From positions 1 to 42,093 of the IMG/VR virus record IMGVR_UViG_3300032050_009133: 42,093 nucleotides of DNA, one strand, 5' to 3'. Source of the stretch: a virus. Shown piece after piece: positions 1 through 42,093 of the stretch. The translations under genes and the position numbers were made by a program. The number at the start of each line of letters is the position of its first letter. Position 1 is the stretch's first letter. Under the pieces are notes generated by a model. The model was not told the DNA's origin and searched no databases. It saw nothing but the letters and a program-made list of their open reading frames with translations.

Positions 1-1
1 T

Positions 2-139
2 ACCAGTTACGATGCCATTGATCACATGATGCAGTCCATTGCCAAGAAATCAAAAATAACTGCCAAACAGCTACATGATCGTTTTGTAGCCAAGCACAAT
101 AAGACTCCAGATGACTGGATCAAAAACAAAGGAGCATGA
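2..139 (+). CDS. C-terminal fragment of unrecognised protein (5' truncated by window)
   Basis: An open frame enters from the window edge and stops with TGA at 137-139, leaving 45 visible codons. The end is lysine-rich and hydrophilic (ITAKQLHDRFVAKHNKTPDD, then WIKNKGA), which suggests a helical, nucleic-acid- or protein-binding tail. The next small gene begins one base after the stop, so it probably belongs to the same transcript. No function can be assigned from the fragment. Confidence 0.6.
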   Translation, partial: TSYDAIDHMMQSIAKKSKITAKQLHDRFVAKHNKTPDDWIKNKGA

Positions 140-140
140 C

Positions 141-242
141 ATGAGAACATATAATTTTACTGTAGCGGACAGACTATATACAATAGTGGCTAGTAACTTC
201 AATCAGGCCCTGACACAACTGCGTCAACAACTGGGATTATAA
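141..242 (+). CDS. Very small hypothetical protein (33 aa)
   Basis: ATG at 141 follows the previous stop by one base, and the TAA at 240-242 overlaps the ATG of the next gene (TAATG). This tight spacing is the main reason to call it. The product starts MRTYNFTVADRLYTIVASNF and ends with a glutamine/leucine-rich helix. It has no membrane segment or cysteine. Function is unknown; it could be a translational coupling peptide for the next gene. Confidence 0.5.
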   Translation: MRTYNFTVADRLYTIVASNFNQALTQLRQQLGL

Positions 243-649
243 TGAGAAACTTTATCAACATGTTAGAGGCTTTGGAACGTGGTTGCCCTCCTGCCACGCA
301 AAGCATTGACCTCAATCTAAAAAATCGTCAAAAGGCCATAGAAGAATATCACTATGGTCCGCTAAATCCTGCGGAGCCCAATGAAGAATACTGGGCAGAG
401 TTGGCTGACAAGTGGAACACCGATGACATTGAATCAGTCAAGGCCAATCGTTGTGGGAACTGTGCGGCCTTTGACATCTCAGAAGACATGTTGGATTGCA
501 TTGCCAAGGGCATTGGCAGCGAACCCGGCTCAGACGCTCATGATACTATAGATGCAGGCGATCTAGGCTATTGCAAGTTTTTAAAATTCAAGTGTGCGGC
601 CAAACGCACCTGTGATGCTTGGGTTGAAGGCGGCCCTGTAACAAAATGA
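242..649 (+). CDS. Conserved phage-type cysteine-rich protein, possible metal or Fe-S binder
   Basis: 135 aa. The C-terminal half carries six cysteines: CGNC at about residues 77-80, one at 91, then CKF, KCAAKRTC and DAW near the end. The pattern CxxC...C...CxxF...C...C-x-A-W recalls small Fe-S or zinc proteins of the HiPIP-like type, but this is a resemblance only. The N-terminal half is acidic and helical. The gene starts inside the TAATG overlap with the upstream gene and its stop overlaps the next start (ATGA), so it is translationally coupled on both sides. Function is unknown. Confidence 0.7.
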   Translation: MRNFINMLEALERGCPPATQSIDLNLKNRQKAIEEYHYGPLNPAEPNEEYWAELADKWNTDDIESVKANRCGNCAAFDISEDMLDCIAKGIGSEPGSDAHDTIDAGDLGYCKFLKFKCAAKRTCDAWVEGGPVTK

Positions 650-1362
650 GAGCTGAAGAATTCCTGATTGAGCGTTGGACCAAAAAGACTGTGTCTGACT
701 ATTATGATCACAAAAAAGATCTTAAATTCACCAACAAGGATGTCAGGGTCAGTCAACCCTTTGATGGCTGTGTGGTGTTGAGATATCGCACTGTGCCTGA
801 TGCGGCCCGTAGTTTTTTCCGTGTGGCCGAATACTATGATGGCAAACACTATGGCAGTGGCGTACGACAAGTTAGCTTGCCGGAATTCTTGGACAACTGG
901 ATGGACCGACAGGGAAATGTGGACTACTTCAAGTTCTGGGATGGGTTCAACATTCCAGATCGTGCTTTCAGATCATGGCTTAAATCAGCCAGACCTTTGT
1001 CCAATGCCGAACAGGTCATGGTGGATGCCGTGCGTAAGAACACACAAGGCCAGAAAAAGTTTTGTGTGATTGGTGTGGGCTCAGATGATCCTGATACCAT
1101 ACGACACGAAATGTTCCATGCTAGATATTATTTAGATTCTGCATTCAAAACGGCTGTAGACGGCTTGATCAAATCACATAAGAACCACAGTGATTTCAAA
1201 ACCATTCAACGTGTGCTGATCAAAAAGTTAGATTATGTAAATCATGTGGATGAAGAAACTGCGGCCTATTTGTATGCAGGATCGCAACTGAAGTTGGTAT
1301 TTGGCGTTGATGCCAAAGATCTAGTAAAAGCATTCCGAGAATTGGACAAAAATGAGAGCTGA
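646..1362 (+). CDS. Zincin-like (HExxH) protein with possible capsid-targeting N-terminus
   Basis: 238 aa. Residues 154-158 read HEMFH, a perfect HExxH zinc metallopeptidase motif, in the context DTIRHEMFHARYY. A DEETAAYL segment about 45 residues later could supply a glutamate third ligand, as in gluzincins. The N-terminus MRAEEFLIE matches that of the next gene (MRAEEFVSE), although the two proteins are otherwise unrelated. It resembles the T4 capsid-targeting peptide of internal proteins (EFIAE, cut after Glu). A protease-like protein packaged in the head and injected early is therefore possible but unproven. The start overlaps the previous stop by four bases. The motif is seen directly; the protease role is inferred. 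Confidence 0.7.
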   Translation: MRAEEFLIERWTKKTVSDYYDHKKDLKFTNKDVRVSQPFDGCVVLRYRTVPDAARSFFRVAEYYDGKHYGSGVRQVSLPEFLDNWMDRQGNVDYFKFWDGFNIPDRAFRSWLKSARPLSNAEQVMVDAVRKNTQGQKKFCVIGVGSDDPDTIRHEMFHARYYLDSAFKTAVDGLIKSHKNHSDFKTIQRVLIKKLDYVNHVDEETAAYLYAGSQLKLVFGVDAKDLVKAFRELDKNES

Positions 1363-1879
1363 AGAATTTGTCAGCGAGAAATGGAGCCGGAAATACAAAC
1401 GCTCTATAGATTGCTCTAACCCCAAAGGCTTTAGTCAGCGGGCGCATTGCCAAGGTCGTAAAAAGAATGAAGATCTAGATGAATTTGCACCACCAGGCGG
1501 CGATGACCGCGAGCCAAACGAAGAAGAAATACTACATCGGCTGGCCGCACAATGGTGGCAGGGGGATGAAGACCCACGTGCCGAACGCACACTGGCTACT
1601 ATGGGCTGGGAAATAGGCCAAGATGAAGGCTATGACAATGGCGGTGCTTTTGTTGTTCGTGCTGGAGATATCAACGGTAACAGTTTTATTTCGTGGCCAG
1701 CAGAAGAATTAGAATCTCATCAGCTCGATGAACTCATGTTCAAAGGTAGTCAGTGTACCAAAGACTGCTCAGGACATCGTGCAGGATACGAGTGGAGTGC
1801 CCGCAAAGGCAATCGCACTGCTAATTCATGGAGCCAGAGTTTTAACAACGGGGCTGCCATACGCAATGCAGGAAGATAA
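1352..1879 (+). CDS. Phage protein with MRAEEF tag and two cysteine motifs
   Basis: 175 aa. The N-terminus MRAEEFVSEKW is followed by a basic motif, CSNPKGFSQRAHCQGRKK (about residues 21-38). An acidic middle and a C-terminal motif CTKDCSGHRAGYEWS with a polar tail follow. Both cysteine motifs look like small domains found in proteins of marine T4-like phages, from memory and without a search. The start lies 11 bases inside the upstream zincin-like gene, and the first 20 or so bases around the start are nearly identical to that gene's, giving the shared tag. It could be a second packaged internal protein. Enzymatic function is unknown. Confidence 0.7.
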   Translation: MRAEEFVSEKWSRKYKRSIDCSNPKGFSQRAHCQGRKKNEDLDEFAPPGGDDREPNEEEILHRLAAQWWQGDEDPRAERTLATMGWEIGQDEGYDNGGAFVVRAGDINGNSFISWPAEELESHQLDELMFKGSQCTKDCSGHRAGYEWSARKGNRTANSWSQSFNNGAAIRNAGR

Positions 1880-1880
1880 C

Positions 1881-1952
1881 ATGAACGAATATCCAGTATA
1901 TCCAGAAGACGATGGCTATGATCGTCATCGCAATCCTTATTCACCAGTATGA
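1881..1952 (+). CDS. Very small hypothetical protein (23 aa)
   Basis: ATG at 1881 lies one base after the previous stop, and the TGA overlaps the next start (ATGA at 1949-1952). The product MNEYPVYPEDDGYDRHRNPY plus SPV is rich in Tyr, Pro and Asp. An alternative ATG at 1866 would add six residues. The call rests on fit and coupling only; function is unknown. Confidence 0.45.
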   Translation: MNEYPVYPEDDGYDRHRNPYSPV

Positions 1953-2476
1953 GATTGAACGAAATACAATTGGGTCGTAGTGTTACCTACAATTTCTACG
2001 ATATCTATTCCTTGGTCAAACAGCGAGAAGGACGTCCGGGCTTGACCATACGCCTGCGCAATGACCGTCCAGCAGAAACAAAAAAGTCAGGCATTTATGT
2101 TTGGAAACATCCTGACTGGGGATATTTCTATGTAGGCATTGCCGCCGCTGACAACTTCACAGCACGTTGGCACAAACACATCCAAAAGTTATTGGATCAG
2201 TGTACATCGGCTGCACAGATGCACAACTGGAAACAGTTTGCCGATCGATTTGCCGCGGCCGGTTATGGCATTGATGATTTAAAAGATGTACAACTGCGTT
2301 TCTATCCTATAACCACTGTGGCACAGCACGGTAACAAAGAACAATTAAAACAAGAACTCAAAGCCATTGAAGACCGACTCACTGCCTGGCTCAATCCTGC
2401 CTGTAACTATCAGCACGATCCTGCACGGCCCAGTGCTACACGATATCCTCCACCGAGGACACCCAACACACCTTAG
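1949..2476 (+). CDS. GIY-YIG domain nuclease-like protein
   Basis: 175 aa. The segment SGIYVW, then YFYVGIA about ten residues later, and FTARWHKHIQKL matches the GIY, YIG and conserved Arg helix of GIY-YIG endonucleases. EDRLTAWLNPACNYQ later in the protein fits the catalytic Glu/Asn region. In phages this fold occurs in homing and Seg-type enzymes and in DNA-processing nucleases. No DNA-binding C-terminal domain is evident, so homing is not supported. The N-terminus MRLNEIQLG is distantly like the MRAEEF tag of its neighbours. The start overlaps the preceding stop (ATGA). Confidence 0.75.
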   Translation: MRLNEIQLGRSVTYNFYDIYSLVKQREGRPGLTIRLRNDRPAETKKSGIYVWKHPDWGYFYVGIAAADNFTARWHKHIQKLLDQCTSAAQMHNWKQFADRFAAAGYGIDDLKDVQLRFYPITTVAQHGNKEQLKQELKAIEDRLTAWLNPACNYQHDPARPSATRYPPPRTPNTP

Positions 2477-2556
2477 GACCGCTATGGTGCGTGGCCGGCT
2501 GCTGGCCTGACTGACGGATTCGCTACCCCTAGGTCAAAAGTGAGCATAATTACTAG
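2477..2556 (+). other. GC-rich 80-base intergenic spacer
   Basis: Between the GIY-YIG gene and the radical SAM gene lies an 80-base spacer whose first 60 bases are clearly more GC-rich than the flanks. It contains a short self-complementary GGCC...GGCC stem and a CCCCTAGGTC run. The last 20 bases are AT-rich and lead into the next ATG without an obvious Shine-Dalgarno. It may hold an RNA structure, but I see no complete tRNA or terminator. Confidence 0.3.
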
Positions 2557-3561
2557 ATGCAACAAATCATCAAGTTCAGCAATCTAAAACCTGTACCCAA
2601 GCCGCACTTAAAAGGAAAATTTTGCTCTGTTCCATTCAATGATATTTCTGTAGACCCCAACGGTGATTTTACCATGTGCAAATGTCAATTACACATGCCG
2701 TTTGTTGTGGGCAATGCTAAAACAACTAGCATTGAACAGGCTTGGAACTCTGAACTTGCCAATGCGGTGAGAGATTCTGTAATACAAGGAACATTTGATT
2801 ATTGTAGTTGGAAGTGCCCAGGGCTCAAACAACTTGAAAATCAAGTTCCATCCAATATCAAAATCTCAACACACCCTACTTGGATAAACATCAGCAATGA
2901 TCTATCTTGCAACTTAAAATGTCCTAGCTGTAGAGAGCATGTAATCATCGAAAAAGATCCGGTCATACTAGAAAAACAAAATCAACTCATTGATGAAATA
3001 GTCAGTTTCAAAAATTCCATAGTGGTCAACCCATGCAACAATGGTGAACCATTGGTGAGTCCATCTACAATGTATCTTTTAAAAAACATAGACCAGATGG
3101 ATCTCAAACATGTAAAACTATACCTGTCTACCAATGGAACATTGATCTATAGATATCGAGACTTGATTGCAAGCATCAGTGATCGTATTGTGGGCCTTGG
3201 CATCAGCATAGATGCGGCCACCGAAGGTACCTATCAAAAGGTCCGAGGTGAACTGTGGCAAGATTTGATGCAGGGTATACAATGGCTGTTTACTCTCAAT
3301 AAACCAATCCATGCCACTGCTCGATTTGTGGTGCAGGGAAAAAACTATCACGAAATGCGAGACTTTGTGACCATGACCAAAAATCTTGGGTTCCAAGATG
3401 TGCATTTCCAATTGATAAGAGATTGGGGACACTGGTCAGATCAATGGTGGGATCAAAATAAACTATCGTCTGAAGAGATGCGGTGTGTACAACAGGAATC
3501 GACCAAGCTGAAAGAAGAATTTGGCAATTTTATTATATTCGATTCGGAATTTTTGATCTAA
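2557..3561 (+). CDS. Radical SAM protein with SPASM-like cysteines placed N-terminally
   Basis: 334 aa. The radical SAM cluster motif is C118-N-L-K-C122-P-S-C125 (CxxxCxxC). NNGEPLVSPS follows at about residues 160-170, the GGEP-equivalent SAM-binding segment. LYLSTNGT and GLGISIDAA are further barrel strands. Before the barrel is a cysteine region (C23, C41, C43, C83, C87) with the pattern CSVPFNDISVDPNGDFTMC and later VVGNAK. That is what one normally sees in a SPASM auxiliary-cluster domain, usually C-terminal. SPASM enzymes often modify ribosomal peptides, proteins or sugars. No precursor peptide is evident nearby. The enzyme class is confident; the substrate is unknown. Confidence 0.8.
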   Translation: MQQIIKFSNLKPVPKPHLKGKFCSVPFNDISVDPNGDFTMCKCQLHMPFVVGNAKTTSIEQAWNSELANAVRDSVIQGTFDYCSWKCPGLKQLENQVPSNIKISTHPTWINISNDLSCNLKCPSCREHVIIEKDPVILEKQNQLIDEIVSFKNSIVVNPCNNGEPLVSPSTMYLLKNIDQMDLKHVKLYLSTNGTLIYRYRDLIASISDRIVGLGISIDAATEGTYQKVRGELWQDLMQGIQWLFTLNKPIHATARFVVQGKNYHEMRDFVTMTKNLGFQDVHFQLIRDWGHWSDQWWDQNKLSSEEMRCVQQESTKLKEEFGNFIIFDSEFLI

Positions 3562-3567
3562 ATAGTG

Positions 3568-3596
3568 TTGCATATAACCAAAATATAGTGTATACT
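3568..3596 (+). promoter_or_regulatory. Sigma-70-type promoter for dsbA/polymerase unit
   Basis: TTGCAT at 3568-3573 is separated by 17 bases from TATACT at 3591-3596. Transcription would start near 3603, about 19 bases before the dsbA start and upstream of the GGAGAG ribosome binding site at 3610-3615. Five of six consensus bases match in the -10 element. This is a good candidate early promoter read by host RNA polymerase. Confidence 0.7.
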
Positions 3597-3621
3597 AGTT
3601 AGACTTTATGGAGAGTACCAA

Positions 3622-3879
3622 ATGGACAAAACTTTTAACAACGAACAAAAAATCAAACTCACTCAAATCATCAACGAAGGCATGCAGGTCATGCACGAGA
3701 TTGAAACACTCAATGGTGGGCTGACAGATACGATCAAAGCAGTGGCTGAGGAAATGGAAATCAAACCCTCTATTCTCAAGAAGGCCATCAAGCTGGCACA
3801 CAAAGCTGAGTTTGGTCGTGAACAACAGGATCATGCTTTGCTAGAAACAATTTTGACCACTGTTGGCAAAACTCTATAA
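3622..3879 (+). CDS. dsbA: DsbA-like double-stranded DNA binding protein (late transcription)
   Basis: 85 aa, mostly helical, with LTDTIKAVAEEMEIKPSILK then KAIKLAHKAEF. This is the hallmark of the small dsDNA-binding protein annotated as DsbA in T4-like marine phages, where it binds DNA near late promoters. Length fits T4 DsbA (about 89 aa). A GGAGAG Shine-Dalgarno sits 7 bases before the ATG, and a sigma-70-type promoter lies just upstream. It precedes the DNA polymerase gene by 81 bases. Assignment rests on pattern recognition, not on a search. Confidence 0.7.
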   Translation: MDKTFNNEQKIKLTQIINEGMQVMHEIETLNGGLTDTIKAVAEEMEIKPSILKKAIKLAHKAEFGREQQDHALLETILTTVGKTL

Positions 3880-3960
3880 TTACTGTTATCACAACAGCGC
3901 CTCGCCTACGTCACGGGCATGAAGAATGGTATGTGCGAGCCATAAGTCGCCAGGAGAAAA

Positions 3961-6621
3961 ATGAGTTACGTAGACGCACTATTTGATCGTGAACACGATC
4001 GCATTCATGTAGTAGAACGCCGGAATGGGCTTCGCGAGTATCGCGAGTACCCGGCCACATACGTGTTCTACCATGATGATCCCCGAGGCAAGTTCCGTAG
4101 TATCTACGGCAACTCTGTTTCAAGATTTTCCACACGCAACAACAAAGAGTTCCGCAAAGAACTACGCATCCAGTCAGGCAAAGGTATCTATGAGTCAGAT
4201 ATCAATCCTGTGTTTCGATGCTTTGAAGACAACTACAAAGGTCAAGATGCACCCCGACTGCAAACATGTTTCTTTGACATTGAGGTAGACTTTGATCCTG
4301 AGCGTGGATTCTCCAAACCTGACGATCCATTCAACCCTATCACTGCTATATCAGTGTATCTTGACTGGTTGGATCAGTTGGTCACCTTGGTAATTCCTCC
4401 CAAGTCAATGAGCGCAGAAACTGCCAAAGAGATTGCCGCACAGTTTGAAAATACCATGCTGTTTGATCGTGAAGAAGACATGCTGAACACGTTCCTGGAT
4501 CTCGTTGACGATGCAGATGTGTTGAGTGGTTGGAACTCAGAAGGTTTTGACATACCGTACACAGTGCAACGTATCACTCGTGTGCTCAGCAAAGACGACA
4601 CACGTCGCATGTGTTTATGGAATCAATTTCCCAAGCAACGAACCTTTGAACGCTTTGGTGCAGAGAACTTGACCTTTGACTTGATTGGTCGAGTACACAT
4701 GGACTATATGCAACTTTATAGGAAATACACATATGAAGAACGTCATTCCTACTCGCTGGATGCCATCGGCGATCATGAGCTTGGAGAGAGAAAAACTCAG
4801 TTTGAGGGAACGCTGGATCAGCTATACAATCAAAACTTCAAGACATTCATCGACTACAACCGGCAAGACACCATGTTGCTTGCCCGCTTGGACAAAAAGT
4901 TACGATTTCTAGACCTTGCCAATGAACTGGCACATGCCAACACTGTGTTGTTGCAAACAACCATGGGTGCTGTGGCAGTGACAGAACAGGCCATCATCAA
5001 TGAAGCCCACGAACGTGGACTAGTAGTTCCTAACCGCAAAGAGAGACTCACAGATGAAGACACACAAGCCGCAGGTGCCTATGTTGCTTATCCCAAAAAA
5101 GGCATCCACGAATGGGTCGGTGCCATTGACATCAACTCGCTGTATCCCTCGGCTATTAGAGCCCTCAACATGGCGCCAGAAACAATCATTGGACAACTCC
5201 GGCCAATAATGACTGATAGGTATATCAAGGACAAAATGAACTCTGGGTCTAGCTTTGCGGCTGCCTGGGAAGGTTTGTTTGGAAGCCTTGAATACACAGC
5301 AGTGATGGAACAACAACGTGGTACAGAGATCACCATAGACTGGCAGGATGGAGAAGAAACTGTGCATTCTGCTCCAGAAGTGTGGAAGATGATCTTTGAT
5401 AGCAATCAGCCTTGGATCTTATCAGCCAATGGCACAATCTTTACCTTTGAAAGTGAAGGTGTGATTCCTGGCTTGTTGGCACGTTGGTACAGAGAACGCA
5501 AAGAACTACAGGCCCGACTAAAAGAAGCAACAAGCAAACAGGATCAAGAGTTCTGGGACAAACGTCAGTTGGTCAAGAAGATTAACTTGAATTCACTGTA
5601 TGGTGCTATTTTAAATCCTGGCTGTAGATTCTTTGACAAGCGCATTGGTCAGTCAACCACCTTGACAGGACGTGCCATTGCCTATCACATGGATGCCTAT
5701 GTCAACGAATGTATCACCGGCAAGTACGATCACGTAGGCGAAAGCATTATCTATGGTGACACAGACTCTGTGTACTTTAGTGCCTGGCCGGTATTGTCTA
5801 AAGAAGTCAAAGAAGGTCGCATGACATGGTCAAAAGAAATGTGTGTGCAACTCTACGACAGCATTGCTGATCAAGTCAACGACAGTTTTCCAGGCTTTAT
5901 GGAGCGAGCATTTCATTGCCCTAGAGAGATGGGATCAATCATCAAAGGCGGTCGTGAACTTGTGGCAGACCGCAGTTTGTTTATTACCAAGAAACGCTAT
6001 GCTGTCAACATCTATGACAAAGAAGGCAAGCGCAAGGACGTTGATGGCAAAACAGGATCAATCAAAGCCATGGGCTTGGATTTAAAGAGATCTGATACAC
6101 CCAAAGTCATTCAAGACTTCTTGTGGGACTTGTTAGAGCGTGTGCTCAATGGTAGCCAACGAGATGAGATCATTGAAATCATACGCAAGTTCAAATACGA
6201 ATTCACCGAGAGACCAGGTTGGGAGAAGGGTAGTCCCAAACGTGTAAACAATCTCACACAGTATCAAAAGAAAGAAGAGCGTGAAGGTCGTGCCAACATG
6301 CCTGGACATGTGCGAGCAGCCATGAACTGGAACAACATGCGTCGAATGAACAGCGACAACTATTCATTGCAGATTGTTGATGGAATGAAGACCATTGTGT
6401 GCAAACTCAAATCGAATGCTTTGGGATGGACTTCAATTGGCTACCCCACAGATGAGATGCATTTGCCACAGTGGTTTAAAGAACTGCCATTTGATGATGG
6501 TGAGATGGAAGCCACTGTGGTAGATCAAAAGATCAACAACTTGTTGGGTGTGCTAGAGTGGGATCTCGGGTCTGCTACCAACACAACAAATACTTTCCAA
6601 TCACTGTTTACATTCGAATGA
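3961..6621 (+). CDS. 43: Family B DNA polymerase, T4 gp43 type
   Basis: 886 aa, close to T4 gp43 (898). Exonuclease motifs are Exo I FFDIEVDF (D106, E108), Exo II DVLSGWN (186-192) and Exo III YNRQD (299-303). Polymerase motifs are A DINSLYPS (390-397), B KINLNSLYG (540-548) and C YGDTDSVYF (598-606) with catalytic D600 and D602. A KKRYAV segment follows. All catalytic residues are present, so this should be a proofreading replicative polymerase acting with the clamp encoded 1 kb downstream. An AGGAGAAAA ribosome binding site precedes the ATG. The stop overlaps the next start (ATGA). Confidence 0.97.
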   Translation: MSYVDALFDREHDRIHVVERRNGLREYREYPATYVFYHDDPRGKFRSIYGNSVSRFSTRNNKEFRKELRIQSGKGIYESDINPVFRCFEDNYKGQDAPRLQTCFFDIEVDFDPERGFSKPDDPFNPITAISVYLDWLDQLVTLVIPPKSMSAETAKEIAAQFENTMLFDREEDMLNTFLDLVDDADVLSGWNSEGFDIPYTVQRITRVLSKDDTRRMCLWNQFPKQRTFERFGAENLTFDLIGRVHMDYMQLYRKYTYEERHSYSLDAIGDHELGERKTQFEGTLDQLYNQNFKTFIDYNRQDTMLLARLDKKLRFLDLANELAHANTVLLQTTMGAVAVTEQAIINEAHERGLVVPNRKERLTDEDTQAAGAYVAYPKKGIHEWVGAIDINSLYPSAIRALNMAPETIIGQLRPIMTDRYIKDKMNSGSSFAAAWEGLFGSLEYTAVMEQQRGTEITIDWQDGEETVHSAPEVWKMIFDSNQPWILSANGTIFTFESEGVIPGLLARWYRERKELQARLKEATSKQDQEFWDKRQLVKKINLNSLYGAILNPGCRFFDKRIGQSTTLTGRAIAYHMDAYVNECITGKYDHVGESIIYGDTDSVYFSAWPVLSKEVKEGRMTWSKEMCVQLYDSIADQVNDSFPGFMERAFHCPREMGSIIKGGRELVADRSLFITKKRYAVNIYDKEGKRKDVDGKTGSIKAMGLDLKRSDTPKVIQDFLWDLLERVLNGSQRDEIIEIIRKFKYEFTERPGWEKGSPKRVNNLTQYQKKEEREGRANMPGHVRAAMNWNNMRRMNSDNYSLQIVDGMKTIVCKLKSNALGWTSIGYPTDEMHLPQWFKELPFDDGEMEATVVDQKINNLLGVLEWDLGSATNTTNTFQSLFTFE

Positions 6622-7562
6622 AGCTCAGCCGACTGATTACTTATAAATTCATGATTGACAATCTCAGTGTCAAGCATGTGTACGATGAAATTGAAAACCT
6701 ACTACAACATGTAATCACTGACCTTGACGTGCAAAATATAGATTTTGACAACATCAAGACCAACATGAAGAGCAATAAAAAATTAGCATTGGACACACTT
6801 GACACCATTGATCAGGACATACAACGATTTAAACAAGCACTAGATGGTTTTGTTAAAAGCGTAGAGGAACCATACTACGCTAAAAGTATGGCTGTGTATC
6901 AAGAAGGGATCAACGACTCTGCTGACTATATTTTAGATAGACACAACTTTAAAAAACTTTTATATCAACAAGAAACCTTGGATTTCTTCTCTGGCAGAAT
7001 TAGAGATCTTGGCCATTGGAAATGGCCTGCCATGGAAATAAGACCAGCACACGGCGAAATCTCACAACACCTTGTGGCGTGCGATCCATTGTATCTAGTA
7101 GACACCGATCCTGAGCTGTTCAAACATGTTAAAAAAATGTGGAATCCAGAATATCAACGCAGACTCAGATATTACACAGTGAGTGAAAGCGATCGTCGGA
7201 TATTTCATCAACTTCCGCAATTTCAGTTTGGGTTGATCGTAGCTGTGGATTTTTTTAACTTCCGGCCATTGGATTTGATTGAACGATACCTCTTAGAGAT
7301 TTACCAACTACTGAGACCGGGCGGAATGGTAATCTTTACTTACAATAACTGCGATTACCCAATAGGGGTTGACAATTTTGAAAATTCGTATTATTGTTAT
7401 ACACCAGGTAGACATGTCAAGGCCATGGCCGAAAAAATTGGTTTTAGAGTGGCGGCGAGCTTTGATTTAGAAAACAATGTGAGTTGGCTGGAGTTGCAGA
7501 AGCAAGGAACCAAAAGCAGTTTGCGTGGCGGACAAACACTAGGCAGAATATCAAGCATTTAA
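6618..7562 (+). CDS. Methyltransferase-like protein between polymerase and clamp genes
   Basis: 314 aa. The ATG at 6618 overlaps the polymerase stop and is preferred to an upstream in-frame ATG at 6558, which lies inside the polymerase gene. The N-terminal 130 residues are helical and charged. The C-terminal half has a Rossmann-like pattern: EIRPAHGEISQHL in the motif I position, then LYLVDTDPEL, FGLIVAVDFF, and LLRPGGMVIFTYNN as in class I SAM methyltransferases. The glycine-rich motif I is degenerate, so SAM binding is uncertain. Substrate is unknown; the operon position suggests a link to DNA replication or modification. Confidence 0.65.
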   Translation: MKLSRLITYKFMIDNLSVKHVYDEIENLLQHVITDLDVQNIDFDNIKTNMKSNKKLALDTLDTIDQDIQRFKQALDGFVKSVEEPYYAKSMAVYQEGINDSADYILDRHNFKKLLYQQETLDFFSGRIRDLGHWKWPAMEIRPAHGEISQHLVACDPLYLVDTDPELFKHVKKMWNPEYQRRLRYYTVSESDRRIFHQLPQFQFGLIVAVDFFNFRPLDLIERYLLEIYQLLRPGGMVIFTYNNCDYPIGVDNFENSYYCYTPGRHVKAMAEKIGFRVAASFDLENNVSWLELQKQGTKSSLRGGQTLGRISSI

Positions 7563-7574
7563 TAGGAGAAAACG

Positions 7575-8306
7575 ATGAGAGATAATTTATTAGATTTAGT
7601 AGAACATACATTCGATCTTGGGTGTATTGAATTGATCAAGATCACAGGCACAGACAAAGAGACCACCATTGACGGTGTGGCCACAGACAAGAGTGTGGTG
7701 TTGCAGGCCAAATTTGCCAACCCAGTGGCAGACTTTATTGGTACATTTGGTATGCCAAATCTTGGCAAACTCAAGATCCTGTTAAACTTACAAGAGTACA
7801 AAGAAGATGCACAGATCACTGTGATCCGACAGAACCGCAATGGCGTAGATTCACCAGTGGGTTTACATTTTGAAAACAAGTCCGGCGACTTTAAAAACGA
7901 CTACCGTTTCATGGTATCAGAGGTTGTTGCAGAACAGCTCAAGCAGTTTAAAATGAAACCGGTGCCATGGGCAGTGGAGTTTGAACCCACAGTGGCCAGT
8001 ATCCAGCGTCTCAAAATGCAAGCACAGGCCAACGCAGAGACTCCAAACTTTATGGCCAAGACAGAAAACGGCGATTTGAAATTTTTCTTTGGTGACCATA
8101 GTACCCATGCTGGCGACTTTGTGTTCCAACCTGGTGTGTCGGGCAAACTCACCCGTCCTTGGTTATGGCCAGTGTCGCAGTTTATTTCCATTATGAATCT
8201 CACAGGAGACAAAACTGTGCGGATCAGTGATGATGGCGCCACAAAGATCACAGTTGACAGCGGCATTGCTGTTTATGATTATATCCTTCCAGCACTCAGC
8301 AAGTGA
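7575..8306 (+). CDS. 45: DNA polymerase sliding clamp, gp45-like
   Basis: 243 aa, near the 228 aa of T4 gp45. The segments VVLQAKFANPVADFIGTFGM and PNLGKLKILLNLQEY match, from memory, the clamp of marine T4-like phages. The rest is alternating beta strands without catalytic motifs, as expected for a ring-forming processivity factor. It should encircle DNA and tether the gp43-type polymerase encoded just upstream. An AGGAG site sits 7 bases before the ATG. No clamp-loader genes (gp44/gp62) are visible in this window. Confidence 0.8.
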   Translation: MRDNLLDLVEHTFDLGCIELIKITGTDKETTIDGVATDKSVVLQAKFANPVADFIGTFGMPNLGKLKILLNLQEYKEDAQITVIRQNRNGVDSPVGLHFENKSGDFKNDYRFMVSEVVAEQLKQFKMKPVPWAVEFEPTVASIQRLKMQAQANAETPNFMAKTENGDLKFFFGDHSTHAGDFVFQPGVSGKLTRPWLWPVSQFISIMNLTGDKTVRISDDGATKITVDSGIAVYDYILPALSK

Positions 8307-8950
8307 TTAGAGATGTAGTACGATACAAAGCACCTCCAGTTTGGGGAGTGCTTTGCATTGACATTTGGCAAGATGACACCAACAATGAGTTTTATCAAAA
8401 TGCCTTGACTCAGTTAGCCCAATATCCCATTGCTGGAGTAGTAAACTGTACAACCAATATAGTCATTGACTATTCAGATAAAAGCATTTATAATACACTT
8501 AAGAACTATCATTGGGCTGCCGACACTATCAACAGTCAGGTCAATGATAATGCCCTGTTTGATTTGATTAAAAATGCTGGTGAGTGTCAGACAACTCAAC
8601 TCATCCACGACAAATTATTTGATCAACAAACGGTGCACCTAAGTAGAAGAGAAACTTTTATACACCAAGGGCATTACTATTGGCCAGAAATACAGGATTG
8701 GATTATTTTAGGAAGTGCATGGGGCAAATGTGTTCATTATGGACCGTTGGGCGTGGATACATTGGTAGAAATGCCTAACCATAGATTTCATATTTTCCCT
8801 GACTGGAGCATACAAACTGAGGACAAGCAACCGCCAACTACTCAACAGATACACGATGATTTTTTTGTGTGGGCTCCTATAGACCACGGCGGGTACAGAT
8901 TGATAACACGAGCAAAGAACCACAAATGGACAGAGAACCAGAACAACTAG
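8303..8950 (+). CDS. Unknown protein, distantly isochorismatase-like
   Basis: 215 aa, GTG start overlapping the clamp stop (GTGA); there is no clear Shine-Dalgarno, so coupling is likely. It starts with a hydrophobic strand ending in a conserved-looking WQDD (GVLCIDIWQDD) and has DWIILGSAWGKCVHYGPLGV near residue 135. That resembles the strand-Gly-x-x-x-x-Cys-Val segment of isochorismatase/nicotinamidase folds. The protein at 27714-28214 has the same plan (VMVHVWEDD and LFGGLHKDLCVRG), so the two may be diverged paralogues. The usual catalytic lysine is not evident. Function is unknown. Confidence 0.5.
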   Translation: MIRDVVRYKAPPVWGVLCIDIWQDDTNNEFYQNALTQLAQYPIAGVVNCTTNIVIDYSDKSIYNTLKNYHWAADTINSQVNDNALFDLIKNAGECQTTQLIHDKLFDQQTVHLSRRETFIHQGHYYWPEIQDWIILGSAWGKCVHYGPLGVDTLVEMPNHRFHIFPDWSIQTEDKQPPTTQQIHDDFFVWAPIDHGGYRLITRAKNHKWTENQNN

Positions 8951-10470
8951 TACAGGACAATTTAACTGCTAAACAAAGCGACTATGCTGTGTTTCTTCCA
9001 GCCATCAGTAGTTTCTATGCTGGTTACATTGGTCGCGAACGACATGGCGTAGGACTTGACGCAGGCAGATTGCCAGCAGGCATTGGTGACATGGAGGGCA
9101 TGAACTGGTTGAATCCTCAGAAAGCATTGTTTCCGTATCGTTGGAGTTTGTATTCAGCAGGTCATGCCAACTTGGATTTAAACAAGTTTGATGCCAAAGA
9201 AGACATGGTTCGCAACAGAGATCCCAACACCATCATGTTGGCAGACTCAGGCGGGTTCCAGATTGCCAAAGGTGTATGGCCCGGACGTTGGGCAGACCCC
9301 ACAGATAAAAAAGCTGAAGCACAACGAGAGAAAGTTCTTAAATGGCAAATGGGCATATCCACCTATGGTATGACCATGGATATTCCCACATGGACCTTCC
9401 GTGACCCTGTGGCAGCCAAAGCATCGGGCATTCACAGCTATGATGACGCAGTCAGCGCCACACAATACAACAATGAGTTTTGGATTGCCAATCGCTTTGG
9501 TGATACCAAGATCTTAAACGTATTACAAGGTGGTAATCATGCCGAAGCTGATCACTGGTATGATCTAATGAAACACTACAGTGACCCCAACAAGTACCCA
9601 AACCGGCATTTCAATGGCTGGGGCATGGGCGGTCAGAACATGTGTGATGTACACTTGGTTCTCAAACGCTTGGTACATTTAATTCATGATGGCTTGCTGG
9701 AAAAGGGCGTACATGATTGGATGCACTTCTTGGGCACATCAAAACTAGAATGGGCAGTATTGCTTACAGACATTCAACGTGCTATCCGCAAATATCACAA
9801 TGCCAACTTTACCATATCGTTTGACTGTGCTTCACCGTTCCTGGCCACAGCCAATGGACAGATTTATACGCAACTTCGCACAGCCAATCGTGGCAAGTGG
9901 TCATACATGATGAGCCCCACAGCTGATGACAAAAAGTATGCCACAGACACTCGCACCTTTAGAGATGCTGTGTTACAGGATAACATACATGATGTGTTTG
10001 AAGACTCACCAATTTCTGCTAGAATGGCTATCAAAGATGTTTGCATTTACAAACCTGGTGACCTAAATAAGATCGGTAAAGAAGGTCGTACTTCGTGGGA
10101 TTCATTCTCTTATGCATTGATGATGGGTCATAATGTTTGGCACCATATTCGAGCAGTGCAAGAAGCCAATCGACGCTATGATGCAGGCGAGTCACCAGAC
10201 ATGATGGTACATCCAATTAACCCAGACTTTGATGTACGCCCTATTATAGATCAAGTGTTTGCGGCTCGTGATCGCCAAAAGAGCTTGGCCATAATTGATG
10301 AGTATGCTACAATATGGGAAAGAGTAGTGGGCACAAGAGGCTTTACTGGTAAACGTGCCACCAATGCTCACACTATGTTTAATAACTTATTTGACGTTGA
10401 AGAAGAAGTTGTGCCCGCAGAAGAATTTGACGAAACCTTGCTAGACCAACTAGAAAATCAAGTGCAATGA
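8926..10470 (+). CDS. dpdA: DpdA/TGT-like transglycosylase for 7-deazaguanine insertion into DNA
   Basis: 514 aa. Hallmarks of the tRNA-guanine transglycosylase superfamily are present: D107-S-G-G-F-Q (the base-exchange Asp and GGFQ), VLQGGNH at about 199-205, GWGMGGQNM at 231-239, and SFDCAS at 298-303, with D300 in the place of the TGT nucleophile. Phage members (DpdA) exchange guanine in DNA for a 7-deazaguanine, protecting it from restriction. folE, queD and queE elsewhere in the window support DpdA rather than a tRNA enzyme. ATG 8926 is preferred; an in-frame ATG at 8869 lies deeper in the upstream gene. DNA versus tRNA substrate is inferred. Confidence 0.82.
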   Translation: MDREPEQLVQDNLTAKQSDYAVFLPAISSFYAGYIGRERHGVGLDAGRLPAGIGDMEGMNWLNPQKALFPYRWSLYSAGHANLDLNKFDAKEDMVRNRDPNTIMLADSGGFQIAKGVWPGRWADPTDKKAEAQREKVLKWQMGISTYGMTMDIPTWTFRDPVAAKASGIHSYDDAVSATQYNNEFWIANRFGDTKILNVLQGGNHAEADHWYDLMKHYSDPNKYPNRHFNGWGMGGQNMCDVHLVLKRLVHLIHDGLLEKGVHDWMHFLGTSKLEWAVLLTDIQRAIRKYHNANFTISFDCASPFLATANGQIYTQLRTANRGKWSYMMSPTADDKKYATDTRTFRDAVLQDNIHDVFEDSPISARMAIKDVCIYKPGDLNKIGKEGRTSWDSFSYALMMGHNVWHHIRAVQEANRRYDAGESPDMMVHPINPDFDVRPIIDQVFAARDRQKSLAIIDEYATIWERVVGTRGFTGKRATNAHTMFNNLFDVEEEVVPAEEFDETLLDQLENQVQ

Positions 10471-10922
10471 AACAAGAACTAGACAAACTGTTGTGTGAAA
10501 AGTACCCCAAGATGCTGGTCAATCGCAACAAGCCTATGACCGAAACCTGCATGTGTTGGGGCTTTGATTGTGGTGATGGCTGGTTCCAAATACTGGACAG
10601 TCTCATGGGCAATATTCAGCACCACATTGATTGGAAAGAAAAACAACGTGGCTGGACTATTAGATTTAACAGTACCGCACCACCAGAAGATATGCGACCA
10701 GTTCCTGATGTTATTCCGCAAGTGACGCTGGATCAAGTCAAAGAAAAGTTTGGCACACTGCGTTTCTACTACACAGGCGGCGACGAGTATATTAGAGGAT
10801 TGGTTTCAATGGCAGAATCAATGAGTGCTGTCACTTGTGAACAATGTGGTAACCCTGGCACAACAGGCGGCCAGGGATGGATTAAAACTCTATGCGAAAC
10901 TCATAGGAATAAAAATGGATAG
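10467..10922 (+). CDS. Conserved phage protein with C-terminal zinc-ribbon-like motif
   Basis: 151 aa. The N-terminal part carries TCMCWGFDCGDGWF (about residues 28-41). The middle has QVKEKFGTLRFYYTGGDEY. The C-terminus has CEQCGNPG...LCETH, a CxxC...C..H arrangement that could hold zinc. This architecture occurs in unannotated proteins of many tailed phages, from memory. The start overlaps the dpdA stop (ATGA) and the last codons overlap the next gene. It may bind nucleic acid or serve as a small adaptor. Function is unknown. Confidence 0.7.
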   Translation: MKQELDKLLCEKYPKMLVNRNKPMTETCMCWGFDCGDGWFQILDSLMGNIQHHIDWKEKQRGWTIRFNSTAPPEDMRPVPDVIPQVTLDQVKEKFGTLRFYYTGGDEYIRGLVSMAESMSAVTCEQCGNPGTTGGQGWIKTLCETHRNKNG

Positions 10923-11427
10923 ACCCGGACACGAAACAGTGGACTTTTTTGTAGGCACCGAAGTAGAACACTCACCTGCGTATGGACAAAAAACTTTGTT
11001 TGTGGTAGGTGTACAAGACGCCGACACTGTGATGGACATGGCTCTGGCCAATGATTGCACACATATCTACTTTGGAGCTAATCAGAGTTTTCCAAAGTTG
11101 GATATCAATGATGCCGACGGTTGGAGAAGTTGGGAAGGTATGATTCGTGCATGTTTGGATGCTGATCGTCTTTGCACACTAGATCTTGATGTCAACCAAG
11201 CAGAAGGCTTGTTAGAAAGTGCTTTGGTAGAATATCATAACTTTATCCCGATGATCAGTGTCAAGCTACCTTATATCCGACAGTTTGGGTATAATGCCAC
11301 ACTCAAGATTGATGACAAGGACTTCCGAGCAACCAACCCAGGAGTGTGGTGTCACAGTCTGCATGCTTTACAAAAACGTTCGGCGTTTACCGACTGGTCT
11401 AAATATACTCAAGACGAGGTACTATAA
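10915..11427 (+). CDS. Unknown conserved-looking protein in dpdA cluster
   Basis: 170 aa from ATG 10915, eight bases inside the previous gene; an in-frame ATG at 10825 is less likely because it lies further upstream within that gene. The sequence alternates strands and helices (KTLFVVGVQDA, THIYFGANQSF, RLCTLDLDV, MISVKLPYI, NATLKIDDKDF), suggesting a partial TIM-barrel or Rossmann-like fold. It ends with GVWCHSLHAL and an acidic tail. There is no recognised catalytic motif. Its place directly after dpdA makes a link to the 7-deazaguanine pathway worth considering, but nothing in the sequence proves it. Confidence 0.65.
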   Translation: MDRPGHETVDFFVGTEVEHSPAYGQKTLFVVGVQDADTVMDMALANDCTHIYFGANQSFPKLDINDADGWRSWEGMIRACLDADRLCTLDLDVNQAEGLLESALVEYHNFIPMISVKLPYIRQFGYNATLKIDDKDFRATNPGVWCHSLHALQKRSAFTDWSKYTQDEVL

Positions 11428-11428
11428 C

Positions 11429-11944
11429 ATGGCAAAACTATATCGTATCACTCCACTGGAAAAGAAATCAGTTGAATACTTTGTAGATGTGTTTGAGCGC
11501 AAAGAAGACGGTAGCATTCGTGGATTCCAAGTCACAGAGACCTGGCGTTGGGGGCAGGGTTTCCGCGAAGAAGATGATCCAGTGTATGATACTGAAATGG
11601 ATCGGGTGCATTGTCGCCCTGATGTGGGTTGGGGGTGCGAACTCGACGATTTATGTGGCATTTGGGTAGAGTTTGATGATGACTTTACTGATGAGGAAAA
11701 AGAAAAAATTGAAGCCATACTGCGTTGGGATCAAGAAGACGAAGACGGTCGTTGCGGTACTGCTTGGTTATACGACGGCGATCATAATTGGGAAATTGAA
11801 GATGATCATGTTGCCATTTTAGGTCCTGTAAAGATTGACTTAGTGGACGAAGATGCGTATAATGAGACTATAGAAGAAAATGTATCACCTACTCCACTAA
11901 CCCCATCAAATAACTGGCCGTTTCCAACTGAGGAATCTAAATAA
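11429..11944 (+). CDS. Acidic hypothetical protein
   Basis: 171 aa, very rich in Asp and Glu (FDDDFTDEEKEKIEAIL, WDQEDEDGRC), with several tryptophans and a proline-rich C-terminus. The acidity could fit a DNA mimic or a protein-protein modulator, but no family is recognised. A GAGG site sits about 10 bases before the ATG at 11429, and this start is preferred over in-frame ATGs inside the upstream gene. The stop overlaps the next start (TAATG). Function is unknown. Confidence 0.65.
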   Translation: MAKLYRITPLEKKSVEYFVDVFERKEDGSIRGFQVTETWRWGQGFREEDDPVYDTEMDRVHCRPDVGWGCELDDLCGIWVEFDDDFTDEEKEKIEAILRWDQEDEDGRCGTAWLYDGDHNWEIEDDHVAILGPVKIDLVDEDAYNETIEENVSPTPLTPSNNWPFPTEESK

Positions 11945-12168
11945 TGAATGTGAAAGAACTCGCAGAACAAGCAATTTACCGTGCTCAGAACTTGCAAGAG
12001 TTTGAGGTATTGCGCGATGAAAACGACATGATACTCAACGGAACCATACGCTATGACATTCGCCACAGGCCGGGCACACCATATCGTATCACAGTACCAG
12101 CCATAAGTCAAGACGAGGCCGAAGTTCGTGTGGATGAGTGGATTCAAGAAATGAGGAATGCAGAATGA
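11944..12168 (+). CDS. Small hypothetical protein (74 aa)
   Basis: Helix MNVKELAEQAIYRAQNLQEF, then strands and a second acidic helix EAEVRVDEWIQEMRNAE. The compact alpha-beta-alpha plan is plausible for a small folded protein. It starts in a TAATG overlap and ends in an ATGA overlap, so it is coupled to both neighbours. No motif identifies a function. Confidence 0.6.
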   Translation: MNVKELAEQAIYRAQNLQEFEVLRDENDMILNGTIRYDIRHRPGTPYRITVPAISQDEAEVRVDEWIQEMRNAE

Positions 12169-12614
12169 TTGCCAGTGAAAGAGAAACCATAGATCGGATC
12201 ATGCAAAGTGCAGAGCGTAAGATCTGGATTACATTCCGCAAAGAAGGTATCCATAAATATCCAGCGGCGGCTACAGACCCAGCATTATGCACCGCAGGAG
12301 AATATGACGTATCGTTTCTTGCTAGTCCTCATAGGCACATTTTTCATTTCCGGGTGTGGATCGATGTGTTCCACAATGACCGGGACATCGAGTTCATCCA
12401 GTTCAAGCGATGGCTCGAGTCGCTGTATAATGGTCAAAGTTCCGTTTTAGAACTTGACTGGAAGTCTTGCGAGATGATCGCAGACGATCTGTATCTACAA
12501 ATTGCAGGCCGTTATCCTGGCCGTGCAGTGTGGATTGAAGTGGCCGAAGATGGTGAGAACGGCTGCCTCATTAAGTATAATACTCACCGTCCTAATCTTT
12601 CAATTGTTATTTAA
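12165..12614 (+). CDS. T-fold-like protein (QueD/QueF-like topology), unassigned
   Basis: 149 aa. The order of elements is strand (KIWITFRKEG), C42 loop, paired strand ending in PHRHIFHFRVWIDV, then IEFIQFKRWLESLYN (76-89). A helix with SCEMIADDLYLQI and a final strand WIEVAEDGENGC follow. This matches the beta-beta-alpha-alpha-beta plan of T-fold enzymes: HRHIF resembles the QueD HGHxx segment, E76...K81...N89 resembles the QueF ExKxxKxxxxSxRN segment, and the Glu in the last strand fits the base-anchoring Glu. Seen next to dpdA, a role in deazaguanine chemistry is an attractive inference, not a demonstration. Confidence 0.6.
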   Translation: MIASERETIDRIMQSAERKIWITFRKEGIHKYPAAATDPALCTAGEYDVSFLASPHRHIFHFRVWIDVFHNDRDIEFIQFKRWLESLYNGQSSVLELDWKSCEMIADDLYLQIAGRYPGRAVWIEVAEDGENGCLIKYNTHRPNLSIVI

Positions 12615-12625
12615 AGGAAACCAAC

Positions 12626-12907
12626 ATGGGCCGAACCCTGTTCAAACCCAATCCTCGTAGTCGTGCTGTCTGGGAAGACCTTGACAAATATCTCAACTTC
12701 TGTGTGGACTATGGCTATCGCTATGATCCAGCGGATCTTTACAACAACCGGTCATACCCATTCCAGCAGTTCCGTAAACTGGAAGCGGGCAAAGATCCCA
12801 AAGATATGTGGACTGAAGATAGTCGCAGATTTGCAGGCTACCGACCAGACTTCCGTCGAGATGATCGACGTCCTCGCGGTGATCGCTACGGAGACCGCCG
12901 TGCGTAA
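12626..12907 (+). CDS. Small basic protein with Arg/Asp-rich tail
   Basis: 93 aa. The folded-looking N-terminal part has VWEDLDKYLNFCVDYGYRYD. The C-terminal tail is low complexity and rich in Arg, Asp and Gly (FRRDDRRPRGDRYGDRRA), as in disordered nucleic-acid-binding tails. AGGAAA precedes the ATG by 6 bases. The stop lies beyond the GTG start of the following glycosyltransferase. Function is unknown. Confidence 0.65.
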   Translation: MGRTLFKPNPRSRAVWEDLDKYLNFCVDYGYRYDPADLYNNRSYPFQQFRKLEAGKDPKDMWTEDSRRFAGYRPDFRRDDRRPRGDRYGDRRA

Positions 12908-14099
12908 ACTATACTACATGGGACTCGAGAGTTACGAGGCTCGATATACTCTACAATTAACAGAGTGGAACCGCCGTGTGTTTGATCGTCGAGGCCTTGA
13001 TGTAGTATATGTGCCAGGCAATACCATTGACAATACGCAAAGTATTTCAGTAGGACAGGTCTTGGACGCACATGGTCGTAGTTATTTTTCAATGAGCCAG
13101 ATGATGAATCTAGTTCAAATGATGAGAAACGGAGAAGTCACAAATGAAGATGTTATCTACTTTGAAGACATGTTTCAGCCCGGTATCGAGAGCTTACCTT
13201 ATATTCTCGATCAAGTGTCTGAGTCTCTGCGTCCTCGCATTTATGTACGCTGTCTTGCTCAGGCCATTGACCCGGATGATTTCGTTCATGTTTGGGGCAT
13301 GGCAGAGTGGATGTCAACGTATGAAAAAATGGTTAACTGCTTCGTAACTGGTGTTCTAGCCACAAACGAAGAGATGGTTGCCCACATGCGCATTGCAGGC
13401 TGGCGGGCACCCATTTATAATATTTCAGGCTTGGCATTTGGCAAAGCGGAAGTGCTAGAGCGCATAGGTGGTGCTGACAAGATTAAACCTTTTGAACAAA
13501 GACAAAAGCGTGTGGGCTTTGCCGCACGTTTTGACCAAGAGAAACAACCAGGCTTTTTCATGGACCTAGCTGAAGAATATCAGAAAGTGTACAAGGACGT
13601 GAGCTTTGCTGTGTTCTCAGGTGGCCCGTTGCGATCAAACAATCCTGACTATGTAAAACGTGCTCGCAAGATGAGTGACGAAGGTACACTACAGATTTTT
13701 GAAAACTTATCTAAAAATGATTACTACGCTCTTGTTAATGATAGTCGTGTGTTGTTTAATTGCGCCCTTCAAGATTGGGTTTCCAACACAGTCAGTGAAG
13801 CAGATACTCTTGGGTGTAATGTTCTATACCCTGCTTATAGGTCTTTCCCTGAAACTTTTGCTAATGACCCTGACAGGCTTTACATTCCCTGGAGTGAAGA
13901 TGACCCATTCAACAAACTGGCTTTGTTACTCGAAAAACCACATCACAACATGGGCTTGATTTCTGATTGGAACAACGGCACAGTGGATCGTATCGTTGAC
14001 ATCCTTGAAGGTTCTGGCGAACAGTGGTTGCGTAGTGGTGCTCGATATCGTGACCATGTGGCCCATGCCAAATATCCTGTGGTAAAGGTCGAACAATGA
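12900..14099 (+). CDS. GT-B fold glycosyltransferase
   Basis: 399 aa from a GTG at 12900, chosen because GGAG lies 6 bases upstream and the first residues (RKLYYMGLESYEARYTLQL) are a typical first strand; ATG 12918 is an alternative. The N-terminal half covers the acceptor domain. The C-terminal half has KRVGFAARFDQEKQPGFFMD, SFAVFSGGPL and NDYYALVNDSRVLFNCALQD, followed by NTVSEADTLGCNVLYP. This is the GT4-type donor-binding order, with E in the SEA segment binding the nucleotide sugar. It likely transfers a sugar to a glycan or modified nucleobase. It heads a sugar unit with galE. Confidence 0.75.
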   Translation: MRKLYYMGLESYEARYTLQLTEWNRRVFDRRGLDVVYVPGNTIDNTQSISVGQVLDAHGRSYFSMSQMMNLVQMMRNGEVTNEDVIYFEDMFQPGIESLPYILDQVSESLRPRIYVRCLAQAIDPDDFVHVWGMAEWMSTYEKMVNCFVTGVLATNEEMVAHMRIAGWRAPIYNISGLAFGKAEVLERIGGADKIKPFEQRQKRVGFAARFDQEKQPGFFMDLAEEYQKVYKDVSFAVFSGGPLRSNNPDYVKRARKMSDEGTLQIFENLSKNDYYALVNDSRVLFNCALQDWVSNTVSEADTLGCNVLYPAYRSFPETFANDPDRLYIPWSEDDPFNKLALLLEKPHHNMGLISDWNNGTVDRIVDILEGSGEQWLRSGARYRDHVAHAKYPVVKVEQ

Positions 14100-15043
14100 A
14101 AGTTGTCGTCACCGGAGCCGCAGGGTACATTGGCGGCGAAACTCTAATCAAATTGGTTGATGCCGGGCATGATGTACTTGCCATTGACCGTGTAATGCCC
14201 CCGGGCAATTTGATAACAGTACCCTGTTCTTGGCACACAGGAGACTTTGCCAGCGATCTAGGTCTGGATGCAATCAAACTGTTCTGCCCAGACGCCATCA
14301 TACATTGTGCTGGTACTAGCCTGGTTGGACCCAGTGTGATGAATCCTGAAGAGTACTACAATAACAATTTTGTCAAGACCAAAATTCTGTTGGATTTCTT
14401 AATTGCAAATCATCAAAAAAATGTTCGAGTAATATTCAGTTCCAGTGCGGCCACCTATGGTGAACCTATCATGACACCGTGCCAGGAGGAAGACCCTGCT
14501 ATTCCCATTAGCCCCTACGGTGAAAGCAAGCTCATGGTTGAACTAATGATGAAAAGTTATGCCACAGCATATTCTTTAGATTTTGTGGCATTCCGTTATT
14601 TCAATGCCTGTGGTGCTGACAGTCAAGGGCGACATGGACAAGCACCTGGAGCCACACACATCATTGCTCGAGTGCTTGAAAGTATTAGAGATGGAAAAAC
14701 GTTTACTCTCTACGGTGACAGTTACTCCACTCCAGATGGCACTTGCATTAGAGATTATATACATGTGGAAGATCTTGCTGACGCACATGTCATGGCCATG
14801 AATCCTGCAGTTCCCATTGGTATTTTTAATCTAGGAACCAATCAAGGATTTAGCAATCGTGATATTATCAACATGGCTGAAAAAATAACAGGACAACGTG
14901 TTGATCTAGAAATTGGTGCAATTCGTGCAGGAGATCCAGCTGTGCTTACTGCATCCGCAGACCGATTTAATTCTCTAGGATGGGCTCCTAAATTTTCTTT
15001 GGAGCACATGGTTCAACATGCTTGGGCCTGGTATACTAGATGA
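14096..15043 (+). CDS. galE: UDP-glucose 4-epimerase-like SDR enzyme
   Basis: 315 aa. TGAAGYIGGETL near residue 6 is the NAD-binding glycine motif. SSSAATYGEP and PYGESKLM supply the Ser and YxxxK catalytic residues. YFNACGADSQGRHGQ and CIRDYIHVEDLADAH are strong GalE signatures. GalE interconverts UDP-glucose and UDP-galactose (or the GlcNAc forms). It is a little shorter than the bacterial norm of about 338 residues but complete in motifs. Start overlaps the glycosyltransferase stop, so substrate supply and transfer are co-translated. Confidence 0.88.
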   Translation: MKVVVTGAAGYIGGETLIKLVDAGHDVLAIDRVMPPGNLITVPCSWHTGDFASDLGLDAIKLFCPDAIIHCAGTSLVGPSVMNPEEYYNNNFVKTKILLDFLIANHQKNVRVIFSSSAATYGEPIMTPCQEEDPAIPISPYGESKLMVELMMKSYATAYSLDFVAFRYFNACGADSQGRHGQAPGATHIIARVLESIRDGKTFTLYGDSYSTPDGTCIRDYIHVEDLADAHVMAMNPAVPIGIFNLGTNQGFSNRDIINMAEKITGQRVDLEIGAIRAGDPAVLTASADRFNSLGWAPKFSLEHMVQHAWAWYTR

Positions 15044-15618
15044 GCTTTAAGTCTCTATTTGACTTTGAATCGGCCTTGGCAGAATATACCGGAGCACCGT
15101 ATGTAGTAGTAACCGACGGGTGTACACATGCCATTGAATTGTGCATGAGGTATGACGAGGTCAAAAAAACCAAATTCACGGCCTATACCTATTTGAGTGT
15201 GCCCATGCTCATGCATCATCTTGACATTGATTATGAAATGCTTACCGAAAAGTGGTCCGGAGAATATCAATTCTATGGCACAAGAATCTGGGATTCGGCT
15301 CGTAGATTAGAACGAAACATGTACAATTCTGGAACCATGCAGTGCTTGAGTTTTGGCTGGACCAAACCATTGCAGTTGGGCAAGGTAGGTGCCATCTTGT
15401 TAGATGATGCAGACGCTTACCGTACAATGAGTCGACAACGCAGTGATGGTAGAGACTTACACGTACCTTGGGAAACTGAAACAGATTTAATTTTAGGATA
15501 TCACTACTGTCCTACCTTGGAATTGTGTGCCAAGGGGCTAGAATTATTGCCCACGGTCAATGAACAACCTAAATACGTCCAATATCCAGACTGTAGAAAT
15601 TTTATAATAAAGGACTAA
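15040..15618 (+). CDS. Miniature DegT/DnrJ/EryC1-type PLP protein
   Basis: 192 aa, about half the family length. The order of motifs follows sugar aminotransferases: an N-terminal APYVVVTDGCTHAIEL segment, RIWDSARRLE in the position of the PLP-stacking DxA segment, then SFGWTK with K109 as candidate PLP lysine. LGKVGAILLDD and LGYHYCPTLELCAKGLELL (normally GYNYRMS...QAA) follow. The large loop regions and the C-terminal small domain are missing. It may be a trimmed enzyme or a PLP-binding relative. Start overlaps the galE stop (ATGA), so it probably acts in the same sugar pathway. Confidence 0.7.
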   Translation: MSFKSLFDFESALAEYTGAPYVVVTDGCTHAIELCMRYDEVKKTKFTAYTYLSVPMLMHHLDIDYEMLTEKWSGEYQFYGTRIWDSARRLERNMYNSGTMQCLSFGWTKPLQLGKVGAILLDDADAYRTMSRQRSDGRDLHVPWETETDLILGYHYCPTLELCAKGLELLPTVNEQPKYVQYPDCRNFIIKD

Positions 15619-15620
15619 TA

Positions 15621-16163
15621 ATGTTTAATAATGTTCACCTTGACCTTGATTTTGCCCCATTTGTCAATGCTGATTACTCTGTTCACATGGGCAGTTGTAT
15701 TAAGCATCAGGTCGACGAGCTCACTGACATTCACAAAAAATACGGTGGGTTTCCAGATAGCTATAACATACACAATACCAAAATACACCAACTGTGGTGG
15801 GACAACACACAAATTGATTACAATGAGCTTGGCCGACAGCTTAACATGGAAGTAATCACCGTATCAACTATCAAGCAACCACCAGGATGCGTGGTTCCGT
15901 TCCACAGAGATACTTTTTTTCAAATCAGTAAACAATATCCAACCCGTACTGAAACCAAAGTTCGCGCCAATATCTACATGGAAGATTATCAAATGGGGCA
16001 ATTTATACAGTACGAACTCAATGATAAATTTGAAACCAGTACTAACTGGAAGGCCGGTGATGGATTTATATGGGGTAGTAACATACTACATGTAAGTTCC
16101 AACGCTGGATTTAAGGACAAGTATACTATGCAAGTTTCAGGATTTTTATTGACATCTGTCTAA
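15621..16163 (+). CDS. 2-oxoglutarate/Fe(II) oxygenase-like protein
   Basis: 180 aa. VPFHRDTFF gives the HxD iron ligand pair (H95, D97). The distal His is H157 in SNILHVSSNAG, and the basic residue region near KYTMQVSG could bind 2-oxoglutarate. A jelly-roll strand pattern (ANIYMEDY, GQFIQYEL, AGDGFIWG) lies between. Phages often carry such hydroxylases, and some resemble aspartyl/asparaginyl or prolyl hydroxylases; the substrate here is unknown. The ATG follows the previous stop by two bases. The folE promoter lies over its last codons. Confidence 0.75.
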   Translation: MFNNVHLDLDFAPFVNADYSVHMGSCIKHQVDELTDIHKKYGGFPDSYNIHNTKIHQLWWDNTQIDYNELGRQLNMEVITVSTIKQPPGCVVPFHRDTFFQISKQYPTRTETKVRANIYMEDYQMGQFIQYELNDKFETSTNWKAGDGFIWGSNILHVSSNAGFKDKYTMQVSGFLLTSV

Positions 16164-16177
16164 ATAACCTTTACAAT
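16149..16177 (+). promoter_or_regulatory. Strong sigma-70-type promoter for folE
   Basis: A perfect TTGACA (16149-16154) and TACAAT (16172-16177) are spaced by 17 bases. The -35 element lies inside the end of the oxygenase gene, and transcription would start about 40 bases before the folE ATG. The region between also contains the heptamer CTAAATA (16160-16166), which may be a phage late-promoter variant. Confidence 0.8.
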
Positions 16178-16225
16178 AGTAACAAGACTGGTCATCCTCG
16201 ACCTTAATAACTCGGAGAATTGGTA

Positions 16226-17047
16226 ATGCCAAACAATAAAGAACAAATTTTTGACGTGATCAAAAGCAGTCAAATAGTTAGCGAAGCCCCGTATCATCCT
16301 GGCTACGAAGATGCGGCCCTGGGCCCAATTGCATTTGACGAAGATAAAAACTATAAAGAATCATATTTAGGCGATCATATTCGCTTTAAGATGAAGCGTG
16401 AAGGTAAACGTTTTTGGGCAGGCGACAATATCAGCGATTATCTACATGAAGGTGATAAAGAGAAACTAATCGACGAAGCCACAGAAGCATTTGAACTAGT
16501 GCTGGATCGTTTGTTGATCGATCGTGAAAACGATCCTAACTCACGAGGCACGGCTCGTCGACTTGCTAAAATGTATTTTAATGAAATAATGGAAGGTCGA
16601 TATGATCCAGCACCAGATGCAACAGCTTTTCCAAATGATTCAGAAGATAGATACGAAGGCATGTTGGTTGTTCGTAGCGAACTGCGTTCTATGTGCAGTC
16701 ATCATCATCAACCTGTGTCTGGTGTTGCTTACATTGGAATCATCGCCGCTAATAAACTTATTGGCTTGTCTAAATATACTAGGATCGCTCAGTGGTGTGC
16801 TCGTCGTGGCACACTTCAAGAAGAACTATGTAACGACATCGCCCGAGAAATAATGAAGGCCACAGCAAGTGAGAATGTTGGTGTGTATATCCAAGCCACA
16901 CACGGATGTTGTGAGAATCGCGGCATCATGGCACACTCTAGTCTAACACAGACCACAGTGCTCAAAGGTGTGTTCCAAACAGATCCTGCAACCAAGAAAG
17001 AATTCATGGACAATATCAAACTACAACAGGAGTTTGCTCCACGATGA
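16226..17047 (+). CDS. folE: GTP cyclohydrolase I
   Basis: 273 aa. The zinc-site residues are C157-S-H-H160 and C228 in THGCCENRG, matching the C/H/C triad of GTP cyclohydrolase I. NKLIGLSKYTRIAQW and the terminal LTQT segment are family signatures. It converts GTP to dihydroneopterin triphosphate, the first step to folate and to 7-deazaguanines. An N-terminal extension of about 50 residues makes it longer than the 222 aa E. coli enzyme. ATG 16226 is chosen since GGAG lies 8 bases before it, whereas an upstream in-frame TTG at 16220 is too close. With queD, queE and dpdA, this points to DNA modification. Confidence 0.92.
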   Translation: MPNNKEQIFDVIKSSQIVSEAPYHPGYEDAALGPIAFDEDKNYKESYLGDHIRFKMKREGKRFWAGDNISDYLHEGDKEKLIDEATEAFELVLDRLLIDRENDPNSRGTARRLAKMYFNEIMEGRYDPAPDATAFPNDSEDRYEGMLVVRSELRSMCSHHHQPVSGVAYIGIIAANKLIGLSKYTRIAQWCARRGTLQEELCNDIAREIMKATASENVGVYIQATHGCCENRGIMAHSSLTQTTVLKGVFQTDPATKKEFMDNIKLQQEFAPR

Positions 17048-17121
17048 TTGATCGAATATTGCATGAAATTTATGTCTGGTGGATTATGTTTATTGCAATG
17101 ATCCAACATCTGTTTTCATAA
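17044..17121 (+). CDS. Tiny membrane protein (25 aa)
   Basis: The ATG overlaps the folE stop (ATGA). The product, IDRILHEIYVWWIMFIAMIQ with ends, is almost all hydrophobic and would form one short membrane helix. It ends right before an inverted repeat. Such tiny membrane peptides occur in phage operons and may act on host membranes, but no function can be stated. Confidence 0.45.
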   Translation: MIDRILHEIYVWWIMFIAMIQHLFS

Positions 17122-17122
17122 C

Positions 17123-17140
17123 TGTTGTTTTTAAACAACA
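17123..17140. repeat. Perfect inverted repeat, 8-base arms
   Basis: TGTTGTTT, two Ts, then AAACAACA form a perfect 8-base palindrome directly after the tiny membrane gene and six bases before the -35 of the lipoprotein promoter. It has no trailing T-run and only two G/C pairs per arm, so it is a poor terminator. An operator for the adjacent promoter is an equal possibility. Confidence 0.5.
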
Positions 17141-17146
17141 TCTAAG

Positions 17147-17176
17147 TTGACCTAAAAATCCAGGTTGTGTTATACT
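17147..17176 (+). promoter_or_regulatory. Sigma-70-type promoter for lipoprotein gene
   Basis: TTGACC (17147-17152) and TATACT (17171-17176) with an 18-base spacer. The start site would fall near 17183, about 24 bases before the ATG at 17207, which supports that start over the longer frame from 17165. Confidence 0.72.
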
Positions 17177-17206
17177 TTTTACAGTATAACTAGTCTGGAT
17201 TTTTCA

Positions 17207-19585
17207 ATGGTATTTCGGAAAACTGTTTTATCTGTTTCAATATCTTCAATGATGATTGCTCTCTCTGGTTGTGGAGGCGGCGGTGGTGGAGGGGGCGGAG
17301 GCTATGGCGGTGGTTATTTAAGATCAGAAGTTCCGTACCATACCCCAGTACGTGTTGCCACTGCTATAGATCCACTAACCAAAGTAGATGGTGCGGCTCC
17401 AGTATTTGATATCTTTGATGCCAACATCACCGGCAGTGGCAACGATATCATACTGGCTGGTCGACAGACACAGTATGCCACACCTGAAACCTGGAGCAAT
17501 AGTAAACTTACACTGCTGGCCTGGGAAAGTGGTACCCTAGTTGATCGAACCGCACAATGGTTTCCTGGAGGTATCAACGAAATCCTAGGTACAGAACCCA
17601 GTGTGAAGTTTGCGGATTTATTCAACACAGGACGTCAAGACATGTTGGTGGCCCCTAGCACGGACATGCAACACTACGGCCCTGGATATGTATTTTCTAA
17701 TCAAGGCACACATTTCAATCGTATCTCTATTCCATTGACCAATGTTTGGGCGCACGACAGCGCCATTGCAGACATGGACGGAGACGGTTTTAAAGATCTA
17801 CTATTTGTAGATTACGGGCCCAACACCACATTGGCTATCAACAACCGAGTAAACAACTTTACACCCTACATTGACAGTAGAGGCAACGCTGGCGATTTGC
17901 GATGGGGCGGTTCTAGTATCGTAGCAGATGATTTTTTACAAAACGGACAAAAACAAATCATTGTAACTGATAATGCTTGTAACACTGCCAATGCCGCATG
18001 CAGTGACACACGCACTACCAAGATGTATAGCTACACCATCGTTGGAGGGCAACTAAACTATCAATACATAGCCGATCTTCCTGCACCATTGTTGGATCAC
18101 AATGTGAGAGTAGTGTCGCACGATTTCAACGAAGATGGACGACCAGACGCCATTGTTTTTAGCCGTCTTGGTTTTCACACCAAACAAAGTGCCATCCAGT
18201 TCCTAAAAAACAATGGGTCGGCTGTGTTCCAAGATGTAACCACAGACACATTGGTTGGGTATGATACCAATACCTATTCTACCTATAACCCTAGATTCTT
18301 GGATGTCAACGGTGATGGCCGTACCGACATCATGGTCAGTGCCACGGACTTTTCTGGCAATCATAATAGTACACAGGTGCTGTTAAAAAGCTCTGAAGGA
18401 AAATATGTAGCCGCTCATCAAAAAATATTCACAGACTTTTTGAAACAGGCCGCATCCATGACAGCTGGCCTGGGCTCGGGTGCCAATGAAGCCAACAGCA
18501 CAGTAAACATTTTTCAAGCACCAGATGGTAAACTATATCTTGTGACCATGATTGTTTATGAAACTGGCAACGATAAAAAGATGGCTGTGTACATGAGTCA
18601 AATGGGCACACAAACCACATTAACAGCACAAGCCGCCGTGGATTTAATCAAACAGAAATGGCCGTATATGAGTACAGCCGCCGCCAATGCAGTGCTGGCA
18701 CAGACTGCGGCCACTTACTGGAACGGCAGTGTGATAGATCTAGAAGCCGCGCTGAGACCTATAGGAGCTCTTAGTATAGGAGCAAAAATGCTGTCAGGCC
18801 ATGTGAGCGGAATTGACATAGGGTCAGGGCAGATGATAGCCATGGACGCTCTACAAAGACCTTTCATGATCAACGCTAGGCCAATGAATGTCACAGGGCT
18901 TGACGCTTTCCAAAGAAACAACTTTATGGGAGCTGATCACGACTTGGCCACACCTGCTGAATTTTTAACTGGTTCCAGAGCTAACATTGTAAATGGCCTA
19001 CGTATTGCCGGGGACCAATCATCCAGCGACCCTGGCGGTGGACAGTACAGCATAGGTATTCCTGCAGTATGGAAGAAAGATTCCTGGGCCTTTGGGTCAC
19101 AATATACAAGACTCAATTTCAATCCTTGGGTTAGTTTCAGCGGAGTTTGGGGAACAGTGCGGTCATCTTCGGTGTTTGACAACGTGGTATCATATCGTCA
19201 GGGCGGGTTTGTTGCCAAAGCCAGTTTGATGTATGTGACTACTGACATCAATCCGGGCTTGATCACTCGCATAAGTCCTACCATAGGCACTTGGGCCGAA
19301 GCAGGATACCGCTGGGGTGATAAGAAAAACGACATGGGCATTTACTTTGGGCAAGCGCCACGTGTACTCAGTGGTCAGGTTGAAGCCAATGTGCCCACTT
19401 CGTTTGACAGCTCGGGGCAATTAGTTTATACTAAACAAAACCTAGATATTCTAAGAACACCTACCTATTATGTTCGAGGAGTATATAGCAAACAGATTGA
19501 CAAGCGGACGCAGTTTAGATTCAATGCGGCCACTAGCACTATAGGGCAGTATCGAATCATGAATGAATTATTATGGAGTTTTTAA
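17207..19585 (+). CDS. Lipoprotein with FG-GAP repeats and outer-membrane-like C-terminus
   Basis: 792 aa. A signal peptide (FRKTVLSVSISSMMIALSGC) ends in lipobox LSGC with C22 as lipidation site, followed by ten glycines as tether. Three calcium-binding FG-GAP/VCBS-type motifs follow: DMDGDGFKD (189), DFNEDGRPD (306) and DVNGDGRTD (366), as in beta-propellers. The last 230 residues look like amphipathic strands ending in the aromatic LLWSF, typical of outer-membrane barrels, and resemble autotransporter-like C-termini. It is likely exported to the surface of the infected cell, perhaps for adhesion or superinfection exclusion. Its own promoter makes it moron-like. Host origin is inferred. Confidence 0.78.
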   Translation: MVFRKTVLSVSISSMMIALSGCGGGGGGGGGGYGGGYLRSEVPYHTPVRVATAIDPLTKVDGAAPVFDIFDANITGSGNDIILAGRQTQYATPETWSNSKLTLLAWESGTLVDRTAQWFPGGINEILGTEPSVKFADLFNTGRQDMLVAPSTDMQHYGPGYVFSNQGTHFNRISIPLTNVWAHDSAIADMDGDGFKDLLFVDYGPNTTLAINNRVNNFTPYIDSRGNAGDLRWGGSSIVADDFLQNGQKQIIVTDNACNTANAACSDTRTTKMYSYTIVGGQLNYQYIADLPAPLLDHNVRVVSHDFNEDGRPDAIVFSRLGFHTKQSAIQFLKNNGSAVFQDVTTDTLVGYDTNTYSTYNPRFLDVNGDGRTDIMVSATDFSGNHNSTQVLLKSSEGKYVAAHQKIFTDFLKQAASMTAGLGSGANEANSTVNIFQAPDGKLYLVTMIVYETGNDKKMAVYMSQMGTQTTLTAQAAVDLIKQKWPYMSTAAANAVLAQTAATYWNGSVIDLEAALRPIGALSIGAKMLSGHVSGIDIGSGQMIAMDALQRPFMINARPMNVTGLDAFQRNNFMGADHDLATPAEFLTGSRANIVNGLRIAGDQSSSDPGGGQYSIGIPAVWKKDSWAFGSQYTRLNFNPWVSFSGVWGTVRSSSVFDNVVSYRQGGFVAKASLMYVTTDINPGLITRISPTIGTWAEAGYRWGDKKNDMGIYFGQAPRVLSGQVEANVPTSFDSSGQLVYTKQNLDILRTPTYYVRGVYSKQIDKRTQFRFNAATSTIGQYRIMNELLWSF

Positions 19586-19586
19586 C

Positions 19587-19982
19587 ATGGCAGCCACTCT
19601 CAAACAAGCACAAGAAGCAGGCATCGCACCTTGGGACGATGTTTATGGAGAAACCCTTGAGTATTGGATCTTTAGAGATCGTTATCCTGTGAGCGAAGGA
19701 CATCTTTTGTTTGTTCCCAAGGTCAACAACGATGATGCTGTTATGTCCTGTTTTCGAGCAGCCAGGAGACATGGCGAATGGTATGTAATCAGTGGTCGAT
19801 CAGATGCCTACAACATTGGCATGAATTGCGGACAATCAGCAGGCCAGACAGTGATGTACCCACACATACATATGATTCCAAGACGTCATGGCGATTGTGA
19901 AGATCCTGTGGGCGGTGTGCGCGGTGTAATCTCAGGTCAGGCCAACTATAAAACTGGTAGCTATAATAACCCTACTAAATAA
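19587..19982 (+). CDS. HIT-domain protein
   Basis: 131 aa. YPHIHMIPRRHGD near the C-terminus is the HIT active-site segment. H93, the expected nucleophile, and H95 are kept, while the first His of HxHxH is Tyr91. WIFRDRYPVSEGHLLFVP is the usual N-terminal strand pair. HIT proteins hydrolyse nucleotide phosphoramidates, dinucleoside polyphosphates or related esters. The ATG follows the lipoprotein stop by one base with GGAG 8 bases before it, so it is co-expressed from the lipoprotein promoter. Substrate is unknown. Confidence 0.82.
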   Translation: MAATLKQAQEAGIAPWDDVYGETLEYWIFRDRYPVSEGHLLFVPKVNNDDAVMSCFRAARRHGEWYVISGRSDAYNIGMNCGQSAGQTVMYPHIHMIPRRHGDCEDPVGGVRGVISGQANYKTGSYNNPTK

Positions 19983-20037
19983 TGATTCAACAGCGGCCTT
20001 CCGGCATTCATCCCGCTATACAAATTCTGCAGGCCTA

Positions 20038-20046
20038 TGCTATAAT
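20038..20046 (+). promoter_or_regulatory. Extended -10 promoter for queD
   Basis: TGCTATAAT is a perfect extended -10 element (TGn plus TATAAT at 20041-20046). No good -35 is visible about 17 bases upstream. Transcription would start near 20053, just ahead of the TAGGAG ribosome binding site and the queD ATG at 20066. Confidence 0.6.
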
Positions 20047-20065
20047 CTAACATAGGAGAATAATA

Positions 20066-20590
20066 ATGGCAAAATATCTTTCAACAAAAACATACGGCAA
20101 CGACAGAGGGCTGTCATGCTGTTTTCGCCAATGGCGTAGTACACATAGTCACTGCTCGTTGCTACATGGATACTCGATTGGCATCAAGTTGATATTTGAA
20201 AGTGAAACCTTGGACGACCGTAACTGGGTCATGGACTTTGGTGGTCTCAAAGCATTCAAAGAGTGGAGCGAATGGCAATTTGATCACACCCTGGTCATTG
20301 CCGAAGATGATCCTCATCGTGCTATGTTTGAGAAGATGGCCGGCTTGGGGTTACAAGACAAAGGTGGTGTGTGCGATATTCGTATTGTCAATGGTGTAGG
20401 TTGCGAAAAGTTTGCTGAACTTGCCTACAAAGAAATGGCCGCTATACTGCATATTTTTAAGAACGGCAATACTTACTACTGCCCCAATGGACAAACATTT
20501 GAGGCACGCTATCCTGTGGGGCAGGGTGTAAAATTGCATTCAGTGGAAGTGTTTGAACATGCTGGTAACAGTGCTATATATGAAGGATGA
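20066..20590 (+). CDS. queD: QueD-like 6-carboxytetrahydropterin synthase
   Basis: 174 aa. STHSHCSLLHGYSIGI contains the catalytic-type Cys (C30) four residues before H34-G-Y36. WVMDFGGLKAF, WQFDHTLVI and VEVFEHAGNSAIY match the later QueD elements, including the His of DH and the C-terminal Glu. It turns the FolE product into 6-carboxytetrahydropterin. In E. coli QueD the zinc ligands are H16, H31 and H33. Here H33 is Tyr36 and the first ligand position is unclear (C18, C19, H27 or H29), so metal binding has diverged. A TAGGAG site precedes the ATG. Confidence 0.82.
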   Translation: MAKYLSTKTYGNDRGLSCCFRQWRSTHSHCSLLHGYSIGIKLIFESETLDDRNWVMDFGGLKAFKEWSEWQFDHTLVIAEDDPHRAMFEKMAGLGLQDKGGVCDIRIVNGVGCEKFAELAYKEMAAILHIFKNGNTYYCPNGQTFEARYPVGQGVKLHSVEVFEHAGNSAIYEG

Positions 20591-20592
20591 CA

Positions 20593-21450
20593 ATGAGTAA
20601 AACTCCGCCAGTGGGTGTAAACAAATTATGGGCCAAGCCTGCTACGCATGAAATATCAGTGCTATTGCCCACCCGTGGTAGAACCGACATGCTAAAAAGA
20701 AGCTTGTTGAGTTTGCTTGACCTAGCCAAAAATCCAACCGAGATGGAAATATTGTTGGCCTTTGACAACGATGACAAACAATCACTTGAATGGTGTCAAC
20801 AAAATATTTTTCCAGAATTAGAATCACGTGGAGTTGATGCCACAGTGGTTGAGTTTACTCCATTGGGTTATCTCCGACTACACGAATACCTCAATGCTCT
20901 AGCTGGGTTGGCCAACGGGCAATGGTTGATGTTCTGGAATGACGATGCAGTGATGCAGACTCAGGATTGGGATCAACGTATCACCGAGCACAATGGTAAG
21001 TTTTTATGTTTAAGGATGCCCACTCATAATCAACATCCCTATGCTATCTTTCCTATAGTGCCCAGAGACTGGTACTATCTATTGGGACATCTCAGCAACC
21101 ATCAACTTACTGACGCTACTATCAGTCAAATATCCTATATTACAGGTATCATGAAAAACATTGATGTCGAAGTGTTACACGACAGATTTGACATCACTGG
21201 TAACAATCGAGACACAACATTTAACAATCGTCCCATGCTGGAAGGTCGTCCCGATGATCCGCGAGACTTTAATCACGTGACTTTTCGTAACAAGCGAGTA
21301 AACGATGCCAACAAGATTGCATGGTATTTAGAACGCATTGGTCAGTCCAGCGAGTGGTTTACAAAAGTCATGCTGGGACAACAGAACCCCTGGGAATACA
21401 TGTGCGGCAAGGAACAGGATCCAAATGGTCAGGTAGCTATACATGATTAA
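20593..21450 (+). CDS. GT-A (family 2-like) glycosyltransferase
   Basis: 285 aa from ATG 20593, preferred because AAGGA ends 5 bases upstream; ATG 20587 overlaps the queD stop but leaves no room for the ribosome site. ISVLLPTRGRTDMLKRSLLS is the nucleotide-binding N-terminus. LLAFDNDD and WLMFWNDDAVM give the DxD-type metal/UDP motif (NDDA). The rest is less conserved. It probably transfers a sugar, in a block of sugar-nucleotide genes that follows immediately. The acceptor is unknown. Confidence 0.78.
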   Translation: MSKTPPVGVNKLWAKPATHEISVLLPTRGRTDMLKRSLLSLLDLAKNPTEMEILLAFDNDDKQSLEWCQQNIFPELESRGVDATVVEFTPLGYLRLHEYLNALAGLANGQWLMFWNDDAVMQTQDWDQRITEHNGKFLCLRMPTHNQHPYAIFPIVPRDWYYLLGHLSNHQLTDATISQISYITGIMKNIDVEVLHDRFDITGNNRDTTFNNRPMLEGRPDDPRDFNHVTFRNKRVNDANKIAWYLERIGQSSEWFTKVMLGQQNPWEYMCGKEQDPNGQVAIHD

Positions 21451-22231
21451 CATTGATCAACACTTATTAGATAAAATCAAGGCCTATTGGAATCGGCAAC
21501 CTTGCAACATCCTACATGGTCGCAGTGAGCTAGGCACCGCAGAGTTCTATCAAGAAGTCTCAGAACGCAGATATCGTGTGGAACCTCATATCAGAGAATT
21601 TGCTGGATTCCATCTTTGGGCTGGCAAACGTGTGCTAGAGATTGGATCTGGCATTGGCAGTGATGCCGAAGAGTTTGCCAAACGTGGCGCTGAATATGTG
21701 GGTGTAGACTACAGCGATCAAAGTGTGGAGATTGCTAGACAACGCTTTAAAGTTTTAGAACTTGAAGGAGAGTTCCACAACATTGATGCCAGTGATACTG
21801 CGGCCTTGACAGCACTAGGTCAGTTTGATCTTGTGTACAGCTATGGTGTTATCCATCATTTTCCAGCCATTAACACAATCGTTGACAACGTTCATCGCGT
21901 ACTCAAACCCGACGGAGAGTTTCGTTTCATGGTGTATGCCAAGAACTCCTGGAAGTATGCCATGATACAAAAAGGTCTAGATCAGTTTGAAGCACAAAGC
22001 GGTTGTCCATATGCACAGGCCTACTCCAGAGAAGATATCCATCGTATGTTGGACAGTCAATTTCACATAGAACGCCTGCGCCAAGACCATTGCTTTATGT
22101 ACAATGTACCAGCATACAAGTCTGGAAATTATGAACTTGAACCTTGGTTTGAGGCCATGCCCGACGATGTTCGGCAAGCCGTAAAAGAATATCTAGGCTG
22201 GCATTTGCTGGTCAAAGCGAGGAAAATTTGA
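21443..22231 (+). CDS. Class I SAM-dependent methyltransferase
   Basis: 262 aa. VLEIGSGIGSDAEEF is motif I, YVGVDYSDQSVEIARQRF motif II, FDLVYSYGVIHHF motif IV, and RVLKPDGEFRFMVYA motif VI. All are intact, so SAM binding is very likely. The position among glycosyltransferases and sugar dehydratases suggests a sugar or glycan O- or C-methylation, but the substrate cannot be read from sequence. Start overlaps the glycosyltransferase by 8 bases, and the stop overlaps the next TTG start. Confidence 0.88.
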   Translation: MINIDQHLLDKIKAYWNRQPCNILHGRSELGTAEFYQEVSERRYRVEPHIREFAGFHLWAGKRVLEIGSGIGSDAEEFAKRGAEYVGVDYSDQSVEIARQRFKVLELEGEFHNIDASDTAALTALGQFDLVYSYGVIHHFPAINTIVDNVHRVLKPDGEFRFMVYAKNSWKYAMIQKGLDQFEAQSGCPYAQAYSREDIHRMLDSQFHIERLRQDHCFMYNVPAYKSGNYELEPWFEAMPDDVRQAVKEYLGWHLLVKARKI

Positions 22232-23178
22232 AAAGAGTAGTGTATGTGACAGGCTGTCTGGGGTTCATGGGCATACATGTCACGCGAGCATGTCTAGCCG
22301 CAGGGTACTATGTCATAGGAGTAGACAAGATGACCTATGCCAGCAACGTCTGGGCTCTGGGCGAATTCCTAGAGAATACTCACTTCAAGTGGATACAAAA
22401 AGATATCAACGATCTCGACCGGTTAGTAGATTGTGACTACGTCATCAACATGGCCGCAGAAACTCATGTAGACAATAGTATCATGAGCAGTGGTGTGTTT
22501 TTGCATTCTAACATAGATGGCGTACATCATCTGCTAGAGTTGATCAAGCAGATACCACGATACAAACAACCAGTGTTGTTGCATTTTTCAACAGATGAAG
22601 TGTATGGCGACATCGAACGTGGAAGCCATAGCGAGCTTGATCTATTAAAACCCAGCAACCCTTATTCGGCCAGCAAGGCCGCCGGCGACATGTTGATCAC
22701 TGCCTGGGCTCGCACCTACGGTATAAAATATGTCATCGTGCGTCCCACTAACAATTATGGCGTGGGACAATACGTGGAAAAACTCATACCTAAATCTATC
22801 AAGTATCTAACACTCGGACGCAAAATCGACTTGCACGATCAGGGTAAGCCGGTGCGCACTTGGTTACATGCGTTAGATACCGCACGAGCAGTAATCACTA
22901 TCATTGAGCATGGTGGAGCAAATGAGATTTATAATATCAGTGGCAATACAGAACTGCCCAACAGAGAAGTGATCAAAAAAATCTTGCATCTCTATCATGG
23001 TGAAAGCAAAGATCACTGCTGGGAAGACTATATCATGGACAGCCAGCGTGAAGGTCAGGATATTCGATACAGTATAGATGATTCAAAATTGAAATCATTG
23101 GGATGGGTACCTCAAACAGATTTTGACACTGCGTTGATTGAAATAGTTAATCACTACAGGAATAATTTTGTATGGTAA
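22228..23178 (+). CDS. RmlB-like nucleotide-sugar 4,6-dehydratase
   Basis: 316 aa from TTG 22228, preceded by GAGGA and overlapping the previous stop. VTGCLGFMGIHV is the NAD motif. GVDKMTYASN is the RmlB-type signature. HFSTDEVYGDI contains the TDE catalytic triplet, and NPYSASKAAGDML has YxxxK. RPTNNYGVGQYVEKLIPKSI follows as in RmlB. It should convert an NDP-glucose into the 4-keto-6-deoxy form. With the RfbH/DdhC-type gene downstream, a CDP-glucose substrate is as likely as dTDP-glucose. The first protein residue is Met despite TTG. Confidence 0.87.
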   Translation: MKRVVYVTGCLGFMGIHVTRACLAAGYYVIGVDKMTYASNVWALGEFLENTHFKWIQKDINDLDRLVDCDYVINMAAETHVDNSIMSSGVFLHSNIDGVHHLLELIKQIPRYKQPVLLHFSTDEVYGDIERGSHSELDLLKPSNPYSASKAAGDMLITAWARTYGIKYVIVRPTNNYGVGQYVEKLIPKSIKYLTLGRKIDLHDQGKPVRTWLHALDTARAVITIIEHGGANEIYNISGNTELPNREVIKKILHLYHGESKDHCWEDYIMDSQREGQDIRYSIDDSKLKSLGWVPQTDFDTALIEIVNHYRNNFVW

Positions 23179-23876
23179 AAAATTACCTGGTGAGTGCAGT
23201 ACGACCTATCCGCAATGGCTGGATGGATGCTGATAGCACACAGCTCTACAAAGACTATAGAGAAATGTATGAGATCAGTCTGGCTAGTTTTCGTCGATTT
23301 GTCAAAGAACCTTTTGAATCTGTGCTATGGGAAGATCCAGTTGACGACAATGAATCTTATACCAAAGCTAATTGGAAAGAAATAAAAGATCTCTGGCACC
23401 GAGAACCTTGCAACATATTCTGGGCAGGAGCCGATACTTTGATGCTGAAGCCCACCGGTTTGTTTAGTGATCGATTCCAGGAATATAGATTGTTTAATCA
23501 CACTGATCCTAGAGAAATCAACGGTCAGCCATACTATAACAACGACTTACAATACTATCCACACACCATGCTCAAAGACATATGGAAATATGGTGACGAT
23601 CTTTGGGCACAATGTGAAACACACCCAGATCGTAATTGGGGCTTTGATCAACTAAGAAACAATGCTATGTTTTGGAGTCAGAAAGTGTCCGACCCTCATC
23701 ATCCCGAGATGGCGTATCAAGCCATGAACATGCGTAATCTTGATTTCAAAGTGATAGCCTGGCATGATCAATGGAACGGTATTACATTTGATCAAGCACA
23801 TATTTTGCACTTCCATGCCAGTCGTGGCAGCCATGCAGTAATAGACCTAATGAAAAAACTAAGTGACCGAACATGA
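23172..23876 (+). CDS. Glycosyltransferase-like protein, GT-A type suspected
   Basis: 234 aa. NIFWAGADTLMLKPTGLF (about residues 76-93) resembles the segment with the DxD-like motif in GT-A enzymes that hold UDP-sugar and metal. RNWGFDQLRNNAMFW and AHILHFHASRG resemble later acceptor and metal-binding pieces, the latter with HFH. The starting strand KNYLVSAVRPIRNGW is consistent. No precise family is recognised. It overlaps both neighbours, placing it in the dideoxysugar block. Confidence 0.6.
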   Translation: MVKNYLVSAVRPIRNGWMDADSTQLYKDYREMYEISLASFRRFVKEPFESVLWEDPVDDNESYTKANWKEIKDLWHREPCNIFWAGADTLMLKPTGLFSDRFQEYRLFNHTDPREINGQPYYNNDLQYYPHTMLKDIWKYGDDLWAQCETHPDRNWGFDQLRNNAMFWSQKVSDPHHPEMAYQAMNMRNLDFKVIAWHDQWNGITFDQAHILHFHASRGSHAVIDLMKKLSDRT

Positions 23877-25192
23877 AACACATATTAGATCAAATAAAAC
23901 AATATATCGAACAAAAACAATCTGCCAAGACCTGGGTAGCCGGCAAGGACTTTGTCAACTATGCAGGTCCGCATTTCAACTCCGACGAGTATGTGGCAGC
24001 CGCAGAAGCCTTGCTCAACGGCTGGCTGGTCATGGGCAACAAGAGCCTACGCTTTGAACAAAAGTTTCCCCGAGAATTTGGCAAGACACGCGGAGTGTTG
24101 ACCAACAGTGGTAGCAGTGCAAATCTCTTGATGATGACAGCCATGAAAAGCAAGCGTGGACATAACTTTCCACCGGGCACTAAAGTATTGATGCCCATTG
24201 CTGGATTTCCAACTACACTTAATCCAACCTTGCAAAATGGGTTTACACCAGTGTTTTGCGACATTGAAATTGATACCTTGAACATTGATTTGGATCACGC
24301 AGAACGTTTGCTTGCGGCTGATCCAGACATTAAAATTATTACATTTGCCCATGTGTTGGGCAATCCACCCAACATGGACCGTGTTATGGACTTGGTCAAC
24401 AAGCATAATTTAATCCTATTAGAAGATTGTTGCGATGGATTAGGAACAACTTACGATGGCAAGCCTTTGGGTAGCTTTGGTGAGATGGCATCGTGTAGCT
24501 TCTATCCAGCACATCACATGACCATGGGCGAAGGTGGCTTTGTGGCCATGAATGATCCACAGCAAGAAATCATTGTGCGTAGCCTACGTGAATGGGGACG
24601 TGGTTGCTATTGTGTAGGACCCGAGGCCAACAAATTAAAATGTGGCACCTGTGGCAAACGATTCAATGAATGGATTCCAGAAATGCCAGATCAGATTTTT
24701 GATCACAAGTATGTGTATGACGAAATTGGGTATAACTTAAAACCCATCGAACTACAAGCGGCCATGGGCCTTGAACAAATCAAAAAATTGCCAGAGATAC
24801 ATGCTCTACGGCAAAGAAACTACAATCTGTTGTTTGAGATCTATGAAAAATACGAACAGTTCTTCCACTTGCCACGTGCTAGAGAAAAAGCCAATGTCAG
24901 TTGGTTTGCTTTCCCATTGACCATACGTGCAGATTCTCCGTTCTCTCGCATGGACATTGTGGACTATTTAGAAGAAAACTTGATACAAACACGCCCATAC
25001 TTTGCTGGTAACATCATGTTGCAACCTGCGTACAGTCACCTGATGAATCCCGCAGAGGCACGTGATAACTATCCTGTGGCCACATTCACAATGAAGAACA
25101 CATTCTTCCATGGCTGTAGTCCAGTGATCACACCCGAGCAGATTGAGTACATTGGTGAAAAGGTCGACGGATTTATGAGTTTGTATCTATGA
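23873..25192 (+). CDS. rfbH: RfbH/DdhC-type CDP-4-keto-6-deoxyglucose 3-dehydratase
   Basis: 439 aa, like the 437 aa Yersinia E1 enzyme. SFYPAHHMTMGEGG carries His (H214/H215) where aminotransferases of the DegT family have the PLP lysine. This is the signature of 3-dehydratases. Cysteines C187, C245, C247 and C257 (spacing CX57CX1CX9C; C260 also near) match the [2Fe-2S] pattern known for E1 (CX57CX1CX7C) almost exactly. It should remove the 3-hydroxyl in 3,6-dideoxyhexose formation and would need an electron-donating reductase (E3/DdhD), not seen here. The preceding dehydratase would supply its substrate. Confidence 0.88.
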   Translation: MKHILDQIKQYIEQKQSAKTWVAGKDFVNYAGPHFNSDEYVAAAEALLNGWLVMGNKSLRFEQKFPREFGKTRGVLTNSGSSANLLMMTAMKSKRGHNFPPGTKVLMPIAGFPTTLNPTLQNGFTPVFCDIEIDTLNIDLDHAERLLAADPDIKIITFAHVLGNPPNMDRVMDLVNKHNLILLEDCCDGLGTTYDGKPLGSFGEMASCSFYPAHHMTMGEGGFVAMNDPQQEIIVRSLREWGRGCYCVGPEANKLKCGTCGKRFNEWIPEMPDQIFDHKYVYDEIGYNLKPIELQAAMGLEQIKKLPEIHALRQRNYNLLFEIYEKYEQFFHLPRAREKANVSWFAFPLTIRADSPFSRMDIVDYLEENLIQTRPYFAGNIMLQPAYSHLMNPAEARDNYPVATFTMKNTFFHGCSPVITPEQIEYIGEKVDGFMSLYL

Positions 25193-25812
25193 ACAAACAA
25201 GAACTCATCGACTTTGAAAAGGAAATAGGAGATCGGTTTAACAATCGCGAGATCCGTGCTCCCATACATCTCTATGACGGCAATGAAGATCAAATCATGC
25301 GGGTGTTTGAAAAGGTCGATAAAGAAAAAGACTGGGTGTGTTGTACCTGGCGCAATCATTATCAAGCTCTGCTAAAAGGCATACCCAAAGATATTTTAAG
25401 GCAAGAAATACTGGCCGGTAAAAGCATGGTAATGAACTTGCCTCAGTACAAGTTCATATGTTCTAGCATCGTGGGTGGCATTCCCAGTATCGCCACTGGA
25501 CTAGCACTGGCGGCCAAACTCCAAGGCACCGATGAGCATGTATGGTGTTGGACCGGGGACATGAGCGCACAAACTGGTGCCTGGAGCGAAGCTTACAGAT
25601 ACGCTGTGGCTCATGCCTTGCCCATCACTTTCGTAGTAGAAGACAACGAGCTCAGTGTGCTGACTCCTACACATGAGGTATGGGGCGACGAACATTGGTA
25701 TCTGCCAGTGGCTGGTAATCGTGTCTGGCATGAAAGCCAGCACCTTATCTATTATCGATATAAAAATAACAAATATCCGCATGCCGGTGCCGGAGTAAGG
25801 GTACAATTTTAA
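25189..25812 (+). CDS. TPP-binding E1-alpha-like subunit, shortened
   Basis: 207 aa. SSIVGGIPSIATGLALAAKL and WTGDMSAQTGAWSEAYRYA then VVEDN form the thiamine pyrophosphate motif (GD at 123-124 to DN at 152-153). The family (pyruvate or acetoin dehydrogenase E1 alpha) usually runs to 320-360 residues, so the C-terminal part is trimmed. The next gene encodes the matching beta-type domain. Placed after the 3-dehydratase, the pair might transfer a two-carbon unit to a ketosugar, as YerE does in yersiniose formation. This is inference. Confidence 0.8.
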   Translation: MNKQELIDFEKEIGDRFNNREIRAPIHLYDGNEDQIMRVFEKVDKEKDWVCCTWRNHYQALLKGIPKDILRQEILAGKSMVMNLPQYKFICSSIVGGIPSIATGLALAAKLQGTDEHVWCWTGDMSAQTGAWSEAYRYAVAHALPITFVVEDNELSVLTPTHEVWGDEHWYLPVAGNRVWHESQHLIYYRYKNNKYPHAGAGVRVQF

Positions 25813-26351
25813 TGAGCAATCAACTCTACAACCAACGATTAAAAGAAGCCATGAACTGGTTGTCTGCACAACCGGACACTATTTTTCTTGGACAGGCTGT
25901 GAGATATGGCGGTACCGGTTGCTACGAAAGCCTAACAGAAGTTCCTGAACATAAAAAAATAGAGTTTCCAATAGCTGAAAATTTCCAAATTGGTGTCAGT
26001 ACTGGTCTAGCCATGCAAGGGTTCGTGCCTGTGTCAGTGATACCACGCTGGAACTTTTTGCTATGTGCCACTGATCAAATCATCAATCATCTTGATAAAA
26101 TGATCTTATTGAGTTCAGGACGTTGTAGACCAAAAGTGATCATACGTGTGGCCAAAGGTAGTGAAACACCAGTGGATCCGCAAGAACAACACAAAGGAAA
26201 CTTTTCCTCTGCTTTCAGATCCATGTGTGCCAGTATCGATATCATCGAGTGTGACTCGCCCGATTCAATATTACAGGCCTATGATCGTGCTTATACTAGA
26301 ACAGATGGACGTAGCACTATCGTGGTAGAATTTCCTGATTACGGTAAATGA
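25812..26351 (+). CDS. Transketolase pyrimidine-binding (E1-beta-like) subunit, shortened
   Basis: 179 aa. EFPIAENFQIGVSTGLAMQG holds the Glu that activates the thiamine ring (IAEN), and GFVPVSVIPRWNFLLCATDQ continues the pyrimidine-binding domain. The C-terminal transketolase domain of normal E1 beta subunits (about 325 aa) is absent. It starts on the alpha gene's last base (TAATG), so equal synthesis is expected and a heterotetramer is likely. No E2 lipoyl partner is visible, which argues against a 2-oxoacid dehydrogenase complex. Confidence 0.8.
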   Translation: MSNQLYNQRLKEAMNWLSAQPDTIFLGQAVRYGGTGCYESLTEVPEHKKIEFPIAENFQIGVSTGLAMQGFVPVSVIPRWNFLLCATDQIINHLDKMILLSSGRCRPKVIIRVAKGSETPVDPQEQHKGNFSSAFRSMCASIDIIECDSPDSILQAYDRAYTRTDGRSTIVVEFPDYGK

Positions 26352-27163
26352 AAGTATTGATAACCGGTGGATCAGGATTCCTGGGCAGATGCCTATCAAG
26401 ATATCTACATGGTCACGAAGTCATTGTGGTAAGTCGACAAGATCTAGACTTGCTAAACGCAGACAAAGTAAGACAGTTTTTACTGATACATAAATTTGAT
26501 TGGGTGATTAACTGTGCTGTAGCAGGCAGAAATCAAGTGAGAGAGATCGATACTACCATACTGGGAAAAAATCTCTCTATGTTCTCTAATCTTTATACCA
26601 GCCTTGATGCAATAAATCAAGGCATGATTACCTTTGGTACCGGGGCCGAGTTTGGCATAGATCGTGATGTTGACATGGCTCGAGAAATAGATATCTGGAA
26701 TCAATGGCCATCTCACAGCTATGGACAAAGCAAGAATCTAATAGCCCGACTGTCCAGCATGAATCCAAAATGCCGTACCATCAGGATTTTTGGATGTTTT
26801 GATTCCAGCGAAGATAGCATACGTCCGATCAAAAAATTAAAAAATTGTATCATCGAACAGAAACCTTTTGTGATCGAAAAGGATCGTTGGTTTGACATGA
26901 TTAGTGTGACGGATTTGATCAAGATCGTCCAATTTGTCATGACTGGTGCCTGTGGATTCCAGGATATCAATGCTGTGTATAGCCACAAGACTAGACTAAG
27001 TGACATACTTCGTTTATACTGTAAAATACACGGGCATGATCCGAAATGGGTGCAAGTGATTGAACAAAGCGGCATGAGCTACACTGGTGATTCTTCAAGG
27101 ATCGATATGTTAAATCTTCCGTTGCTGGGTCTTAATAAATCGCTGGAACTATATGGAAATTAA
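26348..27163 (+). CDS. Extended SDR sugar reductase/epimerase
   Basis: 271 aa. ITGGSGFLGRCLSRYLHG is the NAD(P) motif. INCAVAGRNQ, ITFGTGAEFGID and HSYGQSKNLI (YxxxK) follow. The overall plan resembles GDP-fucose synthase-type or RmlD-type reductases. It overlaps the TPP beta gene (ATGA). In a branched dideoxysugar route it could reduce the ketone left after C2 transfer. The exact reaction is not predictable from the motifs. Confidence 0.8.
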   Translation: MKVLITGGSGFLGRCLSRYLHGHEVIVVSRQDLDLLNADKVRQFLLIHKFDWVINCAVAGRNQVREIDTTILGKNLSMFSNLYTSLDAINQGMITFGTGAEFGIDRDVDMAREIDIWNQWPSHSYGQSKNLIARLSSMNPKCRTIRIFGCFDSSEDSIRPIKKLKNCIIEQKPFVIEKDRWFDMISVTDLIKIVQFVMTGACGFQDINAVYSHKTRLSDILRLYCKIHGHDPKWVQVIEQSGMSYTGDSSRIDMLNLPLLGLNKSLELYGN

Positions 27164-27736
27164 ATGAAAAAAGTTTATGTAAGTTGGTCTGACGTACAAA
27201 GACAAACACAAGAGATCATAAGACAGATGTACCTCGATGAGTGGCGTCCTGATTATATCGTGGGTATCACTCGTGGCGGACTCGTGCCGGCCAACTTGAT
27301 CAGTCAATATCTTGACTGCACTATGTATGCTCTCCAAGTGAGATTGAGAGAAGGTGCCGGCGACGAAGAATGTGAAAGCAATCTATGGATGGCTGAAGAT
27401 GCATTTGGACACGAAGTATATGACCCAATGTGCTCCGGGGATGGTAGAAAAAACATTCTCATAGTGGATGACATCAACGATTCAGGCGCTACCATAAACT
27501 GGATACGTCAAGACTGGCAACAAAGTTGCTTCCCCAATAATGAACGATGGGCTGAGATCTGGGGTCACAACGTTCGCATCGCCACACTGTACGACAACGA
27601 AACCAGTGCCGCTGAGATCTATGTGAACTACACAGCCGAAACAGTAAACAAACACAATGATCCGCAATGGATTGTATTTCCCTGGGAAGAGTGGTGGAAG
27701 AAATGGCATCCCAATGAACAACATATCAAGACCTGA
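27164..27736 (+). CDS. Phosphoribosyltransferase
   Basis: 190 aa. ILIVDDINDSGAT (98-110) is the PRPP-binding loop, and IVGITRGGLVPANLISQYL is the PPi loop strand of type I phosphoribosyltransferases, most like xanthine/hypoxanthine enzymes. It would attach ribose-5-phosphate to a base, or act in salvage. The next gene overlaps it by 23 bases. In a phage making 7-deazaguanines, a base-salvage or modified-base role is conceivable; the base is not predictable. Confidence 0.85.
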   Translation: MKKVYVSWSDVQRQTQEIIRQMYLDEWRPDYIVGITRGGLVPANLISQYLDCTMYALQVRLREGAGDEECESNLWMAEDAFGHEVYDPMCSGDGRKNILIVDDINDSGATINWIRQDWQQSCFPNNERWAEIWGHNVRIATLYDNETSAAEIYVNYTAETVNKHNDPQWIVFPWEEWWKKWHPNEQHIKT

Positions 27737-28214
27737 TGTAGTGCTAGTGATGGTTCATGTTTGGGAAGATGACCCATCCTTAAAAGAAATCAAGTGGACC
27801 GAGCATGCACGTCGTTGTGCCTTGGGTGCTAATCAAACACCCTGGATCAAGATTTGGCAATTTGATTTTGTAAACACCGCATGGTATCAACAACATCAGC
27901 GATCAGATCACATATCGCCTGGGTGGAATGCCTATTCGCAAGTCAATGACAATGGTATGATACCACATCGAAATATTTTGATCACAGATAGAGATTGGAT
28001 CACAACCGGCGATCAACAAACTAAAATGATCATAGACTATTTAAATCCACGCATAGTGCTGTTTGGTGGTTTGCACAAGGATCTTTGTGTTCGTGGTGTG
28101 TTATTAAATATCAAAGACGCCAACAGAGAATATGTGGAAAGCGATTTACTCTCATACACTTGGAAAGATACATTAAGGAAGGTAGAAGACTATGATCCAA
28201 CCTTTAAGAGATGA
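27714..28214 (+). CDS. Isochorismatase-like protein
   Basis: 166 aa from ATG 27714. VVLVMVHVWEDDP is the first strand with an acidic cluster, NILITDRDW sits mid-protein, and IVLFGGLHKDLCVRGVLLNI (Gly...Cys-Val) matches the nucleophile-Cys strand of isochorismatase/nicotinamidase-fold hydrolases. The catalytic Asp and Lys positions are less clear. It seems related to the protein at 8303-8950. The start is 23 bases inside the phosphoribosyltransferase gene, with no strong ribosome site, so coupling is expected. Substrate is unknown. Confidence 0.6.
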   Translation: MNNISRPDVVLVMVHVWEDDPSLKEIKWTEHARRCALGANQTPWIKIWQFDFVNTAWYQQHQRSDHISPGWNAYSQVNDNGMIPHRNILITDRDWITTGDQQTKMIIDYLNPRIVLFGGLHKDLCVRGVLLNIKDANREYVESDLLSYTWKDTLRKVEDYDPTFKR

Positions 28215-28641
28215 CCTCATGGTGCAACAGCAGTTACCTGCTGGCATACGACCTATTTCACGACGTCATCTAAACATGATTGGTGCATGGCAACACATGG
28301 TGGCAGTGATCATGCTAAACCAAACTGGTCGCAAGCCTGTAAAAACCGTATTTCCTGTATTCATGCATCATTGGTCCACACCATTGAGCTTTCACAGGGC
28401 TACCGAACAAGAAGTCAAAGATGTGATCTGGCCCTTGGGCATGGTTAATGTTCGGTACAAAAGATTAAAAGGCATGACCAAGGACTTCTTGGTCTGGGAC
28501 GGCAATGATGCTACAATGTTATATGGCATAGGCAAATATGGTTCTGACAGTTATGAAATCTTTTTCAAAAACAATTATGCCGTAGAGCCCACAGACAAAG
28601 AATTAAAAAGGTATCTAGATGAAGAAGTATTCGTTTCATGA
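28192..28641 (+). CDS. HhH-GPD DNA glycosylase, MBD4-like
   Basis: 149 aa, a minimal glycosylase domain. MVAVIMLNQTGRKPV is the first core helix, VIWPLGMVNVRYKRL the second, and LYGIGKYGSDSYEIF (110-124) the helix-hairpin-helix. VEPTDKELKRYLD holds D135 where MBD4 has its catalytic Asp (PEDHKLNKY). MBD4 removes T or U from G mismatches. A phage copy might repair deaminated bases, or act on modified or host DNA. No [4Fe-4S] cysteines are present, unlike MutY/Nth. It overlaps both neighbours by more than 20 bases. Confidence 0.82.
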   Translation: MIQPLRDDLMVQQQLPAGIRPISRRHLNMIGAWQHMVAVIMLNQTGRKPVKTVFPVFMHHWSTPLSFHRATEQEVKDVIWPLGMVNVRYKRLKGMTKDFLVWDGNDATMLYGIGKYGSDSYEIFFKNNYAVEPTDKELKRYLDEEVFVS

Positions 28642-28960
28642 TGTAGGTGGAGAAGTAGTAAAAGACACCGAAGTTTATTTGCTCCGGGACAATCACGATC
28701 TAAATAATCTTGTGTTGAGTTCTACCAAACTATACGGAAAACAACAAACACGCGGGCACAGGCATCCTGGTCAGGAGGAAGTGTACTTTTTTGTTGTGGG
28801 GGGCGGTAAGATGATTGTAGGGGATGAAGACAGCGAACCATTCCGGGTGATAGGTGGCGATATTGTGCTCATACCAGATGGTGCATTCCATAAAGTAATC
28901 AACGATGGAGAAAGTGATTTAGTCTTCAATTGCGTGTTTCAAGGAAAGAGAAGCCACTGA
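28619..28960 (+). CDS. Cupin-fold protein
   Basis: 113 aa. RGHRHPGQEEVYFFVVGGGKM gives cupin motif 1 in two parts (HxH then E, G), and IGGDIVLIPDGAFHKVIN gives motif 2 with its His. All four metal ligands (H, H, E, H) are present. Single-domain cupins of this size serve as sugar isomerases, epimerases or small-molecule binders. A role in the neighbouring nucleotide-sugar pathway is plausible. The start lies 23 bases inside the glycosylase gene. Confidence 0.8.
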   Translation: MKKYSFHDVGGEVVKDTEVYLLRDNHDLNNLVLSSTKLYGKQQTRGHRHPGQEEVYFFVVGGGKMIVGDEDSEPFRVIGGDIVLIPDGAFHKVINDGESDLVFNCVFQGKRSH

Positions 28961-29121
28961 TGTTTAGGAAGGTGTGGCGTTTGTGGGCAAAAAGTTTGGG
29001 CGAAAAAGCAGGCATAAATCGGCAAGAAGCTGATCGTATTGCTTGCATTAGAACCGTGATTGTGTTAACATACATAATCACTAACATTTTTATTATAGCA
29101 GGCGTTATAAGGCATTGGTAA
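28960..29121 (+). CDS. Small single-pass membrane protein (53 aa)
   Basis: The ATG shares its first base with the cupin stop (TGATG). The basic, soluble N-terminus (FRKVWRLWAKSLGEKAG) is followed by a hydrophobic segment TVIVLTYIITNIFIIAGVI and a short RHW tail. This is a likely inner-membrane protein with the N-terminus inside by the positive-inside rule. An in-frame ATG at 28930 is less likely as it lies deeper in the cupin gene. Function is unknown. Confidence 0.55.
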   Translation: MFRKVWRLWAKSLGEKAGINRQEADRIACIRTVIVLTYIITNIFIIAGVIRHW

Positions 29122-30003
29122 ATGGAAAAAATCACATACACAGAAATATTTTATAGTTTACAAGGCGAAGGCAAATGGGCTGGAGTGCCCAGTGTGTTCT
29201 TCCGCACATATGGTTGTAACTTCCGTTGCAAGAAGTTTGGACGACCTAGAGATGAAGTCATTGATGGGCACAATCCAGAAGTAGTGGAGATTATCAAGAA
29301 CATTGACCGGTACAACAAGTTTGAAGACTTGCCCTTGGTGACATCTGGTTGCGATACCTATGCATCAATCTATCCTGAATTCAAACGATTCAATGATCAG
29401 GATCCTGTGGATATCATTGCCAACAAGATGCATGCTATCATCCCCAACAACCGCTGGGATCAAGGCACAGGCGATGCAGTACATCTTGTGATCACAGGCG
29501 GAGAGCCGCTGTTGGGCTATCAACAACTGTATCCTGAGATGTTGGAGTATTGTCGTAGATCTGGTCTGCGCGATCTCACATTTGAGACCAATGGTAGCCA
29601 AGAACTGTATCCAGAAGTTCGTGAGTACTTGTTTGAAGAGTTCACACGTCATGGACGTGACTACGATCGACTCACATTCTCTGTGAGTCCTAAACTGCCT
29701 TGTTCAGGTGAAAAGTGGGAAAACGCAATCAATCCCAAAGTGGTCAAGAGCTATGAAATGATTGGGTACACTTATCTCAAGTTTGTTGTGGCCACACGTG
29801 AAGACGTTGCTGATGCAGAACGTGCTGTGGAAGAATATAGACAAGCTGGCTTTGGTGGCCCTGTGTATTTGATGCCTGTGGGCGGTGTTCCGCAAGTCTA
29901 CAACTTGAACACACAAGAAGTAGCTAAATTAGCTCTAGAACGTGGCTGGCGGTACAGCCCACGACTACAGGTAGATATTTGGCGCAATGCCTGGGGCACC
30001 TGA
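29122..30003 (+). CDS. queE: QueE-like 7-carboxy-7-deazaguanine synthase with altered cysteine motif
   Basis: 293 aa. YSLQGEGKWAGVPSVFFRTY and GCNFRC identify QueE, and LVITGGEPLLGYQ is the SAM-binding GGEP motif. LTFETNGSQEL and LTFSVSPKL follow as in the family. The cluster motif should be CxxxCxxC, but here reads C32-N-F-R-C36-K-K-F39: the third Cys is Phe. C77 in TSGCDTYAS, after an insertion of about 40 residues, may take its place. It would convert 6-carboxytetrahydropterin to 7-carboxy-7-deazaguanine, following QueD. It ends with TGA just before the next TTG start. Confidence 0.87.
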   Translation: MEKITYTEIFYSLQGEGKWAGVPSVFFRTYGCNFRCKKFGRPRDEVIDGHNPEVVEIIKNIDRYNKFEDLPLVTSGCDTYASIYPEFKRFNDQDPVDIIANKMHAIIPNNRWDQGTGDAVHLVITGGEPLLGYQQLYPEMLEYCRRSGLRDLTFETNGSQELYPEVREYLFEEFTRHGRDYDRLTFSVSPKLPCSGEKWENAINPKVVKSYEMIGYTYLKFVVATREDVADAERAVEEYRQAGFGGPVYLMPVGGVPQVYNLNTQEVAKLALERGWRYSPRLQVDIWRNAWGT

Positions 30004-30486
30004 TTGGAAAACAACAGGGCCAAAGGTCAGAACAGTTTTGATATCGCCACCGGCAATGTAGTAGTTGAGTTTTTTAACAGAAACATAACTCCTTATCCTA
30101 CAGAAGCTGGTGGGCCTAAGTTTGATCTCATACCTGTTGAAAAACAAAAAGACATCATGGTCAATGTGGCCAGGATGCATGCCCAACAAGAATACGATCG
30201 TATTCTAGAGTTGGTTACTGTATTACAACGTCAGGCCGCAGGTATCAAACGACGGCTGGATATCACAGACATGGTACACAGTGCCTACTATCAGTTTCAA
30301 ACCTATCATGGCCAGCCTTACTGGTTGGCACAAGACATGAAGCATGATAGGATTATACTCACACATCTTGGCCCCAGTGACTGGGCAACTGCGGCGCCAG
30401 ATCACTATCAATACATAGCTAGAGTCAAATGGATGGGCGACTATACCTGGTGTGAAATAGATGAACACGGAAATATCATAGAATGA
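30004..30486 (+). CDS. DUF2452-like protein of unknown function
   Basis: 160 aa from a TTG at 30004 directly after the queE stop; the start is uncertain because no Shine-Dalgarno is obvious. YPTEAGGPKFDLIPVEKQKD, then the helix ARMHAQQEYDRILELVTVLQ and AYYQFQTYHGQPYWLAQDM resemble, from memory, the DUF2452 family. Its members have a long helix pair and a small C-terminal domain. No catalytic motif is visible. It overlaps the next gene by four bases. Confidence 0.6.
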   Translation: MENNRAKGQNSFDIATGNVVVEFFNRNITPYPTEAGGPKFDLIPVEKQKDIMVNVARMHAQQEYDRILELVTVLQRQAAGIKRRLDITDMVHSAYYQFQTYHGQPYWLAQDMKHDRIILTHLGPSDWATAAPDHYQYIARVKWMGDYTWCEIDEHGNIIE

Positions 30487-31193
30487 CAGTGATGTTCAAC
30501 GGATGCAGTTTTGTAGAACAAAGCCATCTTGAGGTAGAAAGTGAGCAGTGGCAGCACCAGTATTGGCCTGCGTTGTTGTTTGATTCTCACGATAATATAT
30601 CAGCATCAGGTGCATCAAACACACGAATCTTTCGTACCACCATTGACTATCTTTATACACATTCTCCTGATGTTGTTGTCATTGGGTGGACTGGTCTAGA
30701 TCGAGAGGAATTACCTTGCGCCAACGGAGATCGTATGCGTTTGCGAGTTGACTGTACTAGTTTTGAGAATGATCAAGATTCTATTTCTCGTGAGGTACAC
30801 CGGACCTGGTACATGGAAAATCACAACGAATGGTTGAGTTTTGAACAGTTGGTGAGACAGATTTTAATAGTGCAGGATCTATGCCGTATGCGCAATATTA
30901 CCTGCTGGATGTTCAATGCGTTCCATCACAACTATATCGCTTACCCTGGACAACCTTTGCAACATAATTTCAATGTAAAAAACGAAAAATGGTTCCACAA
31001 AAGATTAGATGACCTTGATCAGATCAAGCAGTTGATATCACAGATAGATCTAGATCGTTGGATCTGGCCTCCCAAGACCACATTGGCCCAATGGGCTCAC
31101 AATCAAGGATTGGAATTTGAAGCTGGAGGGCATCCTGCCCTGTCAGCACAGCCAGTGATCGCTAATTTTATAATGAGTCGTATCAATGAGTAA
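30483..31193 (+). CDS. SGNH-hydrolase-like phage protein (first of three)
   Basis: 236 aa. The N-terminus MFNGCSFVE puts Ser in the block I position (GDS replaced by GCS). ASGASNTRIFRTTIDYL supplies the Gly/Asn block, and GGHPALSAQPVIANFI near the end supplies the His block. The same three blocks occur in 31948-32655 and 35141-35845. SGNH proteins are esterases or acetyltransferase-like enzymes often acting on glycans. With sugar genes nearby, glycan deacylation is a reasonable guess, but some residues are non-standard. Confidence 0.6.
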   Translation: MTVMFNGCSFVEQSHLEVESEQWQHQYWPALLFDSHDNISASGASNTRIFRTTIDYLYTHSPDVVVIGWTGLDREELPCANGDRMRLRVDCTSFENDQDSISREVHRTWYMENHNEWLSFEQLVRQILIVQDLCRMRNITCWMFNAFHHNYIAYPGQPLQHNFNVKNEKWFHKRLDDLDQIKQLISQIDLDRWIWPPKTTLAQWAHNQGLEFEAGGHPALSAQPVIANFIMSRINE

Positions 31194-31548
31194 AGTTTAT
31201 GTAGAACCGCCCGACCGTGCCAAGATAGTGTACGAAATAGAAGAGCCCGACGGTGGCTGGCGCAGGATATTCACTGACGAAGATCGACGCAAACTGCGTC
31301 CCATAGCAGAAACTCTGGCCATGATGGATGGCAATGCGTTCTTTGGTATTGATCCTGATCATTATGAAAGTTATCTCACTGAAGCTGACGCTGTGTATCG
31401 CAACAATGGCGGCGATGATGGATGGGCATCGACCGCAAGCTGGATACAGGATCTAAAAACCATACAAGAAGATCCCACACTGAAGGACGCATACGATAAA
31501 TTACAAGTGTTACTGGAACTCAAGAGGAAAGAAAATGGGAATATTTGA
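31186..31548 (+). CDS. Hypothetical protein (120 aa)
   Basis: Acidic, soluble and mainly helical, with a strand-rich start (VYVEPPDRAKIVYEIEEPD) and a helical end (YDKLQVLLELKRKEN). No motif or membrane segment is seen. It overlaps the SGNH-like gene by 8 bases and the next gene by 14, so it is one of a tightly coupled run. Function is unknown. Confidence 0.6.
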   Translation: MSKVYVEPPDRAKIVYEIEEPDGGWRRIFTDEDRRKLRPIAETLAMMDGNAFFGIDPDHYESYLTEADAVYRNNGGDDGWASTASWIQDLKTIQEDPTLKDAYDKLQVLLELKRKENGNI

Positions 31549-31951
31549 TCTGTTTAAAAGAAAAGAAAAAGTTAGCAAACCGGTGGATTCTAACGAAAAG
31601 GTTAGTGAAGGTATAAAAAAGTCTGCAGAACCCCCAAAAAGTAAGAAAAAGTCAGACAAAGACGTGGCCACAGAAAAGGGCGAGCCTTACATTTCCATAC
31701 TGAGCATGGATGTTGATCCCAATGATATCAACTCGGGTGCGTTTGAGTTTGATTGGAACGAAAAGTTCATTGCCAACCTAGTACGTGCTGGCTATCAAGG
31801 TCGTACTGATGCTGACCTGGTAGATCAATGGTTCCAGGCTGTGTGCCGCAACGTTGTACTGGAAACCTTTGAACAATACGAAGCCATGAACAACGACAGT
31901 CGATACATGCAAAGTAGAGATCTCGGAGATGGCAGGAGAGAAGTGGGATGA
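31535..31951 (+). CDS. Hypothetical protein with lysine-rich linker
   Basis: 138 aa. The N-terminus MGIFDLFKRKEK is a short amphipathic helix often seen in membrane-peripheral or filament-associated proteins. It is followed by a long Lys/Ser/Pro-rich disordered stretch (residues 13-48). The C-terminal domain (FDWNEKFIANLVRAGYQG, DQWFQAVCRNVVLETFEQYE) is helical. No function is recognised. It overlaps the next gene by four bases. Confidence 0.65.
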   Translation: MGIFDLFKRKEKVSKPVDSNEKVSEGIKKSAEPPKSKKKSDKDVATEKGEPYISILSMDVDPNDINSGAFEFDWNEKFIANLVRAGYQGRTDADLVDQWFQAVCRNVVLETFEQYEAMNNDSRYMQSRDLGDGRREVG

Positions 31952-32655
31952 AGTATAAACAGATTTTGGCTTTTGGGGATAGCGTGGTGTTTGGTGACGA
32001 GCTCACCGATTCATTTTGCCCCCAACAACAAAATCAGTTGGCTTTTCCTGGAGTGTTGGGAGAACTGTTAGATATCCCTGTGATCAACTGTGCAATGATC
32101 GGCGGCAGCAATGTTCGTAGTCTTCGAGTGCTACCCGAGATGTTGTTGGCTTACCCTAACAGCCTGGTATTGTTTTGCTATACATCGTTTGATCGATCTG
32201 AATTTTACTTGCCCACTGCTGATCAGAGCATACCCAATGATCAATTTCATGTGCCACTGGGCATAAACTTTACCCATGCCAACGCAGGAAAAGAACATCA
32301 ATTCTATAATGAGACATATCTCAAATACTTCTGCCATCCGGTGCATGAAAAATTTAACTGGAGAGAATACAATGCGTTATTCACTGTGCAAACTTTTTGC
32401 GAACATTATGCCGCAGATTACAGACAGATTTTTCTCTATGGAGACATGATATTCAATCACAGCCTTGAACAATCAGTTATATTGGAACATGTCGATCGAG
32501 AGAAAATTATACAGTTTGGAAACTTTCACGATAATCTTGGCAAGGGCAGTGTGTACAGTTGGTTGCGCCAACAACATGCGAACTTTTGCCCTGGCGGGCA
32601 CCCTGACAAAGATGCGCATCAACAGATAGCAAAACACATACTGGAACACTTATGA
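31948..32655 (+). CDS. GDSL/SGNH-hydrolase-like protein (second of three)
   Basis: 235 aa. AFGDSVVFGDEL is a clear GDS block I. MIGGSNVRSL gives the Gly/Asn block, and CPGGHPDKDAHQQIAKHIL gives the C-terminal DxxH-like block with His. It is the most canonical of the three SGNH-type proteins and is probably catalytic, for example an esterase on acylated sugars. It overlaps the downstream cytidylyltransferase by four bases, linking it to nucleotide-activated intermediates. Confidence 0.72.
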   Translation: MKYKQILAFGDSVVFGDELTDSFCPQQQNQLAFPGVLGELLDIPVINCAMIGGSNVRSLRVLPEMLLAYPNSLVLFCYTSFDRSEFYLPTADQSIPNDQFHVPLGINFTHANAGKEHQFYNETYLKYFCHPVHEKFNWREYNALFTVQTFCEHYAADYRQIFLYGDMIFNHSLEQSVILEHVDREKIIQFGNFHDNLGKGSVYSWLRQQHANFCPGGHPDKDAHQQIAKHILEHL

Positions 32656-33128
32656 TATTTAATCACATTCGTAAACTCAAAGAAGATGGCAAAAAGATTG
32701 GCATCACATTTTCAACATTTGACATGTTACATGCCGGGCATATCGCCATGCTGGCCGAAGCCAAAAATCATTGCGATTACTTGATTGCTGGCCTACAAAC
32801 AGACCCTACAATAGATCGTCCTGATACCAAAAATCGTCCGGTGCAGAGCATAGTGGAACGACAGATACAGTTGGCCGCATGCAGATATGTAGACGAAGTG
32901 GTGGTATATCAAACAGAACAAGACCTTGTTGACTTGTTGCTGATCTTGCCACTTGACGTTCGTGTGCTGGGTGTAGAATACGAAGACAAAGATTTCACTG
33001 GAAAAGAAGAATGCTATCATCGGGGCATTGACATCATATTCAACGGCAGAGATCACTCATTCAGCTCCAGCAGTCTACGTAAACGTGTGGTTGAAGCTGA
33101 AACAGTCAAGGCGTTGAAACAATCATAA
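32652..33128 (+). CDS. Cytidylyltransferase (TagD/RfaE-like)
   Basis: 158 aa. FSTFDMLHAGHIAMLAEAK has the HxGH motif (H27, H30) of nucleotidyltransferases, and FSSSSLRKRV (137-146) matches the C-terminal SSSxxR segment. Size and plan fit glycerol-3-phosphate or ADP/CDP-sugar nucleotidyltransferases. It would activate a phosphorylated alcohol or sugar with CTP or ATP. It is the last gene before an 87-base gap. Confidence 0.82.
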   Translation: MIFNHIRKLKEDGKKIGITFSTFDMLHAGHIAMLAEAKNHCDYLIAGLQTDPTIDRPDTKNRPVQSIVERQIQLAACRYVDEVVVYQTEQDLVDLLLILPLDVRVLGVEYEDKDFTGKEECYHRGIDIIFNGRDHSFSSSSLRKRVVEAETVKALKQS

Positions 33129-33155
33129 AACATTATTAGTGCATCTAGGAGCATA

Positions 33156-33171
33156 TTGTATGTAAATACAA
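33156..33171. repeat. Short inverted repeat in gap before radical SAM gene
   Basis: TTGTAT, GTAA, ATACAA form a 6-base-arm palindrome in the 87-base gap 33129-33215. The gap also holds a purine-rich stretch (33180-33193) and an A/T-rich end but no good Shine-Dalgarno within 15 bases of the ATG. The repeat may be an operator or a weak hairpin. Confidence 0.35.
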
Positions 33172-33215
33172 GTTGATCCAAAAGAGAGAAGAGTTGCCTA
33201 ATTTAAAAAATAAAA

Positions 33216-35144
33216 ATGACAAAGAAAAAAATAAGTTTTGTAAACGTTAATTTCCAAATGGGACCAAAATCCTGTAACTCATTCCATTTGCCTTACAGTG
33301 TGGGATGTCTGTGGGCGTATGCATCAAGTCATGACTCGATAAAAGAAAAATTTGAACTAGGTCACATTTTCTGGCGAAGAGACCCAGTTGAGCAAGTTGC
33401 GGAAATGCTCAAAGACTCTGATGTGGTAGGATTCAGCACATATATTTGGAATAAAAATTACAACGCAGGAGTAGCACGTCGGCTAAAAGAACTCAATCCA
33501 AATTGCGTAATCATATTTGGAGGGCCTGAACCTGCCATTACTGATCCAACAATATTTGAGAAGCACCCTTGGATCACTGCTGTGATCAAATCTGAAGGGG
33601 AGATCACCTTCAAGAACGTTTTAGAAAATCTTGATAACTTGTATAAGGTTCCTGGCCTGCTGATCAATCAAGATGAAAAAATTGTTGACACAGGCGATGC
33701 AGAACGAATATCTGACCTTAGTATACTTCCCAGTCCTTATCTCACAGGACTGTTTGACGAGTTAGTTGCTAGCCATCCTGAAATTGAATGGACTGCTACT
33801 TTAGAAACCAATAGAGGTTGTCCTTACCAGTGTACTTTTTGCGATTGGGGGAGCTTGACTTATAGCAAGGTAAAGGTATTTCCTTTGGATCGAGTTTTTG
33901 CAGAACTAGAATGGACAGCAAAGAACAAGATAGCATTTGTCAGCCTCGCCGATGCTAATTTTGGAATTTTTCCTGATAGAGATCCATTGATAACCAAAAA
34001 ATTTGTATCTTCACAGAATGAATTTGGCTTTCCGTATGGCTTTGTAACTAGCTTCGCTAAAAATCAAAAAAAAGAAGTGGTTGACATCATTGAAACTCTT
34101 ATCAAAGAAAGTAAAAATTACAACACAGGTTTGATGGTTAGTTTACAAACACTAGATGAGCCGACCTTAGACATAATTAAAAGAAAAAATCTTCAATCAA
34201 ACAAAATAGAAGAAATTTTAGCCATTGCTAGAGAACGGGATTTACCAGTTGGCACAGAACTAATTTTGGGACTGCCTGGAGAGAGCATTAAGTCTTGGTC
34301 TCAAAATATCTGGAAACTGCTTGAGTTAAACATGCACGACGGAGTAGACATTTATTTCAGTCAGCTTCTTGAAAACTCAGAAATGAATCTAGTTCAGAAA
34401 GAAATCTATGACATAAAAACCACAGAGATCTTTGATTACTTTGGAACTTCCACTGATGAAAATGTAGGGCCGTATGCTGAATCAATCATGGTAACCAAGT
34501 CAACTCGAGACCTTCCATTCGAAGACATGATCAGCGCCAGCATATTTAATTGGTTTATTTTTACCTGGCATGTCGGGGGACTGAGTGACATAGCGAGCAG
34601 ATTTATTAGAAAATACCTAAATATTTCTTATGAACAATTCTATACAGAACTATTTGTTGAATTAGAAAAAGAACTGTGGTATATCAAATTGCGTGATGAT
34701 CAGATCAACATGCTAACTGACTGGTTTGACAACGGTCGCGCAACTGTGCCTAACGAACTGAATCTCAAAACCTACGGCAACAGTATTATTTTTTACACTC
34801 GCCAATTGTTACACGCTATTCCAGAAAGACGAGATCCTTGGTACACGTTTCTGGATAGATACATCAAAAAATACAATCTTGATAGTACACTACACAACGA
34901 GCTGATACGTTTACAAAAAGAACAGTTGATAGATATCAAACAAAGAGATCAGTATCCTGTGCAAAGCACGTATCAATATAATCTTTGGCAGTACATTATG
35001 AAGGATGTTGACCAGCTTGAATCAGGTACATATAGTCTGGAATACTACTTTCCTGAGAAACCAATGGAAGAAAAAGAGTATATTGAACGGTTATTTTGGA
35101 ACCGTAAAAGACGATTTGGTCGTGTATGGGTAAACATACTATGA
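33216..35144 (+). CDS. B12-binding-type radical SAM protein
   Basis: 642 aa. The N-terminal 150 residues have a Rossmann-like pattern (VVGFSTYIWN, CVIIFGGPEPAI, IKSEGEITF) of cobalamin-binding domains. The radical SAM motif is C202-P-Y-Q-C206-T-F-C209. LGLPGES occurs near residue 350, and a long helical C-terminus follows. Class B enzymes of this type methylate or rearrange unreactive carbons, or form cycles. No canonical DxHxxG cobalamin motif is seen, so B12 use is uncertain. Parts are AT-richer than neighbours and the ribosome site is weak, suggesting separate origin. Substrate is unknown. Confidence 0.83.
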   Translation: MTKKKISFVNVNFQMGPKSCNSFHLPYSVGCLWAYASSHDSIKEKFELGHIFWRRDPVEQVAEMLKDSDVVGFSTYIWNKNYNAGVARRLKELNPNCVIIFGGPEPAITDPTIFEKHPWITAVIKSEGEITFKNVLENLDNLYKVPGLLINQDEKIVDTGDAERISDLSILPSPYLTGLFDELVASHPEIEWTATLETNRGCPYQCTFCDWGSLTYSKVKVFPLDRVFAELEWTAKNKIAFVSLADANFGIFPDRDPLITKKFVSSQNEFGFPYGFVTSFAKNQKKEVVDIIETLIKESKNYNTGLMVSLQTLDEPTLDIIKRKNLQSNKIEEILAIARERDLPVGTELILGLPGESIKSWSQNIWKLLELNMHDGVDIYFSQLLENSEMNLVQKEIYDIKTTEIFDYFGTSTDENVGPYAESIMVTKSTRDLPFEDMISASIFNWFIFTWHVGGLSDIASRFIRKYLNISYEQFYTELFVELEKELWYIKLRDDQINMLTDWFDNGRATVPNELNLKTYGNSIIFYTRQLLHAIPERRDPWYTFLDRYIKKYNLDSTLHNELIRLQKEQLIDIKQRDQYPVQSTYQYNLWQYIMKDVDQLESGTYSLEYYFPEKPMEEKEYIERLFWNRKRRFGRVWVNIL

Positions 35145-35845
35145 TATTATATGTCAACGGTGACAGTCATGCCGCGGCAGCAGAAGCTGTTAACAATCAT
35201 GCATTTGCTGAAGACGATCCAAAACTAGGACATCTCAAACGATTGCCGCATCCTGATAATTTAGCAGTAAGCTGGGGAACGGTATTGGGCAATCTCTGCA
35301 AGGCCGTGTTTGTATGTCAAGCTGAATCAGCATCCAGTAACACACGTATTCTACGCACCACTCGTGACTGGATAGAAAAAAACAGCCATGAGTGGCATCG
35401 TACATTTATTATCATTGGGTGGAGCACTTGGGAACGAGAAGAATGGTTGCACAACGGAACATACTATCAAGTTGGATCCAGTGGCATTGACGATGTTCCA
35501 GCAGAGTTGCAAGAGAAGTATCGACACTTTGTTATTGGAACCGATTGGGAGTTAAAGACCAAACAAGCACACGATGAAATTTGGGAGCTACACCAAGAAC
35601 TTTGTGAAAAAGGAATCAAACATTTCTTTTTTAACTGTAACAATGATTTTTCCAAAATAAAAAATCAACAAGATTGGGAACAGTGTTATCTAGACCCCTA
35701 CAATCCCAAGATGACCTATCACAACTTGTTAACCACTGCTGGGCACAACACAGTATCTCCAACTAGTTGGCATTATAATCAACATGCTCACAGTTGGTGG
35801 GCTAGATATCTGTTGAATTATTTGTTAAAAATAAAAATGTTATGA
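35141..35845 (+). CDS. SGNH-hydrolase-like phage protein (third of three)
   Basis: 234 aa from ATG 35141, which overlaps the previous stop; ATG 35126 would add five residues. YVNGDSHAAAAEAVNN is the GDS block. AESASSNTRILRTTRDWI closely matches ASGASNTRIFRTTIDYL of the protein at 30483, and FIIIGWSTWEREEW matches VVVIGWTGLDREEL. The two are therefore paralogues. The C-terminus has HYNQHAHSWWARYLL as the His block. Likely a glycan or lipid esterase, function unproven. Confidence 0.68.
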   Translation: MILYVNGDSHAAAAEAVNNHAFAEDDPKLGHLKRLPHPDNLAVSWGTVLGNLCKAVFVCQAESASSNTRILRTTRDWIEKNSHEWHRTFIIIGWSTWEREEWLHNGTYYQVGSSGIDDVPAELQEKYRHFVIGTDWELKTKQAHDEIWELHQELCEKGIKHFFFNCNNDFSKIKNQQDWEQCYLDPYNPKMTYHNLLTTAGHNTVSPTSWHYNQHAHSWWARYLLNYLLKIKML

Positions 35846-36954
35846 TAACTGTTTGTGACCCAACACATTGGTTGAAAGATCATCAATTCAATGTCAATGG
35901 GCAGGTACTATCAAATCCACTGGATGCCTGCCGGTATTCTGGCCCTAGAGTACTAATTAACCGATACATTGATCCTTTTGATTATGACTCCAGAGATTAC
36001 AACATAGTAATCTGGGTAGGACTAGAAAACTTAGAAGTACATCAAAGAACAATCTTGCCTTATCTCTATCCAGGCAATCATCATGTGTTTGTTTCTGACT
36101 CTTACATAGAAAAATTAGAAATTATTTGTCACCCAGGATATCTTTACCCCCTGGCCAGCATGCCTGACATGCCTGAGTTACGTCCCAACTATCAAGCCAG
36201 ATATCTAGTAGATGTGTTGATAGGTCGGGTCAACGCCTGGCACAAAATAAATCGTGCCTGGGTCTATTACGAAATCAAAAAAAGAAATCTTGAATCTTCA
36301 GTTATAATGCCGGTTCGACAGGACATTGATGTTGGGCCCATGATCAACACACTGGAAACAATGTGCCCGGACATAGCTGACAATATTAAAAATTCCGCGG
36401 CAAGCATTGGCTGTATCAAGACGTCTAGCGGCCACTGTGTTGATTCTTTGGAGGATCCACTGGTCATGCACAAGTTTTTGCAGGGTCTTGACCCGCATGA
36501 TATTTTTGGATCAGTGTTTGAACACACTGCACAAAAAAATATCCCATTGGGGATATATCAACAATCGGCCTATAGTTTGATCATGCCAGACTGGAATATT
36601 CCTATGATCTGCGAAAAAGTATCCAAAGCACTGATCATGGGAAGACCTTTTATAGCAGTTGGTCCGCAAAACTACTTGGCCAATTTGCGCAATTTAGGGT
36701 TTCAGACTTTTGATTCAGTGATTGATGAAAGTTATGATTCTGAACCAAATCATTTGATACGGTGGAGCTTGGCCATGGACTCTTTGGAAAAACTGTCTCA
36801 ACAATCAGTCCAAAGTGTCTACGATAGGTTGAAAAAAAGGTTGAAACACAACCGTAAATTGTCGTATAATAATGTATATTGGATCAATCGATTGAAAACT
36901 TGGTTGAATTATAAAATAAAAACACACACAGGAATCGAATGCGCTATCTACTAA
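35842..36954 (+). CDS. Glycosyltransferase-like protein (GT-B type suspected)
   Basis: 370 aa. The C-terminal part from residue 256 (ICEKVSKALIMGRPFIAVGP, then LRNLGFQTFDSVIDESYD) has the EK...G-R-P-F pattern of donor-binding domains in exostosin- or fucosyltransferase-like GT-B enzymes. The minus-strand gene at 39247-40239 has the same pattern (VTEKTLLAIAARHPFMCIG, LGFQNYNELFDLGYD). The N-terminal half is diverged. Starts in an ATGA overlap with the SGNH gene. Acceptor and donor are unknown. Confidence 0.6.
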   Translation: MITVCDPTHWLKDHQFNVNGQVLSNPLDACRYSGPRVLINRYIDPFDYDSRDYNIVIWVGLENLEVHQRTILPYLYPGNHHVFVSDSYIEKLEIICHPGYLYPLASMPDMPELRPNYQARYLVDVLIGRVNAWHKINRAWVYYEIKKRNLESSVIMPVRQDIDVGPMINTLETMCPDIADNIKNSAASIGCIKTSSGHCVDSLEDPLVMHKFLQGLDPHDIFGSVFEHTAQKNIPLGIYQQSAYSLIMPDWNIPMICEKVSKALIMGRPFIAVGPQNYLANLRNLGFQTFDSVIDESYDSEPNHLIRWSLAMDSLEKLSQQSVQSVYDRLKKRLKHNRKLSYNNVYWINRLKTWLNYKIKTHTGIECAIY

Positions 36955-37940
36955 TTGACACTGCCAACATGTTTTTTCGTGCCAGGCACGTGGCATTTCG
37001 CGCTGAGGATCCCTGGGAAAAAGTAGGCTATGCTCTACACATTACTCTTAGTGCTGTAAACAAAGTATTCAATCGCTTTCCTGCTGATCATGTGGTATTT
37101 GCACTGGAAGGACGTAGCTGGCGCAAGGACTTTTATACACCTTATAAAAAGAATCGCAGTGATGCCCGTGCCGCACACACAGAGCGAGAAGCTGAAGAAG
37201 ACAAGCTGTTCTGGGAAACCTTTGACATGTTCAAAGAGTACTTGGAAAAACGCACCAACTGTAGTGTACTGCGTGAACCCAATGCCGAAGCAGATGACAT
37301 CATTGCTCGCTGGATTGCCTTGCACCCTGCGGACGAACACTATATCATTTCCAGCGACACAGACTTTGTGCAACTCTTGGCAGAAAACGTGCATCAATAC
37401 AATGGAATCACAGACGAGCTACTCACTGTCAAAGGCATCTTTGATGCCCGGGGCAAGCCAGTGATAGATAAAAAGACCAAGGAACCCAAGGTCATTCCTG
37501 ACCCAGAATGGTTGTTGTTTGAGAAGTGCATGCGTGGCGACACGTCGGACAATGTATTTTCAGCATTTCCTGGGGTGCGTACCAAGGGCACCAAAAACAA
37601 AGTGGGCTTACAAGAAGCCTTTGCTGATCGCAATGCCAAGGGCTACAACTGGAACAACATGATGCTACAACGCTGGACTGATCACAACGGAGAAGAGCAC
37701 CGTGTGCTAGATGACTATGTACGCAATCGTAGCCTCATTGATTTGACAGCACAGCCCGACACAGTAAAAGCCGCAGTGGACGGCGCTATTTTGGAGCAAA
37801 TCAGCCACAAAGACGTGGGCCAAGTTGGCAGCCACTTCATGAAATTCTGCGGTAAATACGAACTAAACCGCGCAAGCGAAAACGCCGAACAATTTGGGCG
37901 TTGGCTTAATAAAACGTACCAAGGAGTGTTGAATAAATGA
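36939..37940 (+). CDS. rnh: 5'-3' exonuclease / RNase H (T4 Rnh type)
   Basis: 333 aa. The FEN-family acidic residues are visible: LLIDTANMFFRARH (D7), VVFALEGRSWRKDFY, EADDIIARW, SSDTDFVQLL and RGDTSDNVFSAFPGV. T4 RNase H (305 aa) removes RNA primers and flaps during lagging-strand synthesis, and this gene should serve the gp43-type polymerase. It overlaps the preceding gene by 16 bases and the next by four. Confidence 0.87.
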   Translation: MRYLLIDTANMFFRARHVAFRAEDPWEKVGYALHITLSAVNKVFNRFPADHVVFALEGRSWRKDFYTPYKKNRSDARAAHTEREAEEDKLFWETFDMFKEYLEKRTNCSVLREPNAEADDIIARWIALHPADEHYIISSDTDFVQLLAENVHQYNGITDELLTVKGIFDARGKPVIDKKTKEPKVIPDPEWLLFEKCMRGDTSDNVFSAFPGVRTKGTKNKVGLQEAFADRNAKGYNWNNMMLQRWTDHNGEEHRVLDDYVRNRSLIDLTAQPDTVKAAVDGAILEQISHKDVGQVGSHFMKFCGKYELNRASENAEQFGRWLNKTYQGVLNK

Positions 37941-38383
37941 TTCTAGCTAAACCTGTAGTAGCAAACAAATATTGGATCCTCAAAGAAAATGATGCAAAAA
38001 TAGGATCTGTTGAAGTGACCAACAATGGTTCATTCTCTGTTCGTATGTACAACGACCAGCAAGAATTCAAAACTATCAAGACCATAAAGAACAAAACACA
38101 GATCTTTTTTGAAGATCCTCCACAAAAAAAGAAACAAAAGAAAGAACATGCGGTCAATGGATTTGCCACTGATGCCATGCCGCACAATGCGATCTATGAT
38201 GTACAACGCAGATTGCCCATCTATACCAAACAAAAGAAATCCAAGAGTTGGTTTGCGGCCGGGTGGTATCAGATTGAAGTCAATGGTCGTTGGACCACTG
38301 AATTTTGCCCCAAGCTAATTTTGCTACAACGCTATGATTATCGTGGGCCAACACACTCAGCAGACGAGTTTACATTCCAGTAA
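37937..38383 (+). CDS. Conserved phage hypothetical protein after rnh
   Basis: 148 aa. Strand-rich N-terminus (ILAKPVVANKYWILKENDAK), a lysine-rich linker PPQKKKQKKEH, and a C-terminal part IYDVQRRLPIYTKQKKSKSW with FCPKLILLQRYDYRGP. The latter resembles unannotated proteins beside RNase H genes in marine T4-like phages, from memory. A nucleic-acid-binding role is possible given its charge. Overlaps both neighbours. Confidence 0.65.
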   Translation: MILAKPVVANKYWILKENDAKIGSVEVTNNGSFSVRMYNDQQEFKTIKTIKNKTQIFFEDPPQKKKQKKEHAVNGFATDAMPHNAIYDVQRRLPIYTKQKKSKSWFAAGWYQIEVNGRWTTEFCPKLILLQRYDYRGPTHSADEFTFQ

Positions 38384-38589
38384 TGAGCAATCTTTACATA
38401 AAGAAGTTCGTGGATCGCCTTCAGCATTTTGAAATGCGGGGCTCCAAGGACTTCTCATGTTCGTTGCAAGATGCCAAAATGTTGCATACCGAAATCACTC
38501 GATTGCTGTTAGACCTAGAACAACTGCGAACACAGCCCCAGGCCGCCCCTGATGTAGTCACTGTGGAAATGCAAGGAGGATCATTTTAA
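38383..38589 (+). CDS. Small helical hypothetical protein (68 aa)
   Basis: A helix pair (LYIKKFVDRLQHFEMRG; DAKMLHTEITRLLLDLEQLR) with a short polar tail, suggesting a coiled-coil dimer. TAATG overlap with the previous gene. There is no motif. Function is unknown. Confidence 0.6.
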   Translation: MSNLYIKKFVDRLQHFEMRGSKDFSCSLQDAKMLHTEITRLLLDLEQLRTQPQAAPDVVTVEMQGGSF

Positions 38590-38603
38590 TCTACGTAGTT
38601 TAT

Positions 38604-38611
38604 CATAAATA
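38604..38611 (+). promoter_or_regulatory. Possible T4-type late promoter
   Basis: CATAAATA differs in one base from the T4 late promoter TATAAATA and lies 17 bases before the ATG of the next gene. It sits in a short inverted repeat AGTTTA...TAAACT. Only one such site was noticed in the window, so the call is tentative. Confidence 0.3.
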
Positions 38612-38627
38612 AACTGGAGAGATTATT

Positions 38628-38924
38628 ATGAGCCGACCAAAACCCAAAGTTCTAGTAGAACTTACCAACAAGAGCACTTACAAAACCGAACAGGTATTAG
38701 CGTCTGAAGGTATCTGGGCGGTGTTCTTTGATGACAAGCCCATCAACCTCAAGACCTCCAACTTCCTGGTGCAGTATCCTGGCCCCAAGTACAAAAAAGT
38801 TTCATTCTCCAATCCAGGACATGCCATCAACTTGGCCAAGAAGTTGAACACACAGTTCAAGACCGATAAGTTCTCGGTAGTGTTACTCAAAAGCGGGGAC
38901 CGTATCTACCCCGATGCGAAATAA
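38628..38924 (+). CDS. Small conserved phage hypothetical protein (98 aa)
   Basis: Strand-rich, basic protein (PKVLVELTNKSTYKTEQVLA, GIWAVFFDDKPINL, FSVVLLKSGDRIY) with a helix NPGHAINLAKKLNTQF. GGAGAG lies 7 bases before the ATG. The compact alpha-beta fold and charge could suit a DNA- or RNA-associated factor, but no family is recognised. Overlaps the next gene by 11 bases. Confidence 0.65.
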   Translation: MSRPKPKVLVELTNKSTYKTEQVLASEGIWAVFFDDKPINLKTSNFLVQYPGPKYKKVSFSNPGHAINLAKKLNTQFKTDKFSVVLLKSGDRIYPDAK

Positions 38925-39276
38925 ACTAGAACTCACTCGAGCCTTACTCACCCAATTACCTGCCGGGCACGGACACACAGCCGAAGATGTCATACCCATA
39001 TGGTGGGTCAACATACGCAACACTGGTGGTCTGAGACTCACTGGGCTGGGATATCAAACACTGAAACTCATGGACATTGAAAGCTGGACTGTGGATCTAG
39101 ATCCAGAAAAGTTTGATCGCAACCTTATCTTGCTGTTGGATCGCAAACTGCAGGCACCCTACTACATAGAGATAGAAAAGAAACTGGCACGTCGACTGAT
39201 AATGTTTAGCAGTCGCGAAGCCATGATGGCCACCTTGTACGGTGACTTAAAAACCTTTCTCAAACAACTGCCGTAG
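38914..39276 (+). CDS. Conserved-looking phage hypothetical protein (120 aa)
   Basis: Segments IPIWWVNIRNTGGLRLTGLG, DIESWTVDLD and APYYIEIEKKLARRLIMFSS suggest a compact alpha-beta fold. No catalytic motif. The last 30 bases overlap, tail to tail, the minus-strand gene that ends at 39247. No terminator is visible in that overlap. Function is unknown. Confidence 0.65.
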   Translation: MRNKLELTRALLTQLPAGHGHTAEDVIPIWWVNIRNTGGLRLTGLGYQTLKLMDIESWTVDLDPEKFDRNLILLLDRKLQAPYYIEIEKKLARRLIMFSSREAMMATLYGDLKTFLKQLP

Positions 39277-40239
39277 TTGATTCTCTGCCAAGGCGCGGAT
39301 GCTGTCAGCATAACCGCCCATGAGCCATTCAAAGTTGGCATCGATCTTTTCTTGTACTGCTGTGACGTCGGTAAGGTCCTGTAATCTTTGTCGATTGTTT
39401 TCTATAGCAGAATACATCCTAGTGGGTTTTTCTTCTGCGTCGTAGCCTAAATCAAATAACTCGTTGTAGTTTTGAAATCCCAAGTCTGCCACATCCTCGT
39501 GGCAGTATCTATGTCCTATGCACATGAATGGATGACGGGCCGCTATGGCCAGCAGAGTTTTTTCTGTGACAATTCCGCCAACATCTTGATATAGACTTTC
39601 GGTGATGATAGATGCATGTGCTGACTGGTACACTGGCATGAGCTTGACGAAATTATCCACATTGTTGAAATTGTAATCCTGATAAGGATGTATGTCTATA
39701 GGGTTGAATATGGAGTGACTGCAGAACCCTTGTGGTTCGTGTCGCAGGGAGTTGTAGACTTCTTGGCGATATTCTCTAGCACGTCCGTTTAGGCAAATCC
39801 AGTTATATCGGATATTTTTATTGTGTACATCTCGCCACTCACTGTATCGAGCTTTTAACTGATGTATCAACTCAAAACTATGACTGGCAAAGTTCACTAT
39901 CTTGATATTGCCTTGGTATATGTCTCGTAAACGATGATCCCAACACACAAAGATTATCTTCTTTTGCTGTTCAGGGGTGTATTGCTGTTCCAACCAGTGC
40001 AGTTCCACGCAAAGATTGTTGTAAAAATGTATGAAGTCTTGTGCATGTATCACAAGACGGAAATTTTTTTTGTCCCAGCGTTCGGGCGGAATATCTGGCA
40101 GATTGATATGCCAGCGACTGCTCACTATGGGGCGCCCTAGAGCACAGGGCAAGAAGTGCGGGTCGACTCCACATGCTTTGAGCATATAGGTCATGGCTTT
40201 GTTAAAATTGGGTTCTGTGTAATTGGGCACGGTTGACAA
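39247..40239 (-). CDS. Only minus-strand gene: glycosyltransferase-like protein
   Basis: 330 aa if started at TTG 40239; GTG 40230 is an alternative, and no ATG or Shine-Dalgarno is near. The C-terminal part VTEKTLLAIAARHPFMCIG with DVADLGFQNYNELFDLGYD mirrors the protein at 35842-36954 and fits a GT-B donor domain. Central segments KKIIFVCWDHRLRDIY and NIRYNWICLNGRAREYRQEV also fit. It faces a set of short hairpins and a divergent promoter at its 5' end. Opposite orientation to every other gene suggests independent acquisition and regulation. Confidence 0.6.
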   Translation of the reverse strand: MSTVPNYTEPNFNKAMTYMLKACGVDPHFLPCALGRPIVSSRWHINLPDIPPERWDKKNFRLVIHAQDFIHFYNNLCVELHWLEQQYTPEQQKKIIFVCWDHRLRDIYQGNIKIVNFASHSFELIHQLKARYSEWRDVHNKNIRYNWICLNGRAREYRQEVYNSLRHEPQGFCSHSIFNPIDIHPYQDYNFNNVDNFVKLMPVYQSAHASIITESLYQDVGGIVTEKTLLAIAARHPFMCIGHRYCHEDVADLGFQNYNELFDLGYDAEEKPTRMYSAIENNRQRLQDLTDVTAVQEKIDANFEWLMGGYADSIRALAENQLRQLFEKGF

Positions 40240-40253
40240 GTAATGATCGATTT

Positions 40254-40283
40254 CGTATAATTGTGGCTAAAATACAACACCAA
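40254..40283 (-). promoter_or_regulatory. Weak promoter candidate for minus-strand gene
   Basis: On the minus strand, TTGGTG (40283-40278) is 18 bases from TATACG (40259-40254). Transcription would start near 40247, only about 8 bases before the TTG start, leaving little room for a ribosome site. The match is modest. Confidence 0.35.
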
Positions 40284-40309
40284 AACCCACTGTTTTGCTG
40301 GGTTAGCAA

Positions 40310-40330
40310 GCACTAACTTAGTGCATTTTT
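40310..40330 (+). terminator. Terminator-like hairpin with T-run
   Basis: GCACTA, loop ACT, TAGTGC, then ATTTTT. The 6-base stem and T-run on the + strand look like an intrinsic terminator. Another hairpin (AACCCA...TGGGTT, 40284-40304) lies just before. It would end + strand transcripts that run antisense through the minus-strand gene. Confidence 0.5.
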
Positions 40331-40335
40331 GCTGG

Positions 40336-40364
40336 TTGACCAGAAATGCCATTTCGGTTATAAT
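40336..40364 (+). promoter_or_regulatory. Sigma-70-type promoter for GIY-YIG gene
   Basis: TTGACC (40336-40341), 17 bases, perfect TATAAT (40359-40364). The expected start is 40370-40371, at the ATG of the gene, so the message may be leaderless. The first 11 bases TTGACCAGAAA also occur in the promoter at 40873. Confidence 0.75.
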
Positions 40365-40370
40365 ATATGT

Positions 40371-40712
40371 ATGAACAGTAAAAAAGCAACCCGCAAAAAA
40401 CGAGTAGATCGCACCCATATCATTTACGTGATTCGTAGTGGTGAGGACTTCTACATTGGCGTCACTGCCAAAACAGAAAGCACTGTGATCAAAAGTCTGC
40501 GGGTGCGTATGAACAAGCATCTCTATCGTAGCCGTTCAGAAGATAAAAGTTGGGCATTGTACGAAGCCTTGCGTGAGCGTGGCACTGAATCATTCAACTA
40601 CGGTATCTTGGATGTGGTGCGTGGCAAAGCAGATGCACACCGATTAGAGCGTGAGTTGATCCGTACTCATCGCCCGAACTTAAACACCGATGTACGTGAA
40701 AGGAAAGTGTAA
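40371..40712 (+). CDS. Second GIY-YIG nuclease-like protein
   Basis: 113 aa. IIYVIRSGEDFYIGVTAK gives the Y...YIG core. SLRVRMNKHLYRS supplies the Arg helix, and RLERELIRTHRPNLNTD supplies the catalytic Glu and Asn region. A basic N-terminus (NSKKATRKKRV) may bind DNA. It is a stand-alone domain, smaller than homing enzymes. ATG 40371 coincides with the likely transcription start and has no Shine-Dalgarno; a longer frame to 40329 would place the start in the promoter. It is not closely similar to the one at 1949-2476. Confidence 0.82.
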   Translation: MNSKKATRKKRVDRTHIIYVIRSGEDFYIGVTAKTESTVIKSLRVRMNKHLYRSRSEDKSWALYEALRERGTESFNYGILDVVRGKADAHRLERELIRTHRPNLNTDVRERKV

Positions 40713-40876
40713 TGGGATATTTTTCAAACTTGGCCCTGGACATTGAAGATGCACTGGCCCAGGGTGCCACAGTCAAACAAATCTCTGGTCAATTTGACAT
40801 CAGTGAAGCTGATGTTGAGAACTACATTGAGCAGTTAGACCAAACAGATCGTGACCCGGTTTACTACGGCGCTTGA
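40712..40876 (+). CDS. Small helical protein with HTH-like helix pair (54 aa)
   Basis: The ATG overlaps the GIY-YIG stop (TAATG), with an AGGAAA site upstream at 40701-40706. LDIEDALAQGATVKQISGQF and DISEADVENYIEQLDQ look like two consecutive helices with a turn, as in small helix-turn-helix domains. The stop overlaps the -35 of the next promoter. A regulator is possible but not shown. Confidence 0.6.
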   Translation: MGYFSNLALDIEDALAQGATVKQISGQFDISEADVENYIEQLDQTDRDPVYYGA

Positions 40877-40901
40877 CCAGAAAAGAATCATTTGTTATAA
40901 T
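40873..40901 (+). promoter_or_regulatory. Sigma-70-type promoter for 40926 operon
   Basis: TTGACC (40873-40878), 17 bases, TATAAT (40896-40901). The start site would lie near 40908, ahead of AAAGGAG and the ATG at 40926. It shares TTGACCAGAAA with the promoter at 40336, which suggests co-regulation. Confidence 0.75.
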
Positions 40902-40925
40902 TAAAGAATCATAAAGGAGCAAACT

Positions 40926-41117
40926 ATGACAGGACTTTTTCGCACTGCTCTAGATGAGAGCATGGACGCAAATATCGATCAGATTATTGCTAAACTGCAA
41001 GAAGCTAAACGAAGCCGGACCTATTTGCAACGAGCAAGTCTTGTTGGCAAAGTGGCACAAGAATGCCAGGACTATGACAGTTACTGGACCGATCGACTCT
41101 ACGACTTGATGGATTGA
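40926..41117 (+). CDS. Small hypothetical protein (63 aa)
   Basis: Helical (ALDESMDANIDQIIAKLQEA, YLQRASLVGKVAQECQDYDS) without a recognised motif. AAAGGAG lies 6 bases before the ATG and a strong promoter just upstream. First gene of a run of small early-type genes. Function is unknown. Confidence 0.65.
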   Translation: MTGLFRTALDESMDANIDQIIAKLQEAKRSRTYLQRASLVGKVAQECQDYDSYWTDRLYDLMD

Positions 41118-41119
41118 TT

Positions 41120-41329
41120 ATGGAATACGATAAACGACACGGTGGTGCATTTGATCGTGGATCCGCAGACAGTTATTACAGCCGTCCACGCAGACCTCAT
41201 TTGTATCTAGGTGCCACTGGGTCCAGTCCCGAGGTTTCAGCAGACATCATGAGTGATGAAGACATTGAGGCTTATCATGCCGGATACGATCACAATGAAC
41301 AGTACGGTGACAAAAAAAGTTGGGATTGA
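41120..41329 (+). CDS. Small conserved phage protein (KRHGG/RGSADSYY type)
   Basis: 69 aa. KRHGGAFDRGSADSYYSRP and DEDIEAYHAGYDHNEQYGDK match, from memory, a small unannotated protein family common in tailed phages and some bacteria. ATG 41120 is chosen over an in-frame TTG six bases earlier, which overlaps the previous stop. Function is unknown. Confidence 0.65.
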   Translation: MEYDKRHGGAFDRGSADSYYSRPRRPHLYLGATGSSPEVSADIMSDEDIEAYHAGYDHNEQYGDKKSWD

Positions 41330-41330
41330 A

Positions 41331-41504
41331 ATGACAGAAGTAAACTCATTGGAAGCCTTGGTGGTGCAAAAAGATCTGCAGGACAAAGGCATTGAAAACT
41401 ATACCATGCGCCCTGGCAATGACTGTATCTGGGTAAGCTACGGTCTGGTAGATTGCTATTATATTTTCCGTGAAGGACGGATTGTAGACATACAATTTGA
41501 CTGA
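41331..41504 (+). CDS. Small hypothetical protein (57 aa)
   Basis: Starts one base after the previous stop. VNSLEALVVQKDLQDKGIEN and a strand pair (CIWVSYGLVDCYYIFREG, RIVDIQFD) make a small alpha-beta fold. No motif is recognised. Function is unknown. Confidence 0.55.
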   Translation: MTEVNSLEALVVQKDLQDKGIENYTMRPGNDCIWVSYGLVDCYYIFREGRIVDIQFD

Positions 41505-41505
41505 T

Positions 41506-41637
41506 ATGAACAACATCAAAGACGCACCAAAAACACGCAACTGGGTAGCCAAAAACAATCGGCACCGTGCTGTGGTCATGCGGGTGCGTACTTGGTATCA
41601 GCGCCAGCCCAAGCACCGCAACAAGGAAGTACAATGA
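41506..41637 (+). CDS. Very small basic protein (43 aa)
   Basis: ATG 41506 lies one base after the previous stop and the TGA overlaps the next ATG. The product (KTRNWVAKNNRHRAVVMRVR, then TWYQRQPKHRNKEVQ) is strongly basic, so nucleic-acid binding is likely. Called from its fit between coupled genes. Confidence 0.5.
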   Translation: MNNIKDAPKTRNWVAKNNRHRAVVMRVRTWYQRQPKHRNKEVQ

Positions 41638-42035
41638 AGATTGGTTTTAGTTATAGTCGGTGTGTTCGCGATATTGCAGAAGGCGATGTCAACATGGACG
41701 ATGTGTTGATTATCATTGCTCGCACCGACTTTGACCCGCACAATGACGAACAATGGACCAGCATTTGGGGTGGTTACCGACATGGGGGGCATAGCCGTGC
41801 CGAATGGCACCATTGCAAGGACAGCGATGAGCAACGCTACCGAGACATCTCTTTGGAACTTCATGAATCAGGTCGTCTGCATCAGCCTAGGCAGTTTGGT
41901 GCTCACCCTAGACGCAGTCCTTACGTGTGGGTAGACACTGGCCCCATTGGGCACGAACAATACGAACAACCCGAGAGTGTGCAACAGGCTTGGCAGAACT
42001 ATTTGATGCTGAGTGCATTGACAAGGCAAATATGA
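41634..42035 (+). CDS. Conserved phage hypothetical protein (133 aa)
   Basis: IGFSYSRCVRDIAEGDVNMD and DVLIIIARTDFDPHNDEQW, then HHCKDSDEQRYRDISLELHE. This looks like a small family seen repeatedly in T4-like and other phage genomes, from memory, with no known activity. The ATG overlaps the previous stop and the stop overlaps the next ATG. Confidence 0.7.
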   Translation: MKIGFSYSRCVRDIAEGDVNMDDVLIIIARTDFDPHNDEQWTSIWGGYRHGGHSRAEWHHCKDSDEQRYRDISLELHESGRLHQPRQFGAHPRRSPYVWVDTGPIGHEQYEQPESVQQAWQNYLMLSALTRQI

Positions 42036-42093
42036 AAAAGAAAAGATTACTCACAAACAAAATGCTGGACTTTGACACTGGTGAGCCTGGTTT
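42032..42093 (+). CDS. N-terminal fragment of a basic protein (cut by window)
   Basis: An ATG overlapping the previous stop starts MKKKRLLTNKMLDFDTGEPG and runs off the window. The short visible part is lysine-rich, then acidic. Nothing more can be said. Confidence 0.5.
   Translation, partial: MKKKRLLTNKMLDFDTGEPG

Follow-up and report, generated by a model that had tools for sequence, protein, structure and literature searches.

An N-terminal tag shared by unrelated proteins of uncultured jumbo T4-like phages resembles the T4 capsid-targeting sequence

Two tagged genes at one end of the window

The window is the whole 42,093-nt stretch of viral DNA analyzed here (IMG/VR record IMGVR_UViG_3300032050_009133). 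Close to its first nucleotide lie two open reading frames, designated P1 and P2 (Table 1), the products of which begin with MRAEEFLIERWTKK and MRAEEFVSEKWSRK, respectively. The original prediction described these as two otherwise unrelated proteins that share one N-terminal tag encoded by almost the same 20 bases, and both points were borne out. BLASTP aligned P1 with P2 over residues 1–14 only (9/14 identical, E = 3e-4) and revealed no significant segment beyond them, and at the DNA level the 20-nt repeat is exact. The nine-residue tag is weakly prolonged in P1 and P2 to ∼14 residues, as E[RK]W[TS][KR]K. In an alignment of P1 with four orthologues, M1, R2, A3, E5, F6, L7, E9, R10, and W11 were invariant and residues 4 and 8 were variable; M1, R2, A3, E5, F6, E9, K10, W11, and S12 were invariant in P2 and nine relatives.

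Table 1. Features at the P1-P2 locus (positions in the window)
Feature	Coordinates	Strand	Remarks
Cysteine-rich conserved gene, ends EGGPVTK*, untagged	242..649	+	Left neighbor of insertion
Direct repeat, copy 1, 20 nt exact, aaaATGAGAGCTGAAGAATT	643..662	+	Identical to 1349-1368
Direct repeat, copy 2, 20 nt exact	1349..1368	+	With copy 1 flanks block 646-1351
706-bp inserted block between cysteine-rich gene and P2	646..1351	+	Bounded by tag repeat
P1, 238 aa, HExxH protein with N-terminal tag, putative cargo of the head	646..1362	+	
P1 tag, MRAEEFLIE	646..672	+	Targeting half MRAxEF; predicted cleavage half L-I-E
P1 HEMFH (HExxH), residues 154-158	1105..1119	+	Invariant in five aligned sequences
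P1 E203-E204, candidate third metal ligand	1252..1257	+	Invariant in five aligned sequences
P2, 175 aa, mosaic cysteine protein with N-terminal tag, putative cargo of the head	1352..1879	+	
P2 tag, MRAEEFVSE	1352..1378	+	Aligned with nine relatives
P2 module 1 (KYKRSIDCSNPKGFSQRAHCQGRK)	1391..1462	+	Also in cyanophages
P2 module 2 (EFAPPGGDDREPNEEEILHRLAAQWW...)	1472..1714	+	Separate gene in G005, L012
P2 module 3 (MFKGSQCTKDCSGHRAGYEWS...FNNGAAI)	1721..1876	+	Occurs separately in relatives
GIY-YIG family protein, start MRLNEIQLG	1949..2476	+	Pfam PF01541; N-terminus conserved in relatives

The four P1 orthologues are 61–73% identical to it, and P1 was assigned to no Pfam, PHROGs, or PADLOC family. 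It had been called zincin-like, a description that holds at the level of the motif only: the HExxH sequence (H154-E155-H158) is present together with the conserved downstream E203/E204, and no sequence match was found in the PDB. Given that the AlphaFold2 model is of low confidence (pLDDT 65) and gave no fold match there, the term zincin is not carried beyond the motif; one uncharacterized giant-virus model was matched by the P1 model (E = 1.7e-4). The HExxH motif and the conserved downstream glutamate suggest that P1 may be a metallopeptidase. An untagged P1 homologue, ORF432 of Xanthomonas phage XacN1, is 29% identical, reads HETRH at the motif, and contains PDETQAY in a match to DEETAAY of P1, which points to a P1 body that existed before the tag was added to it. 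Directly upstream of one P1 orthologue, in L113, lies a gene (L113:4318-10566) for a 2082-aa polyvalent-protein-like product with amidoligase, nucleotidyltransferase, and weak IrrE-like peptidase matches.

The name “cysteine-motif protein” originally given to P2 fits its sequence, which contains C21, C33, and a C..C in the C-terminal module. Behind the tag, P2 is made up of three separately shuffled modules. In cyanophages, module 1 follows the leader MKTFKQFQE or MKSFKQFQE at a site between gp16 and gp17; both leaders resemble the MKTFKEF of T4 IPI. Module 2 as a separate gene starts with MRLREFAPAGGDDR in G005 and with MRLYEFAPAGGDDR in L012; G005 (197 kb), G001 (343 kb), and G002 (337 kb) are IMG/VR records reached via P2 relatives. 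Module 3 stands alone behind a different tag, MRAQEFVVE, in L020 (66 aa) and immediately follows module 1 in L043, L051, and L054. The GIY-YIG protein encoded downstream of P2 is at most a candidate member of the tagged set: its start resembles the targeting half of the tag and lacks the cleavage half with its E.

Inspection of the remainder of the window by eye revealed four open reading frames (8869-10470, 16220-17047, 20066-20590, and 29122-30003) that resemble a tRNA-guanine-transglycosylase/DpdA-like protein, GTP cyclohydrolase I, QueD, and QueE, respectively, and may constitute a 7-deazaguanine DNA-modification pathway. By the same means, sugar-nucleotide epimerase, aminotransferase, methyltransferase, and paired thiamine-enzyme-like reading frames were noted at 14096-15618 and 21443-26351, a run that resembles surface-sugar synthesis clusters. 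An 806-aa reading frame (17165-19585), unusual for a T4-like phage, appears to begin like a lipoprotein and to contain an extended run of glycines (GGGGGGGGGG) as well as FG-GAP/VCBS-like repeats.

Occurrence and conservation of the tag

The pattern [KR]xxE[FY][ILVM]xE was found at 2 of the 59 gene N-termini in the window (P ∼1e-5) and at no internal site there. In the relative G001 it was found at 7 of 460 N-termini, where 0.01 would be expected (P = 1.5e-18). None of 1305 first-ATG reading frames on 90 random IMG/VR contigs started with M[KR]xx(x)E[FY][ILVM]xE, as against 49 of 1332 in loci carrying P1 or P2 relatives, and pure chance as the full explanation of the tag is rejected on this comparison. 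These loci were retrieved by P1/P2 homology, so part of the 49 are P1 or P2 orthologues; many belong to other families. As a positive control, the same scan of T4 yielded IPIII, with MKTYQEFIAE.

Approximately 65 distinct tagged N-termini were collected at or near the first ATG from the P1/P2-homologous loci and their large contigs, and with the tag removed these proteins fell into 14 similarity groups. A search of IMG/VR with the tag DNA alone (ATGAGAGCNNNNGARTTYATHNNNGAR) matched at least 120 contigs. Among the matches listed, 135 of 144 lay at the first ATG of an open frame, the other 9 had an in-frame ATG 2–78 codons upstream, and none of the 144 lay in a frame shorter than 40 codons. The bodies behind the listed matches formed 33 similarity clusters by single linkage; one of these clusters, with 76 members, may conceal or combine separate families. 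A control search with the pattern reversed, which leaves composition and degeneracy unchanged, gave no match in the whole IMG/VR collection. Pfam matches among the tagged proteins comprised GNAT acetyltransferases, GH19 chitinase-like proteins, HTH domains, DUF6321, and DUF6934, several of the GNAT and DUF6934 matches being weak; the tagged cargos scanned included no recognized ADP-ribosyltransferase. A search of isolated phages for relatives of the 59–75-aa and 141-aa tagged families returned none.

In an unbiased scan that took only M[KR]xxE[FY] as given, 87 N-termini at or near the first ATG were found versus 2 internal sites. Position 7 was I, L, V, or M in 67 of the 87 and position 9 was E in 61; R2 and A3 predominated, and positions 4 and 8 were free. 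The codons of the tag vary synonymously (GCA/GCC/GCT/GCG, 21/19/11/5; GAA/GAG, 39/22; TTT/TTC, 36/25) while the residues are kept, consistent with selection acting on the tag as a peptide. Where the spacing is altered, L/I-x-E is retained, as in MRLHEFVDLRE/NATITSGSIATV, MRLSEFVELKE, and MRFYEFSKLTE (a slash marks the predicted cut) and in MRFFEFKQQITE/RTLGGF compared with MRFFEFKEQQLLAE/RTLGGF. Some proteins carry the targeting half alone (MRASEFSNSKLVIFDIDDTLV and MRASEFSNSKLVIFDIDDTLVNTDT), and not every tagged protein need therefore be cleaved. Phosphatase-like proteins with the targeting half and no E9 were noted in L069, L043, and L054 (MRASEFSNSKLVIFDIDDTLVNTDT and similar) and, after P1, in L004; possibly these are packaged without cleavage.

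The tag and head maturation

The T4 prohead protease gp21 cuts after L/I-x-E, and in the capsid-targeting sequence (CTS) of IPIII, MKTYQEFIAE, targeting needs residues 4 and 7 and processing needs residues 8 and 10, a change at position 10 reportedly abolishing processing and leaving packaging intact (PMC9026906). F7, I8, and E10 of the T4 leader correspond to F6, [ILV]7, and E9 of the tag, and the two have in common a basic residue 2, the aromatic F, an aliphatic residue at the P3 position of the site, and E at its P1 position. Unlike the 10-residue CTS, the tag spans nine residues, with the consensus MRAxEF[ILV]xE. The P1 protein conforms to the gp21-site motif with L-I-E; V-S-E of P2 departs conservatively from strict L/I. 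Tags of T4 spacing, MKTFAEYLTE and MKNFQEYLAE, occur in G001 and G002, on proteins other than P1 and P2; in G001 the genes concerned are situated between head closure/tail tube genes and terminase.

The window, a 42-kb fragment, contains no gp21 and no head genes. The presence of a gp21-type protease, on which the original prediction had been made to depend, was judged on its close relative G001 (locus L008), the DNA polymerase of which is 95.6% identical to that of the window and in which the gene order is the same apart from P1. Genes for gp21 (PF03420) and gp23 (PF07068) are present in each of G001, G002, and G005, as well as in 8/8 contigs of at least 190 kb derived from the tag-DNA search. 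This makes 11/11 tag-bearing contigs of this size with both genes, a count that covers tagged contigs; none of the random contigs listed is as long as 190 kb. As expected of fragments, none of the smaller contigs tested had gp21 and none had gp23 above the curated cut-off.

In gp23 of the 11 genomes, L-x-E is present where T4 reads FLTE/A, the predicted sites being YLKE/NASAG, YLRE/NASSG, LLAE/SSVG, LLAE/SSAG, YLAE/SATAG, and YLME/SPTAG. The similarity extends beyond the site: YLKE/NASAGSTVSGNIATL of gp23 compares with EFIAE/NASAGATGSGSIATV and EFLPE/NATAGATGSGSIATV of small tagged proteins, and E/NASAGxTxSGxIAT is often shared between the two. Judged from sequence, no other single observation ties the tag to the capsid protease as strongly as this stretch, which is shared on both sides of the predicted cut. 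A tagged family of 59–75 residues (L032:2179-2379, L040:4317-4496, L044:492-689, and relatives) was observed to copy the gp23 sequence NASAGxTxSGxIAT behind its tag.

Four tagged genes of G001 are located at ∼320–324 kb, between genes for tail tube and head closure and those for a virion structural protein and terminase. Homologues of the MKTFAEYLTES protein occupy the matching place in Sinorhizobium phage Phosso and Agrobacterium phage Atu_ph07, and a homologue in Pseudomonas phage PA5oct is annotated as detected in the virion by ESI-MS/MS. The Atu_ph07 leader is MKTLQDYLTES, and those of Phosso and PA5oct (MKSFRDYYDAS) are without the E; the detection in PA5oct thus supports the family and not the tag. 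T4-type late promoters (TATAAATA) were not in excess near tagged genes, the combined counts being near or below the shuffled expectation.

The proposal that the tag is a capsid-targeting signal has passed every available sequence test (gp21/gp23 co-occurrence, L/I-x-E, and unrelated cargos) and is retained here as a probable reading. What the sequence shows in its favor is the tag and its repeated use by unrelated proteins, the genes for gp21 and gp23 that accompany it, the agreement with the gp23 site, and the exchange of cargo at the tag. We consider it probable that MRAxEF[ILV]xE serves a lineage of jumbo T4-like phages as a CTS-like N-terminal signal in two parts, and the nine-residue tag on P1 and P2 is very probably a detachable head-loading label like that of T4. 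The MRAxEF half would direct the protein into the prohead core, and the [ILV]-x-E half would be the site after which a gp21-type prohead protease cuts, that is, after Glu9; the cleaved cargo would then be free in the head and stay with the DNA. That tagged cargo is packaged and cleaved appears, from its sequence, quite likely. Its injection with the DNA into the next host is less certain, and we lean towards it. P1, a putative metallopeptidase, might cleave a protein of the host soon after infection begins, and P1 and P2 would be two among many exchangeable cargos.

A different role for packaged and cleaved cargo, as structural scaffold, core, or DNA-compacting protein instead of injected effector, is the alternative that survives best, and we regard it as rather unlikely. 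The P2 modules and the 59–75-aa family are short and look unlike enzymes, and this small family copies the gp23 sequence after the processing site, as such a role might lead one to expect; against this, other cargos match GNAT acetyltransferase, GH19, and HTH families, which would be unusual for a scaffold, and in T4 the internal proteins, whose leader is analogous, are inhibitors that the phage injects. Much less probable is that the tag addresses another site (replication compartment, membrane, tail, or baseplate) and that [ILV]xE serves another protease. Such a destination would suit the tagged proteins without E and the many tagged genes located close to the DNA polymerase and at a distance from head genes, but it is opposed by the match of the E site to the gp23 processing site in the same genomes, by gp21 in every one of the 11 large contigs, and by the position-by-position correspondence with the T4 CTS.

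Gene exchange at the tag and relation to known systems

The cysteine-rich gene to the left of P1 has orthologues in seven relatives (55–98% identical), and in L008, L009, L010, L011, L043, and L054 it is followed directly by P2. The first 18 nucleotides of P1 in the window are identical to the P2 leader of L011 (18/18) and match the leaders of its own orthologues at 14–16/18; nucleotides 19–60, conversely, match the orthologues at 25–33/42 and P2 at 12–16/42. The crossover therefore likely lay inside the tag, as judged from this one clear case. In L003, L004, and L005, P1 abuts other genes with related starts (MRSDEF, MRAQEL, and MRAREF).

Leader duplication had been offered from the outset as an alternative to capsid targeting, and at the DNA level it is right, P1 being a 706-bp insertion bounded by the tag. 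As a rival it would deny the leader any targeting function and see in it only a recent DNA duplication, a joint left by recombination, or a cassette for translation initiation. The exact 20-nt repeat that bounds the insertion, the closer match of the P1 leader to the L011 P2 leader than to its own orthologues, and the different MRA- or MRS-type neighbors of P1 in three loci agree with this, yet a leader of that kind is improbable in view of the synonymous DNA variation across families with residues 2, 3, 5, 6, 7, and 9 kept, the L/I-x-E that moves with the spacing, and the protein-level conservation among P1 orthologues. Pure duplication was rejected as the full explanation since it accounts for the joint and not for conservation of the peptide. 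Duplication of the leader does not compete with the capsid-targeting reading: a tag that is both peptide signal and recombination joint reconciles the two explanations first put forward. The balance tips slightly towards a plug-in cargo system in these uncultured jumbo T4-like phages, in which dozens of unrelated proteins (metallopeptidase-like, acetyltransferase, glycoside hydrolase, HTH, and phosphatase-like) bear one cleavable tag, their genes are swapped and fused by recombination inside the tag DNA, and the two halves of the tag are separable.

The internal proteins of T4 have only their leader in common and are injected (PMC12373910, PMC9026906, PMC3012670), and the GmrSD restriction enzyme that is blocked differs among IPI, IPII, and IPIII (PMC12373910). 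As with IPI, IPII, and IPIII, a short N-terminal leader is here common to otherwise unrelated proteins, gp21 and gp23 are encoded by the relatives, and tagged genes occur in runs. Unlike in T4, the tagged families of the lineage are far more numerous and belong to uncultured jumbo phages, the cargos extend to several hundred residues and match enzyme families, and fusions of tagged modules are frequent. T4 Alt, an injected ADP-ribosyltransferase with N- and C-terminal gp21 processing, is likewise an enzyme carried in the head with its N-terminus trimmed by gp21; in contrast to the tagged cargos, it has its own short propeptide.

The ejection (E) proteins of the giant phages phiKZ, 201phi2-1, and SPN3US are a further parallel: in those phages many head proteins are cut after Glu by a gp21-like protease, as predicted here for the tagged proteins, with S/A-x-E as the phiKZ cleavage motif. 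One common short leader among their propeptides was not reported in the literature searched, and, unlike those phages, the relatives studied here have T4-type gp21 and gp23 recognizable by Pfam. Polyvalent proteins with zincin-like HExxH metallopeptidase domains belong to the phage effectors for which packaging has been proposed (Iyer et al. 2017, PMC5512222). P1 likewise has HExxH and is putatively packaged, but differs in being a stand-alone tagged protein of 238 residues with no Pfam match to those domain families. A general tag in uncultured jumbo phages was found undescribed in the literature of one open-access library, a search that is no proof of novelty.

The genes that a phage injects as proteins are usually not known without virion proteomics. 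The tag yields a sharp and cheap test, namely semi-tryptic peptides that start directly after Glu9. With a recognizable cleavable tag, candidate injected proteins can be listed from metagenomes, including those without a recognizable family, and the tagged proteins are a rich source of candidate counter-defense or host-takeover proteins. The lineage that carries the tag would offer a second system, beside T4, in which to study the loading of proteins into phage heads.
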